Assembly (NCBI GenBank): GCA_037974965.1
Contig: JBBPFI010000005.1
Coordinates: 1,550,001-1,614,000 of the forward strand
Length of the DNA stretch: 64,000 nucleotides
Reading direction: 5' to 3'
From: Dacryopinax spathularia
Lineage: Eukaryota; Basidiomycota; Dacrymycetes; Dacrymycetales; Dacrymycetaceae
The notes under the pieces are model-generated. The model had not been told where the DNA came from. It did no database searches and was given only the letters and a program-made list of their open reading frames with translations. Both the position numbers and the translations under genes were made by a program. This document shows, in pieces, positions 1-64,000 of this stretch (positions are counted from its first letter, which is position 1; each line of letters starts with the position of its first letter).

Positions 1-2819
1 TTGGCAATGGACGTGCGCATGGCGTATCCTGCAAGAATCAGAATTACGTGCAGAAGTGCATGAGCTTGCGCACCAGTGCCACGGAGATGAAGCTTCTCCA
101 TCTCGAACAGACGCTGCACAACCAAGCCTTCAAGCTCATCAAGTGCAAGGTTGTATTTGCGTCGGGCAAGAGCAAGTTCTGCTTGCTTCCACTCAGCAGA
201 GTCTGCAGTCCATCGATCAGTGCCAAGTTCAGCTTCATATCGCAAGGCCAAGCGTTCATATCGCTCATGAGCTCGCAGCATGCTGTTGTAGTTGGCCTTG
301 AGCGTGCGTTCCTTGATGTTCCTGGGCAAATCATTGAAGGTCTCGGGAGTCGTGTTGATGAACACGTCGAAGGACTGAAGCTGCTGCCTATAACACATCA
401 AGTTCATGCAGCAGTACTTCGTCTGAGAAACGTACGTGGCTGTTTGCAACTCCTTAAGGGTCTCCAGGTACTTGAACTGCAAGTCATCAGCATCATCTTC
501 ATGCTGTAGGCGATCGAAGTAGTCTTGCTCCTCTTGTATGTACCGCTGTATGTCTTGATCACTGAGATGTTGTTCAACTTGAATGCGGTGTAGCTCGGGC
601 AGCGTCTCGGAGATGATGTTCAAGGCGTTGACGTAGTTCTTCAACATGAGATCAGCTGCACTCGGATTAGTTGAAGTTGGGCATGACGTGTTGGAAGTAC
701 ATCACCAAGTCCAGCTCGACGGTCTTCATCCCAGCGCATCCAAAAGAAATGCAAGGTCATGTGTCGATGGTATGCAGATGCATACCGAAACAGATGGGCG
801 GTCAAGTTCTGCTTGGAGAAGATCCACTCATTCGTCTCGAACGTCTCCAAGCCCGCAGTCATCAGGAAGCGAGGATGAAACATGAGCTGGCACTTGCGAT
901 TATGGGCATACCCATGAAAGGCGCCCACGTACATCCGCAGGTTGAGTTCTTGTGCTTGCTTGCCGATCGTGCTATTGGCCAAGGTCTTCTGATGGTCACA
1001 GCCGATGTCGTATCCTATACCAAGACCTTGTCCATATACAGACAAGGTCTTCTGCATACACGCAAGCGGATATTTGGACCTGGGATTCTTGTCAGCCAAG
1101 AAGTTGCAGATGAGCAAGGCACTCACAGCTCTCCGCTCTGCAACATGTCCACGGAGCAAACGATCATCCCATGCCTGCACGAGCACAGGAAGTTCCCCGT
1201 CGCATCAAGTCCATCCATCCAGTGCGATGGCCGTTCTCTTGCATTGGACGTCTTCCACTTGTCCGTGCACTTGATGTCTTCCCCTTGGGGATTGCCATGT
1301 GGATGGGTCAACTGCAAGGTGCTTGGTTATAGATGTGCAAGTACGCAGATGGACCATGACTCACTGTCTTATCCTTTGCCGAACCATGATCTTCTTTCTT
1401 GAACTGGTCCACAAAGTCGGACGACAGCATGTAATCGCTCTTGAACTGCCGATGGTCTTGATGGCCAGCATGAAGGAACCTCTTGCTCGAGTTATGCCCA
1501 TCCATGCTCATCAGCTTGGTGTGCGGTAGCTCTGGCTCGCCTTCCAACTTCAAACGGCTCGTCAACAAGGGCAAGTACAAGATTCCAAGAGTGACTTACA
1601 CGGTAATCACATGCTGAACATGCGTTGAGCATGCGCCAGTTTGGCACATCATGTCCAAACGCATGCTTGACAAGTCGCTCAAGCTCAAGGATGATGAGCA
1701 CGTATGCGTCATATGCTTGCGACAGCTGCAGTCGGAAGTAGGGCCTGTACAAGCGCTAAAGACATGAGCAAGTGCTTGGACATGTCGATAGGTTTCCTAG
1801 TACTCACACCTTGAAGGTCGCACAATATCCGCATGAATGCTTCATGTGAAACATATGCTCGCAAGCGCGCATGATGTAGAAGCTCCATGACTTCCATGCA
1901 GATGGCCATTCGAGGCTGAATCGGAGAAGTTGGAAGGAAACCTCGTTCAAGCAGATGGACAGCAAGGCTTTGTCCATCTTCTTCACAGATGAATGAGCGC
2001 TTATGGATACCTGGACCAAGAAATCAGCTTAGCACGTCCATCATCAAACACTTGACCCACCTGATAATGTCATGAGGTAGATGGCCGTGCCCAACTGAGA
2101 TTCCGAAGCTTGAGCAGATGCAGATTCTTGCGCTGGTGCTGGGTCATGGCCTAACTCTTGCTCATGCCGTGATCCATGCTCCGCATGTGCTGGGCCGTGT
2201 CGCCAACGCATGTAAGCTTGAACGAGGACGGGAATATGAGCTTCCCAGGCTTCATTACTTGCAGCAAGACGCCTGGCATGAGCACCTGTACCTGCACGAT
2301 GCCTTGTGCGAACTCGATGATGTCGCTTCCTGTTGAGAGGGTAAGCACAAGCAGACCATGATGTGGTGTGTACACACCTGCAGAAGTCCCACATGGACTC
2401 GACCAACGTCTGACCTCCCTCTTGGTCCCCAAGCTCTTCAACATGTCCCATGTGCACGTCCTCATCCTCATCAACTCCATCCATTCCAAAATCGTTCAAG
2501 TCGCCGGCCTGCATGTTTGAAGTGGCTTGGGAGCCAAGCGTTTGGGCTACGAATCTCGCCGCATGCGCTTCCTCAGGCATCACTGCTCACGATGTAAGCT
2601 AAGACCATGTCCAAGTGAGAATCACTTACTTGCTAGGCGGCGTGCTTTCTCCGCTTGCTCTTCCTGCTCGTGCTGATCCATGGCCTTCATGTTCATGGTT
2701 CGAGGTCGGCGCCTTGCAGATGTCCGAGGTATGTTCGACATGTTGCCCAAGGGCCCCGCATGGGTTCCGGATTCCCGCCGAGCCACAAGCTCATCACGAA
2801 GAGCCAAGAGGTTGATCAT
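1..2819 (-). CDS. KDZ transposase (CxC-type), partial, multi-exon
   Basis: This is the transposase of the KDZ element. Reading 5' to 3' on the minus strand: a basic N-terminus around ARRRPRTMN (about 2700); an intron with donor GTAAGT at about 2636 and acceptor near 2590; an acidic Asp/Glu and Gln-rich stretch; the helix RLAASNEAWEAHIPVL (about 2250); the cysteine segment NACSACDYR (about 1620) followed by an intron; LMSMDGHNSSKRFLHAGH (about 1500), the first conserved acidic block of the family; then GIGYDIGCDHQKTL and HGYAHNRKCQLMFHP (1000-890), and GLETFETNEWIFSKQN (about 840). The C-terminal part (510 to 1) is helical, with LALDELEGLVVQRLFEM. All blocks fall in the order known for basidiomycete KDZ proteins. 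The start is uncertain: the Met at 2819 opens the conserved frame, and an upstream Met at 3011 is possible. The 3' end is outside the window. Confidence 0.85.
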
Positions 2820-3240
2820 GCCCGGGATGGGCTTTGTTGTTGTAACTGAGGCCTTGTACAATCCTAGGCGAGCACTTCGGGAGCTTGCACTTGGTGCAAA
2901 GGCCGAGCGGATCCGACCGCTATGCGAAGACTTGTCGGATGCTGCAGGCATCTTGATGAAGAGGCGCAAGACGGTACAAGAACAGGCCCAAGTTAAAGAA
3001 GAGCAAAGCAAGAGCGCCCTCCAAGTAGTCGTACATCAATGATAACAAGCGCTGGAAGACGTTGAAGAGCATGTTATTGTCGACGCGACGCGTCTGTATA
3101 GGGTCCATGTGGTGCAAGGGTCCTTGTATTTGGTAAGCAAGGTCACGCAGCTGGATTAATGCTGGATGATAACAGACCATGAATTCGACACAAATTTGTG
3201 ATGAGGACAAGCAACGCCTTCCGCACATACTTGTGGTAAG
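1..3240 (-). mobile_element. KDZ-family DNA transposon, 5' part, runs off the left edge
   Basis: The minus strand carries most of a Kyakuja-Dileera-Zisupton (KDZ) transposase, the class that is greatly expanded in mushroom-forming fungi. The window begins inside the C-terminal coiled part of the transposase, so the left terminus is outside. The right limit is approximate: coding sequence stops near 2.8-3.0 kb and no terminal repeat was identified. The 5-mers CAAGC/GCTTG occur about 28 times here by hand count against about 6 expected, so the fragment has a compositional habit of its own. KDZ elements are plain DNA transposons that move by a DDE-type transposase. Confidence 0.8.
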
Positions 3241-3864
3241 TACAAGGAGTTAGAGGTGGTCTAGGCCCGATGAAGGCTATGCACCCCGCATGAAAAAGGC
3301 GCGTTGTTTGTATGGGTAAGCGATCTGGGTTGTGCTTCCGCTTTAGGAGAGGGGTCGGACCCCCTCTTCCAGATACCGTATCTAGGAGAGCCTCGGAGTT
3401 GCAAAACCTAGATTTCTCGCTCGGCATGCTGTCATGCCGGGATTTAGGTTGACCTAAATCCCTCCTAGAAGCCCACGGGAAGTCATCCGATCATGGAGAC
3501 CTTAGAAGGCGCCATCCAAAGCCTCAATTGAACCATCTAATGTCTCGCAATTGTACAATTTTTTGGTGTGTAAGGGACTCACCGCTAGACGCAATGCTAC
3601 TTCCACTCCCTCATGGGCGACTGCTTCCACTGTGACTACGGCAATTTCGGAAGTCTCCGGCGCCTTGACTCATGCATCCTTCGTCATGATGGAAAAAACC
3701 ACACAAGAGATTGGTTGGAGAGACTCTATATTGCCATCGCATCAATCCTACACGAAGGGAATACAGATAGCGGGAAATAAAGCATGTTGTAGAATCCATC
3801 GGCCCATGCCGCCCATTATACCTAAAATAGTCTATCGCTAATGCACATCTGCCGGATCATTGTT
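2820..3864. other. Spacer between the KDZ transposase and the MFS gene
   Basis: About 1 kb with no supported gene. A minus-strand frame at 2920-3228 is open for about 100 codons and might be a KDZ leader exon or a small element gene, but it shows no recognisable motif. The stretch probably holds the KDZ promoter, the KDZ right end and the 3' UTR of the MFS gene. It contains two adjacent hairpins at 3422-3462, listed separately. Confidence 0.5.
3422..3462. repeat. Two adjacent short palindromes
   Basis: CGGCATG (3422-3428) and CATGCCG (3433-3439) are 7-bp inverted arms around CTGT. Immediately next, GGGATTTAGGT (3439-3449) and ACCTAAATCCC (3452-3462) are perfect 11-bp inverted arms around TG. 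The pair lies between the KDZ transposase 5' end and the MFS gene. It could be near the element terminus, an operator-like site or a transcript-end hairpin; nothing decides between these. Confidence 0.75.
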
Positions 3865-5645
3865 TTACTCGGCGAGATACTTGATGTCGCCCTCCTCGGA
3901 CCCCTCACCGGCCACATGCGCGGACGCGTCGATCTCTGCCTGCAGGGCAGCTTTGAGCGCCTTCTCCCGCCTGTCCCAGTACCAGATCGTGCTGATGATG
4001 ATGATGGCAGCGGCGTTGAAGGCGGCGCACATCTGGTACCCGATAGAGAATTTTGGTGCCTTGGAAGCGGGCAGGGTGAGGATGGTGACCCAGGCGGCCA
4101 TGGCGTATTGGGCGCAGTTCATGCTTGCAACGATGAAGCTCCGTACACCGTCGTCTTGCCTGTTGACCTCGTTGGCCCAGGTGAAGAACAGCGGGGTGAT
4201 GTACTCGACACCGAGCGTGAGGTAGCTGAAGAACTTGAGGCCGTTCGGGATGTTCCATACTGAGAGGCAGGCGAGGGGGAAGATGCCATAAAGGATGGCG
4301 ATGACCATAACGAGCGGGCGGTTCTCGAGGTAGTCGGATAGCCAGCCCCAGCACAGGACAGCAACTAGGGTGGTAAGGTTGGTGAAGGTCGGAATGATGT
4401 TACGCAAGTAGATGCTGTAGCCTTCCGACTGGAGCCACACACCAAACCAGGTCGAGGCCGCCTGGGTCCCAAGACCAAAGACTAAGATTCCAATCAGAAA
4501 TTGTGCTATGGATAAGTGGGCGAAGGAACGTACAAACATAGCCAGGCACGAAAAGGTACCAGTGCCAGGTAGAAAATGCGCGCTTGATCAGCTTCCAATC
4601 GAAGAACCCTGGGTTCTTGGCGATTCCAACACGAGCGATTCGATCGATTGCGAGCTGCTTGTCCTGCATATACGTGTCAGCATTGGACTTCTAGACAATG
4701 GTGTGGTGCAACTTACAGCGTCTGTCATCCACCAACCACGAGCACGAGACGGGTTGTCGGGGAAGAAGAAGAATCCAACGAGGGCGATCGGCAGCGACAT
4801 AACACCGTCCATGATGAACAGCCATCTCCAGCCAGCCAAGCCACCGACCCCGGTCAAGTTGTAGCACGCAGCTTGCAGGTAGCCCGAAAAGAACGAGCCG
4901 ACCTGGGCCATGACGAAGAAGATAGAGCTTCGCTTGCCCAGCTCTGCAGGCGTGTACCAAGCGGCCAGAGTGACGAGCATGCCGGGGAAGAAAGGTGCTT
5001 CGGCGAGACCGACGAAGAAACGGCAGGCGCAGAGGTGCGCAGGGGTCTGCACAGCTGCGGTTGCGAAAGTAGCGACAGACCAGATGATCTCAAAGAGCGG
5101 GAGGACATGGTGAGGCCGGAACTTCTGGAGTAGGAGGGTCTAGAGTGAAGGTGTCAGAACTTTGCATAGGGTGTCATGGAGGTTTCCGCACCCCCGGAAT
5201 TTGGCCGATGGCGTAACCGATGGAGAACATCGCATTTGCGACGTTGTAAGAGTTTCCATCCAGATGAATGTCGGTCTTCAAGCCAGATACGTAGGCATTC
5301 GACAAGTTCTGCTGGTCTGGAGAAAGAACATAAGACTCAATGCACGCCAGAACCTTGGATGCGCTTACCAAGCAGCTTCAAGAACTCGGCCAAGCATGCG
5401 TAGATGAGAATGGTCATATCGAGCTTAACGACGAGCTTCCGCTCTTCGGGGGACTTCTGCTCGATACTGCCGTTTTCTGTGAGCATGGCGCAGGCCTGAG
5501 GCATGCACTTCACTTACTCATGATCCCAGATGAGAGAACGCCATGTTCGTTTGGCGGGACCGCCATAGCCAGACCGCTCAAGAGCAGCTTGCTTCTCGGC
5601 GTCAAGGGCGGCTTGCTTTTCGGCGTCGATGTCGTGGGCGCTCAT
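3865..5645 (-). CDS. MFS anion:H+ symporter, Dal5/Liz1-like (pantothenate/allantoate permease family)
   Basis: A plasma-membrane secondary transporter of the Dal5/Fen2/Liz1 branch, which imports organic anions such as pantothenate, allantoate or nicotinate; the substrate here is unknown. Signatures are DQQNLSNAYVSGLKTD after the first helix, the helix IGYAIGQIP, FFVGLAEAPFFPG, the FFSGYLQAA helix, and GWRWLFIMDGVMSLPIAL. The C-terminal half (3865-4539) has at least five further hydrophobic segments and ends EEGDIKYLAE. The start at 5645 opens MSAHDIDAEKQ and is followed by a donor GTAAGT. The cytoplasmic N-terminus carries the octapeptide DAEKQAAL twice in tandem, a local duplication. Several short introns interrupt the gene (for example near 5515, 5345, 5140, 4710 and 4530). 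Length and topology fit a complete 12-helix protein. Confidence 0.85.
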
Positions 5646-6399
5646 CCTTGACTTGGAAGAAACGGGAAAAGGGCAGAGCACTCAGAACCTCCCTTTCCAA
5701 AGCGCTCATCGACTTTTAAGCATATCGCGCACTTCTTCCGTGCGACAACAGCCATTTTGGAGCGGATAGCACCAGTATTGCTACCTTTTTTGGAGCGATT
5801 GCGTGATTAGGGCGGATTGGGAATCGATGGTAATGCCAAAGTTGCCCCGCCCCCTTGTTGGAGTGCATGATAGGCGTCAGGCACGCACGCCATTCTGATA
5901 AGAAGTTGTGCGATAGTCGGCCAATTTGAGGAAAAGGTCGGCGTGGGCGCTTTGTATTAGGAAGATGAAACTTGGGGCGGACCGGCTCTCCTGGTGGTAG
6001 AAGCGAGCTGCTCGCGTGGTAAACTGAATTAAGATCCAACAAAATTCTGGTTCCGTACGGGTTCTGCATAGCCATTTCATTACACTCCTGTCTCTCGGGA
6101 TTCGGGACGGATGCTATTCTTCGGGCGCTTGTCCGGCCCGCTGCCGCCGTTCCCGACCGATCACTCTTTACCAACATTCCGTCGTCAGGCAGAATGCGCC
6201 GAGGGCCTAATCTCTCGGCCGATTAGGTTGATATCTCCTGCCAAGGCCAACGGAATGTGTCCGGATCAGGGTTGATAAGGACAAAGGGGGTAACAATCAT
6301 GCGGGTATTCAGTAGCAAGACACCATTGTTGCAAGGCAATAACTGCCCCGCAATATTCCTTATCTGGATATAGCGCTGTCAGAGTTGAGATGGCCATTG
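5646..6399. other. Spacer upstream of the MFS gene
   Basis: Both neighbouring genes run leftwards, so this holds the MFS promoter and the end of the Argonaute transcript. A 150-codon open frame at 5716-6177 (minus) has no recognisable motif and no splice support; I do not call it. Nothing else stands out. Confidence 0.6.
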
Positions 6400-9300
6400 T
6401 CAATCACGCAATTCCATAGCTACATCGCGCAACTGTCGAGTGGGTTGCAGCGAGGATGTGCATAAAAGCTCTACATCCAGAACATGCACTGGAGATTTCG
6501 GATGAGACTCTTTCGTTCCCACGTCTGTCCCTGGAACTCTTACCTGCTCTAAGTTACTATGAACTTGCTTGAACGCCTGCCGATAAGCAGCCAAATCGTT
6601 CAATTCGCCTCCGTTCGCCACCGGCGAGAAGTGAATGGCTGCACGTCCGCACGCAAGCTCGACGTACGATATCAGCTAGGCGGCCGAGACAATCAAGAAA
6701 TCACGTACGTCAGCGTGATAGACGGGCGTAGGAATGCTGACGGTCCTGGTCGCACGAGGGAAATTGTGGGTCAATGTGAAGGTCATGTCCTGCAACTGAT
6801 CCGCAGTTAACCCGTTGTCATCCACGACAACGGATACGTGCATCGGACGAGACGTGCCCAGTAATCCTGCATGACTCTGGAGATAGAAGTCCCACCTGAC
6901 GGAAGATAAGCGTGGACACGGACAAAGGCACCTGGGCTTACTCATGAGGATGGGCAATATCCCTGGGGCGACAATCAGCGCACATTTCGGATTACTGCGA
7001 GGACTACTCACGTATCGACAACCAGTCCCGCTGGGGCGTTCCCTGTTCTTTCGCATCAGCCTTTGCTTGGTTCCATGCATGGATGGACACCCTTACCGGT
7101 CTTATCCGCCTCCACTGGACCAGGGAAGAAACGGACATGATGTCTTTTCCCAACAACCATGAATGTGATCCGAGGCTGCGGCATATTGAGCGCCGTGAAG
7201 GCATCTCGAGTAACCGCGTCAGGACACCGGAAAAGTCGCTATGGAGAGAGGACAGCTCACCCCGAATCGCCTGCACTTCTCGCACGCAGACTTCCGCGAA
7301 CTGTCCTTCACTCACGCCGTCTCTGGAGTTCTGTCAGATAAACGGCGGCTGAGCTGGTCCGTCATCTACCTATAGAAAATGATCCTTTGCGGCACGATGT
7401 TCTTCCTCTTATGTGTTATTTCTTGGTACTTCTGGAATCGTCCCACAGCCCACTATGTCTCTCATCAAGACGATTTGTATGGGTGAAGACGCAATCCACC
7501 AACCTCGACCATCTCCTTGAGGTCGGCAATGATTTCCAGTCGGCTCTCCTGCACGCGGACAGTGGTCGAATAGATGCTGACGTTCTCGTCCAGACTAGTC
7601 GCCAGAGCGGAGATACTCGGCTTGTTGTCGCCTGGGCCTGGGTGACTCGTGTCTGCACCTGCGCTTGGACTCAGCACAATGGATCCCTACACGGACGTCA
7701 CGCATACCCATGACTATGCAAGGCGCAGAGGCGATGAATTTCATCGCATCGCCAGTTGGCAAATGATTGGTGCCGGCGAGCTTCACGTTGATTCTGTCAC
7801 TGCTCAGCTCCCAAACTGGTCCGATGGGGAAAGGGAACGCACTTCATTGCAACATTTGCACAATACTGCTCATTCGCCCTGAAGACTTTATCAAGTCTCA
7901 CGTGCTGGGTGGGTGTTCCCGATACAATGTCACCCCAATGCTTCACCCGTGTACTGAGGAAAATGTCAGAGGTCATCCCGCCCGAACTAAGGGTGCTCAC
8001 TAGAGATCAGCGGATCCGTTGGTAATGATGACGAAGAGCTCAGGCCTAGGAGCTCGCGTACGCTCTATCATTGCCCTCCCTATCTTGAAAAGCTCCTGTG
8101 GAATCCTTTTAGCCCATGTTGCGATCTCAGAACGATGCCATTCTCGCCTCTTCGAGCCGTCCCGTATTGACAAGATCGTGGATTTCCGGGCCAGATTTCT
8201 CGACCGTCATACCACACGTTCGCATAGACTGCACTAGCGTATTTGCAAATTGCTGGACCTGCTGATAAGACATTGCACCTCTCCCCGCACCAGGGCAAAG
8301 ATTGACAATTGCCCAGGACCGCAGGACGGCGCCTCGGACAAACTGTTTGTCGCGCAGATTCCAAGCCCCTTGTTGGACTAGCTGTTCATATCGTGAGCCA
8401 GATACGGCATAGAGAGAATATCAAGAAATACCTGAAACTTGGAGTTGTAGCGGACGTTTCGGGGCTGCAGTTGCCTTGCGTCCAGCTTGACGGGCTGAGT
8501 CACAACCTTCAATCCCGCATTCCTCATGTAGTCGCTGTTTTGGTACATCATGTCGGGCAACCCATTTGTGATAGTCGCAATTCTCTGGTCAGGACGGCGC
8601 GTCGAGAACGCAAGGACTTGGCGCAACATTTCGGGCTGGTTGACCTTGCGCTTATACAGCTGTCCAGGCTCGATGACGCAGACTTCGAGAGGCAGGGCGG
8701 CCGTGCGCGATACCCAAACGCAGCAGATGGTCGGAAACTGTAACTTCCTATTGTAGGTCTCCATGAAATATTGCTAAACAAATGGTGAGCCGGTGATATT
8801 TCGAGGACATACAGGACGACTTACAGCTATTGTCCTCCCGTCGTCTTCCAACCTGATGCGATCCGCGCCCAACTTGTCAAACTTGACGATCGGCTTGCCA
8901 CGGATGCCAGGTTTATGATTAGGGCGAATCTTGACGCCTTTGAAGTAGCGATTCAAGCCCGCAATGTCGGCCTCGCTCATGTTCTCCAGGTTGCGAATAT
9001 CGCGCTTGCCCGAGAACTCCATCACCGCGTCAATGAGCGGTCCTTCATCCCACCTATACCGGCACATATAAGATGATGGCTGGTGTAACTGAGCAATACT
9101 TACAGGATACCGGTGCTGATATCCACATTAACGAGGATCCTCCCGATAGACGGACGGACGGATCTGTTTCATTCATCAGCACGGCCTAATCGTTACATAC
9201 GAAAAAAGCGTACTGGAAGTATCCGCGAACCAGCTTCAACCCCTTCGCCAACGGTCTCATATCAGCGTTGGTGAAGAAGGAGCGTGTATTGTGTGGCCAG

Positions 9301-10083
9301 CGCCTGCAGTCGTATGGATTAGGATTGAGGCTAAATGAAAAATTGTGCGACTGACTGAATAGCGGCTTGCCGAATGATAACATTCAGACAGTTCAGGATC
9401 TGGAGTACCTCGGCGGAAGCGGGAGCCTGTTCACCGCGCACGTAATTCAGAAGGAGTCTGGAATGTCAGCGGTCAGTTTGAGTCCCGTAACCCGAGAATA
9501 GTCGTACTCAGGACGTGCGGTATTTACGAGCGTCAGATTGACTATGAAATGGCCGGGCATTCCGGGCTCAGGCGGAGGGTTCTTGTTCGACATAAGAACG
9601 TGAAACTGGAAGCACACAATCATCAATTAGCGGCATGACTGACGCGACAAATGTAGACTTGCCTGTTCGCCGTTGCCGATACCATATTCTGTCGGCGCAT
9701 ATAGGTTCGCCTTCCCGTCGTATGACGCACGAGGATTGAAGATCTGGGGTGCGATGGTCGTCTGCAAGCGATCGATGATCTCGTAGTTGCGCCGGATGAC
9801 ATCGCCCGAAGGTGTAGGTTCGATCTCTGGTAGGTATGAGTCATCGTATCGATGATGGTATGTATAGAGTAGGAAACCCCCACGTACCGACGTGATAGTG
9901 CGAGATGACCTTCGTTGCCGCCCATTGTAGTTCGAAATGGTTTGTGGTCACAGTAAGACGTTTGCCCAGCTTGCCAGGGGCGGGACGCCGAGGCAGGTTG
10001 ACGATGGGCATAGCAGCCTGCTGCGCTTGCGCGGGAGCCGGGGCAGCATTAGGCTGAGCGGTGGCGGGGTTAGGTGCAGACAT
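6400..10083 (-). CDS. Argonaute (QDE-2/AGO-like), RNA-silencing effector
   Basis: Argonaute binds small RNAs and targets complementary transcripts for quelling-type silencing in fungi. Domain order on the minus strand is complete. The N domain follows an Ala/Pro/Gln-rich leader (PGKLGKRLTVTTNHFEL, about 9950). Linker 1 has YEIIDRLQTTIAPQIFN and NYVRGEQAPASAE (about 9420). The RGYFQ segment is at 9220, and the PAZ domain covers about 8770-8400 (YNRKLQFPTICCV, GQLYKRKV). MID and PIWI follow, with VKHWGDIVSGTPTQHVRLDK and EQYCANVAMK (about 7900). An intron at about 7720-7680 restores GADTSHPGPGD, the first catalytic Asp, and the second catalytic Asp is in DGVSEGQF (about 7300). The last position, PVYHADV (about 6720), has Asp where animal AGO2 has His, as other fungal AGOs do. 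There are about 20 short introns; one near 8130-8090 seems to need a GC-AG intron. The start at 10083 (MSAPNPATAQ) is preferred over 10236. The last exon is uncertain. Confidence 0.88.
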
Positions 10084-11302
10084 GTCGGTAGTCGAAGCAG
10101 CGGAGAGATGACGGTTCGGGGGAGAGATGGAAGAAAAGCGGACAAGACGGAGCGGGAAGTAGTCTGTTCGTGCGTGGATAGTGGCAAGATGTGGGCCGAG
10201 GGTTGGAACGCGTGGAATTGTCGAATGCACCCTCAATTCGGTGAGAGTGATCGTTGATGGTCCGTGCGCTGCGAGCTGCCCAGATCACTGAAGTCGGCGG
10301 CACGTGCCGTTGAGTCCAGCCGCAGATGTCCTAGACGGCGCGATGAGGGATGCCGTTCCCTTGCTCAGCAGTACTTATCGCCATCTTGTGCTCCGCGGCC
10401 GCATCTTCATGAAACAAGCCTTGTCGTCAGAGGAATGCTGCGTGCTCGATGTCGTTAACTTGGCTCTCGCGTCCACAGGACATATTGTAGGCGAGCACCG
10501 CCAAAGCCGTGCTGAATAGACATTTCGCCCGTTGTTGTACTTGTGGCGTCAAGAAGCGCGCTACGGGCTGGCCTCTCATTGTCATGTTCCTATGGATTCC
10601 TTTGACGTCCAGGACCGCATCGACGGTGACCGTCTGTCGTCTCTATGCGAAAGCCCCATTCGCGCCGCTCGCTTCGGATGCAACCGTCCATTGTGGGTAC
10701 CGCAGGTGTATATCGTCGCGCCATCAGCAGCAGACCACTGGAAGATAATGCCGTGGTCGCCACAAATTATGGGCGGGTTGGGCGGCACAAACGCGTAAAA
10801 CGCCGGTGACGACGGCGCGTGCACGGAGGCATTTTGTCGGGCTTTGTTCTCGGCGTTATCGATGGATTCCGATCACCATCGATTGCGGCGCGATCTTCCG
10901 TTCCGACTCGTAGTCGGCGCATATATGCTGACCTTCAGTACGAAGGGGTGACAAGAAGCAGCGAAACAAGACAATATTGACAGTCGGAGTGAGAGTCGAG
11001 GAGGGCTGCCTGTGCCTGCCCTGCAAGCGACGCCGGAGTGAGGTGGGAGAGAGAGAGAGGGGAGAAGGAGAGAGTAACGCTTGTGGTGTTATTATATGAT
11101 GTCTCTGCACGGAGTCAGCTTTCGACAGACGGTGAGGGACACCTTCGAGCGTGTTGGATCGAATGTCTCGCACGGTCATGATCGTTCATATCATCGATGG
11201 CGTCAGGGAGAGAATACAGGACGTCACATACAACCCTTGAGACACTTCAACATCTACTCATACAGCTCGCGATCGAGAACAGGGCGCATATACCTAGCCT
11301 CT
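10084..11302. other. Spacer between Argonaute and the glycine-rich-domain gene
   Basis: Contains the Argonaute promoter and the 3' flank of the next gene. A minus-strand frame at 10582-10824 (MHAPSSPAFYAFVPPNPPI...) and overlapping plus frames at 10304-10798 are open for 70-90 codons, but none shows a family motif or convincing introns. A GA-rich run lies at 11045-11072. I see no supported gene. Confidence 0.5.
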
Positions 11303-13595
11303 TCAACATCCACCACATCCACCCCCTCCTCCTCCCCCACCACACCCCCCTCCCCCTCCGCATCCACCACCACCACCGCACCCTCCGCCGCCCCCACATC
11401 CACCACCCCCACATCCGCCTCCTCCACATCCTCCGCCACCCCCGCACGCCGTCGAAGTGAACGCGCCTCCATTCATGCCGCAGAATGCGCCCGCTCCAGC
11501 CGCACATGCACCATAGCCTCCATAACCATAGACGATGCCTGGCGCATAGTAGTATGGCATCATATAGCCATATGGCATGATCCCCCAATAGGGAACATAC
11601 GCCTCCCCGGTACGTGCGCGATGTTCCTCGAGCCTACGAACATTCATCGCCGTCCATGCGTCAGCCTTGCCCGCCTCAACCTCCTTCCGCGCCTTGGCCA
11701 TGCGGTCGCGCCAGACCTTCTCTCGCTGCTGCCGACGCTTGTCGAACGCAGGGCTGTCGGCCAGGATGACGGCATTGTGCTCCGAGGCATGCGTCGGCTC
11801 GGAGTCTTTGTCCAGCGTACTGAGCAAGTCCGGACGAGGGTTCGTCAGCTGGGAGGTGCTGTTGCTTCGCTTGAGCTTAGAGGCAAACTTTGACAGCTTG
11901 TCGCCAAGCGACGCGTCGGCGGGCATACACCCGCATACACTGTATGGTACGCCGAATCTGGCCTAAAGACGCGCATATATGAGCCTTCTCCCTGACCTAG
12001 ACCTAGAAAACCACATACCCTCCACGCCTTGGCAGTGATGTCGAAGCTCGTACTGAGTGTATTCTCCTCTACCTTGTCGTCATGGTCCGGCGCCCTGGCC
12101 AGCAGCCTGAAGCAGCTCGTTCGATATCCGTCGCCCATCAGCTGATGGGTGTGCCACGCCAGATCGATGTCTAGCGTCGGCACATAGAAGGCCGGCCCAG
12201 CGCTCATCAAGTCCAAGAACGCATGATACCGTGCAATAGCCCTAATCAGAGGTGCAGTGTCCTCATCGAACCTGCCCGGCTCGGTCCAGCCCAAGTCGCG
12301 CATCTTTCGCACGAACGTTCCCTGCCGCACGACTGCTCCCACAAGGTCGAGGCTCGCTTCGTCTGGGTGGGCATAGAGTGACAGTACGCGTTTCCAGGCA
12401 CGGGGAGTGGGTGTGTTACCCATGATGCGATTAGCGAGCCGGACGCGAAGCTCAACTTGAGCGAGCGACCAGGCCGCATCCGCACCAATCTCCTGCGGCG
12501 ACTTCAGCTTGTCTTTGCAGAGGAGGTCGTAGTACTGTGAGTACATGCGGTTATCATCATACATCGCGCTCTTGAGCGGGCGAGACGTACCTTGAAGAAG
12601 CGAGGGTTCAGCCTTATAGGCTTCAACCTGTCCACCTCGCCGTTCAGCGGGTTCAACAATGATCCCGCCAATGCAAACCTCGGGTCCGACGCCTTTGCAA
12701 GCTTCTCGACAGCATTGCTCCCCGTCGTGGAACCGCGATATGCATCCCTAGCGAATCTCTTTACGCCCATCGCTTCCTTCCCAAACTGCCGTCCGCATGA
12801 CATGCAAGTCGCCTTGAACGCCTCCTGCGCCCAGCCAACCTTCCCCTCCTTCCCCTCGGATCGGACGAACCAGGGCACTTCGAGTGCCGCATCGCATGCG
12901 GGGCAAGCGATTGTATGTATATCCTTGCCGCTCGTTTGAAGGGGTGGCTCGAACGATAGGCCGGTATTCTCCTCCCACGCTGCGATTTGCCCCGGTGTCG
13001 GTGATTCCGTGAGCTGCGCAGCCAAGATCAATGGGAACGACCCCAGGACACCCCAAGGTGGCCCACGACCTCGCACGCAATCTTCGTAGTAGCAGCGAGG
13101 GTTGAGCATGTATGCATGCCAAACCATGAGCACGTCCGTCGGTGGCACCTCCTCCGCCCTCAATGGCCCCGACTCAGGCACACGGCGAGCCACGCTGCGT
13201 TCACCCCATGTGAAGAACCGCGCAACGGCACGATGCAGGAAAGTGACCCATTTCTCCTCTGGAGTCTCGGGTCCACCGGGGGAGCTGGTTGATGGCGCAG
13301 TCACCGCGTCCTTCAAATTGTGGAAGGCGCGCAGTACAGCGAGGTGCGCCGTGACGAGAGGAAGGTCGACCAGAGGAGGGGTTTGGTATGCGCCAATGGG
13401 GAACGTGGCGGGCAGCGAGGACGGATAGGGAGGAGGGAGATCTTCGCCCGGGGAGAGGCCATTCTTCTCGCTCTTCTCTTTGCTGGCGCCTGGGGCAGTG
13501 GCTGGAGGAGGGGCGAGTGATGAGGTTGCTCGCGGGGCATAGGACGGAGGGGCGTCGCCCTCCTGCGCACGGTTAGTCTTGCCCAGACGGACCAT
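11303..13595 (-). CDS. Glycine-rich domain protein (GRDP/DUF1399-like) with Cys-Gly tail
   Basis: The fold repeats the GRDP/DUF1399 signature twice: first VDLPLVTAHLAVLRAFHNLK, then DVLMVWHAYMLNPRCYYED (about 13130); in the second half LIRAIARYHAFLDLM and DIDLAWHTHQLMG (about 12150). An intron with donor GTACGTC at about 12592 joins RFFK to YYDLLCKDK, and another near 12010-11960 precedes MPADASLGDKLSKF. A Cys pair set in the middle (ACPACD, CMSCG) may bind zinc. A charged linker (KRRQQREKVWRDRMAKARKE) leads to a Tyr/Pro/Gly stretch and an extreme tail of repeated CGGGG units ending at 11303. In plants GRDPs act in stress and development; the function in fungi is not known. The start at 13595 (MVRLGKTNR) gives a Pro/Ala-rich leader. 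Confidence 0.75.
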
Positions 13596-14930
13596 GTCTT
13601 CAATTCTCTTCAGTCGTTGTTAATCGTTGTCCAGCAGATGGTCCAGGCAGTGACTAGCCCTTGGTTAAGGCGGGGCAGTTATCGTGAGCACTTGCAAGCA
13701 CGCTTGGCGCGCTTTATCTATCCGATAGAAGAAACGCACTGGCACAGGCCGCGGGGTGGTGCCCTGAGGTGGGGTCGATGAGGACAAGGCGGTGCAGAGC
13801 CCCTAACCCGGCTTGATCGGCCGGGCGTGCCGACTCCGGCTCCCCGCATATTTGGTCGGGCACGTGTTCACGCGCCTGATTAGCTGCGTGTACCGGGAAT
13901 GCAGACGATCCTCCCGGACGCGATGGTGCATTTGGGTTGATTCCTCTTGCTGCGGATGACTAGAATTGGAGAGTGAGTCGAGGTTTGGATGATGAACCAC
14001 GTCACGTCGAATTCTGAACGGCAAACGCAGGGCCCGACTAGGCAGTGACTTGACGACAGGACAACGTGCACCGGATTTTCGCGCAACGTTCCTGTCACTG
14101 TTGCACCGGTTAGCTGCGCCTAGCCGCTGCGGAATTGCTTGTTGATGCGAGGAAACAGACTTTGCGCGACCGCTCCATGGAGATGGACAATGCTGTCGCT
14201 AGGAGATCCGATGGCCCTCGAAGAATCCCGACTCGCCTGGCTCAGCCGATTCAACTGGTAGGCTGGTCTCCTCTTTGCGACCGACCCTAGCCACAGCGCG
14301 CTTGCCTTTTTCACGCAAGTAGTATGACGTCGCTCGCAACCAAATACGAAAGAACTTGACGTATTCCATTCGAGAGAAGATGGTGCGAGAAATCTCTGCA
14401 GTAATACTCGCAAAGCTGAGCCCCTTTTAGGACCGGCCCGTTGCGGACAGGGTCTTTCCCACGTCGAATGATGTTCGACTTTTCCGCGGGGTTGCCGACT
14501 TGGCTTCGCTAGTTATCCTGTTGCCTCGCCTCGGGTTGTGTTCTCGTGAATTCCCAAAGAACGCTATCCACGGGATACACGCCCTATTCACCGCGTGTTG
14601 CATATAGGTTTTGCCCCCGTGCCAAGGTCCTCCCAGGTAAGATTAGATAAGCGTTGCTTATGCATACCACATGTAATAGGCGATAACAACAATCAGCTGT
14701 GTTTATAATTAATAGGTCGAGTTTCGCGGATGTTCCTGTAGTGTATCTGGGCAACCTTTGGCGAGGCATGCCCAGGCAATATGGGTATACTCTACTTACG
14801 GCTTAATTGGCTCATCTTTGATAGCCTTAGCACTCTGAGGCGGACGACTCCTCTGCTTCATCAAAACTAGGGCACACCATGCTTCGCTGCAGTCCCGCTA
14901 ATTCTAGTCAATTCCATATCACATCAACGC
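13596..14930. other. Spacer between GRDP and the Tnp2 element
   Basis: About 1.3 kb holding the GRDP promoter and the left flank of the transposon. Open frames at 14120-14413 (minus) and 13803-14098 (minus) lack any recognisable motif or splice support. Nothing else supported. Confidence 0.6.
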
Positions 14931-15053
14931 CACTAGTACATTTTTACTAGGGCTGTCCAATTCGCGCGACCTAGGTAATACCTCGTCACACCATTGATCT
15001 CTACCAGTCCTTCCCTCCTATCCCTCCTATCCCTCCTATCTCCTGTGTCGACA

Positions 15054-16722
15054 ATGACCTCCGGACAACTCTCCGCCCGTTTCGTTAAGGTCATCGAGAA
15101 GATGCCCAAGTCGGCTCGGCTCGCTCTGGGTAAGGCGTTGGTCGCGCTCGAATCTGCAGAGGAAGACTGGTAAGTATATGCGCTCACTTCGAGATGCGCC
15201 AACATAATACTTCACCTCCTGACTTCCTAACAGGTCCATCAAGGCTAGTGATCTGCCTTGCGCCGACGAACAAGACAAGCTGCGAAAGGAGCTGAATGGT
15301 CTCCGAACCCTCGTTACGGGCTTGTCCGTCAAGCTCGACCTTCAAGAGGAAGCACTCGATGCTGCCAAGCAGCAACTTCAAGAGGCCGAGGAGCGAATCG
15401 AGGAGCTTGAGAGACGTCAGGAGACGAAACGCCCGGCGAAAACTCGAAACAAGCGTGTACGAGGGGATGAGCCGAGCGCAGACGAGGAGCCTGTGGGCAA
15501 AAGGCGTAGGGGCGACTTGTCGAAGGAGGACTCCTCCGTGCGCGATAAGTTACTGGTGCGCACCACTAACTGCAAAGTGTACGAGTCAGTACTGACGTTT
15601 ACCACAGAAAAAGCTGAAGAGTACGTTACATCGTTTGATTGGTTTCGACAAGAGCAAGAACGGGGGCAAGATGCCGGGCAAAAGTCGGCTAGCGGAAGTC
15701 ATAGTAGAAGCCCCAGTCGGAGCCGAGCCGTACATGCTCCCAGATTGGAGCGAAGGTTGGTATGAGGGGGCGAACTACGAGATTGTCGAAAAGACGATCT
15801 CCATCGTGCAAGACGATCACAAGGTGCGTCAGCCCGGAGATGCGCCAACATAATACTTCACCACTCACCTTCCTCAGAGGAACGCCCTAGTTCCACCAAC
15901 CCAGGAGCAGTGGGTTTCCCACCCTACCCTCAAAGCCATGCTGCACGGCATCTGGGGAAAGATGAAGCAAAAGTTCGAGGCCGAGCACGACGAGATCAAG
16001 AAGGCGCGCCTGGATAAATCTCTTTTGGAAGGTCGTCTGTTGCAACGTCGGGAGACAGTAGGTCTTCCATTCCCGTGAAGAAGACACAAGCTTACCGATT
16101 CTATTACAGCGATACGGTTGGCTTGTTAAAGGTGCGAAGCTGCAAGCCCAGGCGCACGACGAAGACATGTCGGACGAAGCGGCTAAGGAACTCGCTGTTG
16201 CCCTGGTCGATGAGTACTGGGTCGGCGAGGAGTTTGGCTGGGACGATGAGCCGGATCCCGATGCTAGAGAGGCGTGGTGGAGCATGATGTGCGAAAGCGG
16301 CGAGCTGAGTGCCGCGCAGAAGCGCGATCGCAAGTCGGCGTTCGAACTGAGACGACCTTTCTGGATGTCAGAAATCGTAAGCAAACCTGATCTTGAGTGG
16401 GATTGAGCAACTTACCTCGCTGCAGTTTTGGAAGGTTTACACAACCTTTATCATCCTCAAAGAGGAGAACGACGTCAACGATTCGAGTCGCAGGGGTAAA
16501 CACACGTTCGCAGCCCGCGTCGACTTAGGCAGGACCTCCGATTTGAGGATTGCTCCGGGACATGAGCCGTACGCGTTCATGGTTGACCCGACCTACCTCA
16601 AAGAGAACCCCTCGTTCAAGGTTGCAGAGCGCCCGGCGATAATCACGGAGAACATGGTGCGAGAAATGACCTGGTCGGCCGGCAGCTGGATTCATGCGGA
16701 TATGCAAACGTACGAGGACTGA
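15054..16722 (+). CDS. Transposon accessory protein: coiled coil plus basic region
   Basis: Five or six exons were traced. Exon 1 starts MTSGQLSARFVKVIEK and ends at 15169. Intron 1 is 15170-15233. Then comes a long coiled coil (LRKELNGLRTLVTG ... AKQQLQEAEERIEELERR), followed by a basic nuclear-localisation-like segment (KRPAKTRNKRVRG, GKRRRGD). Further exons carry PYMLPDWSEGWYEGANYEI, the helix MLHGIWGKMKQKFEAEH, acidic DDEPDPDAREAWW, and a C-terminus with FWKVYTTFIILKEEN ending ADMQTYED. Introns 1 and 3 (15824-15877) each contain one copy of the element motif. The protein matches no family I know. By position and design (dimerising coil plus basic patch) it could be the TnpA-like DNA-binding partner of the transposase, but that is inference. 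Confidence 0.7.
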
Positions 16723-16823
16723 CATCCGGTAAGTCGCGGGAGATGAACATAGGCAGAGGTTACTCACTCTATTAGCAACACATATGTCATTCTAGAGGTC
16801 GGCTCCACTCTACAGAAAAGTTG

Positions 16824-19800
16824 TTAGTAGATGTAGATACAGTGAATGAGACGTTTCAGGTGAAGTATTATGTTGGCGCATCGCCAACATTGGGTGCGAG
16901 CCATACATACCTTAGTCAAGGCAGTTGTGATCCACACCTGGTGCCCCTCAAAGACATCCACAGTCGCACGCGCAACTACTCCGGCAACCTGGCAAGCTTC
17001 CATGATAGCGGCTGGCCCTGGTTCGTCCTGGGTTAGGTACTTGCCACATTGCCAGCAACCAATCTCGAGCTCGCGGCTACACATAATGGTAAGCATATTT
17101 CAAGGCTGTAAAGAAGATACTTCAGGTGAAGTATTATGTTGGCGCATCTCCCAAGGGTTGAATGAGCTTACAAAGGCCGGTACAGCTCCGTCAGCCAGGA
17201 CACCTCAGGCAAGGGTACCAGCCATGCAACTTCCATGAAAAGCCTCGACATGTCCTGGTGGTGCAGAAATACTTGACGTAGCTCGCCCACCCAAGAAAAG
17301 CCCTGGTGGAGGCGAGTCAGCAGCAGCGCATCCCGTTTCTGACAACGATCTGCAAGAGTGGTGCGTATCCGACGCTTCTCCTCCCAGATCAACGCCGTGT
17401 AAGCGATTATGCTTCGGCCTAGCGTCGCACTGCCCGATGGGAACGTGCGTGCGCGCTCGTGATGCACTTGCTGGCCTCGCTGGGTGTACCACTTGAGGAG
17501 AGCAAGGTAAGTCAGCTCGTCGAGATGAGTGCTCAATCCCTGTCCTTCGGGAATGCACGGTAGGTGTGCTGCATCTACATTGAGCGTTCGGCCAGCAACA
17601 CGCAACATCGGGACTCACAGGTATTGACATTCCCTTCAGATTCCCGGTCCACCTCAGTGAGTTCTCGAAGCGCTCCGCTGTTGGCCAAATCCCGCGCCTC
17701 CTGCGACAACAGCTCGCCAAGGTGCTGTGCAGGAGCGTCATCGGTCCTTTGCTTCAGCACCGTCGTCTTGCGGGAATAACTCGGTCAGAAGTGGCACATG
17801 CTCGCGAAGTAATCATCCACATACCGTACGTATCAAGCTGACGTAGCGCTTGAACTCACGAGCAAACGTGATCTCCATTTCCCCAGCCTTATGGTAATTC
17901 GATCGGTAGCCTTTCAGCGTCTTATTCAGCCGTTCAAAGAGGAAGGTCCAGAATCCGTGGACAGGGCCGAACCGTCTGATCTGCTCATCCATGTGGGTAA
18001 TCCAGTGAAAGGTCGGAGTTACCGAGGCCGGGCCATATATCTAGAGACGAAGTGATTAGAGATGGATGGTTGGGAGATGAAATGAGGAACAGGAATGGTG
18101 AAGTATTATGTTGGCGCATCTCCAGGCCAACAGGAGTGGTGAAGTATTATGTTGGCGCATCTCTAGGCCAACAGCCACTCGACAAAGAGACAATGCCCAG
18201 CACGAAGGGGAAACAGGATGGGGTGGGGCGGGCAAGTAATCGGGACTTGGATTCATGGCTCACCCTTACGAACTCTTCGAAAAACTCTCGGTAGAGAGCC
18301 GAAGCACGAACGAGGTTGTCTTCGGTAACTTCTCGCCTGGTGAAGATCTTGATGACAGTCGCTAGGCGTAAAAAGTTGACAGCAGCAGCCTTGGGAACTC
18401 GAGGATGGGGCGTGTCGTCTCCAGGCAAGTAGAAGCGTATCTTCTCTCTCGTGCTTTCTTCTGCTGCCCGCGTGAGAACGGGGGGGATCTACATATTCGC
18501 AGGTAAGGAACGGCCGAACAGCGAGGAATGAACTCACCGCCGCGGGTCCATACAAGATCATAAGAGCTCGCCATTCGTCGGACGTCAGGCTGCCGCCCGC
18601 AGGGTAGCCCACACTCCTTGGTAGCTTTGCATACCAGCTGGGCATTTCAAACTACGGAAGGTGAGCCCAGCACGAATCGAATTGATGCCACGTTGTCACT
18701 TACAGTTGCAAGAAGTTGGTGGACCGAGTCAAGCTCACGGGCAACCCGTTCTGTCCTCGGCCGAAGGATCACCCGCTTGCCTTGCTTGAGCTTCTTATCC
18801 ACCTTACCTCCCAGAATCCAGACTTTATACCAAATGGTGCGAGCCATCCCTGCAATTGTCATTAGCTGACCTGAAAGTACAACGCTGCGTGCGAAACTCA
18901 CCAAGAAGCAGGCTATGCATAGGGTCGATGACCGCCATGGTGATGGGATCGAAATACGTCAGTCTGTTGAACTCTGACCATCGGACGCCGTACTGCCGCG
19001 CGTAAGCATCCTTCTCCTCTCCCTTCAGCTGATAATGGCGTGCCGCGCGTCTCTTGTGTTGGTCGCCCCTTCGCGGACGACAAGCAGCGGCTGCGAACCC
19101 CGGAATCTCGGAACGGCGTATATCACACTGCGTGCACGGCCAACTTGCACTGGCTTGATCGGCGAAACCGGCAACCTTGCAAAGTGCGGGGTGGTCACAA
19201 ACGAGCGCTACGAGTGCTACGCGGACGGTACGGCCTTGTGGATATTTCGGAGTGTTGATCTTGACTCCATGCAGGTACAACCGCAGGAGGTCATCGACGA
19301 ACAAGCGAAGGAAGCGCTGAAGGTTGTCGCTGCTCGGTTCATTGGGTCCGGGCAACACTGCACAGAGGCAAAGGTTGTAGACGCGGTACCTGGATGAAGA
19401 TCAGCATCCCTCCAGGTGAAGTATTATGTTGGCGCATCTCAGCAGGATGCGACCACGTCAAGGCCTCCAGGTATCCGACTGGTGAAGTATTATGTTGGCG
19501 CATCTCGCAGGATGCGACAACACAACAGCCAAGAAGGAACCGTAGGCAGCGGAAGGAAGGTAAAGCGGAGGGTCCGCACTTGAAGGGAGTGGGCACCAGT
19601 ATTATGTTGGCGCACATCGGTTACGATGTTCGCCAATATGATACTCCCCAATGCAGGGAGTCGAAGGAAGGGTGAAGGAGGGGGGAGGGGGAAGGGGGGG
19701 CGGGAAGGGGGGGGTGGGAAGGGGGGGGCGGGAAGGGGGGGGAGGGGGGGGAAGGGGGGGGCGGGAAGGGGGGGGGAGGGGGGGGAAGGGGGAGGGGGGG

Positions 19801-21902
19801 GGGGGGGGGGGGGGGGCGGGAAGTATTATGTTGGCGCATCTCGCAGGATGCGACAACACAGCAGCCGAGAAGGGGGGGTGGGGGGAGGGACGGGGAGGGG
19901 GAGGACAAGAGTGGAGGTGAAGTATTATGTTGGCGCACATCGAATGCGATGTTCGCCAATATGATACTCCCCACATAAGGGTGTGAGGAAGAGCAAGAGG
20001 GGGGGCCGGGGGGGGGGGGGGGGGGGGAGAGAAGAGAGAGGATAACGGGGTAGAAAGGCAAGGAGGGGAGCAGCGGGAAGGGTAAAAGATGGAAGTCAAG
20101 GTGAAGTATTATGTTGGCGCATCTGGGATGCCGCAACATACTGGCTGGGATGCTCACCTGTTTTCAGGGGGGAGGTTCGCGATCTGCACGGACAAAGCGC
20201 CCGTACTGTACGGCGCGGATTCGTTGGAAGTCTTGGGATTGAACCTACAGGAGATCAGTCTGTGGGTATGATCTGGTGAAGAGCTGATGGAGACTCACCA
20301 GTCCAAGGACACCGCTACTCCCAATCGGAGCTCATCATGATGCTCGAGCTCTTCGGCCCTCGATGCTGGAAAGAAGAGCCTTCCGTCCGCTGCTTTGAGA
20401 TCTCTCCACACCGTTCCGTCTTGAATGCAACCGTAGGTGCCGGGCTTGACGTCCCGGTCTAGATATCGAGTACAGGCGTCTTCCATTCCTGGTTGTTGGA
20501 GAACGTCGACCAGTTGCTGTGAAAGTAGGTCGTACGGCGCCTGGAGACGGGGCCTTCGTGATTGTTTGGCCTGATGCGGGGATGGGTCGTCGTAAAGGGA
20601 TACTCCGCAGGATAGGCATATCGGGTAAGTCGATTCGTCGGCTGATTTCGGTGCTACTTCCCAGCATTGAGGGCACACAATACGCTTTTCGAAGCGATCA
20701 TCAAAGCCGCCGCGGTTGTAAATAGTTCTGAGCGTCCGAGGTGCCTTCTCTTGCGCTGGTTTCCCCGACTCGTCGCCAAGAATGCCGTAGTATAAGCAGA
20801 GGAAGTTGAACGTAGACAGTAGAATGTTACATCCAGCATGGGGTAGGTGAAAGACCGCATGCAGGTATGTTAAAAGCAGCGCCATCGCGCGGACGGCGGG
20901 GTGCTCGTGGAGTTGCTCGTATCGGCTCGCCGGATGTTGACGATCGACCGGGGCTTGATCGCTTTGGGGAAGGTCGATGTCCAATAGGCTGATGTCAATC
21001 CCAAGGTCCGAGCCGTCGTCACCATGGCTTGGCTCCTCCACTTGATCTTCGTCCTCCTCCTCTCCACTCCCTTCTTCCTCCAACTCATGTTCATCCGCCT
21101 GGTCTTCGCGTTCTCTTCCTGCTTCTCGCTCCCCCTGAGCCTCCTGTTCCTGCAGGACAGGCTCGTCAGCCTGTCCCGATACATCCTGAACCATGTCCCG
21201 TTGTACGCTTTCCTCGTCTCCCCCCTCCGACCCCTTCTCCGAGTCCTTACTATTCTGAAAGTCGTGCTCTTTGGGGCAGTCGCCGTCGACCTCGTATGGA
21301 TCGGTGTCCATGGCCGTTATCTGCTGGTCGAGGTTCTGCATGAGGCTTCCGAGGCTGTCTTCAGCCTCAGGCAGGCGCCAGAGAGCTCCGATCATCATTC
21401 CGAGGCCGTCGAAGCCGGCTGGAGTGACAGTTGAGGTCATAGGCTGATATGGGGGTGGCCCCTCCTCCAGTGTGGGTGGTTGGACCTCCTGCTGGTGAAG
21501 TATTATGTTGGCGTCTCTCGAACCAGTTTCTGGTCCTACTGTCGAGGCGCTGTTGGACGCTGCTTCAGGCACCTGTGCAAAACCGCGATTGAGCGGTTCA
21601 GGTGCTTCGCCTTGGCGGTCTGACTGCTCGGAGGCTGGGACCGATTGCAGAAGGCTTTCGCTTGCATTGCTGAAGGCTGTTTCTCGAGCTTCTTCCCGTC
21701 GACGGAGACGAGAGTTGGACGTAGCTTGCCCCGCGGAGTGCAGCGTGGATTGTACGGGGAGAAGTCGTGATCTGACATTCTTCGGCTTCGCTTGGTGCTT
21801 TTTATAGGCGCCGAGAGACCACCACTCGCGACCAGCAGGTGCATGTTGCACCAGGCACTCCGGACATCGACAGAGGATAGGAAGCTCCGACTTTGGCCCC
21901 AT
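16824..21902 (-). CDS. Tnp2-type transposase of a CACTA-like element
   Basis: Exon 1 (21902-about 20300) opens MGPKSELPILCRCPECL, a Cys motif, then a long Glu/Asp-rich linker, a second Cys cluster (CPQCW, CLSCG) and LYDDPSPHQAK, and ends ELRLGVAVSLDW. Exon 2 is 20158-20244 (WFNPKTSNES). A 768-bp intron (19390-20157) follows. The next exon carries VLPGPNEPSSDNLQ, VALVALVCDHPALCKVAGF, CTQC and the family signature PYFDP-like YFDPITMAVIDPMHSLLLG (about 18910). Later exons have GYPAGGSLTSDEW (about 18590) and FHWITHMDEQIRRFGP with FWTFLFERLNKTLKGYR (about 17950). The last exon ends VWITTALTKV before a stop at 16824. Order and spacing are those of basidiomycete Tnp2 proteins. Two motif copies lie in exons (21494, 16859); most others lie in its introns. 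It converges on the coiled-coil gene. Confidence 0.85.
18096..18177. repeat. Tandem 41-bp duplication containing the motif
   Basis: Within a Tnp2 intron, 18096-18136 and 18137-18177 are near-identical direct repeats. Each holds one full motif followed by CCAGGCCAACAG or CTAGGCCAACAG. This shows that motif number can grow by local duplication inside an intron. Confidence 0.9.
19390..20157. repeat. 768-bp Tnp2 intron built of motif copies, hairpins and G-tracts
   Basis: On the minus strand the intron runs from donor GTGAGC (20157) to acceptor CCAG (19390), far longer than the usual 50-80 nt here. It holds six motif copies (19415, 19481, 19597, 19818, 19916, 20100). Two are followed by CGCAGGATGCGACAACAC, which folds back on the GCGCATC of the motif. 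Two others (19597, 19916) are followed by a degenerate inverted copy (19625-19645, 19949-19969), so each makes a long imperfect hairpin. The plus strand has runs of G at 19677-19818 and 20003-20028. The unit looks like a small cassette multiplied several times. Exact lengths of the G runs may be unreliable. Confidence 0.85.
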
Positions 21903-22572
21903 GCAGGCGATGATGCTGTGGACTGGGCTTCGTCAATACTGCCTTTCGCTCGAAGGCACTGAAGACCAAGGCGCACCAAGCGGATAAAGCAAAACAAGTT
22001 CAACTGCTCCACACTCTGCCCAAGCTATAAATTCTGCCTTTGATCTCCAATCATTCTCGTTGCCAGGCCCCTTCTCGTTTGAATCGGGCGGTGATCCGTC
22101 TCCGAATACCAGGCGCTTCTGCCCAGGATCTCGCTGATGCCGCCGTCCATGGTTTGGCGAGGACCGCTTGCCCAGTCAGATTGCTGAAAGGGCGAATCCG
22201 CATTGACATCTGCGAAGAAGGTGTATAGTGGTTGAGGAGGGAGTGCGAGATGGTCGAGCTGGCGCCAGTACTAGTGCGATAGAGAAAGAGAAGTACTCGT
22301 CTCCTTCGCGATAAGGCTCATTGATGATCGGGATGTTGAACCAGGGATCTGATATATCGCGAGGCCACGTCACCATCATCCTGCACGATATCAACGTCGC
22401 ACCGCACTGTGGATCCTTTGGACACGCCAATATAACTAAACGAGTGTGATTCAAGGAGTGACTCGCCCTAAAGGCGTAAGTACAGGCATAGGGCATAGGT
22501 TGACATGAGGCGCTTTATTCAAAAGAAGGGGAGGGGGGGCGCAGGGATCAGCCTTAGAAGATAGACCAAATT
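21903..22572. other. Spacer between Tnp2 and the Ser/Pro-rich gene
   Basis: Both neighbours are on the minus strand, so this is the Tnp2 promoter and the 3' end of the next gene. A 106-codon minus frame (22176-22496) is open but has no motif and no clear link to either gene. No copy of the dispersed motif lies here. Confidence 0.5.
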
Positions 22573-23841
22573 CTAAGCCACGATAACTCTGTTACCCCCG
22601 AGGTACTCCTCCTTCATTGCGCGACATTCTGCCTGGAAAGCATAACCATTACGACGACCCTCGGCCCACTGCTGCGCAAACCACGACCTGGGTTGCTGGG
22701 TGGGCCTAGCTCGAGCCTCCGCAGAGTCGACGTTAGAAGATGTCTTCGGTTTCACGCTACTCTTGGGGTTGCGCTTGAGATTGGTCTTCCCGCGTGCGGC
22801 TATCTTGCTGAGTGCAGAGGTTCTGTGAGATCTGACAGCCTCAGCTGGCATGGTAAGATTGTGGGTGTCGCAAGATGAGGATACCGTATCAAGGCTGGAT
22901 GAAGTGACAGTGTTCGCCGGAATATCGCCAATCGCCGAGCTGCTCACGGTGTCGATCGAGCTGCTGTTGTCTTCAGGTACACATGCGTTGGCATGGAGAG
23001 CAAATTGAGAGTTGACAGGGCTGGCGATAACATCAAGGTGGTTGGTATCAAGATGGCCGTCGTCTTGTGATCTCACGCCTGAGACCACATTCGTGCTCTC
23101 CAGGTTCGCACTGGGATGGAGAACATATTGATTGATTTCGACAGGAGAGTTGATTTCGACAGGAGGGTTGATTTCGACAGGAGGGTTGATTTCGACAGGA
23201 GGACTGGCCAAAGCCGTCTCGTATGAAGGAGGTGCACCGATGCCTTGTGCACTCCAAGCCTCCGAGACGGTCGGTGCGTACACAGGAGGACCACGAGCCA
23301 CGTGAACAAGGGCAAGAAGTCTGTGCACGCGCTCATCGACAGGCCTGCCATGTTTCTGATTGAGACGAATGATCCGTGTAGCCATTTCTTCCATCCGAGG
23401 GAGCGCTTCAGGGTGGGCTCGAAGAAATGCCAAGAGCCGGATATCCGCGTCCCACTCCTCATTGCCCGTCGAAGGAACGCCGTAGAAGATCCCCCTAGCA
23501 GGGTCAGGGGGAACCACAATAGTAGTGCGATCTGGCAGCCGGATGTTTGAGAGCAAGGTTGAAGCGTTCTCGTGAAGCACGTCCGTGGCTGCCGTACAGA
23601 CAAAGTCCAAGTTGGTCGCAGTGTCGGCGACCGGGCCACCACTCGGGCTGGCGGCGAGAATTGCAGGTTGAACCTGCCGACCCAACTCCGCAGTACCACC
23701 GGGGTCGGGGTTGGCCGCAGTGTCGGCGACCGGGCCATCGCGCAGGCCGATGGCGAAAGGTGAAGTATTATGTTGGCGCATCTCCGTTCGTTCAGGCTTG
23801 GTTGGTCTAGCCCGCCGACCTCTGCCAAACCATGAGTACAC
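22573..23841 (-). CDS. Unrecognised transposon-borne protein, Ser/Pro-rich, with internal repeats
   Basis: A single uninterrupted 422-codon frame starting MYSWFGRGRRARP. It begins basic, then encodes TEMRQHNTSPFAIG, which is a translated copy of the element motif. A duplicated segment DGPVADTAANPDP / GGPVADTATNLDF follows, then a more globular stretch (DADIRLLAFLRAHPEALPRM, RPVDERVHRLLALVHVARG). PPSYETAL, a PPxY-type WW-binding motif, comes next, followed by four tandem units of NPPVEI/NSPVEI type. The tail is Ser-rich and ends basic (KIAARGKTNLKRNPKSS, RSWFAQQWAEGRRNGY). I do not recognise the family. Its position between transposase and membrane protein inside the motif-bearing interval marks it as element-encoded. 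Possible roles (DNA binding, adaptor) are guesses. Confidence 0.65.
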   Translation of the reverse strand: MYSWFGRGRRARPTKPERTEMRQHNTSPFAIGLRDGPVADTAANPDPGGTAELGRQVQPAILAASPSGGPVADTATNLDFVCTAATDVLHENASTLLSNIRLPDRTTIVVPPDPARGIFYGVPSTGNEEWDADIRLLAFLRAHPEALPRMEEMATRIIRLNQKHGRPVDERVHRLLALVHVARGPPVYAPTVSEAWSAQGIGAPPSYETALASPPVEINPPVEINPPVEINSPVEINQYVLHPSANLESTNVVSGVRSQDDGHLDTNHLDVIASPVNSQFALHANACVPEDNSSSIDTVSSSAIGDIPANTVTSSSLDTVSSSCDTHNLTMPAEAVRSHRTSALSKIAARGKTNLKRNPKSSVKPKTSSNVDSAEARARPTQQPRSWFAQQWAEGRRNGYAFQAECRAMKEEYLGGNRVIVA

Positions 23842-24395
23842 GCCAGATACTGGGACTACTATTTGAACTCACTTGCTTGATTTCTCTCTCTTCTTTGAAG
23901 ATAAACTGTAGGTGGGTTTCTTGTAGGTAGGTGATGAGGTCGTTGTCAGCGAGAAGACAACTGCGTCCGCTGAGCTGTGCTGCATGTCAGCCCCACCTCT
24001 CATCACGTGACCATAAGCGCCCATCTATTCCATTCATATTGTCAGAACTTTCATGACAATGAAATAACTTTATAATACCACTAGTCCACCCTCAAAGACA
24101 AGATTCTCCAGTTCAACGAGAGTGCACCAACATAATACTTCACCAGGTAAGTGAAGTTCACATGCTCTAATAAATATAAATTGCTTCACTCACGATTGTG
24201 GCGAGTAAGCCTCGTGTAGAGGCTTCTTTCCCATTGTGCATACACGCTCGCACAATCGTCGATACGGCTAGAAGCGCGCGGAAGCAATATCCGTGCTCAA
24301 AGCGAAGTCATCAGCGCGCCAGCGCATCGCTTGCCTTTATCTCTCTTTCCTTTTCGACGACGACCTGCATCAAGACGACAGCTTCGAAAAGCAAG
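23842..24395. promoter_or_regulatory. Divergent promoter region inside the Tnp2 element
   Basis: The unknown gene (minus) and the membrane-protein gene (plus) point away from each other across about 550 bp. It carries one motif copy (24119-24144), directly followed by CAG and a good splice donor GTAAGTGAAG at about 24146, so the copy may sit in a 5' UTR exon of the plus gene. An AT-rich patch (ATAACTTTATAATACC, about 24063) could serve as core promoter; this is inference. Confidence 0.4.
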
Positions 24396-25648
24396 ATGTC
24401 GACGCTGACCCTTGACGACACCGAAGGTTTGGAGTTGACGGAGATGGTGGTCAAAGATTGGGCGAAGGAAACGGTTCTGGGTGAGTTGCTGGATCGTGCG
24501 TTCCGGAGGGTGAAGGAAAAGGAGGAGATGAAGAAGACCGCCGGGGGCTCCAAAAGCAAGGACGAGCTCGACGGTGAAACCAGCAAGAAGAACGTCCCCG
24601 TCGAGGAGAACCAGGAGAGCGAGACGAGCTCCTTGAGCTCGGGATCTACCTACTCGGAGGACGACGCCGACAATCCCGCCCTCAGGGCGACCCGCAAGAG
24701 TGCTGCGCTCGACCGCATTCGTAGGGAGATCCTGGTCGATCCGGACGATCCTCGGTTCGCGCAGATGACGATTGCTCAACAGTACTTGGATGCGGCCGGC
24801 AAGGGAGATGTAGAGCTGACGAAGGAGTTGCTGGCGACCTTGTACTTGAGGCAAGCCCGTGAGGTGAGTACCTCTTGAATCCCAGCATAATACTTCTGGT
24901 GAAGTATTATGTTGGCGCATCTTCGCCAGCCTCTAACACCTTTCCAGGGGAATTTGTGTGGTCCGCCGGGCTCCCTCAGCACCATCGCCAGTGTTGAGGA
25001 GGAGGAGGTCGAGGACGAGGAGCACATCCTGGCTCCCGGGGTGCCTCTTCCTCCCGGCCTGAACCGCCCGCCCACGCTCAACGAGGTGAAGTTCGCCCTG
25101 CGCAACCGTATCATGCGCACGAATGCTGCCGTTCAGGCGGCGACTACCGAGTACCACGCCCCCCGTGGAAGGCAGACGGCGGGCAACGAGTCACTGCCGA
25201 CCTCCGCGAATGAACCTCCCCCGCCCAAGCCCATGCCCCTTGGCCCGAATGCCCGCGCCGGCTACGATGGCGTGAAGCACGTCATGGAGAAGGCAGTGCA
25301 GACGCTCGCCGCCGTCAGCACCTTCTTTACCACGAACGAGGAGGTCGCCGAGTACACCTGGTCCGCCTGGGCGCTCTACGAGGCGACGGAAGCCTTGGGC
25401 GTTCTTCTCCTCTGGCTCGAGCTGGCTCTCATCGGTTGCTGGGTCGTCATCAAGTATAATCCTCGCACCTTCCTCATCCTCACGAGTAAGTCTTACTCCA
25501 CCTTTAACATCGCAGGCTGACATGTATTGCAGTCGTTCTGATCTTCTGTAAGAAGCACGGTATCGCTATCGACGAGGTACTGTTTGGAATTCTGGAGGAT
25601 TTGGCGATGAAGGGCAAGATCGTGCTTGGTCGTGGGGGCGAGAACTGA
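24396..25648 (+). CDS. Transposon-borne small protein with two C-terminal hydrophobic helices
   Basis: Exon 1 starts MSTLTLDDTEGLELTEMVV, is rich in Lys/Glu and Ser, and ends LYLRQARE at about 24862. Intron 1 (GTGAGT to CCTTTCCAG, about 24863-24948) holds a motif copy preceded by its own inverted half. Exon 2 has an acidic stretch (SVEEEEVEDEEH), a Pro-rich segment, NEVKFALRNRIMRTNAAVQ, and the hydrophobic segment LGVLLLWLELALIGCWVVI. A second intron (GTAAGTCTTACT to TATTGCAG) leads to TIVLIFCKKHG and the C-terminus GKIVLGRGGEN. The frames and splice sites agree, so the gene looks intact. I recognise no family. A membrane protein is not expected in a DNA transposon; it may be a captured host gene or an accessory factor. 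Confidence 0.7.
24886..24911. repeat. Perfect palindrome made from two opposed motif halves
   Basis: CATAATACTTC (24886-24896), a 4-nt spacer TGGT, then GAAGTATTATG (24901-24911). The right arm belongs to the motif copy at 24898-24923; the left arm is its 11-bp inverted half. It lies within intron 1 of the membrane-protein gene. This is the only copy whose orientation opposes the transcript, and the palindrome restores a half-site in the sense direction. Confidence 0.9.
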
Positions 25649-25785
25649 TTGTTTGATACTGGACTTGTCAAGGGGTTATCGTGTCAAGAATGAATGCTGT
25701 TGACTGTTAACTTTCTGGCGAAGATGCGCCAACATAATACTTCACCAGCTCAGCGAACCAGCAGAGACGCGCCAACATAATACTT

Positions 25786-26830
25786 GATATCTCTATTATT
25801 GGCGAGAAGTACTGCAACTAAGTAAGACAGTTATTACTACTACTGGGACAAACCTAAAAACACCTAGATGAGGCGACACCGCGATTACCCTCGTTGTTTT
25901 CACAAAATATTACTCTATATAACGTCAGTGATGCTAAATTCCTGTTTCAGGGTTCAAGCTGGGAAGGGGTAAGACAGTTGCTGCTGAGTCAATACACCCC
26001 GCTGAAGAACCGGCACTTACAAGATAAAATTGGCGAAAGTTACGCTCGGTGAGATAATTGTCTCCTTACCTGACGCGTCCAGGGACAAGCCCTGAATGGC
26101 ATGGGACGACGCGTACCAGATATTAGTCACGGGACCCTGAAGCCAAGGTAAAACTATATAGCATAGAGAAGGCTAGATCAAAATAGCCGAGGACCCGTCA
26201 ACACGCGGTGATTGGGCGTTTATAACGCTTCTGCGATCAATTTGCCGTCTCTTTTGTCTGCGTCGAGCAGCAAGAATGGGCGCAGCGAACTCCGAGGCCG
26301 GACGCATATCCGGTGATTAGGTGGGTCATCCGCCGCCCCGGTCTATCGTTGGCCTCTCACGCATCAGACAGGGAACTAACAGGGAATTCCAGAAGCCTGG
26401 TGCTCAGCCGGCGGCTCTTACGATTGCCTTGATGGGCTACTGGCTCGTGCTGCGCGGCCGACAATCTCGATGTCTCCTGGCGCATTTCTTGTACCCTACA
26501 GCTTTTCGTCGGACCGAGCCAACGTCAGCGGGGGACGGTACTACTTACAAGAACCTCTGGGCACCCAACCTAGGCGATTCGTCCAGTCAATCCGTGGATC
26601 CCATCTGCTCAACCTAAACGACCGCCTTCTAGTCCGCCCCGCCTCATGCGAAGGACGCTAACCGCAGCATTCCCGACCAAAATCTGGACCGACCTCAGCG
26701 CCTACATTGTATGGCGGTGGCTCCAGGCCAGCATATAAGTTCGCACACAGTTCGAACCCCGGCCCAATCGCAGCTTTTTCCAACTTGAATCGACTCCAAC
26801 GTACTGCACGCAGTCGCTTTAGATGGGACG
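25786..26830. other. Right flank of the Tnp2 element and spacer
   Basis: About 1 kb with no supported gene. Open frames at 26321-26661 (plus) have no recognisable motif. The right terminus of the transposon should fall in the first part of this stretch; I could not find an inverted match to the candidate left end at 14931. Confidence 0.5.
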
Positions 26831-28176
26831 ATGAGCATTGCCATCCTAGATAGTCTTGGCAAGCTGGAATTGGGGGCTGGGGTGAGAACGTTTCGTTTCC
26901 TCCTCGGGGCACTCACGGGACAACCGGTTTTGGCAGTATGGATTATGTGAGCACCTTTCTCCCGTTAGCGATCTTATATCTTAGCTCGTGCAGGTGCCGC
27001 CACTACTCTCCTCGTACGCACCAAGACCCGTCTATCCATTCCTGCACTGAGAAGTTATAGGTTTACGATCACCTCGTGACATTCGAACAAGAGCGCAGGT
27101 TGGTATGGTCAGGACGATGGTCAGTTGGGAGAGCATTGTTCCTGTTTATCCGATACTCAGCCCTCCCTGTGGTCGTGGGCTGGTTCTACCGTGAGCTCTT
27201 GGATGAGTGTCTATTTGGACCGCAGTTGACTCAGGAAATCCTTAAGTCGAGTTCGGCAGATCGATCTCTAACTCGTCTTGCTCGATCCTGATGAATCTGC
27301 TTCTGTGTATGTCGCCTCGTTACACAATTTCGATCTTTTTCTGACGGGAGTGCAGGTGCTGTGTGCATCATCATGTTTTGCGATGCCCTGGTGCTTGGCC
27401 TTCGAACATGGGCATTGTGGGAACGCGGTATGGTAATCGGCTTTGTCCTGGGAGCAGCTTGGCTTGTGCTCGTCGCCCTCGTCCTCGTTTTTCTCGTTTA
27501 CATCATTCGTCAAGAACTCCCACCCAGTAGTGACCATTCGATACCGGAAATCCCTGGATGCGGTCCTCTCCGGTTATCAGCCAGTGCAGCTGCATCTTTC
27601 AAGCTGTGGATATGTGTCGTGATTCCGTACGAGAGTCGTGAGAGATATCCGCTGATAACAAGGTTTTCCACTGACTGTAGCCAGTAATATTCATACTCAC
27701 CTTCGCCCAAGGTTTTCGCTATTGTGGGCTCCTTTTCTTATATTGCAATTGCCGGACTGACCACGTGACATAGTGCGTCGGCCTTGCGATCTTGCACGCA
27801 TCCTTTATCGAGATGGTACGTTAATCATCTGAATATTAGGCCGACGGGCTCCGCAGCTTATCGACTCCAGCCTTTCTTGGATCCACAACTCGACTCGGTG
27901 AGAATGCCATCAACCCGTGGAATGGGCACTAACGTCGAAGCAGTATTTACGATACTCGATGTGCTCTTGGCGACATACGGCAGCACGGACTTCTACCTTC
28001 CTTTCATGCTCAGCGTCGCATCCTATTTTCTTATCCCCTGCCGCATCATACTCAATCTCCGAGAAGCAACGAAGAACGTGCACGGATGGGATCTTGCGTC
28101 GACGGTGTCTGAGAGTGAGATTATCGAGCAGATCCCTGCGACGCTAGGCGATTTCGAGGGGACGGATAGAGAATAA
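26831..28176 (+). CDS. DUF6533-type multi-span membrane protein, copy 1
   Basis: A basidiomycete-specific integral membrane family with an N-terminal DUF6533 domain and about seven helices; function unknown. The signature is VYDHLVTFEQERRLVW then GRALFLFIRYSALPVVVGW (27060-27190). Later segments are IIMFCDALVLGLRTWALWERGMV and a helix ending LVFLVYIIR (27370-27510). The last exon carries STDFYLPFMLSVASYFLIPCRIILNLRE, the conserved end of the membrane domain, and a charged tail ending FEGTDRE. The start at 26831 (MSIAILDSLGKLELG) parallels the start of the paralogue 2.5 kb downstream. Several introns of 50-90 nt are needed, and joins near 26900-27060 and 27650-27800 are not fully resolved. The pair in tandem points to local duplication. 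Confidence 0.75.
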
Positions 28177-29311
28177 TCCTTATCGCAAGCTACACTTGAG
28201 GAGTTGAGTCTCCGAATACTATACCGCGATTCTCCAGGATTCCGAGCCAACTCCCGCTCGACTTGAAGATAGTAGCGATTTCTGGAACGAACCGCAAGAC
28301 ACTACTGCCAGCATGCGAGGGGACTATTTCGATCGGGACCAGCCGCCGAACAGCTCATCAGCCGGCGATGCGAGCCCGCAAACGCGATTGTGTCGCTGGC
28401 TGTGGGACGACAGGTTACTTGAAGCTGTCGTTGCTGGATCTCGCTCAGCGTTATGCATGAGACGGCAGTAATAAGCCGTGACTTCGGGTTGCTCAACCGA
28501 AAAAGAGGTGTAAGAACATTCAGCTCCACATCAGAAAACGGCTGACCCCGCAGTATGAAGTGTGCCGCGGTTGTCCCTGTCCGCAGCGTATCAGGAGAAA
28601 CCGTCCGCCACGTGCATAGGACATATGCCGGGTTCGTCCGACACGCGCGCAACATCGGGCGCGGCTTTGCCAGCAAGTGTCTCCCAACAGCTCGTCTCTG
28701 CACTGGTGCCGCACAAGAAGAACTTGGACCGCAAACAAGAAGACGTTTGAGCGCGCAAGATTTAGTCATTGTTAGGAAAAAAGGCAGTGCACGAACACGG
28801 CCGACCCCCCGGCTATGCAGACGCGCCACCATCAATGACGATGCACTTTGAGGTTTCACTTGTTATGCGTGATCATTTTTCAACAGAATACATGAGACCA
28901 CGACGCATTGTCATACCAATATCCGAGAATTAACACACCGCTGAAGCGGACTCGAACGATGGTGCGTGTGATCGGCGGATCTGATGAGGAGCTTGAAAGC
29001 GCCAACAGCCATGTGTCTGCGGTCAGAGTTCCCTACTATTCTCTCGACAATTGATAAGCTTACACGGTGACAGGGGAAACACTACCCGTCTAGTCGACGA
29101 TCACTTGCTGAAGTCTACGAGCGTTCGGATCGAAGTCGCATGATCTCAGTCTCATGTTCCCTTGGGGAGGTTCCATTTTCAACGTCCATGGAATAGGGGA
29201 TGAACTCGATAAGAGACCGTTCTCCTGCCTTTCGAGCTCGTTGACCATCTCCCTGCCTCGGAACACCCTTGCTGTTAACTCTGTTCTCTTGCCTGGCCAC
29301 TACGAGAAGAT
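28177..29311. other. Spacer between the two DUF6533 genes
   Basis: About 1.1 kb. A 185-codon minus frame (28302-28859) is open but Arg/Ser/Cys-rich without any motif, and I treat it as chance. The stretch should hold the promoter of the second DUF6533 gene. Confidence 0.55.
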
Positions 29312-30739
29312 ATGTCTCTAGCATCTATGGCCATTCCACTCGAGGTGGTTAGCGCCTTGGAGCTTGGGGGGAATGTGAGCATAACTTTCGTCTGATTCTT
29401 TATTCATCTCAGCGCTGACGGATATATCGCAGTATGGAATCTGTACTCCTTCCTTTCACCACGAGCGACGCAAGCGCTGACCACTGAACCAGGCGTTGGG
29501 GCAACCCTCTTTGTGCGGCTTCGTCCCCCACTCGGTTGCAGATCTGCGCAGCTCACTTCAGCAGGTCTATGACTACCTCCTCACATGGCAAGAAGAGAAG
29601 CAGTTGATCTGGGACGCTCCGTGGTCCTATGGAAAGTCGCTCTTTCTCTTCATCCGCTATAGCGGCTTTCTCCTCATGGTGGGATTCTTGTGGGGTGAGC
29701 GCGAACCGCGTCCGCAGAGCTTCACTGGCGCTGAACTACCCTTTTGCCAGCCCAATTCGCAAGTTCCACCTCAAACCTGTCATGTTCCGTTATCATGTAC
29801 ACCCTTCTTGGTACGGTTGTCTCCGGTCTATGTGGAAGGTTTCTCATCTTCGCCGCCTGGGACAGGTGCAAACATCATAATAATCCACTGTTCGGGGCTC
29901 GTCCTCGCTCTGCGCACGTGGGCAATCTGGGACCGGACGATCTCAAGCGGGGTCATCCTCGGTACGGCCTGGACCAGTGTGACCGTCCTCGCGAGCGTCT
30001 TTCTGGTGTACTCGGCAATGGGATTGACGCCGGACGGGAATGCGGCGATTGCGGAAGCTGGATTTACGGGGTTTGGAGGATGTGGGGCTACCGAAAGTCC
30101 AGCCACGGCGGCTTGGGCACTGAGGCTTTATGTCTGTCTGGCCGCGTATGAGGGAGGTCGGTATCCCTGTGCATTTGCAATGCGATCTCAGTGTTGGCAA
30201 CTGACGCGGAAACAGTGATTTTCGTAATGACGGTAATACGGGGGGTGACATACAGTGCGTCACATTCATCTCTCGCCCAGGGGTGCGAATGGTTGATCGG
30301 GTTTACGGCAGTATACGACGCGAAACCGTCGCGCTTGATGGTCGTCCTTTATCGGGATGGTAAGCTCGCGTTGTATCTCGGTTCTACGTACCAACTAACC
30401 CCAATTTCTAGCTTTCCTCGCCTCGGCCTGCTTGCTCTGTACGTCCCCTCGTCTACCACTCCATTCCTCATCGCAAGAGGGCTAATGACGCTGACAGCAT
30501 TCAACATCACCAACGCGACGCTTAACAGCATGGAAAGCACCTCGTTCTACCTTCCATACCTCATCACCCTCGCGTTCTACTTCATAATCCCCTGTCGGAT
30601 AATCCTCAACCTCAGGGGAGCGAACATGGTCGACTCGCCAACGATGAAGGATACACTGCCGACGCGGCTGCCAGGGCGGGATACGAGGGGAACGGGAGAG
30701 CATATCTATATGAAAACATGGACGACTGTGTCCGAGTAG
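29312..30739 (+). CDS. DUF6533-type multi-span membrane protein, copy 2
   Basis: Paralogue of the preceding gene. The start MSLASMAIPLEVVSALELGG ends at a donor GTGAGC. The signature VYDYLLTWQEEKQLIW and KSLFLFIRYSGFLLMVGFLW follows (29560-29690). The next helices are ALRTWAIWDRTISSGVILG and VTVLASVFLVYSAMGL (29910-30020). A Gly-rich loop (GFTGFGGCG) precedes another helix and FVMTVIRG. The C-terminal exon has LYRDG, then YLPYLITLAFYFIIPCRIILNLRG and a cytoplasmic tail ending TWTTVSE at 30739. The family's biochemical role is unknown. Introns are short and several joins between 29690 and 30450 are by inference. Confidence 0.75.
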
Positions 30740-31551
30740 AGCCCGGCCGAAGGGGGCGGTGCGTCGTACAGCGGGAAGGGATGGGAAGGAGTGGGCGGTG
30801 TGACCTTATCACTAAGTATTGTTGCAATTCAGATCTCTTTCGGACGGACGGACGTATGATGTTAGCCCAGGAGCGAAGTCGACCGTCAGCGAGAGCGGGG
30901 CGCGTCCCATCTAAGACGGATGCCTTTGTCCGGAATGGGGTTTGAGCTGCTCCGGGCCAAAATCAGATGCGAGATCCTACGTCTCCCAAGAGGATAACGA
31001 ACGAGATTGCCGGCTTGCCGGCTGAGGCTGAAACAGATCATTCCTCCTCGTCATCCCTTGCACGTCCGCAACATACTGCCGATAGCTCAAGGCTACGCGT
31101 ACGGGAAAGGAGGATGACACGCATTGAGCTCATACTACGACAGCTCAAGAGGTCGTTATCCACATTCTGCCTTGAAGGACGAGGCGGAGGATGTGTCCCC
31201 CCCCCCTAGGACAACTCTCGGGCACACTTGCCCAAGTCTGGAGCCTGACGCCTGGCTGGTAACAACATGCTTAACTAGTCTCTCAGATCAATGTCGAAAG
31301 CGGCCAGGCAGGGAGGCAACGGGGTATCAACATCTTCCATCAAACGCCATCCACAGGCAGACAATATGATACATATCATTCGAACGAACGAAGGAACAAA
31401 AGCCAAGGGTATGTAACTTAGACGACATCCACCCCCACCCCTTCCTTACCCGCTGCATCGCGCAAACCAGGCGCAAGTACGCACGTACTAGGTATATCTC
31501 CCCCTCAGCTCCTGCCCAGCTCCCGACCGCTCGAGGCACGCTCAGAGCAGC
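30740..31551. other. Spacer, convergent genes
   Basis: About 800 bp between two convergent genes; open frames here (for example 30967-31209 plus) have no motif. Likely 3' UTRs and terminators only. Confidence 0.6.
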
Positions 31552-32388
31552 TCAGAGCACCGCCAACCCCCCGACCATCATCCCCACCAAAGCAGCTCCA
31601 ACGCCAAACCAATGCCGATCTTCCAACTGCCACCCCCTGCCCATAGCCGCGCTGCTCGAACTGCCAGAATGGCTCGCGCTCGCGATGGAGGCAGTGGAGG
31701 CGGTGGAAGCGGAGGAAGCGGTTGAGGCGGTGGATTGGGTGGAGATGCTCGAGGCGTAGGAGAGTGCTTCTGTTGCTAGGGAGTGGGAGTCGACTGAGGC
31801 TGCTGTGTAGATGCTGCCGCCGAAGCTGTGGGGGTTGTGTTAGTTTTGTGCACATGGGGAGAGGCAGCGAGAGAGAGAGTGGGGTGGGGGAGTGAGGAGC
31901 GAGGGGAGACGGAGAGAAGGGGACAGAAAGGGAGAAGGGGACAGAAGGGAAGAGAGGATGGCGGGGCGAGAGGGAGAGAGGGAGAGGGAGGAGCAGGCTC
32001 ACCTAGTGACGAACCCCGCCCCGCTCTCAGCAAGCGTGATCCCATCCCCCCCAACGCTCGTAACGACCGTAAACGCCTGCCCCGCCGCGCTCTCCACCAC
32101 CGTGCCAATACTCGCCGCGTCACCCGTAGCGACCGTATACACCGACCCGGCAAAACTGGTTATGTACCCCTCCGCGTCCCCCGCTGCGCCCGTAACGACC
32201 GTCACTGCTTCTCCAGCGACGGAAGTGACGAGCTGGCCGAGTGAGACGGCTGCGCCGGTTATGTCGCCGAAGATGGAGGAGAGGATGGGGAATTGACGGG
32301 CTTGGAGGTCGTGCGCTTGGTCGATGGGGGTGGCGAACGCGAGGGGGAGGGAGAGGGCGAGAAGAGCGGCGTTCCTGATGCAGACCAT
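31552..32388 (-). CDS. Secreted Ser/Thr-rich protein, likely GPI-anchored
   Basis: Exon 1 (32388-32003) encodes a clear signal peptide (MVCIRNAALLALSLPLAFA, cleavage near ATP) and a repetitive Val/Thr/Gly/Ala segment with the theme GQLVTSVAGEAVTVVTGAAGD. An intron (31826-32002, donor GTGAGC, acceptor CACAG) joins to a second exon that is almost wholly Ser/Ala/Thr and ends in a hydrophobic tail (WFGVGAALVGMMVGGLAVL) at 31552. Signal peptide, Ser-rich stalk and hydrophobic C-terminus are the layout of GPI-anchored wall proteins. No catalytic domain was seen. The join and the tail depend on the chosen frame, which is fully open. Confidence 0.7.
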
Positions 32389-33876
32389 GTTTGGCAGTAG
32401 AGAGGTATGTGGCGACGCGTAAGAACTTGATCTGGGACGAAGACGGGGACGAAAAGTGAAGGAAAGGGGACGCGTTCGGTCTGTCGGGCGTGTTCAAATA
32501 CTCGTCCGGAGTCCCACGATGAATCCCTAACGACTGCTGCGCCCAAATCGGCTCCAACGCCCGATCACAGTCCCGATCAGCGCGCCGAAAGAATGGAAGA
32601 CACCTCTTCTCCTTCCGGGAGTCCACCAATAGTGGTCAAAAGCTTGTTGGGACTTGCCCGTTCTGAGCGGAGGCGCAGTTGGTTCGGGATTGCGCTTTGG
32701 GCGCGTTGTTGCACGGCTCACAGAGGGAAGCGTCATCCTCCCGATGCGGCTGTGCAGAAGCGCGGCTCTCGGAGGCTATCTCGGCAGAAGAACTTGGGGC
32801 GGGTTTAGGGGACCAGCGCGTCCCATTGATTCTTCTTCGATGGTTGCGTCTGTTGGTGGATGGGCTTGTGCTGTTCTATGGAGTCGTTCTTACTTCAGGG
32901 ATAAATATAACAAGGATGACGGACGTCTAAACCCTGACTGGCTGAAACTCTTGCCATCTGTGAACTTATCTGTTGCTATAGAAAATGATGGTGCGCCGGC
33001 CATTGGAAGAGGTGAAGGCGCCTTTTTGGCGCAACAACCCCGCCCGTGGAGCGTCTTTCGCCGACGCAGACTCCGGCCGGCCATAAGTATGTTGGCATCC
33101 TTCGTCCCGATATACTTTTTGCAAAAGCTCCAATACATGTCGGAGATGGATTCGTCCGGTCATAGTACATGTACATGACTTTCCTCAGCCGATATTTATC
33201 CGGCTCCGCAAGACGCTACTATACTTAATCCAAACCCGGCGAACTCGAGTGAGGCAAGTCATACCTAGCCTATTCTGCTCTGTGCACAACACGCTTAGCC
33301 CGATCCGGGTCAGAGCGATCGCAGCCCGGACTTGATTTCGGGATTGCACGCCAGAGAGTTCAGAACGAGGGAGGAGGAAGGGCCGCTGCCAACTAGTACT
33401 GTGGGTGGGGAGGTGACTCCGCCCCGGACGAGCCTTGCCGGTACAATCCTGGGTTGTTTTAGCCTGAGCCTGTTGCTCCAAGATTGTTTAGGTTTGATTC
33501 GTTTCAAAGGCGCGGTTTTCCGATACAAGGCCCCATGGAGGAAGAGAGTCGGTTCTGGTCCGGACTCACGTAGCACAGTCTCAAGCGGGCAGGAAAGGGC
33601 GGACACTGCGCCTTCGACAGGAAGCGTAGCGTGTATGCATATCCGAGCGCGCGGTTTCCTTGGTCTCCTACTGTATCAATCGCTCCAGCGAGCTAAAGTT
33701 GGGCGGACGCCATCCTCCGACAGCGGTACTTGACGATAGTACTGCCGGACATTCCCTGGTCATCGTAACCTCTGGCGGCATACATCTTCATCAGTCGAGG
33801 AAGCCACGCATGATAGGTTCCAAACTTCCACAAAAGCAGTGTACGTACAGAACCAATCAAAGTAGCACCCATGTCC
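32389..33876. other. Spacer between the secreted-protein gene and the GNAT gene
   Basis: About 1.5 kb. Plus frames at 32593-33178 and minus frames at 33185-33606 are open for 70-170 codons, but none shows a motif or a consistent intron pattern. It should include the promoter of the secreted-protein gene. Confidence 0.55.
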
Positions 33877-34855
33877 TTACAAGCCGAACGATGAGCGAAT
33901 ACCCTCTACCTCCCGCTCGCCGGTTTGTGCATATCTCCACTCCATGACCCACACCCCCGCCTCCCAATCCCGTTTCCCCTGCATGGGCACCCCGCCCTCC
34001 CTCGTGCACACGAGCCCAAATCCGAGCTTCTGGAACACTCGCCGACTCGCGTCGTTCCCCGTTAGCACGTATGCTCGGATCGTCCGCGCGTGGAGCAGGG
34101 GGATGGCCCAGGTCTGGAGGAGAGTGAGGATGCAGTGGGTCATTATCCCCTTGCCGTGGTGCGACGAAACGAGGTATTCTGCCACGAACATCAATCAATC
34201 ACCGTCTCCTCTCCCAGGCCACAGCAGAGAGTTACTACTGAACGAGGGTCGAAAGAAAGGGGAAGGATTAAGTGTACGCACCAGCGATCATCCATACGAT
34301 CTCCTCATCCCCCACCCGCCTCGCCTCGTTCTCCCTCACCAGCCTCGCCCTCTCCTCCAACTCCCCCACCTCAAGAAACGTACACCTCTCCAACCCCACA
34401 TCGCCCACGAACGTCCAACCCCCATCGGCCCCTTGAACCTCCCTAATGAACCTCAACGGCGTCTGATCCAGCACCAACTCCTCGCCGCTCTCTGCTAGCT
34501 GACACATCCGCCTGATGGTCGTGCTGTAGACTTTGGCGGTTTTTGATAGGAGGTCTTGGGCGTGTTCAGGGAGATAGGGGTATGGAGGGCCCACGGTCCA
34601 GGTGTAGATGGCGGGGTCGTTGAACGCGGCGACGATTGCGTCTACGTCGTCATCGGAGGAGGCCCGGGGGCGGGGGCCGGTGAGGATTATGTTCCTGTGC
34701 GGAGGGGGGAGGGGTTGATAGATCTCGTTTGTTGGCGAGAGGTGGAGGAAGGGGAGAGTCTCGGTGAGGATGGCCAGGTCAGAGGTTGTCTTGAGCTGTT
34801 TTGAAGGGGACGCCGAGCCCAAGGTAGAGAGGGCCGTTGTGGGTGGATCAGCCAT
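33877..34855 (-). CDS. GNAT-family N-acetyltransferase
   Basis: Acetyl-CoA-dependent acetyltransferase of the RimJ-like GNAT group. Exon 1 (34855-about 34270) starts MADPPTTALST and carries RNIILTGPRPRASSDDDV with DAIVAAFNDPAIYTW, the N-terminal strand and helix. It then has FVGDVGLERC and DEEIVWMIAGA, ending at the intron. Exon 2 continues EYLVSSHHGKGIMTHCILTLL, the acetyl-CoA pyrophosphate-binding loop (HHGKGIM in the place of the Q/RxxGxG/A signature). It then has IRAYVLTGNDASRRVFQKLGF, the canonical Asn-x-x-S helix and lid, and ends RSSFGL. Length (about 300 aa) and motif order are normal. The acceptor substrate cannot be told. An alternative start lies at 34873. Confidence 0.8.
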
Positions 34856-35177
34856 TGTAGAAGTACAGATCAAGTGCTGTGATTGATCGGGGGTGCATGA
34901 TAGATATGCGTTGGGGGAAGACGGCTTCTTCGTCTGCTCGTGACCGTCGGAGGGAACTACTTACTTGGGGGTTCTACCGGTCCGGTTCCTGATGACACGG
35001 TTGACTTCGCGGTCCCCTGCACGCCGCTGGTATGACGCTCCTCACGCTCATATTGCGCTACTTGCAGGCGCATACAGAAACATAAATCCGGTATGATTGA
35101 GCATTCTATGTAAGATACACCGATTATAACGATAATTTACAAGGTATATAGTTCAAACCCGAATGGTAGAGCCCTAC
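34856..35177. other. Spacer between the GNAT gene and DHA2 copy 1
   Basis: About 320 bp, promoter of the GNAT gene and the 3' flank of the transporter. No gene seen. Confidence 0.7.
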
Positions 35178-37023
35178 TCAGTCCTGCGGCTCCTCGAACC
35201 GCAGGTGCCGGGTCATGAACAGCGACACGACCGTCCCCACCCCGACCCACGGCACGACGGAGATAAAGCTCCAATAGGCGCCATCGCTCATCGCCTGCCT
35301 TACGAGCGCGAGCACCCTCTCCGGTAATCCTTGGATCAGGTTCTCGCTCGCCAGAGCCGCCACGGCCTGATAGATCTCCTGCGGGCTGTATTGGCCCGAA
35401 GTCGCCGCGGCGGTGAGCAGCTGCCTCGCTTTGGCGTTCAGGACCGCGCCCATTTGTGCTAAGCCGACGGTTCCGCCAAGGGTGCGGAAGAACATGCTGA
35501 GCGCTACGACCGCTGCGACTTCCTCTGACTTGTGCGTGAACCGGACTTGGATCGCCGTGCTGGGGATGACGATCCCGCAGCTCAAGCCGACAATAGCCGT
35601 GAAGACGTACAGCTCGGTCGTTTTCCCGTTCTTGATCGCCATGCCCGTCAGGCCGGCGCCGAGCGGGCCGAGGACGGTGCCGAGGATACAGACGTACTTG
35701 GATTGTTTGGTGAGGTTGATGAGGAATCGACTGCCCCATACGCCTACGCCGAGACCGGGGGTGAAGGCGAGGAGGACGAGGCCGGCTTGGACTTGACTGT
35801 AGCCTTGCACGATGATGAAGTATGTCGAGACGAAGTAGAACATGCCGAACTAAAACGAGGATGAACATGAATTCCTGATTTCTGGAATGGAGAGGACTTA
35901 CCATGAGCATCCCCGTGCCGAAAGTGATAATGCTCGTAGCAATCACGTCCACATCCTGGAACAAGGCAGATGGGATCATAGGCCGCTCAACAAGCCATGC
36001 GACCGAGGCGTGCGGGCGTGCAACCCGGCGCTCGATGAACCATTCCCAGCCGTAAAAGCACAAAAGGAGCACGCCTCCCACCACGAACACAGCGATCACT
36101 TTTGCCTGGCTCCACTGGTCTTGGCTGCCCCAGGACAAGCCTAGGATGATCAGGATCCCACCGGCGATGAACAGCAGCGCGCCCATGTAATCGACCAGTT
36201 GCAGTTTCTGGACCAGCGTCGTTCCGGGCGGCGGGGCAGCAGGATTCGGGTGATCCCGCAGGAAGAGGAAGCTGGCGAGCATGCCCAGCACGCAGCAGGG
36301 CAGGTTGATCGCAAAGCACCATCTCCAGTTCGCAGTCGCGAGTCCTCCTCCGATAAGCGGGCCAACGGCGTACCCAACTGCGTACAGTAGGCTGAGTATC
36401 GCAGTCTGCGTATTGTTGTCCTTCAGGTTTCCGGAGTCGTTCAGGATGATTCGGGCGAGCGTGGTCAATCCTCCTGCGCCGATGCCGGATATGGCGCGGC
36501 CGATGATGAGCGGGATTATGCCTTGTGCGCCTGTGCAAATCGCAGAGCCGACGATGAAGAGGGCTGTTGAGAGCTGAAGAGCCCAGTACCGACCGAAGAT
36601 ATCGGCAATACTGCCGAATATGGGGAGGAAGACCGTCGCAGTGAGGAGGTAAGCAGTTCCAATCCTGCACCTTCCGGTTAGGCCGCTTCTCTTCGGAAGT
36701 GTGGGGCAGACATACCATTGTTGTTCCGCCAGGGCGTCAAACTGCGAAGCCATCCGCGTTTGGGCAGTAGCGACCACCGTCTGGTCGAGCGTCTCCAGGA
36801 ATACGGGCAGCATCAGCGCTAGGCCTAACCTGACCATCCGCAGTGTTCGTTGCCGCCTTGTCTCCATCACTGCAGGCACGGGCTGGCCTTCTCCACCCTG
36901 TCCGGGACCCACGGCGGCCATCTCGACATCCTTCGGTTCGTCGTCTTTGCTTGCTGCTGATTGTCCTGGTGTTTTGGGAGCAGGCCGCGGAGTAAGGGTC
37001 GACTGAGACGACATTGTGGTCAT
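35178..37023 (-). CDS. MFS drug:H+ antiporter, DHA2 (14-TMS) family, copy 1
   Basis: A proton-coupled exporter of the plasma membrane or vacuole, related to fungal toxin and drug pumps. Motif D1 is LETLDQTVVATA (about 36780). Motif A is GSIADIFGRYWAL (about 36590). Motif C, the antiporter signature, is YAVGYAVGPLIGGGLA (about 36370), with FAINLPCCVLG next. The intron after EQQW (donor GTATGT, about 36710) and the intron near 35848-35900 join into FGMFYFVSTYFIIVQGY and a C-terminal half with GPLGAGLTGMAI and RTLGGTVGLAQMG. It ends RHLRFEEPQD. The start MTTMSSQST at 37023 (or MSSQST at 37014) opens a charged N-terminus. It is a close tandem paralogue of the next gene; the C-terminal heptapeptide is shared except for one residue. 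Confidence 0.88.
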
Positions 37024-37921
37024 CGATGTTTTTGTTGCTCTAAGTGCAGGGTGTTATGGTAGGGGATTGCGGGGTTTGAGCTCTTCCACCCTCTCCGTCT
37101 TATATGCCCGTTCATCCACCCATCCCAGGTAGAAATCCCGCAAGTAAACCGTCTCCATCCCTGCCTTGAACGACTCGGAGGTGGGCCCGTCTCCTCCTCG
37201 AGACAACTGTGACTTTGCGAAGCAGTGTGACCTCTCTGATGGACCCTGAGTTCCAGGGACCGACTCGGACGCGCGGGTGGCTGAACTGAACACGTGAAAC
37301 CGACAGTTCTGCTGCGAAGCACCGCCCCGCGCAGGTCGTCCATTCCCCCTGCACTGAAACCTGGGGGAGGATTGGCGCCCGAACTGACCTCCGATCCCAA
37401 AAATTGCGAAGAGCGCTCTCTTGGCAAGGAGATGAGACTGATGACTCGGAGTCAACTTTCCCCACATACTTACCATAACGGCATCGGACTTGCCGCGTTA
37501 AAGCCTGGTACTCTGCACCGCACGCATTTTTAGCGCAGCTCTGGTGGGGAAGTGCACCATGCGGGCGCTCATTTTTGTTGACAGATAGATCATATCAATG
37601 ACGTCGAGTGCATGCACAGCAATAGTGGGGAAAAGGACTCGAGATGAAAGGAACGCCGCGTCGGGAGATCAAGCAAATGCTACATACTTTCCCACCCCTT
37701 GTCAGATGGCTGCGGCGTTGGTTTGACGGTCTGGACGAGTCTGCGCACCACCAAGAACATTGCATATCAGAAAGGGATTTCCGTGTCTGTTCTACTCGAA
37801 GGTATGGGCTTTCTGACTTCCCTCTGCCTCGTGCACGGGGGAGCAGGAGGAAGGATTACTGCCATACTCTAGGTAACAGGGTTGACTAATAATACAAGTA
37901 CATTTTGTCCTGGATATGCAG
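37024..37921. other. Spacer between the DHA2 paralogues
   Basis: About 900 bp upstream of copy 1 and downstream of copy 2. Open frames on the minus strand (37020-37476) overlap in three frames and have no motif. Probably the copy 1 promoter. Confidence 0.6.
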
Positions 37922-39782
37922 CTAATCCTGTGGTTCCTCAAACTTGAGATGTCTGGTCATAAACAAAGAAATGACACATCCCACTCCAACCCACGGAACA
38001 ACGGAAATAAAACTCCAATATGCGCCCAATTGCATCGCACCCCTCACGAGAGCAAGCACGTTCGCCGGCAAGCCCTGGATCAAGTTGTCGCTCGCCAGGG
38101 CGCCGACAGCCTGCGAAATCTCCTGCGCGCTGTACTGCCCACTTTCCGCAGCGGCAATGATGATTTCCCTCGCCTTCGCGTTCAGCACCGTTCCCATCTG
38201 CGCGAGCCCAACTGTTCCGCCTAGGGTGCGGAAGAACATGCTGAGCGCGACGACGGCCGCCACTTCGGCCGATTTATGCGTAAAGCGGACTTGGATCGAC
38301 GCGCTCGTTATGATCAGCCCGCAACTCAGGCCGACAATAGTGCAGAAGGCGTAGAGCTGGGCAGTGCTGCCGTTCTTGATCGCCATTCCCGTAAGACCTG
38401 CGCCGAGCGGGCCGAGGATGGTGCCGAGGATACAGACGTCTTTTGCTTGTTTGACTACGTTGATGTACCACCTGCTGCCCCATACTCCGACGCCCAGGCC
38501 GGGGAAGAACGTCAGGAGGACCACACCGGCCCTGATCTGGGAGTAGCCCTGAACGATGATGAAGTAGGTAGAGACGAAGTAGAACATGCCGAACTGGTAG
38601 GGAGTTAGACTTCGTCGCATTACGAGCCGAGAGGACGCACCATGAGCATGCCGGTGCCGAAGGTGATAAGACTCGTGGCGATCACATCCACATCCTGAAA
38701 CAGCGCGGCTGGGATCATAGGTCTTTCAACTAGCCAAACGCTCTCTTGGTGCGGACGAGCGATACGGTGTTCGATGAACCATTCCCACAGATAGAATCCG
38801 ATGAGGAGGACGCCACCCACGACAAATACAACGATGACCTTCGTCGTGCTCCACTCCCCCTGGCTGCCCCATGACAGACCCAGGAGAACGAGGATGCCGC
38901 CAGCGATGAATAGCGTGGCCCCTACGTAATCGACCAGCTGCAGTTTCTGCAGAAAGGTGGTGCCTGGTGGGGGCGCAGCTGGATTCGGGTGACGCCGCAG
39001 GAAAAGGAACGCGGCCAGTATGCCGATCACGCCGCAGGGCAGGTTGATGGCGAAGCACCATCGCCAGTTTGCCTGAGCTAGTCCACCGCCGATGACCGGT
39101 CCGGTGGCATACCCAACGGCGTAGAGCGCGCTCAGAATCGCAGTTTGGGTGTTGTTCTCCTTCAGGTTTCCGGAGTCGTTTAGAATGATCCGGGAGAGCG
39201 TCGTCAGGCCTCCAGCGCCTATACCGGAGATGGCGCGGCCAATGATGAGAGGGATGATCCCTTGGGAGCCTGTGCAGATCGCGGAGCCGACAACGAAAAG
39301 GAAGGTCGACAGTTGCAGCGCCCAGTATCGGCCGAAGATGTCCGCGAGACTACCGAATAAAGGAAGAAAGACAGTGGCAGTCAACAGATAGGCAGTCCCG
39401 ATCCTAGCTCGTGGTCAGACAGGCTTTTTCGGTAGCACAGGAGTGAATGAGCGAACCATTGCTGGTCACTGAGGGAATCGAATGATGACGCGATCCGTGT
39501 TTGGGCAGTGGCGACCACTGTCTGGTCGAGTGTTTCCAGATAGACGGGTAGCAAGAGCGCCAAGGCAAGCCGTAGTATCCGTAACCGGCTCTGCCTCTTC
39601 GCTTCTGACGATACGGTGGTTGGTGGTTGCTCCGCCGTCGAGGCGGCGCCCAGATTGGCCATCTCCACATCTTTTTGTTCGAAGGCTTTGCCGCTACCGG
39701 ACTCCTCTGGCGGGGGAGGCGACGACTTGACCCCAGGCGGGGCGGTTTGTGCAGCCTCGCCGGCCTCCTCCTGCGTCGCCAT
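37922..39782 (-). CDS. MFS drug:H+ antiporter, DHA2 (14-TMS) family, copy 2
   Basis: Same architecture as copy 1. The N-terminus starts MATQEEAGEAAQTAPPG and is diverged. Motif D1 is LETLDQTVVATA, followed by an intron after DQQW (donor GTTCGC, acceptor CTAG near 39400). Motif A is GSLADIFGRYWAL and motif C is YAVGYATGPVIGGGLA. NWRWCFAINLPCGVIG follows, and the 38598-38641 intron (donor GTGCGT, acceptor CCAG) precedes FGMFYFVSTYFIIVQGY. The protein ends RHLKFEEPQD at 37922. Intron positions match copy 1, so the pair arose by tandem duplication of an intron-bearing gene. Substrates are unknown; such pairs often diverge in expression. Confidence 0.88.
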
Positions 39783-40224
39783 GCTCGCCGAACACGGCGT
39801 GCACGTTCGGGAAAGGTGGAAAGGGTATTCTGCTCATCGCCAAGCCTGTCTTCTATATATCGATGTTCTTGGGCAGCGGGCCATAACTCGCCGCTCTTCC
39901 GCGCACTCCCCACCGAAAATGAGAGGTGGTCCCGCCTGTGGGAAACAACACATGAGGGGTGACTTGGTCGCGGGTGTTATGCCGGTCGAACATGTCATCG
40001 ATCCCCGAGATCAGGGGCATCAGAACTTAAAAGAGCCAATCAGAGGTCGAGCGGGTGTTTTCATTTAAGGGATCAAACGGAGACAAACTAAAAGCACTAC
40101 CTTTTCTGGATGCTGATTGGTCCACTGGCGTCTGCCCAGCACTCGCTCGGCCTCCGAACGACCAGGATGAGTGGCACTGGATGATTCGCACATCACGAAA
40201 AGGAAGCAAAGTGAGTAAGCCCTG
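39783..40224. other. Spacer before the Plavaka element
   Basis: Promoter of DHA2 copy 2 and left flank of the transposon. No gene seen. Confidence 0.6.
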
Positions 40225-40244
40225 GTAAGGGTTTACCAGCCTCA

Positions 40245-40297
40245 CCAGCCGTGCCAGGGCCGCGGGGAAGGACCCTTGCCTTATAAGGCATTGTCAG
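40245..40297. repeat. Left inverted-repeat blocks of the Plavaka element
   Basis: CCAGCCGTGCCAGGGCC (40245-40261) and CCTTATAAGGCATTGTCAG (40279-40297) have inverted counterparts at 52056-52073 and 52012-52030. The inner block matches at 17 of 19 positions. These look like terminal or subterminal repeats of the element. Confidence 0.65.
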
Positions 40298-40671
40298 CCC
40301 TTATAGGAGGCCGATGGTAATTGTAATGCCCGGAAGGGTTATTCTGCTCCCCAAGTTGTGTAACCCTTCTGTTCCTTTATGGGCAATGTAAATCCTTTTG
40401 CCTTCTTGCAAGGCCTTCCCAGATGGAAGCAGCCTTGCCACCCTTCACCACTCTCGCACCCCTTCCCTTGCCTCACCATGCCTGGTCGGCGCTCCTTAGG
40501 ATTCCAGACCGCTGGCCACGCAGTGTAATAAGGCATACAACGTTTGAATAACTTGTAATCCACGTAAAACACCACGAACGCTAACTAGTTGACTCCCCGG
40601 AAGCCAGTCTGATGGCTTCCGAATGGATTCCGAACCACGCCTGCTCACATGCTGCTCCTCATCGGCTCCCG

Positions 40672-42362
40672 TTATTTCTCGGAAGCCCAGCGCGGTTCCC
40701 CTTCCCACCCTGAAGCATCTCCCAGTGGTGATAGCCCTTGCGCGGCCATTGCCTTGGCCTGCTCGATCATGAGGTTGGCTGTTTCATCGTTGTGGGAACG
40801 ATCGGGAATGGTTGACGGAAACACGCGTCTGCCTCAGACGGCCGTTAGCTGCTGGTCATGATCCGGCAAACCGTGCACTCACGCGTTGTACCACTTCAGA
40901 AGGGACCGCTTCAGGTCTGCCACGGCCTCGTTCTCCAGCAAATTCACAATACTGTAATAAAAGCGACTGTAGTCGAAACTGTCGTGCCCCCCTTTGGAAA
41001 ACATTTCTTCCGCGGACATGGCGAAGCGTAACTTGGTACTGCTGAGCCGGGGCAAATGTTCCGTGCACGGAAGCTCACCTGGAAGGCCACATAGGCCAAG
41101 GCCGGGACCGTCATCTCAGTCATTCCCGCTATCTGTGCATTGCCTGCTCGGTTGCTTCGTGTGCGACCAGGGTCGGAAGCCAGAGATGCCGTCGGAGACA
41201 CAAATACACATAGTGTGGCCTGAAACGAGCATCAGCCGTCAAGGGACTACGTCAGGTCGGAAGCCCAAAGTGCGTACCCGCAGCATAAGTTCATTCTGCA
41301 TGAACCCATCCCACATGTTGTGCGGGTTGGCCTTGAAGTTTCGGAACATGAAATTGGGGTACTCCCCATGGCAGGCACTGGCACCACCCAATCCGCTCTT
41401 CAATCGCTCCCGATCGCTGTTACCACTTCAGTGAATAGCTGGTTTCCGAACGCCCCCTCGCCCGTCACTCACATCGGATTATCCCAATCCAATCGCCAGG
41501 GCGTCAGGAGGCGACCCGTCAGTTCGTGCTCCCAACCACGACCCGTCTTTTTCTTGGTCGAAAGGCCGGTCGTCTTCTCGTTCGGAAACACGTGTTGAAG
41601 TATCTCGACAATGTAATTCTTCATCCGATTCGTGTCTTCCGTGCGTGCATCCGTTCGACCCTTCTCTAGCTGTGGGACGGGTTAATGACATGAAGGCCAT
41701 AGCAGTTCACAACCCACCGCACGCGCAACATACTCCAACCCGGCATCCTCCGCCTTGTCTGTCAAACGTTCCACTATTCTCGGGTATTTAGCTTCGATGG
41801 CCTGATAAAACACCAAACGATGATGCTTCCTACAAGCTCTTGAGCTTCCGATCCTGGGGCCTGGTAAGAGGACTCACTTAGGATCATCTTCAGCGAGGCT
41901 TCCGAGGTCCTCTTCGTCCCAAGTCATCCCATCTTCGAGTGCGGGGTACATGGGCTGGAAGGCATCTAGGGCCCTGCCTGCATGTTTCCCTATGCGCTCC
42001 AGGGGATCCGCCGGTCGCCTGGAGGTCTGTTACTCAGGTACCATATGCATATGTCTTCCTGCGAAAACCCGCACCTGACGCGCTTCCGACTGTAGAATCC
42101 TTCGTCATCACATGGGGTAGATCACTTAGCTCCCGTGAAGGCGGGAAGCAGCGGAGTGGTGGGCAACGTTGGGGTTGCTGGTTGGAGTGGGGAGGGAGAG
42201 TCGGATGTCGAGCCTTGGCTTCCGACTGTCGACCGGTTGGCAAGCATGGCCGGTCAGGTGTATTGAAGGCTTCAGTGGGTAGGCTACCGTAGGGAGAATA
42301 TTAAAGTCGGGAGCAAGAGGGTCGCGGGAGGGTGTGAGGGTGTCCAGAAGAACATCGGGCAT
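40672..42362 (-). CDS. DUF6698-family transposon protein
   Basis: DUF6698 proteins accompany transposons in Agaricomycetes; the role is unknown. Exons traced on the minus strand start MPDVLLDTLTPSRDPL. Then HAGRALDAFQPMYPALEDG with DWEEDLGSLAED-like acidic end (donor GTGAGTCC, about 41878), and KAIEAKYPRIVERLTDKAED follow. Next is EKGRTDARTEDTNRMKNYIV with TKKKTGRGWEHELTGRLL, the conserved core, and FMFRNFKANPHNMWDGFMQN (about 41320). MTEMTVPALAYVAFQ comes next, then TKLRFAMSAEEMFSKGGHDS and FDYSRFYYSIVNLLEN, and finally VFPSTIPDRSHNDETANLM to WASEK at 40672. All the family landmarks are present in order with plausible introns of 50-80 nt. It is divergent from the transposase, sharing a 370-bp promoter region. 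Confidence 0.75.
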
Positions 42363-42727
42363 GATATACGCCCATGCAGGGGTGCGCTACACGCGCATTG
42401 CATTAAGACACGTTGTAAATAAATAACGCTGTCTATTTACTGCGTGTGACGCGGCGTGTGAGGTGGCCAATCCCGTGCTGCTCCCTGGCCAGACCGGAAT
42501 GTGGGTCGACGGAGTCAAAGTCGCTTTCGGGATTTCGGCTTCCAAGCTTGCGCCCTCTGAACACGTCATCGAGTGACTTGTGGTCCCAACTGGTGAAGGC
42601 TGGCTTTCCAGCCTTCCGAGTCACCACTGGCACCTTCTTCAACATTCGATCGGGTTACTCAGCGAAGCTTGTAACCCGATCGCGAGCCTTAGATCGATCT
42701 GGAAACGCAATTACCACCTGGTCCATC
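42363..42727. promoter_or_regulatory. Divergent promoter of the DUF6698 and Plavaka transposase genes
   Basis: About 365 bp between two divergent starts. It includes the AT-rich stretch AAATAAATAAC (42417-42427). Unlike the genes around it, the stretch has no exact CGGAAGC; near matches GGCTTCCAAGC (42538) and GCCTTCCGAG (42612) occur. Confidence 0.4.
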
Positions 42728-45700
42728 ATGGGGGACCCGGCGCATGGTATTACCTGTGCTTGCGGACACAGCTTTTCGCGTATAGCGGAATACACTAAAC
42801 ACCAAAAGAACGGATGTACAGCGCACTCTGAGCGCCGATTCAAGGCGGACTTGGTGGCCGCAGCGAAAGCAGACCGGAGGCGCCTCAAGATTCAGAGACG
42901 TCTTGAACTGGCTCGGAAGCCACATCTGCCGAAACTATCCGAATCGCCTGCGATGCAAGACATTGAGATGATCCCCATCGCAACTGCCACCCAGGAGGCA
43001 GCACCTAATGATTTTACAGCAGAGGTAAGTGTGCTCCTCCATATGTAAGAATAAACTAGAAGGCTCAGTAATCGCCAGCCGGATTCGTTGGGCCCCACCA
43101 ATGAAGTCCCAACGCACGAGCTTGAACCCACGCCGGATGACGGCTTGCGCCGAAGCTCCCGGGTGGGCAGAGGCGAGCGTCGAGCTCCCAGACCTTACGA
43201 GGATCAGCTTCCTATGGGCCTCTCAGCATTGATTGAAGCGGTCGGAAGCCGGCGCAGACCGGGTGACCGCTCCGCAGAGCCTCATGCTCCCCGGGAACCC
43301 CTCGAGGACTCCACTCCGCCAGTCTCGGAAGCCAGTTTGCCTGCCTCTGCCGAGATTGCCGTGGAGGCAGAAGCGCCGTCTGCCAATGTTCGCTTCCGAA
43401 CGCAGCCCAATCGTCACGGGCTCTTCCGGGAGTACACTGAGCGCCCTCTCAACATACCTGACGATTACAATGTCACAGCTGACGAGTCACCCGTTGAAAG
43501 TGACAGCCGCTGGGTACCTGAAGCCGACCATTCGTCCCGCTATTATGGAGTATATCCCAACTGGACATCGATGGCGCTGGACAAACACTATTGGGAAAAG
43601 AGCCAGGGGAACAAGTCCCACAACGATCAAATGGCATTGGTGGACCTCATTCTAGATCCCCGTTTTAGCCAAGCGGAGTTGCAAAACATCCCATGGCTCG
43701 CCCTTCGGAAACAGCTCACTGCGCCCGATACAGAGCACCTCGGAAGCCATCATGGGCCGGGTTACCGAGTGTCTACGCTGTCGTTGAACTTGCCCCTGGG
43801 TAAGGACAACAACCAACACTTCTACGTGGGGCAGTTCCAGTATCGACCGCTTCTTCAGCTCGCCGTGGATATTTGCGAGCACGATCGACATGCTGGATCA
43901 TTTCATTACACCCCATACGAGCTCTACCGCTGCCAGTCCGCCAGCACAGAAGCCATTGAACGCCTCTATGATGATGTCTTCGCTTCCGATCTCTGGTTAG
44001 AAGAACATCGTCGAATTCGTGCCCAGCAAATCGGTGAAGACTGTACACTTCCGAGGGCGGTGCTCGGACTCGCCTTTTGGTCGGATGCCACTCAAGCCGC
44101 GCAATTTGGGCATTCAAAGCTTTGGCCGGTATACATGATGGTGCTGAACCAGCCCAAACGTCAGCGTCTCCAACCGAGCTGTAACGCTTCCCATCAGGTC
44201 GCCCTGTTGCCTGATCTACCAGAGGATATTCAAGCGACCATCCGATCGCACGGTGGCAAGGCCGCCAGCCGAAGCTTGCAAACATATTGCCGTCGGGAGC
44301 TCTTTCATGCAGCTTGGAAGTGCATGTTAGACGAGGAATTTCTTACAGGGTATGCACACGGAATCGTCGTGCGTTGCAAGGATGGTTTCCGAAGGCGGCT
44401 GTTCCCGAGGATATTGTTTTACGCTGCCGACTACCCGGAAAAGTGGGTGCGATCCTTGATAAATGAGTCGAAATGGCTGACATCGCTTCTCACCGTACGA
44501 TTAGAGTGCTCATTGCCACGATTAGGGACCTCGGTGGTTGTCCTTGCCCGAGGTGTTACGTTCGTCTCAATGAGGTGAAATTGCTAGGCACCTCGAGAGA
44601 TATGTATACGAGAACACGGAAGAGACGGGAAGATAACGAGGAGCGGCACTACACAATTAATCATGCCATCACTCTCCTTCGGGAGAAAGGATTTAGCATT
44701 GATAGAGTTACGCAGCTTCCGACCCTGCAAGAGCACTCCTGGGTACCGCATTGGGTTGGTGGTTCCCGCTTCCGAGCATCGTCTACCACTGACAACGGCC
44801 TCCCGCGTCCGGCAGAATGCTTTCTCTTGTCTGGTCCCCCAGGGATTCAATATTTTTTCGGCGCTGGTGGTGGACGTGATGCATGAGGTGGAACTCGGTG
44901 TATGGAAGGCTCTGCTTGTGCACCTCCTCCGAATGCTGCATTCCATCGGTTCCGCCACGATCATCGAGTTCAATGCACGTTTCCGGGCGGTTCCCAAGTT
45001 TGGGCGTGAGGCCATACGGCGCTTCGATGGAAATGTTTCCGAGCTGAAGAAGCTGGCTGCGCGGGATTACAAAGACATTCTTCAGGTCAGGAAACATTCC
45101 ATGTGGTGGCACTCTGCTGAGTACTACTTCGGTTTGGATGCAGTGCATAATCCCAGTCGTTGATGGGCTCTTCCCGGAACCTCACAATACAAGTGTGATC
45201 ACCTTGCTTTTCACGATGGCTCAGTGGCACGGTTTGGCGAAGTTGCAACTCCATTCCACGGGAACCGTTGAATTACTCAAACAGACCACAATCTTGCTGG
45301 GCCATCGTCTGAGACAATTTGCTGGCAAAACGTGTGCAGCCTTCGAGACCTTCGAGCTCCCGAAGGAAACCGCCGCGCGAGCCCGCGCAGCGGCACAGAA
45401 ACAGCAAGGCTTGCAAACGGTCCCGACAGTATCCCGGAAGCCCAAAGTCTTTAGCTTGAGAACATACAAACTACATGCTCTGGGCGACGTAGCAGACACC
45501 ATTCTTCAGCTAGGACCGACGGACGGATACTCCACGCAGGTGGTAAGTGCGAGCGGGTTTTTTTTTTTTTTTCGCGCACCAAGCTGATGTCGTGGGTCAA
45601 GGGCGAGCTGGCCCATAGAGTCACCAAGGATAACTACCGCCGAGGCAGCAAAAGAGACCACATGGGGCAGGTCGCCAAGTTAAGTAGGCTCAGTGAGCAG

Positions 45701-46824
45701 CTGCGTCGAATTGAGGACTTGTCGGAAGCCAGTCCCAGCAGCAAGGAGCCCCCGGAGGTGGAGGTATTGCCATACACGGATGGCAGAGGGCGCTATCATA
45801 TGGCCCAGCGTGCCAGAAAAGTTCAGCATATCAATGATTTCCTGGAATTTTATGCTGGCGACCCAGCGTGCCGTGTAAGCCCAAATCACGTAGTTCTTTG
45901 CCTTTCGGAAGCTGAATTGAAAATCACAGAATTGGTCTGCTAGGTTAAAAAAACATATATATGCCCGCCTGTTTGGGCTGGATCTCTACGACGACTTGCC
46001 CAGAGAGCATGAAGCATCGTCTCGGAAGCTCCACATCATCGGGAACCGAATCCACTGGCACGCAGCCATTCGTTTGAACTATACAACATATCATCTACAG
46101 CGCGCCCAAGACTATATCAATCCAACCACGGAGCACTGCAACATCATGATGCTCTCAGGAGCTGAAGAGGATCCGAATCCCTTCTGGTACGCCCGAGTCC
46201 TACGGGTGTTCCATGTCCAAGTGGCTCATCCGAACTGGAATCACGGGGAGTCTGGTCGAATAGACGTGCTGTTTGTGCGTTGGTACGGTAGTGATCCTGA
46301 GGTGGCCTACGACGGTAGCTGGGAGACGTCCCAGCTAGATCGGGTGGGCTTTGTCCCCGAGGATGACGAATATGCGTTTGGATTTGTGGACCCGTCGTGG
46401 GCTATCAGAGAAGCCCATCTTTGTCCACTTTTTAAAGAAGGCACGACCGACACATTACTTTCCGGCTATTCACTCGCAAGGGAGGGCGCCATTCAATGCA
46501 ACACTCATGGCCATGACTGGAGGCTGTTCAATGTGATGAGGTGAAAGGCGGTCTTTGTCTAGCGGAAATCATTGACTCCCTTCCAGGTTTAGTGATCGAG
46601 ACCTCCTCATGAGATACGTCGGAGGCGGCGTTGGACATGCCTCGGGAGCTCGTTTTGCAGAGAAAACATTGCGCGATGTGGGACAGAGCGTGGCACTCTC
46701 AGAAATAGATCACGTAGCTTCCGAAGTAGAGAGAGGCGAGGAGGCAGGGGAGCTGGAAGATCCGGAAGCCGAGAAGGAGGAGGCCGACTGGATTAGCGAT
46801 GCGGAGGAGGACGAGGACGAGTGA
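42728..46824 (+). CDS. Plavaka transposase, multi-exon, apparently complete
   Basis: The catalytic protein of the element. Exon 1 starts MGDPAHGITCACGHSFSRI and forms a C2HC-like finger with KHQKNGC; intron donor GTAAGT at about 43024, acceptor near 43077. Exon 2 has FREYTERPLNIPDDY, NIPWLALRKQL, YVGQFQYRPLLQLAVDIC, FHYTPYELYRC, LEEHRRIRAQQIGEDC, FWSDATQAAQFGHSKLWP and FPRILFYAADYPEK, all family landmarks. Next come VLIATIRDLGGCPCPRCYV and an intron at about 44737, then VVDVMHEVELGVWKALLVH, GREAIRRFDGNVSELKKLAARDY, and VVDGLFPEPHNTSVITLLF with MAQWHGLAKLQLHS. The last exons carry the beta-rich tail FWYARVLRVFHVQVAHP and GGGVGHASGARF, ending in an acidic tail at 46824. One intron contains a run of 15 T (about 45560). 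No break was noticed. Confidence 0.88.
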
Positions 46825-47119
46825 GCGAACGTTGGCATTCGGGCATAAGTAGGTTTCTATTCCCTGCTCTAAATACAGCGGAATGACTACCCTACGGAAA
46901 CGGGAGGCGAGTATGACTGAAGTCACTACTAGAGAGAGAGAGATAAGAGAGGGAGAGAGAGAGAGAGAGGAGAGAGCGAGAGAGTGGCAGGAGAAGTGGG
47001 AGGAATCGCGACACGAGCCTTTTTTTGTGCTTTTCCAATGTTTAAATTTTTTGGGGGTTATTTCTGGGGCGGTTTTGCGGCAAAGATATGTGAAGAAACA
47101 AGAGAAGGGTGACTGGGGG

Positions 47120-50100
47120 CTACTCCCAGTCGGGCGTAGCCCCCAGTTGAGCACTTATTTCGGCCTCCGAGTCCTCGGCTTCAGAGTCGGGAATGATCTC
47201 TTCGTAGTGCTCTTGATCCCTCCGAGGTGGCACGAGCCCATGTGTTCGAGCTGGGTGCGGTGCTGCCGATGGAGCGGATTGCCGATAGAGGGGACGAGGA
47301 CGCGGCTGCTGGTGAGACGGCTGCCGCTGAGGCGACGTCGGAGGCCCACGCTGCTGCTGACGCTGCTGGGGCGGAAGCTGCTGCTGCGGCGGCTGAGGGG
47401 GACGCTCCTGCTGCTGTTGCTGGCGGAGACGGTCTTGCTGCTGTTGCTGAGGGGCGCGCTGCTGCTGCTGAGGTGGACGCTGCGCCTGCTGCTGCTCTGG
47501 CGGACGCTGTTGCTGCTGCTGGGGCGCACGCTGCTGCTGGGGAGGCGGCGCCGGAGGCTGAGGCTCACGTTGCTGAGGCGGCTGTTGCTCTGGACGAGAG
47601 CCCACATGCAGCAGGCGACTCATGAAGCTTCGGTTCTCCCTCTGCAATTGGACTGGGGGCAAGAGCGGCCGAGGGCCAGAAGCAGGAGCTTCCGAGCCAG
47701 CGCGGGACTGGACAAGCGTCTCCTCGGAGACGGCACGTTGCCCGGTCCCCCTGCTCCTGAAGGGCGAGCCGAGCTCTGGTGACTCACGTGCACCAGCTTC
47801 CGGTGTCCGAGGAGGCTCTTGTGGGACTACACCATGCGGAGGAGCAGGTGGATCGGCCACGAAGCGGTCGAGAGCACCAGGCCACGGCGCCTGAGTCGCA
47901 GGTCGGAAGCTGACGAGGGGGAACGCGCCCTCGTAAGCATTGCCTTGATAAAGGCGACCACGATTCAGCTCGGGAGCGGAGACCTCATCGAAGCAAAGGC
48001 GCCAATCGGTGTAAAAACGGCAGAAAAAAGCGTCGTTATCTATTGCAAGGTAAGATAGAAAGTACTCCCATTAGAGTGTACTCCTTACCTCTGCGCGCCT
48101 GACCTCCGGAAACGCCAAACGTGCAACGTACCTTGCGCTGATTGCACGCCCAGCAAGAACGATGGAACTCGCGGCCACAGACAGGTCGACCTTGCCTGAT
48201 GCATTCATTGCAACGGGCTCCACCAGTTTCCAGCTGCCACATCGGTCAGACAGCCCATGGACTCGGAGTTCGGCCACTTACCCGCAGGTCCCGTGCGTTC
48301 TGCCTTGGGTGCGCAAACCGGAGACGAAGATGCTTGTATTGCGCCACAAGCGCGTTGGTAACCGGCGGTCCGCCCTCTAGAATGTCAGTGTAGCGGTCTT
48401 CCGTCTACGAAGCGATCAGGCTAGGCCCATTCGGAAGCCAAAAAACACTTACGCGCCACCTGAAAGTTCGACCCCGCACTGGCCCCTCGTAACCTTCCCG
48501 CAGAACCAGTGGTGGAGCTCCAGGGGGCTATCAATGAGCGTGTTAGTGGTGACCTGAGTGATGAGGCATGCATGTCGACCGACCGGATATCCGTAAGTCC
48601 ATCCCTCCTCGGGCAACAAGGTAACCAAGGGCGCTTCCGAATCGTCCGGCTTCCGAGCTGGGCTGCGCTCAGTCTGATACGGCATTAGTTGAGTAGATTA
48701 CCATGTTTGCGCTGCATGGCTTACCTGAACACCACCTGGGCCATGCAGCTGGGTTCGGCTGGACTCCGGTTGACGGGAACGGGTCGCTACCGGCCTCCTT
48801 CTGCTCTCCGACCGCTGCACTTCCTGGCCGTCGGAGTCGAGTTCGACGATTTCTTCCCCTTCGGAAGCCGGAGCTGTTTGCCGACTGGATTCGCCTGGTC
48901 TGTTCCGTGCCGGGAGAGGCCTCGACGTCAGATGTGCAGGCGGTACCTCAAAGCCGTCGGAGTCCAGTTCCACGACCTCTTCCTCAGATTTGGAAGCCGC
49001 TCTGCCTTTGCCCTTCCCACGAGTGGGCGCCTTCCCTTTCGACAGTGCTGGGGCAGACTTCCCACGTTCCTGTTATTTGGTGTCAGCTTTCACGCTTCCA
49101 GAGATCCTGTAACATGACTTACCGACGGCATATTCATGGCTCCCACGGCCTTCAGCAGCACGGCTTCATCCTCGGTGTCCGGAGCTTCACTGAGTGGGGA
49201 ATCCGATCCGGGCTGGACCATGGTAGTGGTCAGGGGGTTCGGAAGCCGGAGCAATGCCTCAGCTTGCTCTCTCGCACCTGGAGGCAGCTCTTCGGGAGCG
49301 AAAAATGGTTTATACTGTCTTCGATGTGAGCACAAACCGAGCCTCCCTTGTGAAAAACCACTCACCGTAGGATTGAACCTGCGGTCTTCCGCTCGAGGAG
49401 GTGTAACCCCACTGACGTGAGGATCCAGCTCGACCTCAGGACCTGGAGTCTCCCAGCTTGGCGCCCTCGGAAGCAAGGGAGGTTCCGGGACAACAACCCA
49501 TGCCGTCTCCTCCGGGCTTCCGAACGGGTTGGCAGCGTCTGTCCAGTAGATAAGTTGCCTCGCCAGCTCTTCACGAGTCTGTCGGGGGCGTCGCGTAGCC
49601 CAGTTGGATAGGTCACCAATAGGGCCCTCCGCATCTATGATGATGCCCATTCCGGCACGAAAGGCCTGGAAGAAATCGTAGTCATCAAACCGGCGCGATT
49701 GAAGGAGTCGCATGAACTGTTCCAGGGCGAATGCAAGACGGGCATCATACACGAGGCGATTTGGCAAGTACTGGATAAGAATTTGACGGATGGCCAGCTG
49801 TTCCCGATCATCAGCTCGGCCCAACAAATGGCTTCCGAAAGAACTTACGAAAGGTTCTGCCCACTGTTGCAGCATGCCTAGGACCACTTGATCGCCTCGC
49901 CCGACAGCGTCAGCCATCATTCGACCTGCGTCGTACAGCCGCCATCTCTGCACATACGCTCTGATTCGCTCGCGCGGATCGCGCCAGACGAACATCGGAG
50001 GCTGCAAAGAGCCGCCCGCCGTGCGAGTTCCGGCCCACTCTAAGCGGTTTCCGACCATCCGCCCAATGACGCTGGGATCATTCTGGCCTGGCCAGACTGC

Positions 50101-50406
50101 AGCAAGCAGACGGGGACCAGCCATCTGAGCCCGGCTCGGGAGATGGGCGAGAGGACGGTGCTGGGGCGTCCTGACCAATGGTCCCTCTTCGGCTTCCGAA
50201 GACTCTCCGCCCGCCCCTTCCACCGCCTGCTGCAGACGTTGGAGTTGTTGGGGCGGTTGCTGCGGCTGTCGTGTGCTCGGAGGCCGCAGGAGGTGCTGCT
50301 GCGGCTGATGCTGCTGCTGTTCCTGGCGCGAGTGGGTGGGTTGTTGCTGGGGCGGTTGGCGTGGCACCTGCCCTGCCTGCTGCTGACGATGCGGCTTCGG
50401 GCGCAA

Positions 50407-50442
<36 letters not shown>

Positions 50443-50503
50443 AGGCTGCTGCTGCTGCTGCTGCTGAGGCTGCTGCTGCTGCCGCTGCTGCTGCTGCTGC
50501 TGC

Positions 50504-50553
<50 letters not shown>

Positions 50554-51123
50554 AGGCTGCTGCTGCTGAGCGGCGCGCTCGGTTATCGGTGGACCGCCAA
50601 AGATCGGACGAGGTCGAGGAGCCCCTCCCAGGGAGCGACGTGCTCTCCCGGTGTTTGCTCGCACAGGGGGAGGGGAATCGCTCTGCAGCTCATCCTCCGA
50701 TTCGGGAAGAAATAACGGGTCGGAAGCCGACGGAGGAGCAGGACGAGGAGCTGGGCGTGCTGTTGGGGGTGCTGGACGTGCGTTTGAGGGCAGTTCGGAA
50801 GCGCCTGTCGTCGGTGGAGCCCTGCGGCGGTACGGGTTGAACACAGGTACGCCAAGTGGGGAACCCACTGGCTGCTGGATCGGAGGCCCAGTCGCGGCGG
50901 AAGGCACTGATCGCGGGGGTGCGGCTTCCTCGTCGTCGTCCAGCATGCTGGGACCGAATCGCCTGGCGGTAGGGGAGGGGTCACCAGTGGGATGGCTTCC
51001 GACCGGTGCACCAGGCACTCTGGACGGATGGCCATCGAGCTGCCGAGCAGCGGAGGGACTGACAGTGTTTGCCGGAGGAGCTGTGGAGCGAGTGGAGCGA
51101 CCAGTATTGGTTGATTTGGACAT
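47120..51123 (-). CDS. Plavaka accessory protein: polyQ tract, SPRY-free core, Cys cluster, Gln/Pro tail
   Basis: The start MSKSTNTGRSTRST at 51123 leads into a Pro/Arg-rich part, a polyQ tract (50400-50575), and a folded core (MFVWRDPRERIRAYVQRW, RRFDDYDFFQAFRAGMGI, LARQLIYWTDAANPFGSPEE). Downstream exons have repeated acidic KSEEEVVELDSDGFEV / GEEIVELDSDGQEV. Then comes EEGWTYGYPVGRHACLITQV and, at 48240-48120, the cluster CNECIRQGRPVCG...CWACNQRKVRC, a Zn2Cys6-like arrangement (C-x2-C-x6-C ... C-x2-C-x5-C). The next exon joins DNDAFFCRFYTDWRLCFDEV into a Gln/Pro-rich tail that ends ISAQLGATPDWE at 47120. Proteins with such a Cys cluster accompany Plavaka in other Agaricomycetes, role unknown. 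The Cys cluster plus basic residues make it a candidate DNA binder. Exon joins between 48.0 and 49.1 kb are inferred. Confidence 0.65.
50400..50575. repeat. Trinucleotide CTG/CAG tract encoding polyglutamine
   Basis: Nearly pure CTG repeats on the plus strand (CAG on the coding minus strand), broken by a few CCG and AGG triplets. They encode Gln with occasional Pro and Arg. Related shorter tracts lie at 47340-47590 in the 3' exon of the same gene. Length is likely variable between strains. Confidence 0.95.
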
Positions 51124-52011
51124 CTTGAGAGGATGGGGATGAGTCAAGCTAGCAAACGGACCAGATTTATACGGGGAAAAGAGAAAGGAGAGAGGCCAAA
51201 GGAGAGTGACGAGCTCACCCTGGTAACGGCCAGCACCGCTTGCAAAAATCGGAAGCCAAACACATGCTTGCCTCGAGGCGCGCTGCGCGTCGGAAGCCCG
51301 CTGGGGCTGTGCAGAAGCGTTCGGTTTAGATGATCCCACGTATACCGACCTGAATGGCGAAGCGTAAGTCCAAGACGACCACACTTCGCTAGCCTCACAA
51401 GGAGGGTATGCTCGGGAGCACGCTATGCGAATTATGGAATGTGCGTGGTCCACTCAGCCAGACGGGCTTCCGAAGGAGGTACCACGACCTGGCCACACTT
51501 AGCTCACGAACGAGATGAAGAGCTGAATGTCGACGTACCACTGTGTGGTTTAAGACGGAAGCCATCGGAGTGGCCTAGTTTCTGTGCCAGTGGCCTCGGG
51601 AACGTGCGTGAAGACTAAACTGAGAGGAATTGACATTGTGCCAGCACTGGCAGCCTGCGAGACGACAATGTCGGAGGCGAATGTACAAGGAGTGTGGCAA
51701 GGGCAGGGAGGGGAGGCTGGGGAGATACAGAATCAGGGTTGAGTTGGATGGAGGCGATGGGCGAGCTCCCGAAGGTTTTGTAGCCACCGTGCGAAGGAGA
51801 GAGCAGCGTCTCCCACATGACGGGAGAACTTAGCGGAAGCGGCTGCGCGTTTTGGAAACAAACAAACGGATGTAATATCCTGACGCGGCCTTCCAAGTAG
51901 TCCCAAGTGTTGTGTCATAGTAATAACGGTGATGTAATTGTCTTATAAGTGTATGGCCAAGGCCGGCTAGGCTCGCCCTACCTTACCATCCTGCTTCCGA
52001 AAGGCCGAGTT

Positions 52012-52073
52012 CTGACAAGGCCTGATAAGGCCTTGCGCGGGCTTCCGAGGGCGCTGGACCCTGGCCGCGCTGG
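52012..52073. repeat. Right inverted-repeat blocks of the Plavaka element
   Basis: CTGACAAGGCCTGATAAGG (52012-52030) and GACCCTGGCCGCGCTGG (within 52056-52073) are the inverted partners of the left blocks. Copies of the dispersed 7-mer lie between and beside them (51993, 52042, 52082). Confidence 0.65.
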
Positions 52074-52459
52074 CCGAGCACACGGAAGCATTGGGTCCGA
52101 GCTGGCAGGGGAGACCAGGGACGCGCAGTTTTCATGATGCATTAGTACTCCACGGGGTCTATTGGGCTTGCCGTACCCCGCTGGAAGCTTTAGTGGCATA
52201 GAAATCATATGGGTCATTATTAAAGCACGTTCATGTCTTGTAAGACATATCGCCATATATTGTCGCGTATCTGATAACGCAGCTGCCAAAAATACAAGTG
52301 CCGAGATCCCTGAAAGAGGCTAAGGCGACCGCTGATAGCCAGTTCCGCCCAAGGGCCGCATGGGCGTGCGCGTCGTGGGGACCTGGCGCGAATTGCCAGC
52401 TTTGGATGTAAGCGCTGGTTGCATCCACAAAGGCAGAGAGATGTCCGATGTCCAGGGCA

Positions 52460-52997
52460 CTATTTGTTGGCTTTCGCCGCTCGCTCTGATAAGCGCCGGT
52501 CCAGATAGGGCAGGGCTGCACTGGTGTCAATTGTCGTCTCGACGGTGAACGAAAGCACGCACTGTCGGCTGTGACCTGCCTGCCATTCCATCGTCGCCAA
52601 GCACTGATAGCATGCTACAATATGAAGTCAGACATACGCGACTTCCAACGAAGTTCGTACTAACGCACCTCGTGCTCCTCCTCAAGGCTATCCAGCTTGC
52701 TCTCACACTGCGCAATGTGCCACAGCACCGCTAGCCGGCTCGAGTTCTCGGCCGCTTGCATCGCCGCGGTGATGCTGTCGCCAATGTCAGTGCAAATCAA
52801 GCGGGCCGCACGGCAGAAAAGACGCACTCAGCGAAAGTCTTCGCGATCCGCTCTCCATCTGCCTTCGTCACCGCCTTCTCAGCAGCGAGCTGAGCGACAA
52901 TGTCGCGCAAGGTGCTGGCGCGATCGAGCACACTATTTCGCCGGTCGTTAAGCCTGCTGGGTGAGGCGAGGAGGAGAAGTATGCAGTTGGAGGGCAT
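52460..52997 (-). CDS. Small unrecognised helical protein
   Basis: Exon 1 starts MPSNCILLLLASPSRLNDRR and runs through LRDIVAQLAAEKAVTKADGERIAKTF. An intron (donor GTGCGT near 52829, acceptor GACAG) leads to ITAAMQAAENSSRLAVLWHIAQ and ESKLDSLEEEHE. A second intron (about 52670-52622) leads to a short last exon whose frame is uncertain (end 52460 or 52527). The helical, Glu/Ala-rich middle suggests a coiled coil. No family recognised. It lies just right of the Plavaka element and is on the host side by the absence of the 7-mer. Confidence 0.4.
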
Positions 52998-53771
52998 GCG
53001 ATGCAGTCCGGAGTAGTCGCGTGCTCTTCAAATGCTGGTGTCACGCGACCGCCAACCGCCGAGTATGTCGTGGATGGAATATGGGATGAGAGCAGGAGAA
53101 CGATGCGAAGCAAGCTGGGCGACCAGAGCTAAGGGGGTATACCAGACACCACGGGTATGTGAACACGACCCAGCAACTCTCCAAAAGACGGGGTACGCGG
53201 GGACGGTGAGCGGGGAACGGGGAAAAGGAGATCCGCGCGTACGGATGTCGCGGCAGTCGGTCCCTATAAAACCCAGCTCGACCGACTCACGAACCTCACG
53301 CAGGCTCGGCTAACGCCCGCTCAGCCCCATGCGGGTCATGTGGTGCAGGCAGGCTTCTTGAGGTAATCTACGCGCCCGCAAGAATTCATCCTGCATGTGT
53401 TGTAACGAAACCGCTGAGGTCAGGTTGCGACGAAGCAAGTTTTGGGGGAAAGGGACGGTGACGGTCGTCCACTGGTGCAACCCGCGCCGCAAGGGAAGGA
53501 AGAGAAGACGAGAATAGGGCACAGCATTAGGGGCAGTAGGGCTTGGCATGCTTCTGAACTTCCACAAATGCGTCACCAATTCAAGGCAAATCTGTTCTGC
53601 TTTGCTCACTCGCGCGCTCGGGTTGTGTGAATGGGCAGCGTATTAAACGGATTGTATTGACTACTCGAATGTTCGCGATTCGAACCGATACTCTTCTGCC
53701 TACAGTCCCGGGCAATTGACGGCCTGGAGTATGCAAGACGGAATGACGATAGGGGTGCCGATAGGGCGAAC
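52998..53771. other. Spacer upstream of the small helical gene
   Basis: Promoter region and the 3' flank of the next minus-strand gene. Open frames (53032-53313 plus, 53310-53609 minus) show no motif. Confidence 0.55.
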
Positions 53772-54462
53772 TTACAGCCCAAGACCGGCAGGGACGAGGA
53801 CAGCAATGGTCTTGACGAGGACGGCAAGGTTGACATTGAGGATGACCTTGACGTTCAGGCAGAGGCCGGCGATGATGCTGAGCACGCCGGATGCGCAGAC
53901 GTTGAGCGCGACGAGCAGGCCAGCAATGGCAGCGTCGAGGCCGGCCAGGGACGGGCAAGCCAGGAAGTTGGGCACGAAGAGGCAGGTGTTGAGGACGGCG
54001 AAGATGGACTGTGCAAGTGAAGCCTAATCAGTCGTGTTCTCATGCAGGATTTGGAACGACGTACGACGAGGATGTCAGCGGCGGCATTGGCGATGACATC
54101 GGCCTGGGCGCCGACCTCGAGACCGGGGAGCTTGACGAAGACATCGACGACGGCGTTGATGTGAGCGGTCAGGGTGACGATTGCGTTCTCGTAGTCAACG
54201 ATGTTCAGGTCCTTCTGTGCGACGAGGTTGGCTGTGGTACGTCAGCATGCGCGGTAAAACATACGCTACGCTCGGACGTACCAATGACGGCAACATCAGC
54301 CTTGACCTGGGCGTCGAGGCTGACGAGCGCATCCACGACGGCATCGTCGTTGCAGCCGCAGCGCGCCTGGAGAGCCGCGTACTTCTCGAGGGGAGCAGCG
54401 GCGGCGAGGAGGCCGAAGGAAAGGAAGGCAAGGGCGAAGGAGATGAACTTGGAGAACTGCAT
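53772..54462 (-). CDS. Small secreted hydrophobic protein
   Basis: The start at 54462 gives a signal peptide, MQFSKFISFALAFLSFGLLAAAA, with cleavage near APLEKY. A short Cys motif ARCGCNDD and helical DALVSLDAQVKADVAVIG follow. Intron 1 is about 54240-54287. The middle exon reads KDLNIVDYENAIVTLTAHIN and LPGLEVGAQADVIANAAADIL. Intron 2 (about 54012-54061) precedes LNTCLFVPNFLACPSLAGLD and a very hydrophobic end (LSIIAGLCLNVKVILNVNL ... LVPAGLGL). The spacing of its Cys residues is not that of a hydrophobin. The role is unknown; it may be a wall or surface protein. Confidence 0.7.
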
Positions 54463-55582
54463 TGTTGGTATTTGAAAGGAGTGTGGGTGGTAAGGAGCGA
54501 CTGGGTTGCTAAGAGCAGGAGAGCGAAAGAGAGCAAAGAGAGGATGGGTGCTTGAGCCTCTCAACGGGCAGGTTCTTATACATCTTGGAGGCAGGAGGAA
54601 CTCTGTAAAATTCTGTGTTTACGTTGTGTGCAGAACTTGCTTGTTCGGCGGCGGGGAACGGCTACCTTCGCAGCCGACCAACCCCGCCCCGTTCATATTT
54701 GCTAGAACGGGCCTCTTTGCTTCTGAAGGTCTGTCGTCTTCTCACGCAGAAGGCCCTCCGCGCTGAAATGCATGTGTCGCGGGATTCCGGCATGACGAAG
54801 ACCACTTTTGCAGTGCAGTGCATTTGGCGTGAGTCGTTCCTGCCCCTTGGTCCTGGTGACGTTCTGTCTTTCTGCTTGTCAAAAAGAAGTGGCGAGAGGC
54901 AAGAACATAGCAACCTTCAAGAGAAGGCGGATAAATAATGCAAGAGGCCACAAGAATTAAGGAGAACAGAAGTCACGAAGCGCAGAAGATGTTGCAGGGG
55001 ATATATGAAAGACTGGATGCTTCTGATTCTCTTCGCACTGATCGGACGACCTCTTAGCGGGAGGCATGCATCCCTCCCGTTTCATCAGAACATGAGGCAA
55101 GAAGCATCGCCCATCATGCCAAAGCAGGAGAAGCACTCGTTGAGAGAACCTCGCACCTTCGCTCTTCGCATTTGAAGTGCAAGTACGGCAATGATGCCGC
55201 GCTCAAGTCAAAGGCAGTCTGTGCACATGCCGAACGAAGTGCAACACAAAAACGCACCGTCGCCATTCAGGGGGAATTCTTGCTAAGGGCCTGGTGGCCG
55301 AATTACACGGAGCCGCGGCAAAGAAGCAATCTTCGAAGATTGCATCCGAGGCGATTCGCGAAGAGAAGACTGCGCCCCTCCCGTTGAATCGGGCTGGTCT
55401 CTTTCCTTCTTCGGCGGAGGGGAGGGACCATAGAAACAACTCTGATGAGGCGGATGGAACGGGCCTTTCAGCCCTGGTGCGTGACGAGCTTCGTGTTTCT
55501 GTTTGCACTTCATCAAGATTCGACAACAACTGTACTCGCACTCGCAAAGCTTGCGAAGTTCTTTACCACTACCGCTGTGCGA
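54463..55582. other. Spacer between the secreted-protein and AKR genes
   Basis: About 1.1 kb. Frames at 54615-54938 and 55294-55728 (plus) are open but have no motif or introns, and the second runs antisense into the AKR gene. Likely the promoter of the secreted-protein gene and the AKR 3' flank. Confidence 0.55.
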
Positions 55583-56853
<1,271 letters not shown>

Positions 56854-56933
56854 ATCGACACGAATAACGATGGTGAGACACCAGGATGCGAAAGGGGGTG
56901 GGCGGAGTCCTTAGGCCATAGTCCTCCCAGACT

Positions 56934-57700
56934 TTATATACGCATCACGGCCAAATGCATGTACGCAGAGAATATCATGGCACACCAACAGTATCCTGAC
57001 ATTGTAGATGTTGTTCGACCGATTTCGGTGTCCAGGCAGAGAGAGCCGGACCCTTGGCCGTCCGGTGGACTGACATCGGACCGAGCACACAGTGTCCGGA
57101 CGAATTTGCACGGCAATGTCGATGTACAACCACCTCCTACGGCGAAGGTTACGAAGAAGCAACCGACAAGACCGTTGCGGTGATGAGTGATCCAGTAAGC
57201 TGAGTAAGCCAGTAACAGCACGGCGATGGCAGGACCCTTCATGTGGGCCCTCAGAGCGACCATGAAGCACCCGGCCGACGTGGTACCGAGTTGCGCTTTT
57301 CTTCACCGTGGTACGACCAGTTCTGTATCCCATGATGGTTGGAAACCCAGAATCATAGCAAGGCCGACATCATCTGCCTCAGTCCGGCGAATTGCGGAGT
57401 TAGTCAGGATTCTCAACCAGAGGCTTGCCGAGAGCATTGCATAAAAGATATGTATCGGAGATCCATGATACACAATCAGCCGGTGTTGCCAGACCAGTTA
57501 GACGTCCGTACTCCAGTGCCGAATCTCATCTTCGCATGTAAGAATGAGTGTGCAGAGGAGTCCTGTCCACAGGAAGTGTCTGGGCAGCTGAGGGACGACC
57601 AACCCCCCGCGAAGCCAACGGCCGGTGGCTATGCAGAAGCATGCCTCACCAAGGGCGTGTACGGCACGACCACGTTAAGACGCTCTGGACGCAAGTAACT
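56934..57700 (-). CDS. Possible multi-span membrane protein
   Basis: Several consistent minus-strand segments suggest a gene divergent from COG1: LVVPQLPRHFLWTGLLCTLIL, IHIFYAMLSASLWLRILTNSAIR, PAIAVLLLAYSAYWIT, GLVGCFFVTFAVGGGC, and an end at MHLAVMRI (56934). Hydrophobic spans alternate with charged loops as in basidiomycete integral membrane families, but I recognise none, and the start and introns are not resolved. Confidence 0.35.
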
Positions 57701-57758
57701 GTTGTACTAACCTGCGTTAAGTACGGGAAAGCTGTAGTCGGCTCAGCTTGTTCTCGCG

Positions 57759-60700
57759 ATGTCGCGCCATCGCAGAGCAAAGCCGACAATATCAATACCG
57801 CCTCCGCCCAGGTTGTCGGCTTCTGCGACAAATGGGACGGCCACGGCGACATCGCCGCCAAACGCGCTTGGCATCACCAACGCGCACAAAAGCCCGAACG
57901 GCAAGCCTATACTACCGCCAAACAAGACCGCAGGTCGCTCTCCTGGACCCAATGCTGATGCGTTCAAGTTCACTACCAGCTGGAAGCCGGAAGAGGGAGG
58001 CATGGATCCGGATGCGGTGTTCGTCAAGCACACCGTGCCAGAGGTGAAAGCAATAAGGGCCAAGCTGAAGTGGGTGATTGTTGTCATACCGTTACAGAGG
58101 CAATCTGACCGCTTTTACAGGAGTGACGCCGACGCAAAGCAAGAGGAGCTACGATTGATGGTTGGGTGCGCATATATCCTGACCTTGGGCGACAGTTACT
58201 AACGTCAGCGGCAGAGAACGGTACCGAGATCTCCTGCAAGCATCGACGAGTATAATAGCGATTGCCGAAAGCGCGCGACATGTACGAAGCACCCTATCAG
58301 AGATGAAACACTTGTGTTCTATCGATGTAGAGGGGACCTTGAACCGCGACAAGCGCAAGCCCGGGCATTCAAGGAGATATTCGGTCGTTGGTAGGCAAAG
58401 CGACTTCTCAGCTAGTCGACAGATGATCTGATGCTCTCGTAGATGCTCAATTACCAATCCTGCATGAATTCTCTGCGCATCTCAAACTGCTGCTCGACGT
58501 ACCAGAGCACCTCTGGAGGCTCCTTGAGCGGAAGAAGCATTTGCATGCAGCATGGCTCTACCTGCTCTCTCGTGTCGTCTACAGGGCGCTGGTGCAGAGT
58601 GATGACGAGGATTCTGAACAGACTCAGTGGGCACGTCTTGGAATTGACGTTTTGGTGCGTATATGCGCGTCCGTACTGTGGAAGAGGTTCTGATGAAGAT
58701 GGCTTGCAGGGTCAGTTCCCCATCATGCAACGACAATGGGACACCATCAGCCAGTTCCGTTCACAGATCTCACAGCGAGCGACTCAAGCCCTGCGAGAAC
58801 AGGAACAGATACCGGAAACTCTCAGCGAGACCCTGATAACCATCCTGCTCCTCGATACCCTACCATTGACCGATACCCTTTCCCTCTTCCTTTCACAACG
58901 AAGCAGAGCGCTTGCTATCCAACTCCAAAACGACGAACCTGTTCTGGAGACCACGGCCGAACCGGAAGGCGAGCCCAGCACGCCTGGCTTGGGCCATTCT
59001 CGCGAGCCCCTGGCATTTAGACGTGCCGAGGTCGTGAAGCAGGTGAAGAATGCTGCCACTGCTGCGCTTGGTCTCATCTCCGGCACACTGGGTATGGTGC
59101 GAGAAGTATTTAGCACGGAGGATGGCCAGACGACATCTCTCATAGAAGAGATGATGGAGAACATCCAAACGGCCGAGGTCGGCGATGAGCCTGCTGTCTC
59201 TCCCATATCACCTGGAGCTCCGCTTGGGAGCATCTCCCGGGACGGACTCTCACGGAGACTATCTATCTTATCGCCACTACCCCGACACGAGTCGCTAAAA
59301 TCCCTGCCCGGAAAAGCGCCGCTTACCACGCCGGTCATACTGCGTTCTTTTCCATCAGCCCAACTCCTCCTTCGTTTCCTCCCCAGCACCATCCAGTCGT
59401 TCAAACCGTACATCGATACGTCATCACCTCAAAACCGGGTCCAGCCGAATGTTTTACGACAGAAGACACGCGAATGGTTCAACGCTTGTATAGCGACCCT
59501 TGACGAGCACGCCAAGGGTTGGATGAGCATCCTGGACAGCATCAAAGAGATTTGGGATGTGCGAAAGGCAGTGATGGACCGCATTGCCAAGGACGAGAGG
59601 TTCAGGGAAGAGGAGCGACGAGGACTCCGAGCTTGGATCGAGCGGGCCAGCAAAGCGCGGGTGACAGAAGTATGGAAGACCAGGTTGGACACCCTGGAGG
59701 AGTCAGCGGAGCAAGAGTTGGAGCGAGCGACGAAGTTAGTCAAGGCTGGTGGTCGCGACAGCCGAGCGGATGTGAAACCTTTGGAATTCTTCTTCGCTAC
59801 CGATCTGTCTTTGCCATCGGTTCCGCCAATATCCGTCAACAACTCGAACCTTGCAGTAAGCGCATTCCGCAAGTACCATACGGCCCTGCAACACCGTGCC
59901 AAAGGTCGAACGCCCCTCATCCAGTCTGTCCTCGACGTCCTAGAATCAAAGGCGCGAGCGTTGCGGGACGACTTCCAAACGCTGAGCGAAGCCGGCGAGA
60001 CTCAGGAGCTGAATCAGCTACTGGACGAATATCTGCCCGGCGCAAGCAGGACATGTAGGAGGTTGGCCGACAGGCTTAGAGTACTGGTCGTGGAAGAAGG
60101 GCCAGATGATGATGATCTCAGTACGTCCAAGCAATTAGTCCCTTGCAGCATTATCTTGACTTTTTTTGTAGGTGAGACCTCCCTGAACGTCATAGCATTC
60201 GTCGGCCGTTTGGCGTCGATTATCTCGGGGACATCGAGTTTACTGAGCGATCTTGTCTTCGGTCGCACAACTCTGCAGACGCACGTCGACAGCCAAAATG
60301 AGTTTGAGGATGTCCATCGCGCCGCTCTGGCAAGGTGGAGGAAAGCGTCGGTCAAGAAGGCTTTGCGGGAGTTTGGTCCCATAACGAAGGATCAGTGGGG
60401 CCATGCGCCGCTAGGTGAGCAGTTCGCACAGCCTATCGAGTCCATCTCACCCTTTCTAGCCTCCGTTTCTAGCATTCCGAGTCAGCCTTCCGCTGCGCTG
60501 GTGCAATCCCTGCTATCGCTCAAGCAGTCCGTCGTCCAGCTGGGTATCGCTTCCAGCCAAAGAGGACACGACGACGTCGTCGCCGGCCTCTTACTCGAAT
60601 ATCAAGCCACACTGGCCGAGGCCCTGGCGGAAGTGGACACATTCGACGACAAAATCGCCCCGCAAGTGTTATGGGACATCGAGTTCATAGCAGCTCTGAC

Positions 60701-61025
60701 GAGCCAGAGCTCTCCAAAAAAGGCCAACAAACTGGCAAGCTTCGTCGACCGACTCCGGGAGGCCGTGGCCGGCTCCACCTCCGGCTCAGTGGACGAACTC
60801 CAATTATCGATCGCCACTTCCGTAGCTGCACAGCGCCAACGCACCCAAGTCCTTTTCGCTCCCCTGTTGGGCGCGTCATCGTCATCCTCCTTGAAAAAGT
60901 CTGACCTGCCGGTGTTCAGCAACCCACAGGCGATCGACACGGACGTCGGGAACCCGCTGGACGTCGTCAAGCCCAGCCCGAGGTTCGGGCTGCTGTTGGT
61001 GGGGAGCAGCGTGCCTGTTCGCTAA
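57759..61025 (+). CDS. COG1: COG1, conserved oligomeric Golgi complex subunit 1
   Basis: COG1 is part of lobe A of the COG tether that returns Golgi enzymes in retrograde vesicles. The start MSRHRRAKPTISIPPPP leads through a Pro-rich leader to DAVFVKHTVPEVKAIRAKL (about 58020), then after an intron SDADAKQEELRLMVG and ERYRDLLQASTSIIAIAESA, the Vps51/COG1 helical domain. Next come LPILHEFSAHLKLLLDVPEHL and KHLHAAWLYLLSRVVYRAL, then FPIMQRQWDTISQFRSQIS (about 58720). The long final part is one open frame to 61025. It has a region with CIATLDEHAKGWMSILDSIK and LRDDFQTLSEAGETQELNQLL, and FEDVHRAALARWRKASVKKALREFG, ending LLVGSSVPVR. A possible retained intron lies at about 60119-60172. Order and length (about 1000 aa) fit fungal COG1. 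Confidence 0.85.
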
Positions 61026-61945
61026 TAAGAGGGAGAGGGAGGGTATATATGGAGATGGGTCGGGAGCAGATCAAGCATTGTGCATTGTATATTATCGCAT
61101 GTAATGACTACTATTATCATCCTCTCGCCTTTCACGCTCGTACAATCCCATGCAGCGATCGATCTCTTCTGGCTGATGGCGGTAAGAAGGTCGTTATCGA
61201 GTTGAGCGGAGAGGCTAATGTCACAACACCCTCTGATATTTTTTGTTTGTATTTGTCTGCCCTGTAAGAAAATTGGACGCCCTATGAACTGAACTGAACT
61301 GAGAAAAGCAAGGTAGAGAGATGATAGGATGAGTGTACTGAGAGAGAGAAGGGGAAACTGACGAGGAGAGGGGAGGAAAGAGCGATACCCATATGCTTCT
61401 TGAAAACGTTGACAAAGAAAGAGCACAATGTTGCCCGTTCGGTTCGCGGCGACGTCGCATGCAGGCCCCAGGGAGAGAAGGCTGACGAGCTGACGACGTT
61501 GAACCAGAACCGCCAGCGTTCGTCCCGGCCCGGCCCGCGGCCCGATATCGAGGAGAAATGACCGGGATGGGGAGGCGAGGTCAGGGAGGGGAGAAGGGAA
61601 GGGAAGGGAAGGGGAAGGGGAAGGGAAGGGAAGGGGAGTAGGAAACAGGGTGATGTGGAGGAACGTGGGCAGTAGAGGATGCAGGAGAGTAGAGGGTGGA
61701 TACAAGCATCTACAGATCGATCAGGCCGCAGTACTCGCTTGGCTTGCCTTGAGTGGGAGGAAACGGCGGTCGGAGGCGTCCACCACGTTGCGTTGCGTGC
61801 AGTAGCCGAGTTGAAGTTGGCGATCAGTCCAGCTCACGTCTTCGCAACTACCATCAGCCGCACCGAGCTCTTTCCCCAACCCCGCGTCCGGGGCAGGGCC
61901 TCTCGACCGAGTTCGCTGGCAGGTCCTGCGGCCAAAGTCGAATGA
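61026..61945. other. Spacer, convergent genes, with a purine tract
   Basis: COG1 and the PMP3-like gene converge here. A GGGAA-type purine run lies at 61586-61639 (repeats of GGGAA and GGGGAA), capable of a G-rich secondary structure in one strand. No supported gene; overlapping frames are low complexity. Confidence 0.65.
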
Positions 61946-63339
61946 CTAGAACTCATGCGCCAACGGATCCCGATCCCTATCCCCCGTCCCCCCAACGCCA
62001 TTCCCAACCTCCCCCCCATCCCCTCCTCCCCTTCCCCGCCCATACCCCGCCCCAAGCGGGTCCTCCGGCCCCTCCCACCCCCCTCCCACCGAGCCCCCAA
62101 GACTCAAACTATCCTCACTCGCCCTCGCCCGTCTCGTGCTGCTCCTCTTCTTCTTCGTCGGCGCCGCGGCTGCGGCTGCGTAGGCGTCTTCGGAGCGTTC
62201 CCAGCGGTCGCGTTTCCCTTTGGATGCGGAGGCGGATGCGGAGTGGGAGGTGGAGGAGGAGCTGGAGAGGCCGGATTTCTTTTTACGGCGTTTGCGCGAG
62301 ACGTCGGGGATCACTTCTGCGTCTGCGAAGTTTGCTGGGACGGGGGGTTAGCTTTGCGCGGCGGAGCTGAGAGATAGATTGGGAGGGAAGGAGAGGTGGG
62401 GCAGGCGCATATATGAGGGTAAAGAGGCGAGGGAATGGAACCGCATAGTGTAGATCAGTGCCGGGAAGTCTCGGATGGAGATGTGCGAGGATAGAAAGAG
62501 GGATAGCGGTGAAGAAAGATAACGACAGGAGGAGCCGCACGCACCTGGATAATGCCATCTCCCACCGCTATCGCCATCGGCCGAGTTGGTCGAATAGAAG
62601 CTCTCGTCCTCCTCTCTCCAAAGCGTATTATGTCCCGGCCCGTTCCTCCTCTCCCCCCCAGCCCCGCCCTCACTCCCAACACTCGCAAACGAGTCCGTCC
62701 GCGAGACCGCATCGGGCACCTGACCCTCCTCGACCTCCCTCCCCTCATACGTGCTATGCGGCAGCCGCTCGTCATACCGATTCGCCCACGCGCTCTTCCG
62801 CTGCTTCTTCTTGATGTACTCGTCGTCCACCAGTCCGTACCGGATGGCCCACTTGGGCGTGCGCCGGTTGTTTTTGTTGTTGCGGATGTTTTGGATGTAG
62901 AAGTTGTGTACGTGGCCGGGGATGTACCCGCAGATGGTGAGGAAGAGGTTGATGAAGAAGTCGGAGCCGATGCCGAACCGGGCGGCGACGGCTGGGGCGC
63001 GAACGGGGGGAGCGGAGCGGCCGAGCCGGGAAGGCAGTGAGGGCACGAGGACCGATAGGTCAGAGAGTGATCCAGTGGGCGAACGCAGTGAGCCGGCGAG
63101 TAAACGGACGCAGTGAGCGAGCGAGCGAACCAGGAGGAGATGGAATGCACGAGGAAGAGATGGGGAGAGCAAAACACATCCAACGGTCAGACTATGATGG
63201 CGCACTAGAGGGCAGGAGCGGACGCACCAAGCGGCGGGAAGACCGTCCCGAATATAAAGAGCAAGACGGAATAGCCATGATGTCTCTTTATCTTAAACGA
63301 CCCCTTCTTGGGCGTTTGGATCTGGGGGATGTTCACCAT
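61946..63339 (-). CDS. PMP3/SNA3-type (UPF0057) membrane protein with long cytoplasmic tail
   Basis: Exon 1 starts MVNIPQIQTPKKGSFKIK, then RHHGYSVLLFIFGTVFPPL, the first hydrophobic span. An intron (donor GTGCG, acceptor CCCCAG near 62994) joins to AVAARFGIGSDFFINLFLTICGY and IPGHVHNFYI, the diagnostic second span. PMP3 proper ends soon after; here a tail of about 230 residues follows, with RTPKWAIRYGLVDDEYIKK, LPHSTYEGREVE, SFASVGSEGGAG and SFYSTNSADGD. A further intron precedes AEVIPDVSRKRRKKKSG, a Ser-rich stretch, KKKRSSTRRARA and a Gly-rich end at 61946. The long tail resembles yeast Sna3/Sna4 in layout, where the tail carries sorting signals. The protein is likely in plasma membrane or endosome. 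The 3' exon frame is open and plausible. Confidence 0.75.
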
Positions 63340-63342
63340 CTT

Positions 63343-63378
63343 GTCCTCGCTGTCGTCCTCGCTGTCGTCCTCGCTGTC
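63343..63378. repeat. Three perfect copies of a 12-bp unit before the PMP3-like start codon
   Basis: GTCCTCGCTGTC is repeated three times. On the coding strand it lies directly upstream of the ATG at 63339, in frame as Asp-Asp-Ser-Glu units but behind a stop, so it belongs to the 5' UTR. It may be a length-variable site. Confidence 0.9.
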
Positions 63379-64000
63379 GTCCTACGCTCTTGTCACTATT
63401 GTCGAAAGTAGAGGGCGTGCGTGATGCTGATAGGAGTGCGGATGTTGGATGTCTGATAGTCGCCTGCAGCTGTCCCGAGTGGGACAGACAGCTTATCGAA
63501 CGCCTACCACAGCTCAAGACGTGATACAGAGAGAGGACAAGCAGATGGTTGGAGGGAAGGAAAGGGTAGGAAAGAGGGTGCAGAGCAAGGAGAGCCTGAG
63601 TATGCGGGGAACGGGGGCGGCTCTCGTCCCAACCCAACCTGCGCTCGATCAACTACGCTGTCAGGCACCCAACCAACGCCCAACGCCTTCGACGATGGAT
63701 GGGGGCGCCCTCCGCGCCGCGAACCGGTGAAGGCCGCGTTATTCCGAGCCATTCCCCTCGTCTGCTTACGTACAAGAGAGGAGGTCAGCTTGCTTCCGTC
63801 TGGGTTTGGGACCGGGTGGCGATGCTCTCTTTCCCTGAGGGAGTAAATTGCTCCGTCGGACTACCCGTGGAAGCATCTTTGCTCCGTCGGTCCCCCCTGG
63901 CACACTTTGCTAAAACGGACTCCTAAGTGCGTTCCGTGCGCCTCTGGGAAGCACCAAATTGGAGATTAAGTCTCAACACAAATCTAAATAAGCAATACTC
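63379..64000. other. Right-edge spacer
   Basis: Upstream region of the PMP3-like gene and the window edge. Open frames here (63293-63752 minus, 63449-63926 plus) lack any motif. Nothing else supported. Confidence 0.55.

Follow-up and report, generated by a model that had tools for sequence, protein, structure and literature searches.

A Plavaka transposon of the basidiomycete Dacryopinax spathularia, here called E1, carries 48 copies of the heptamer CGGAAGC/GCTTCCG between positions 40598 and 52090 of the 64-kb stretch of DNA analysed (the window), against eight copies in the remainder, a density about 26 times that of its surroundings. The enrichment stops at the element ends, is independent of strand, frame and gene, follows sharp rules as to which changed letters are tolerated, and is matched by enrichment of different words in other elements of the same genome. 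In our judgement it is somewhat better than an even bet (a probability of roughly 0.55) that the whole length of this transposon, exons included, has collected the octamer TCGGAAGC as an element-specific binding site for a protein that the element itself would encode.

Distribution of the word

An earlier note on this DNA had described about 48 such words on both strands and in all frames, roughly one per 240 bp, with only stray copies elsewhere in the window. A recount agrees on each point: the orientations are mixed, all three frames are used within coding blocks, and the mean gap is 244 bp, or about one heptamer per 250 bp (Table 1). The gaps fit an exponential distribution (KS p 0.56), and the positions are compatible with a uniform spread, both for the heptamers (KS p 0.61) and for the 39 copies of TCGGAAGC taken across the element (p 0.53). 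From the left end to the first word there are 407 bp, and from the last word to the right end 50 bp. The largest interval without a word, 733 bp (43982-44715), falls over part of the transposase core.

Alignment of the 48 words shows a T immediately before 39 of them and a C immediately after 28, with every further flanking column holding at most 0.24 bit. The flanks carry too little information for the words to have been copied as parts of some longer repeat, which rules out tandem expansion or the copying of such a repeat as their origin; a tandem-array scan (score of at least 150) found no word-bearing array in E1. The sharper octamer core TCGGAAGC has 39 copies in E1. Sixty order-2 Markov simulations gave it about 1.0 on average and 5 at most, and never brought any non-repetitive 8-mer above 8 copies. 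The nonamer TCGGAAGCC, under which the array was originally reported, covers 24 of the 48 words and is a less exact form than the core. By raw count CAGCAGCA is commoner (n=51), consisting of the CAG/GCT repeats of a Gln-rich gene in one local array. Comparison with the host, which had been proposed as a check, leaves the word private to E1: across the 29.2-Mb genome TCGGAAGC occurs 1297 times against 1287 for its reversed control, and TCGGAAGCC 295 times against 262, so that both stand at control level and a host-wide word is ruled out.

Words within coding sequence

Exons and open frames hold half of the words (24 of 48); shuffling of synonymous codons would place only about three there. The excess is seen both in the 4,074 nt of homology-supported exons, with 11 words where shuffling gives 1.95, and in the 3,348 nt of orphan frames, with 13 where it gives 1.29, and none of 3000 shuffles reached the observed number in either class. 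The peptides that the words encode differ from place to place (GS, SEA, FR, LP, ASD/ASE, RK). The shuffles rule out codon or peptide bias as the source of the words; coding constraint is overridden by the word. Density is higher still outside the coding blocks, since the other 24 words sit in only about 4.5 kb (5.3 per kb, against 3.2 per kb in 7.4 kb of coding blocks).

Changed forms of the word are distributed unevenly over its letters. The nine possible single changes within CGG of TCGGAAGC occur at chance level (7 observed, 7.2 simulated), as do changes of the final C (2 against 1.9) and non-transition changes in AAG, positions 5-7 of the octamer (5 against 4.0), whereas purine transitions in the same AAG are clearly in excess, with 22 where 200 simulations gave 2.5 and never more than 8; a slighter rise is seen at the first T, which is changed 9 times against 3.3 (maximum 10). 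Neutral decay would hit all positions, and the pattern therefore looks like the tolerance of a reader that requires CGG and accepts either purine behind it, as would suit a site read by a protein. Decay of a methylated CpG inside the word is ruled out, CpG transitions being without excess (2 observed, 1.7 simulated). The observed/expected ratio of CpG in E1 (0.89) and in its relative on contig C14 (0.87, with TpG/CpA at 1.23) is slightly below that of other stretches (0.94-1.04), which, if it points to methylation-driven mutation at all, does so only mildly. Taken with the spread of the words and the synonymous shuffles, the changed forms support a DNA-level reader as the simplest account, as the first description of the array had proposed.

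The element and its genes

The assignment to Plavaka, made at first from the letters alone, is confirmed by the transposase domain PF18759 (E 7.8e-26; 91.5 bits against a Pfam cut-off of 26.3) and by the termini CATCACGAAAA and CATCATGAAAA. These, read from one copy, match the CATCA..TGATG ends of PlavakaB with a target-site duplication (TSD) of 2 bp, the published description of that group allowing 2 or 3 bp (Kojima, PMC12730594). Within the stretch searched, two other pairs of ends have an equal match count and a TSD, both without CATCA..TGATG. E1 is apparently single-copy: a transposase search of the genome gave one full match for it, and a DNA search, which returned no match at E1's own place either, listed no second copy.

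Table 1. Features of the window, in window coordinates (TIR, terminal inverted repeat).
Feature	Position	Strand	Remarks
E1, Plavaka transposon, 11,949 bp	40191..52139	+	TIR CATCAYGAAAA, TSD CA, Plavaka domain
Left TIR CATCACGAAAA of E1	40191..40201	+	TSD CA at 40189-40190
Right TIR TTTTCATGATG of E1	52129..52139	-	TSD CA at 52140-52141
DUF6698 (PF20414) gene	40876..41951	-	divergent from transposase; six-exon model is our own
Plavaka-type transposase, several exons	42755..46541	+	PF18759; N-terminal Cys/His finger at 42755-42817
Gln-rich orphan protein	47123..51120	-	unspliced frames 51453-49093, 49072-48701, 48245-48039, 48070-47123; candidate reader
Zn2Cys6-like cluster CX2CX7CX7CX2CX6C in Gln-rich protein	48123..48212	-	
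E2, EnSpm/CACTA transposon	14589..26210	+	PF02992, E 3.7e-9; TIR CACCGCGTGTTG; TSD ATT
CGGAAGC words in E1 (n=27)	40598, 40680, 41068, 41174, 41258, 42914, 43243, 43326, 43741, 45435, 45723, 45906, 46023, 46763, 47372, 47904, 48432, 48862, 49240, 49468, 50721, 50796, 51250, 51291, 51556, 51834, 52083	+	
CGGAAGC words in E1 (n=21)	40615, 41844, 41898, 42082, 42218, 43392, 43982, 44715, 44768, 46717, 47688, 47796, 48633, 48649, 49516, 49831, 50192, 50995, 51466, 51993, 52041	-	
Stray CGGAAGC/GCTTCCG outside E1	3334, 5435, 9414, 21345, 24279, 25387, 30052, 63792		

The protein nearest to the E1 transposase, as the best of 8000 scored candidates, is P0001 of Calocera cornea (48% over 58% of the query), with alignment identities of 41-74% for the individual exons. 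The DUF6698 gene was recognized in three pieces (E 6e-15, 8e-10 and 3e-11), and within the genome this domain is matched at two loci only, E1 and the element on C14. In a search with the DUF6698 protein, not one of 1069 candidates reached E 1e-3, and the domain was not met in the literature searched. Apart from Plavaka and DUF6698, Pfam scans of the E1 frames yielded nothing beyond weak matches. Among viral contigs 49 stretches fit a pattern, none of them a relative.

The earlier note had also pointed to a Cys-cluster protein at 47.1-51.1 kb. The cluster does exist, on the minus strand, within the Gln-rich gene; its match to the Pfam Zn2Cys6 profile PF00172 is partial, covering positions 1-14 of the 39 in the profile, and at 15.6 bits (E 0.017) stays below the cut-off of 21. 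No related protein was found among 8000 scored candidates for residues 470-787, and a single-sequence fold of the Gln-rich domain is of no use (pLDDT 39.9).

Words in other elements

No DNA of a close relative of E1 came to light; its nearest relative in the genome is a Plavaka on C14, whose transposase exons are 28-62% identical to those of E1. As had been predicted for a related element, it carries a word of its own, the palindrome GTCATGAC, with 49 copies in about 19 kb (789462-808616) against 0.9 simulated and none in the 3-kb flanks to its left and right. Neither word is found in numbers in the other element: GTCATGAC is absent from E1, and TCGGAAGC occurs once in the C14 element. Only 3 of the 49 words overlap homology-supported coding blocks. 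Their gaps are clustered (p 0.033), with 13 of 16-28 bp, the outer quarters of the element hold 33 words, and the flanks show few biased positions only. The candidate ends CATCTAC (789173-808795, TSD GA) are weak, as one of seven best-scoring pairs, and the one with a TSD, among 476 CATC..GATG pairs; a wider scan gave 20 other pairs with 10-12 matches and a TSD, including the better-matching 788454-808731.

The C14 element also holds three paralogous accessory genes without a Pfam match; a JmjC-like identity for this family, considered from an IPPGW motif, was unsupported by Pfam or by a PDB profile search. Relatives of all three are found at a third GTCATGAC locus, C4:519309-539407, which has 13 words against 0.6 expected and is without a Plavaka match. 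This locus has an inverted duplicate at C11:394430-414519, the duplication being longer than the stretches compared. Pairs of GTCATGAC 16-28 bp apart also stand upstream of related small genes in both C4 and C14. At C1:2148471 and C1:2152192 a pair of GTCATGAC with a nearby CCGTCATGACG palindrome is a possible further stamped locus.

A third word belongs to the CACTA element E2 of the same window; 15 other CACTA matches were listed in the genome beside those examined for words. Its dispersed word GGTGAAGTATTATGTTGGCGCATCTC has a core, AAGTATTATGTTGG, present in 17 exact copies in both orientations within a consensus of about 26 bp, two of the copies forming a 41-bp tandem pair; with a motif this long, the words of E2 may have arisen by copying. 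A second copy of E2 lies at C17:607172-618837 (TSD AAT), and the only exact occurrences of AAGTATTATGTTGG elsewhere in the genome are the 17 within it. Because the two copies agree at 99.8% of positions at their ends (533 and 641 bp compared), and no further exact copies of the core exist in the genome, E2 is recent and its word private.

Stamping is not general among Plavakas. From 45 match rows 22 copies were tallied, of which seven were examined for words: E1, the C14 element and five of the other 20. None of those five (C3:560063, C11:89545, C6:334060, C2:713650, C3:993202) carries a dispersed 8-mer. When each element is divided into 40 bins, any one 8-mer reaches at most 7 bins in these five and 6, 7 and 6 in host stretches of the window, against 27 in E1 and 20 in the C14 element. 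E1 and the C14 element, the two that bear words, have DUF6698 in common. Several other Plavaka copies have a DUF6532 (PF20149) gene in their neighbourhood, at up to a few kb or at about 13 kb, which suggests a regular partner gene comparable to DUF6698 in the two word-bearing elements. Two mainstream transposases also have local tandem arrays 4-7 kb away, at C11:95263-95808 (units of about 26 bp) and C2:707.5-708.5 kb (about 19 bp), perhaps like the subterminal arrays of CACTA elements.

Possible mechanism and alternative explanations

Our proposal is that E1 encodes a DNA-binding protein for which TCGGAAGC is the recognition site. Zn2Cys6 proteins classically read CGG triplets, and for this reason the Gln-rich Zn-cluster protein is the best candidate reader among the E1 genes, with the DUF6698 protein and the N-terminal finger of the transposase as alternative candidates. 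Binding along the whole of E1 would mark the element as self and keep it open against host silencing, or else activate its genes, an effect modelled on that of VANC for VANDAL and of TNPA for Spm; private words would stop coexisting elements from activating one another. A pattern scan for the Zn cluster, applied to unspliced sequence, came back empty for both the C14 element and E2, so one type of reader does not explain all the words. No common reader was found among the three elements. The only mildly lowered CpG ratio, the higher word density outside the coding blocks of E1, the different coding/noncoding pattern, clustered gaps and word-rich outer quarters of the C14 element, and the long motif of E2 with its tandem pair also count against the proposal, and the cases of the three elements may not be one mechanism.

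The words might instead be CACTA-like TNPA sites for excision and synapsis, subterminal motifs that have spread inwards and serve transposition rather than anti-silencing. Plavaka is placed in the same superclade as CACTA (PMC12730594), the motifs of CACTA elements differ from family to family and are recognized by unrelated proteins of the elements (PMC2613891), E2 is itself a CACTA element with its own word, and the outer quarters of the C14 element are rich in words. We nevertheless regard this as unlikely, since the words hardly crowd towards the ends: the outermost 500 bp of the two sides together contain 4 of the 39 octamers of E1 (3.3 expected), 4 words of the C14 element (2.5) and 2 of E2 (1.5), while the Tgmt* motifs of soybean are confined to the last 159 and 732 bp (PMC2613891). 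Less likely again are enhancer-like sites that would form an internal regulon, serving transcription of no genes but those of the element: C14 speaks for it, with 46 of 49 words outside homology-supported coding blocks and close pairs, some of them upstream of related small genes, but in E1 the words cross exons and spacers on both strands, and 48 sites are more than a few promoters need.

That a host factor of chromatin, replication or repair binds the word and is exploited by the element would require no element gene and would explain the absence of a common reader; different words in elements of one genome, and the lack of host enrichment for TCGGAAGC, make it improbable. Least credible is a mutational or copying process (slippage, templated insertion or gene conversion) acting in place of selection. 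The long motif of E2, with its tandem pair, could have spread in such a way; the E1 flanks, however, share almost nothing, its words fall in codons of different peptides and show no excess of CGG-changed forms, and the C14 flanks are biased at a few positions only.

Against these alternatives we prefer the reading of TCGGAAGC as a site for an element-made protein. A broader proposition, which we offer tentatively and at slightly under even odds, is that several Plavaka and CACTA transposons of one fungus each carry a private address word over their length, read by their own protein and, in E1, acquired by point mutation through exons against codon constraint. Different words would then let unrelated elements coexist without waking one another, and the whole would be an element-wide code of self-recognition in fungi with an evolutionary origin separate from that of plant VANC.

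Relation to known systems

Motif arrays private to transposon families are already known, and several systems invite comparison. The DNA uptake sequences of Neisseria and Haemophilus are short words that run through genes on both strands and are enriched over the whole genome. The E1 word is likewise short, on both strands and within genes; the analogy, raised when the array was first noticed, fails because the host genome is not enriched for it. Among Plavakas, E1 shares the transposase domain, the CATCA..TGATG ends and the 2-bp TSD, but the available excerpts of PMC12730594 mention no dispersed word, and none is seen in the five other Plavakas examined here.

The TNPA system of CACTA/En-Spm elements offers a family-specific repeated motif and a poorly conserved DNA-binding protein of the element, within the same CMCT superclade (PMC2613891). 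E1 has a candidate for such a partner in its Gln-rich Zn-cluster protein, to judge from the predicted cluster; the TNPA motifs, however, stand at the ends, whereas the E1 words extend over the full 11.9 kb. In the VANC/VANDAL system of Arabidopsis, whose elements are MULEs, an element-encoded protein reads a word and exerts anti-silencing over the whole element (PMC5735166, PMC10398659). The words are YAGTATTAY for VANC21 and AGTTGTCC or AGTTGTAC for VANC6 (PMC5735166, PMC10398659), and they form tandem repeats in noncoding regions (PMC5735166). The likeness to VANC that had been suggested holds in that the word is short, element-specific and different in related elements (TCGGAAGC in E1, GTCATGAC in the C14 element). 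It does not extend to arrangement, the E1 words being single, scattered with exponential gaps and half of them in coding blocks, nor to the transposase, which is Plavaka and not MULE, and Pfam scans identified no VANC-like protein in E1.

An array over the full length of an element, exons included, was not found in the portions of the literature searched. Known transposon arrays keep to the ends (CACTA) or to noncoding tandem repeats (VANC), whereas that of E1 runs through exons and shows coding sequence moulded by strong selection on a DNA word. With three different words in one genome, the co-evolution of word and reader becomes directly testable. Should the reader open chromatin, sequence alone would have revealed a fungal equivalent of VANC anti-silencing.
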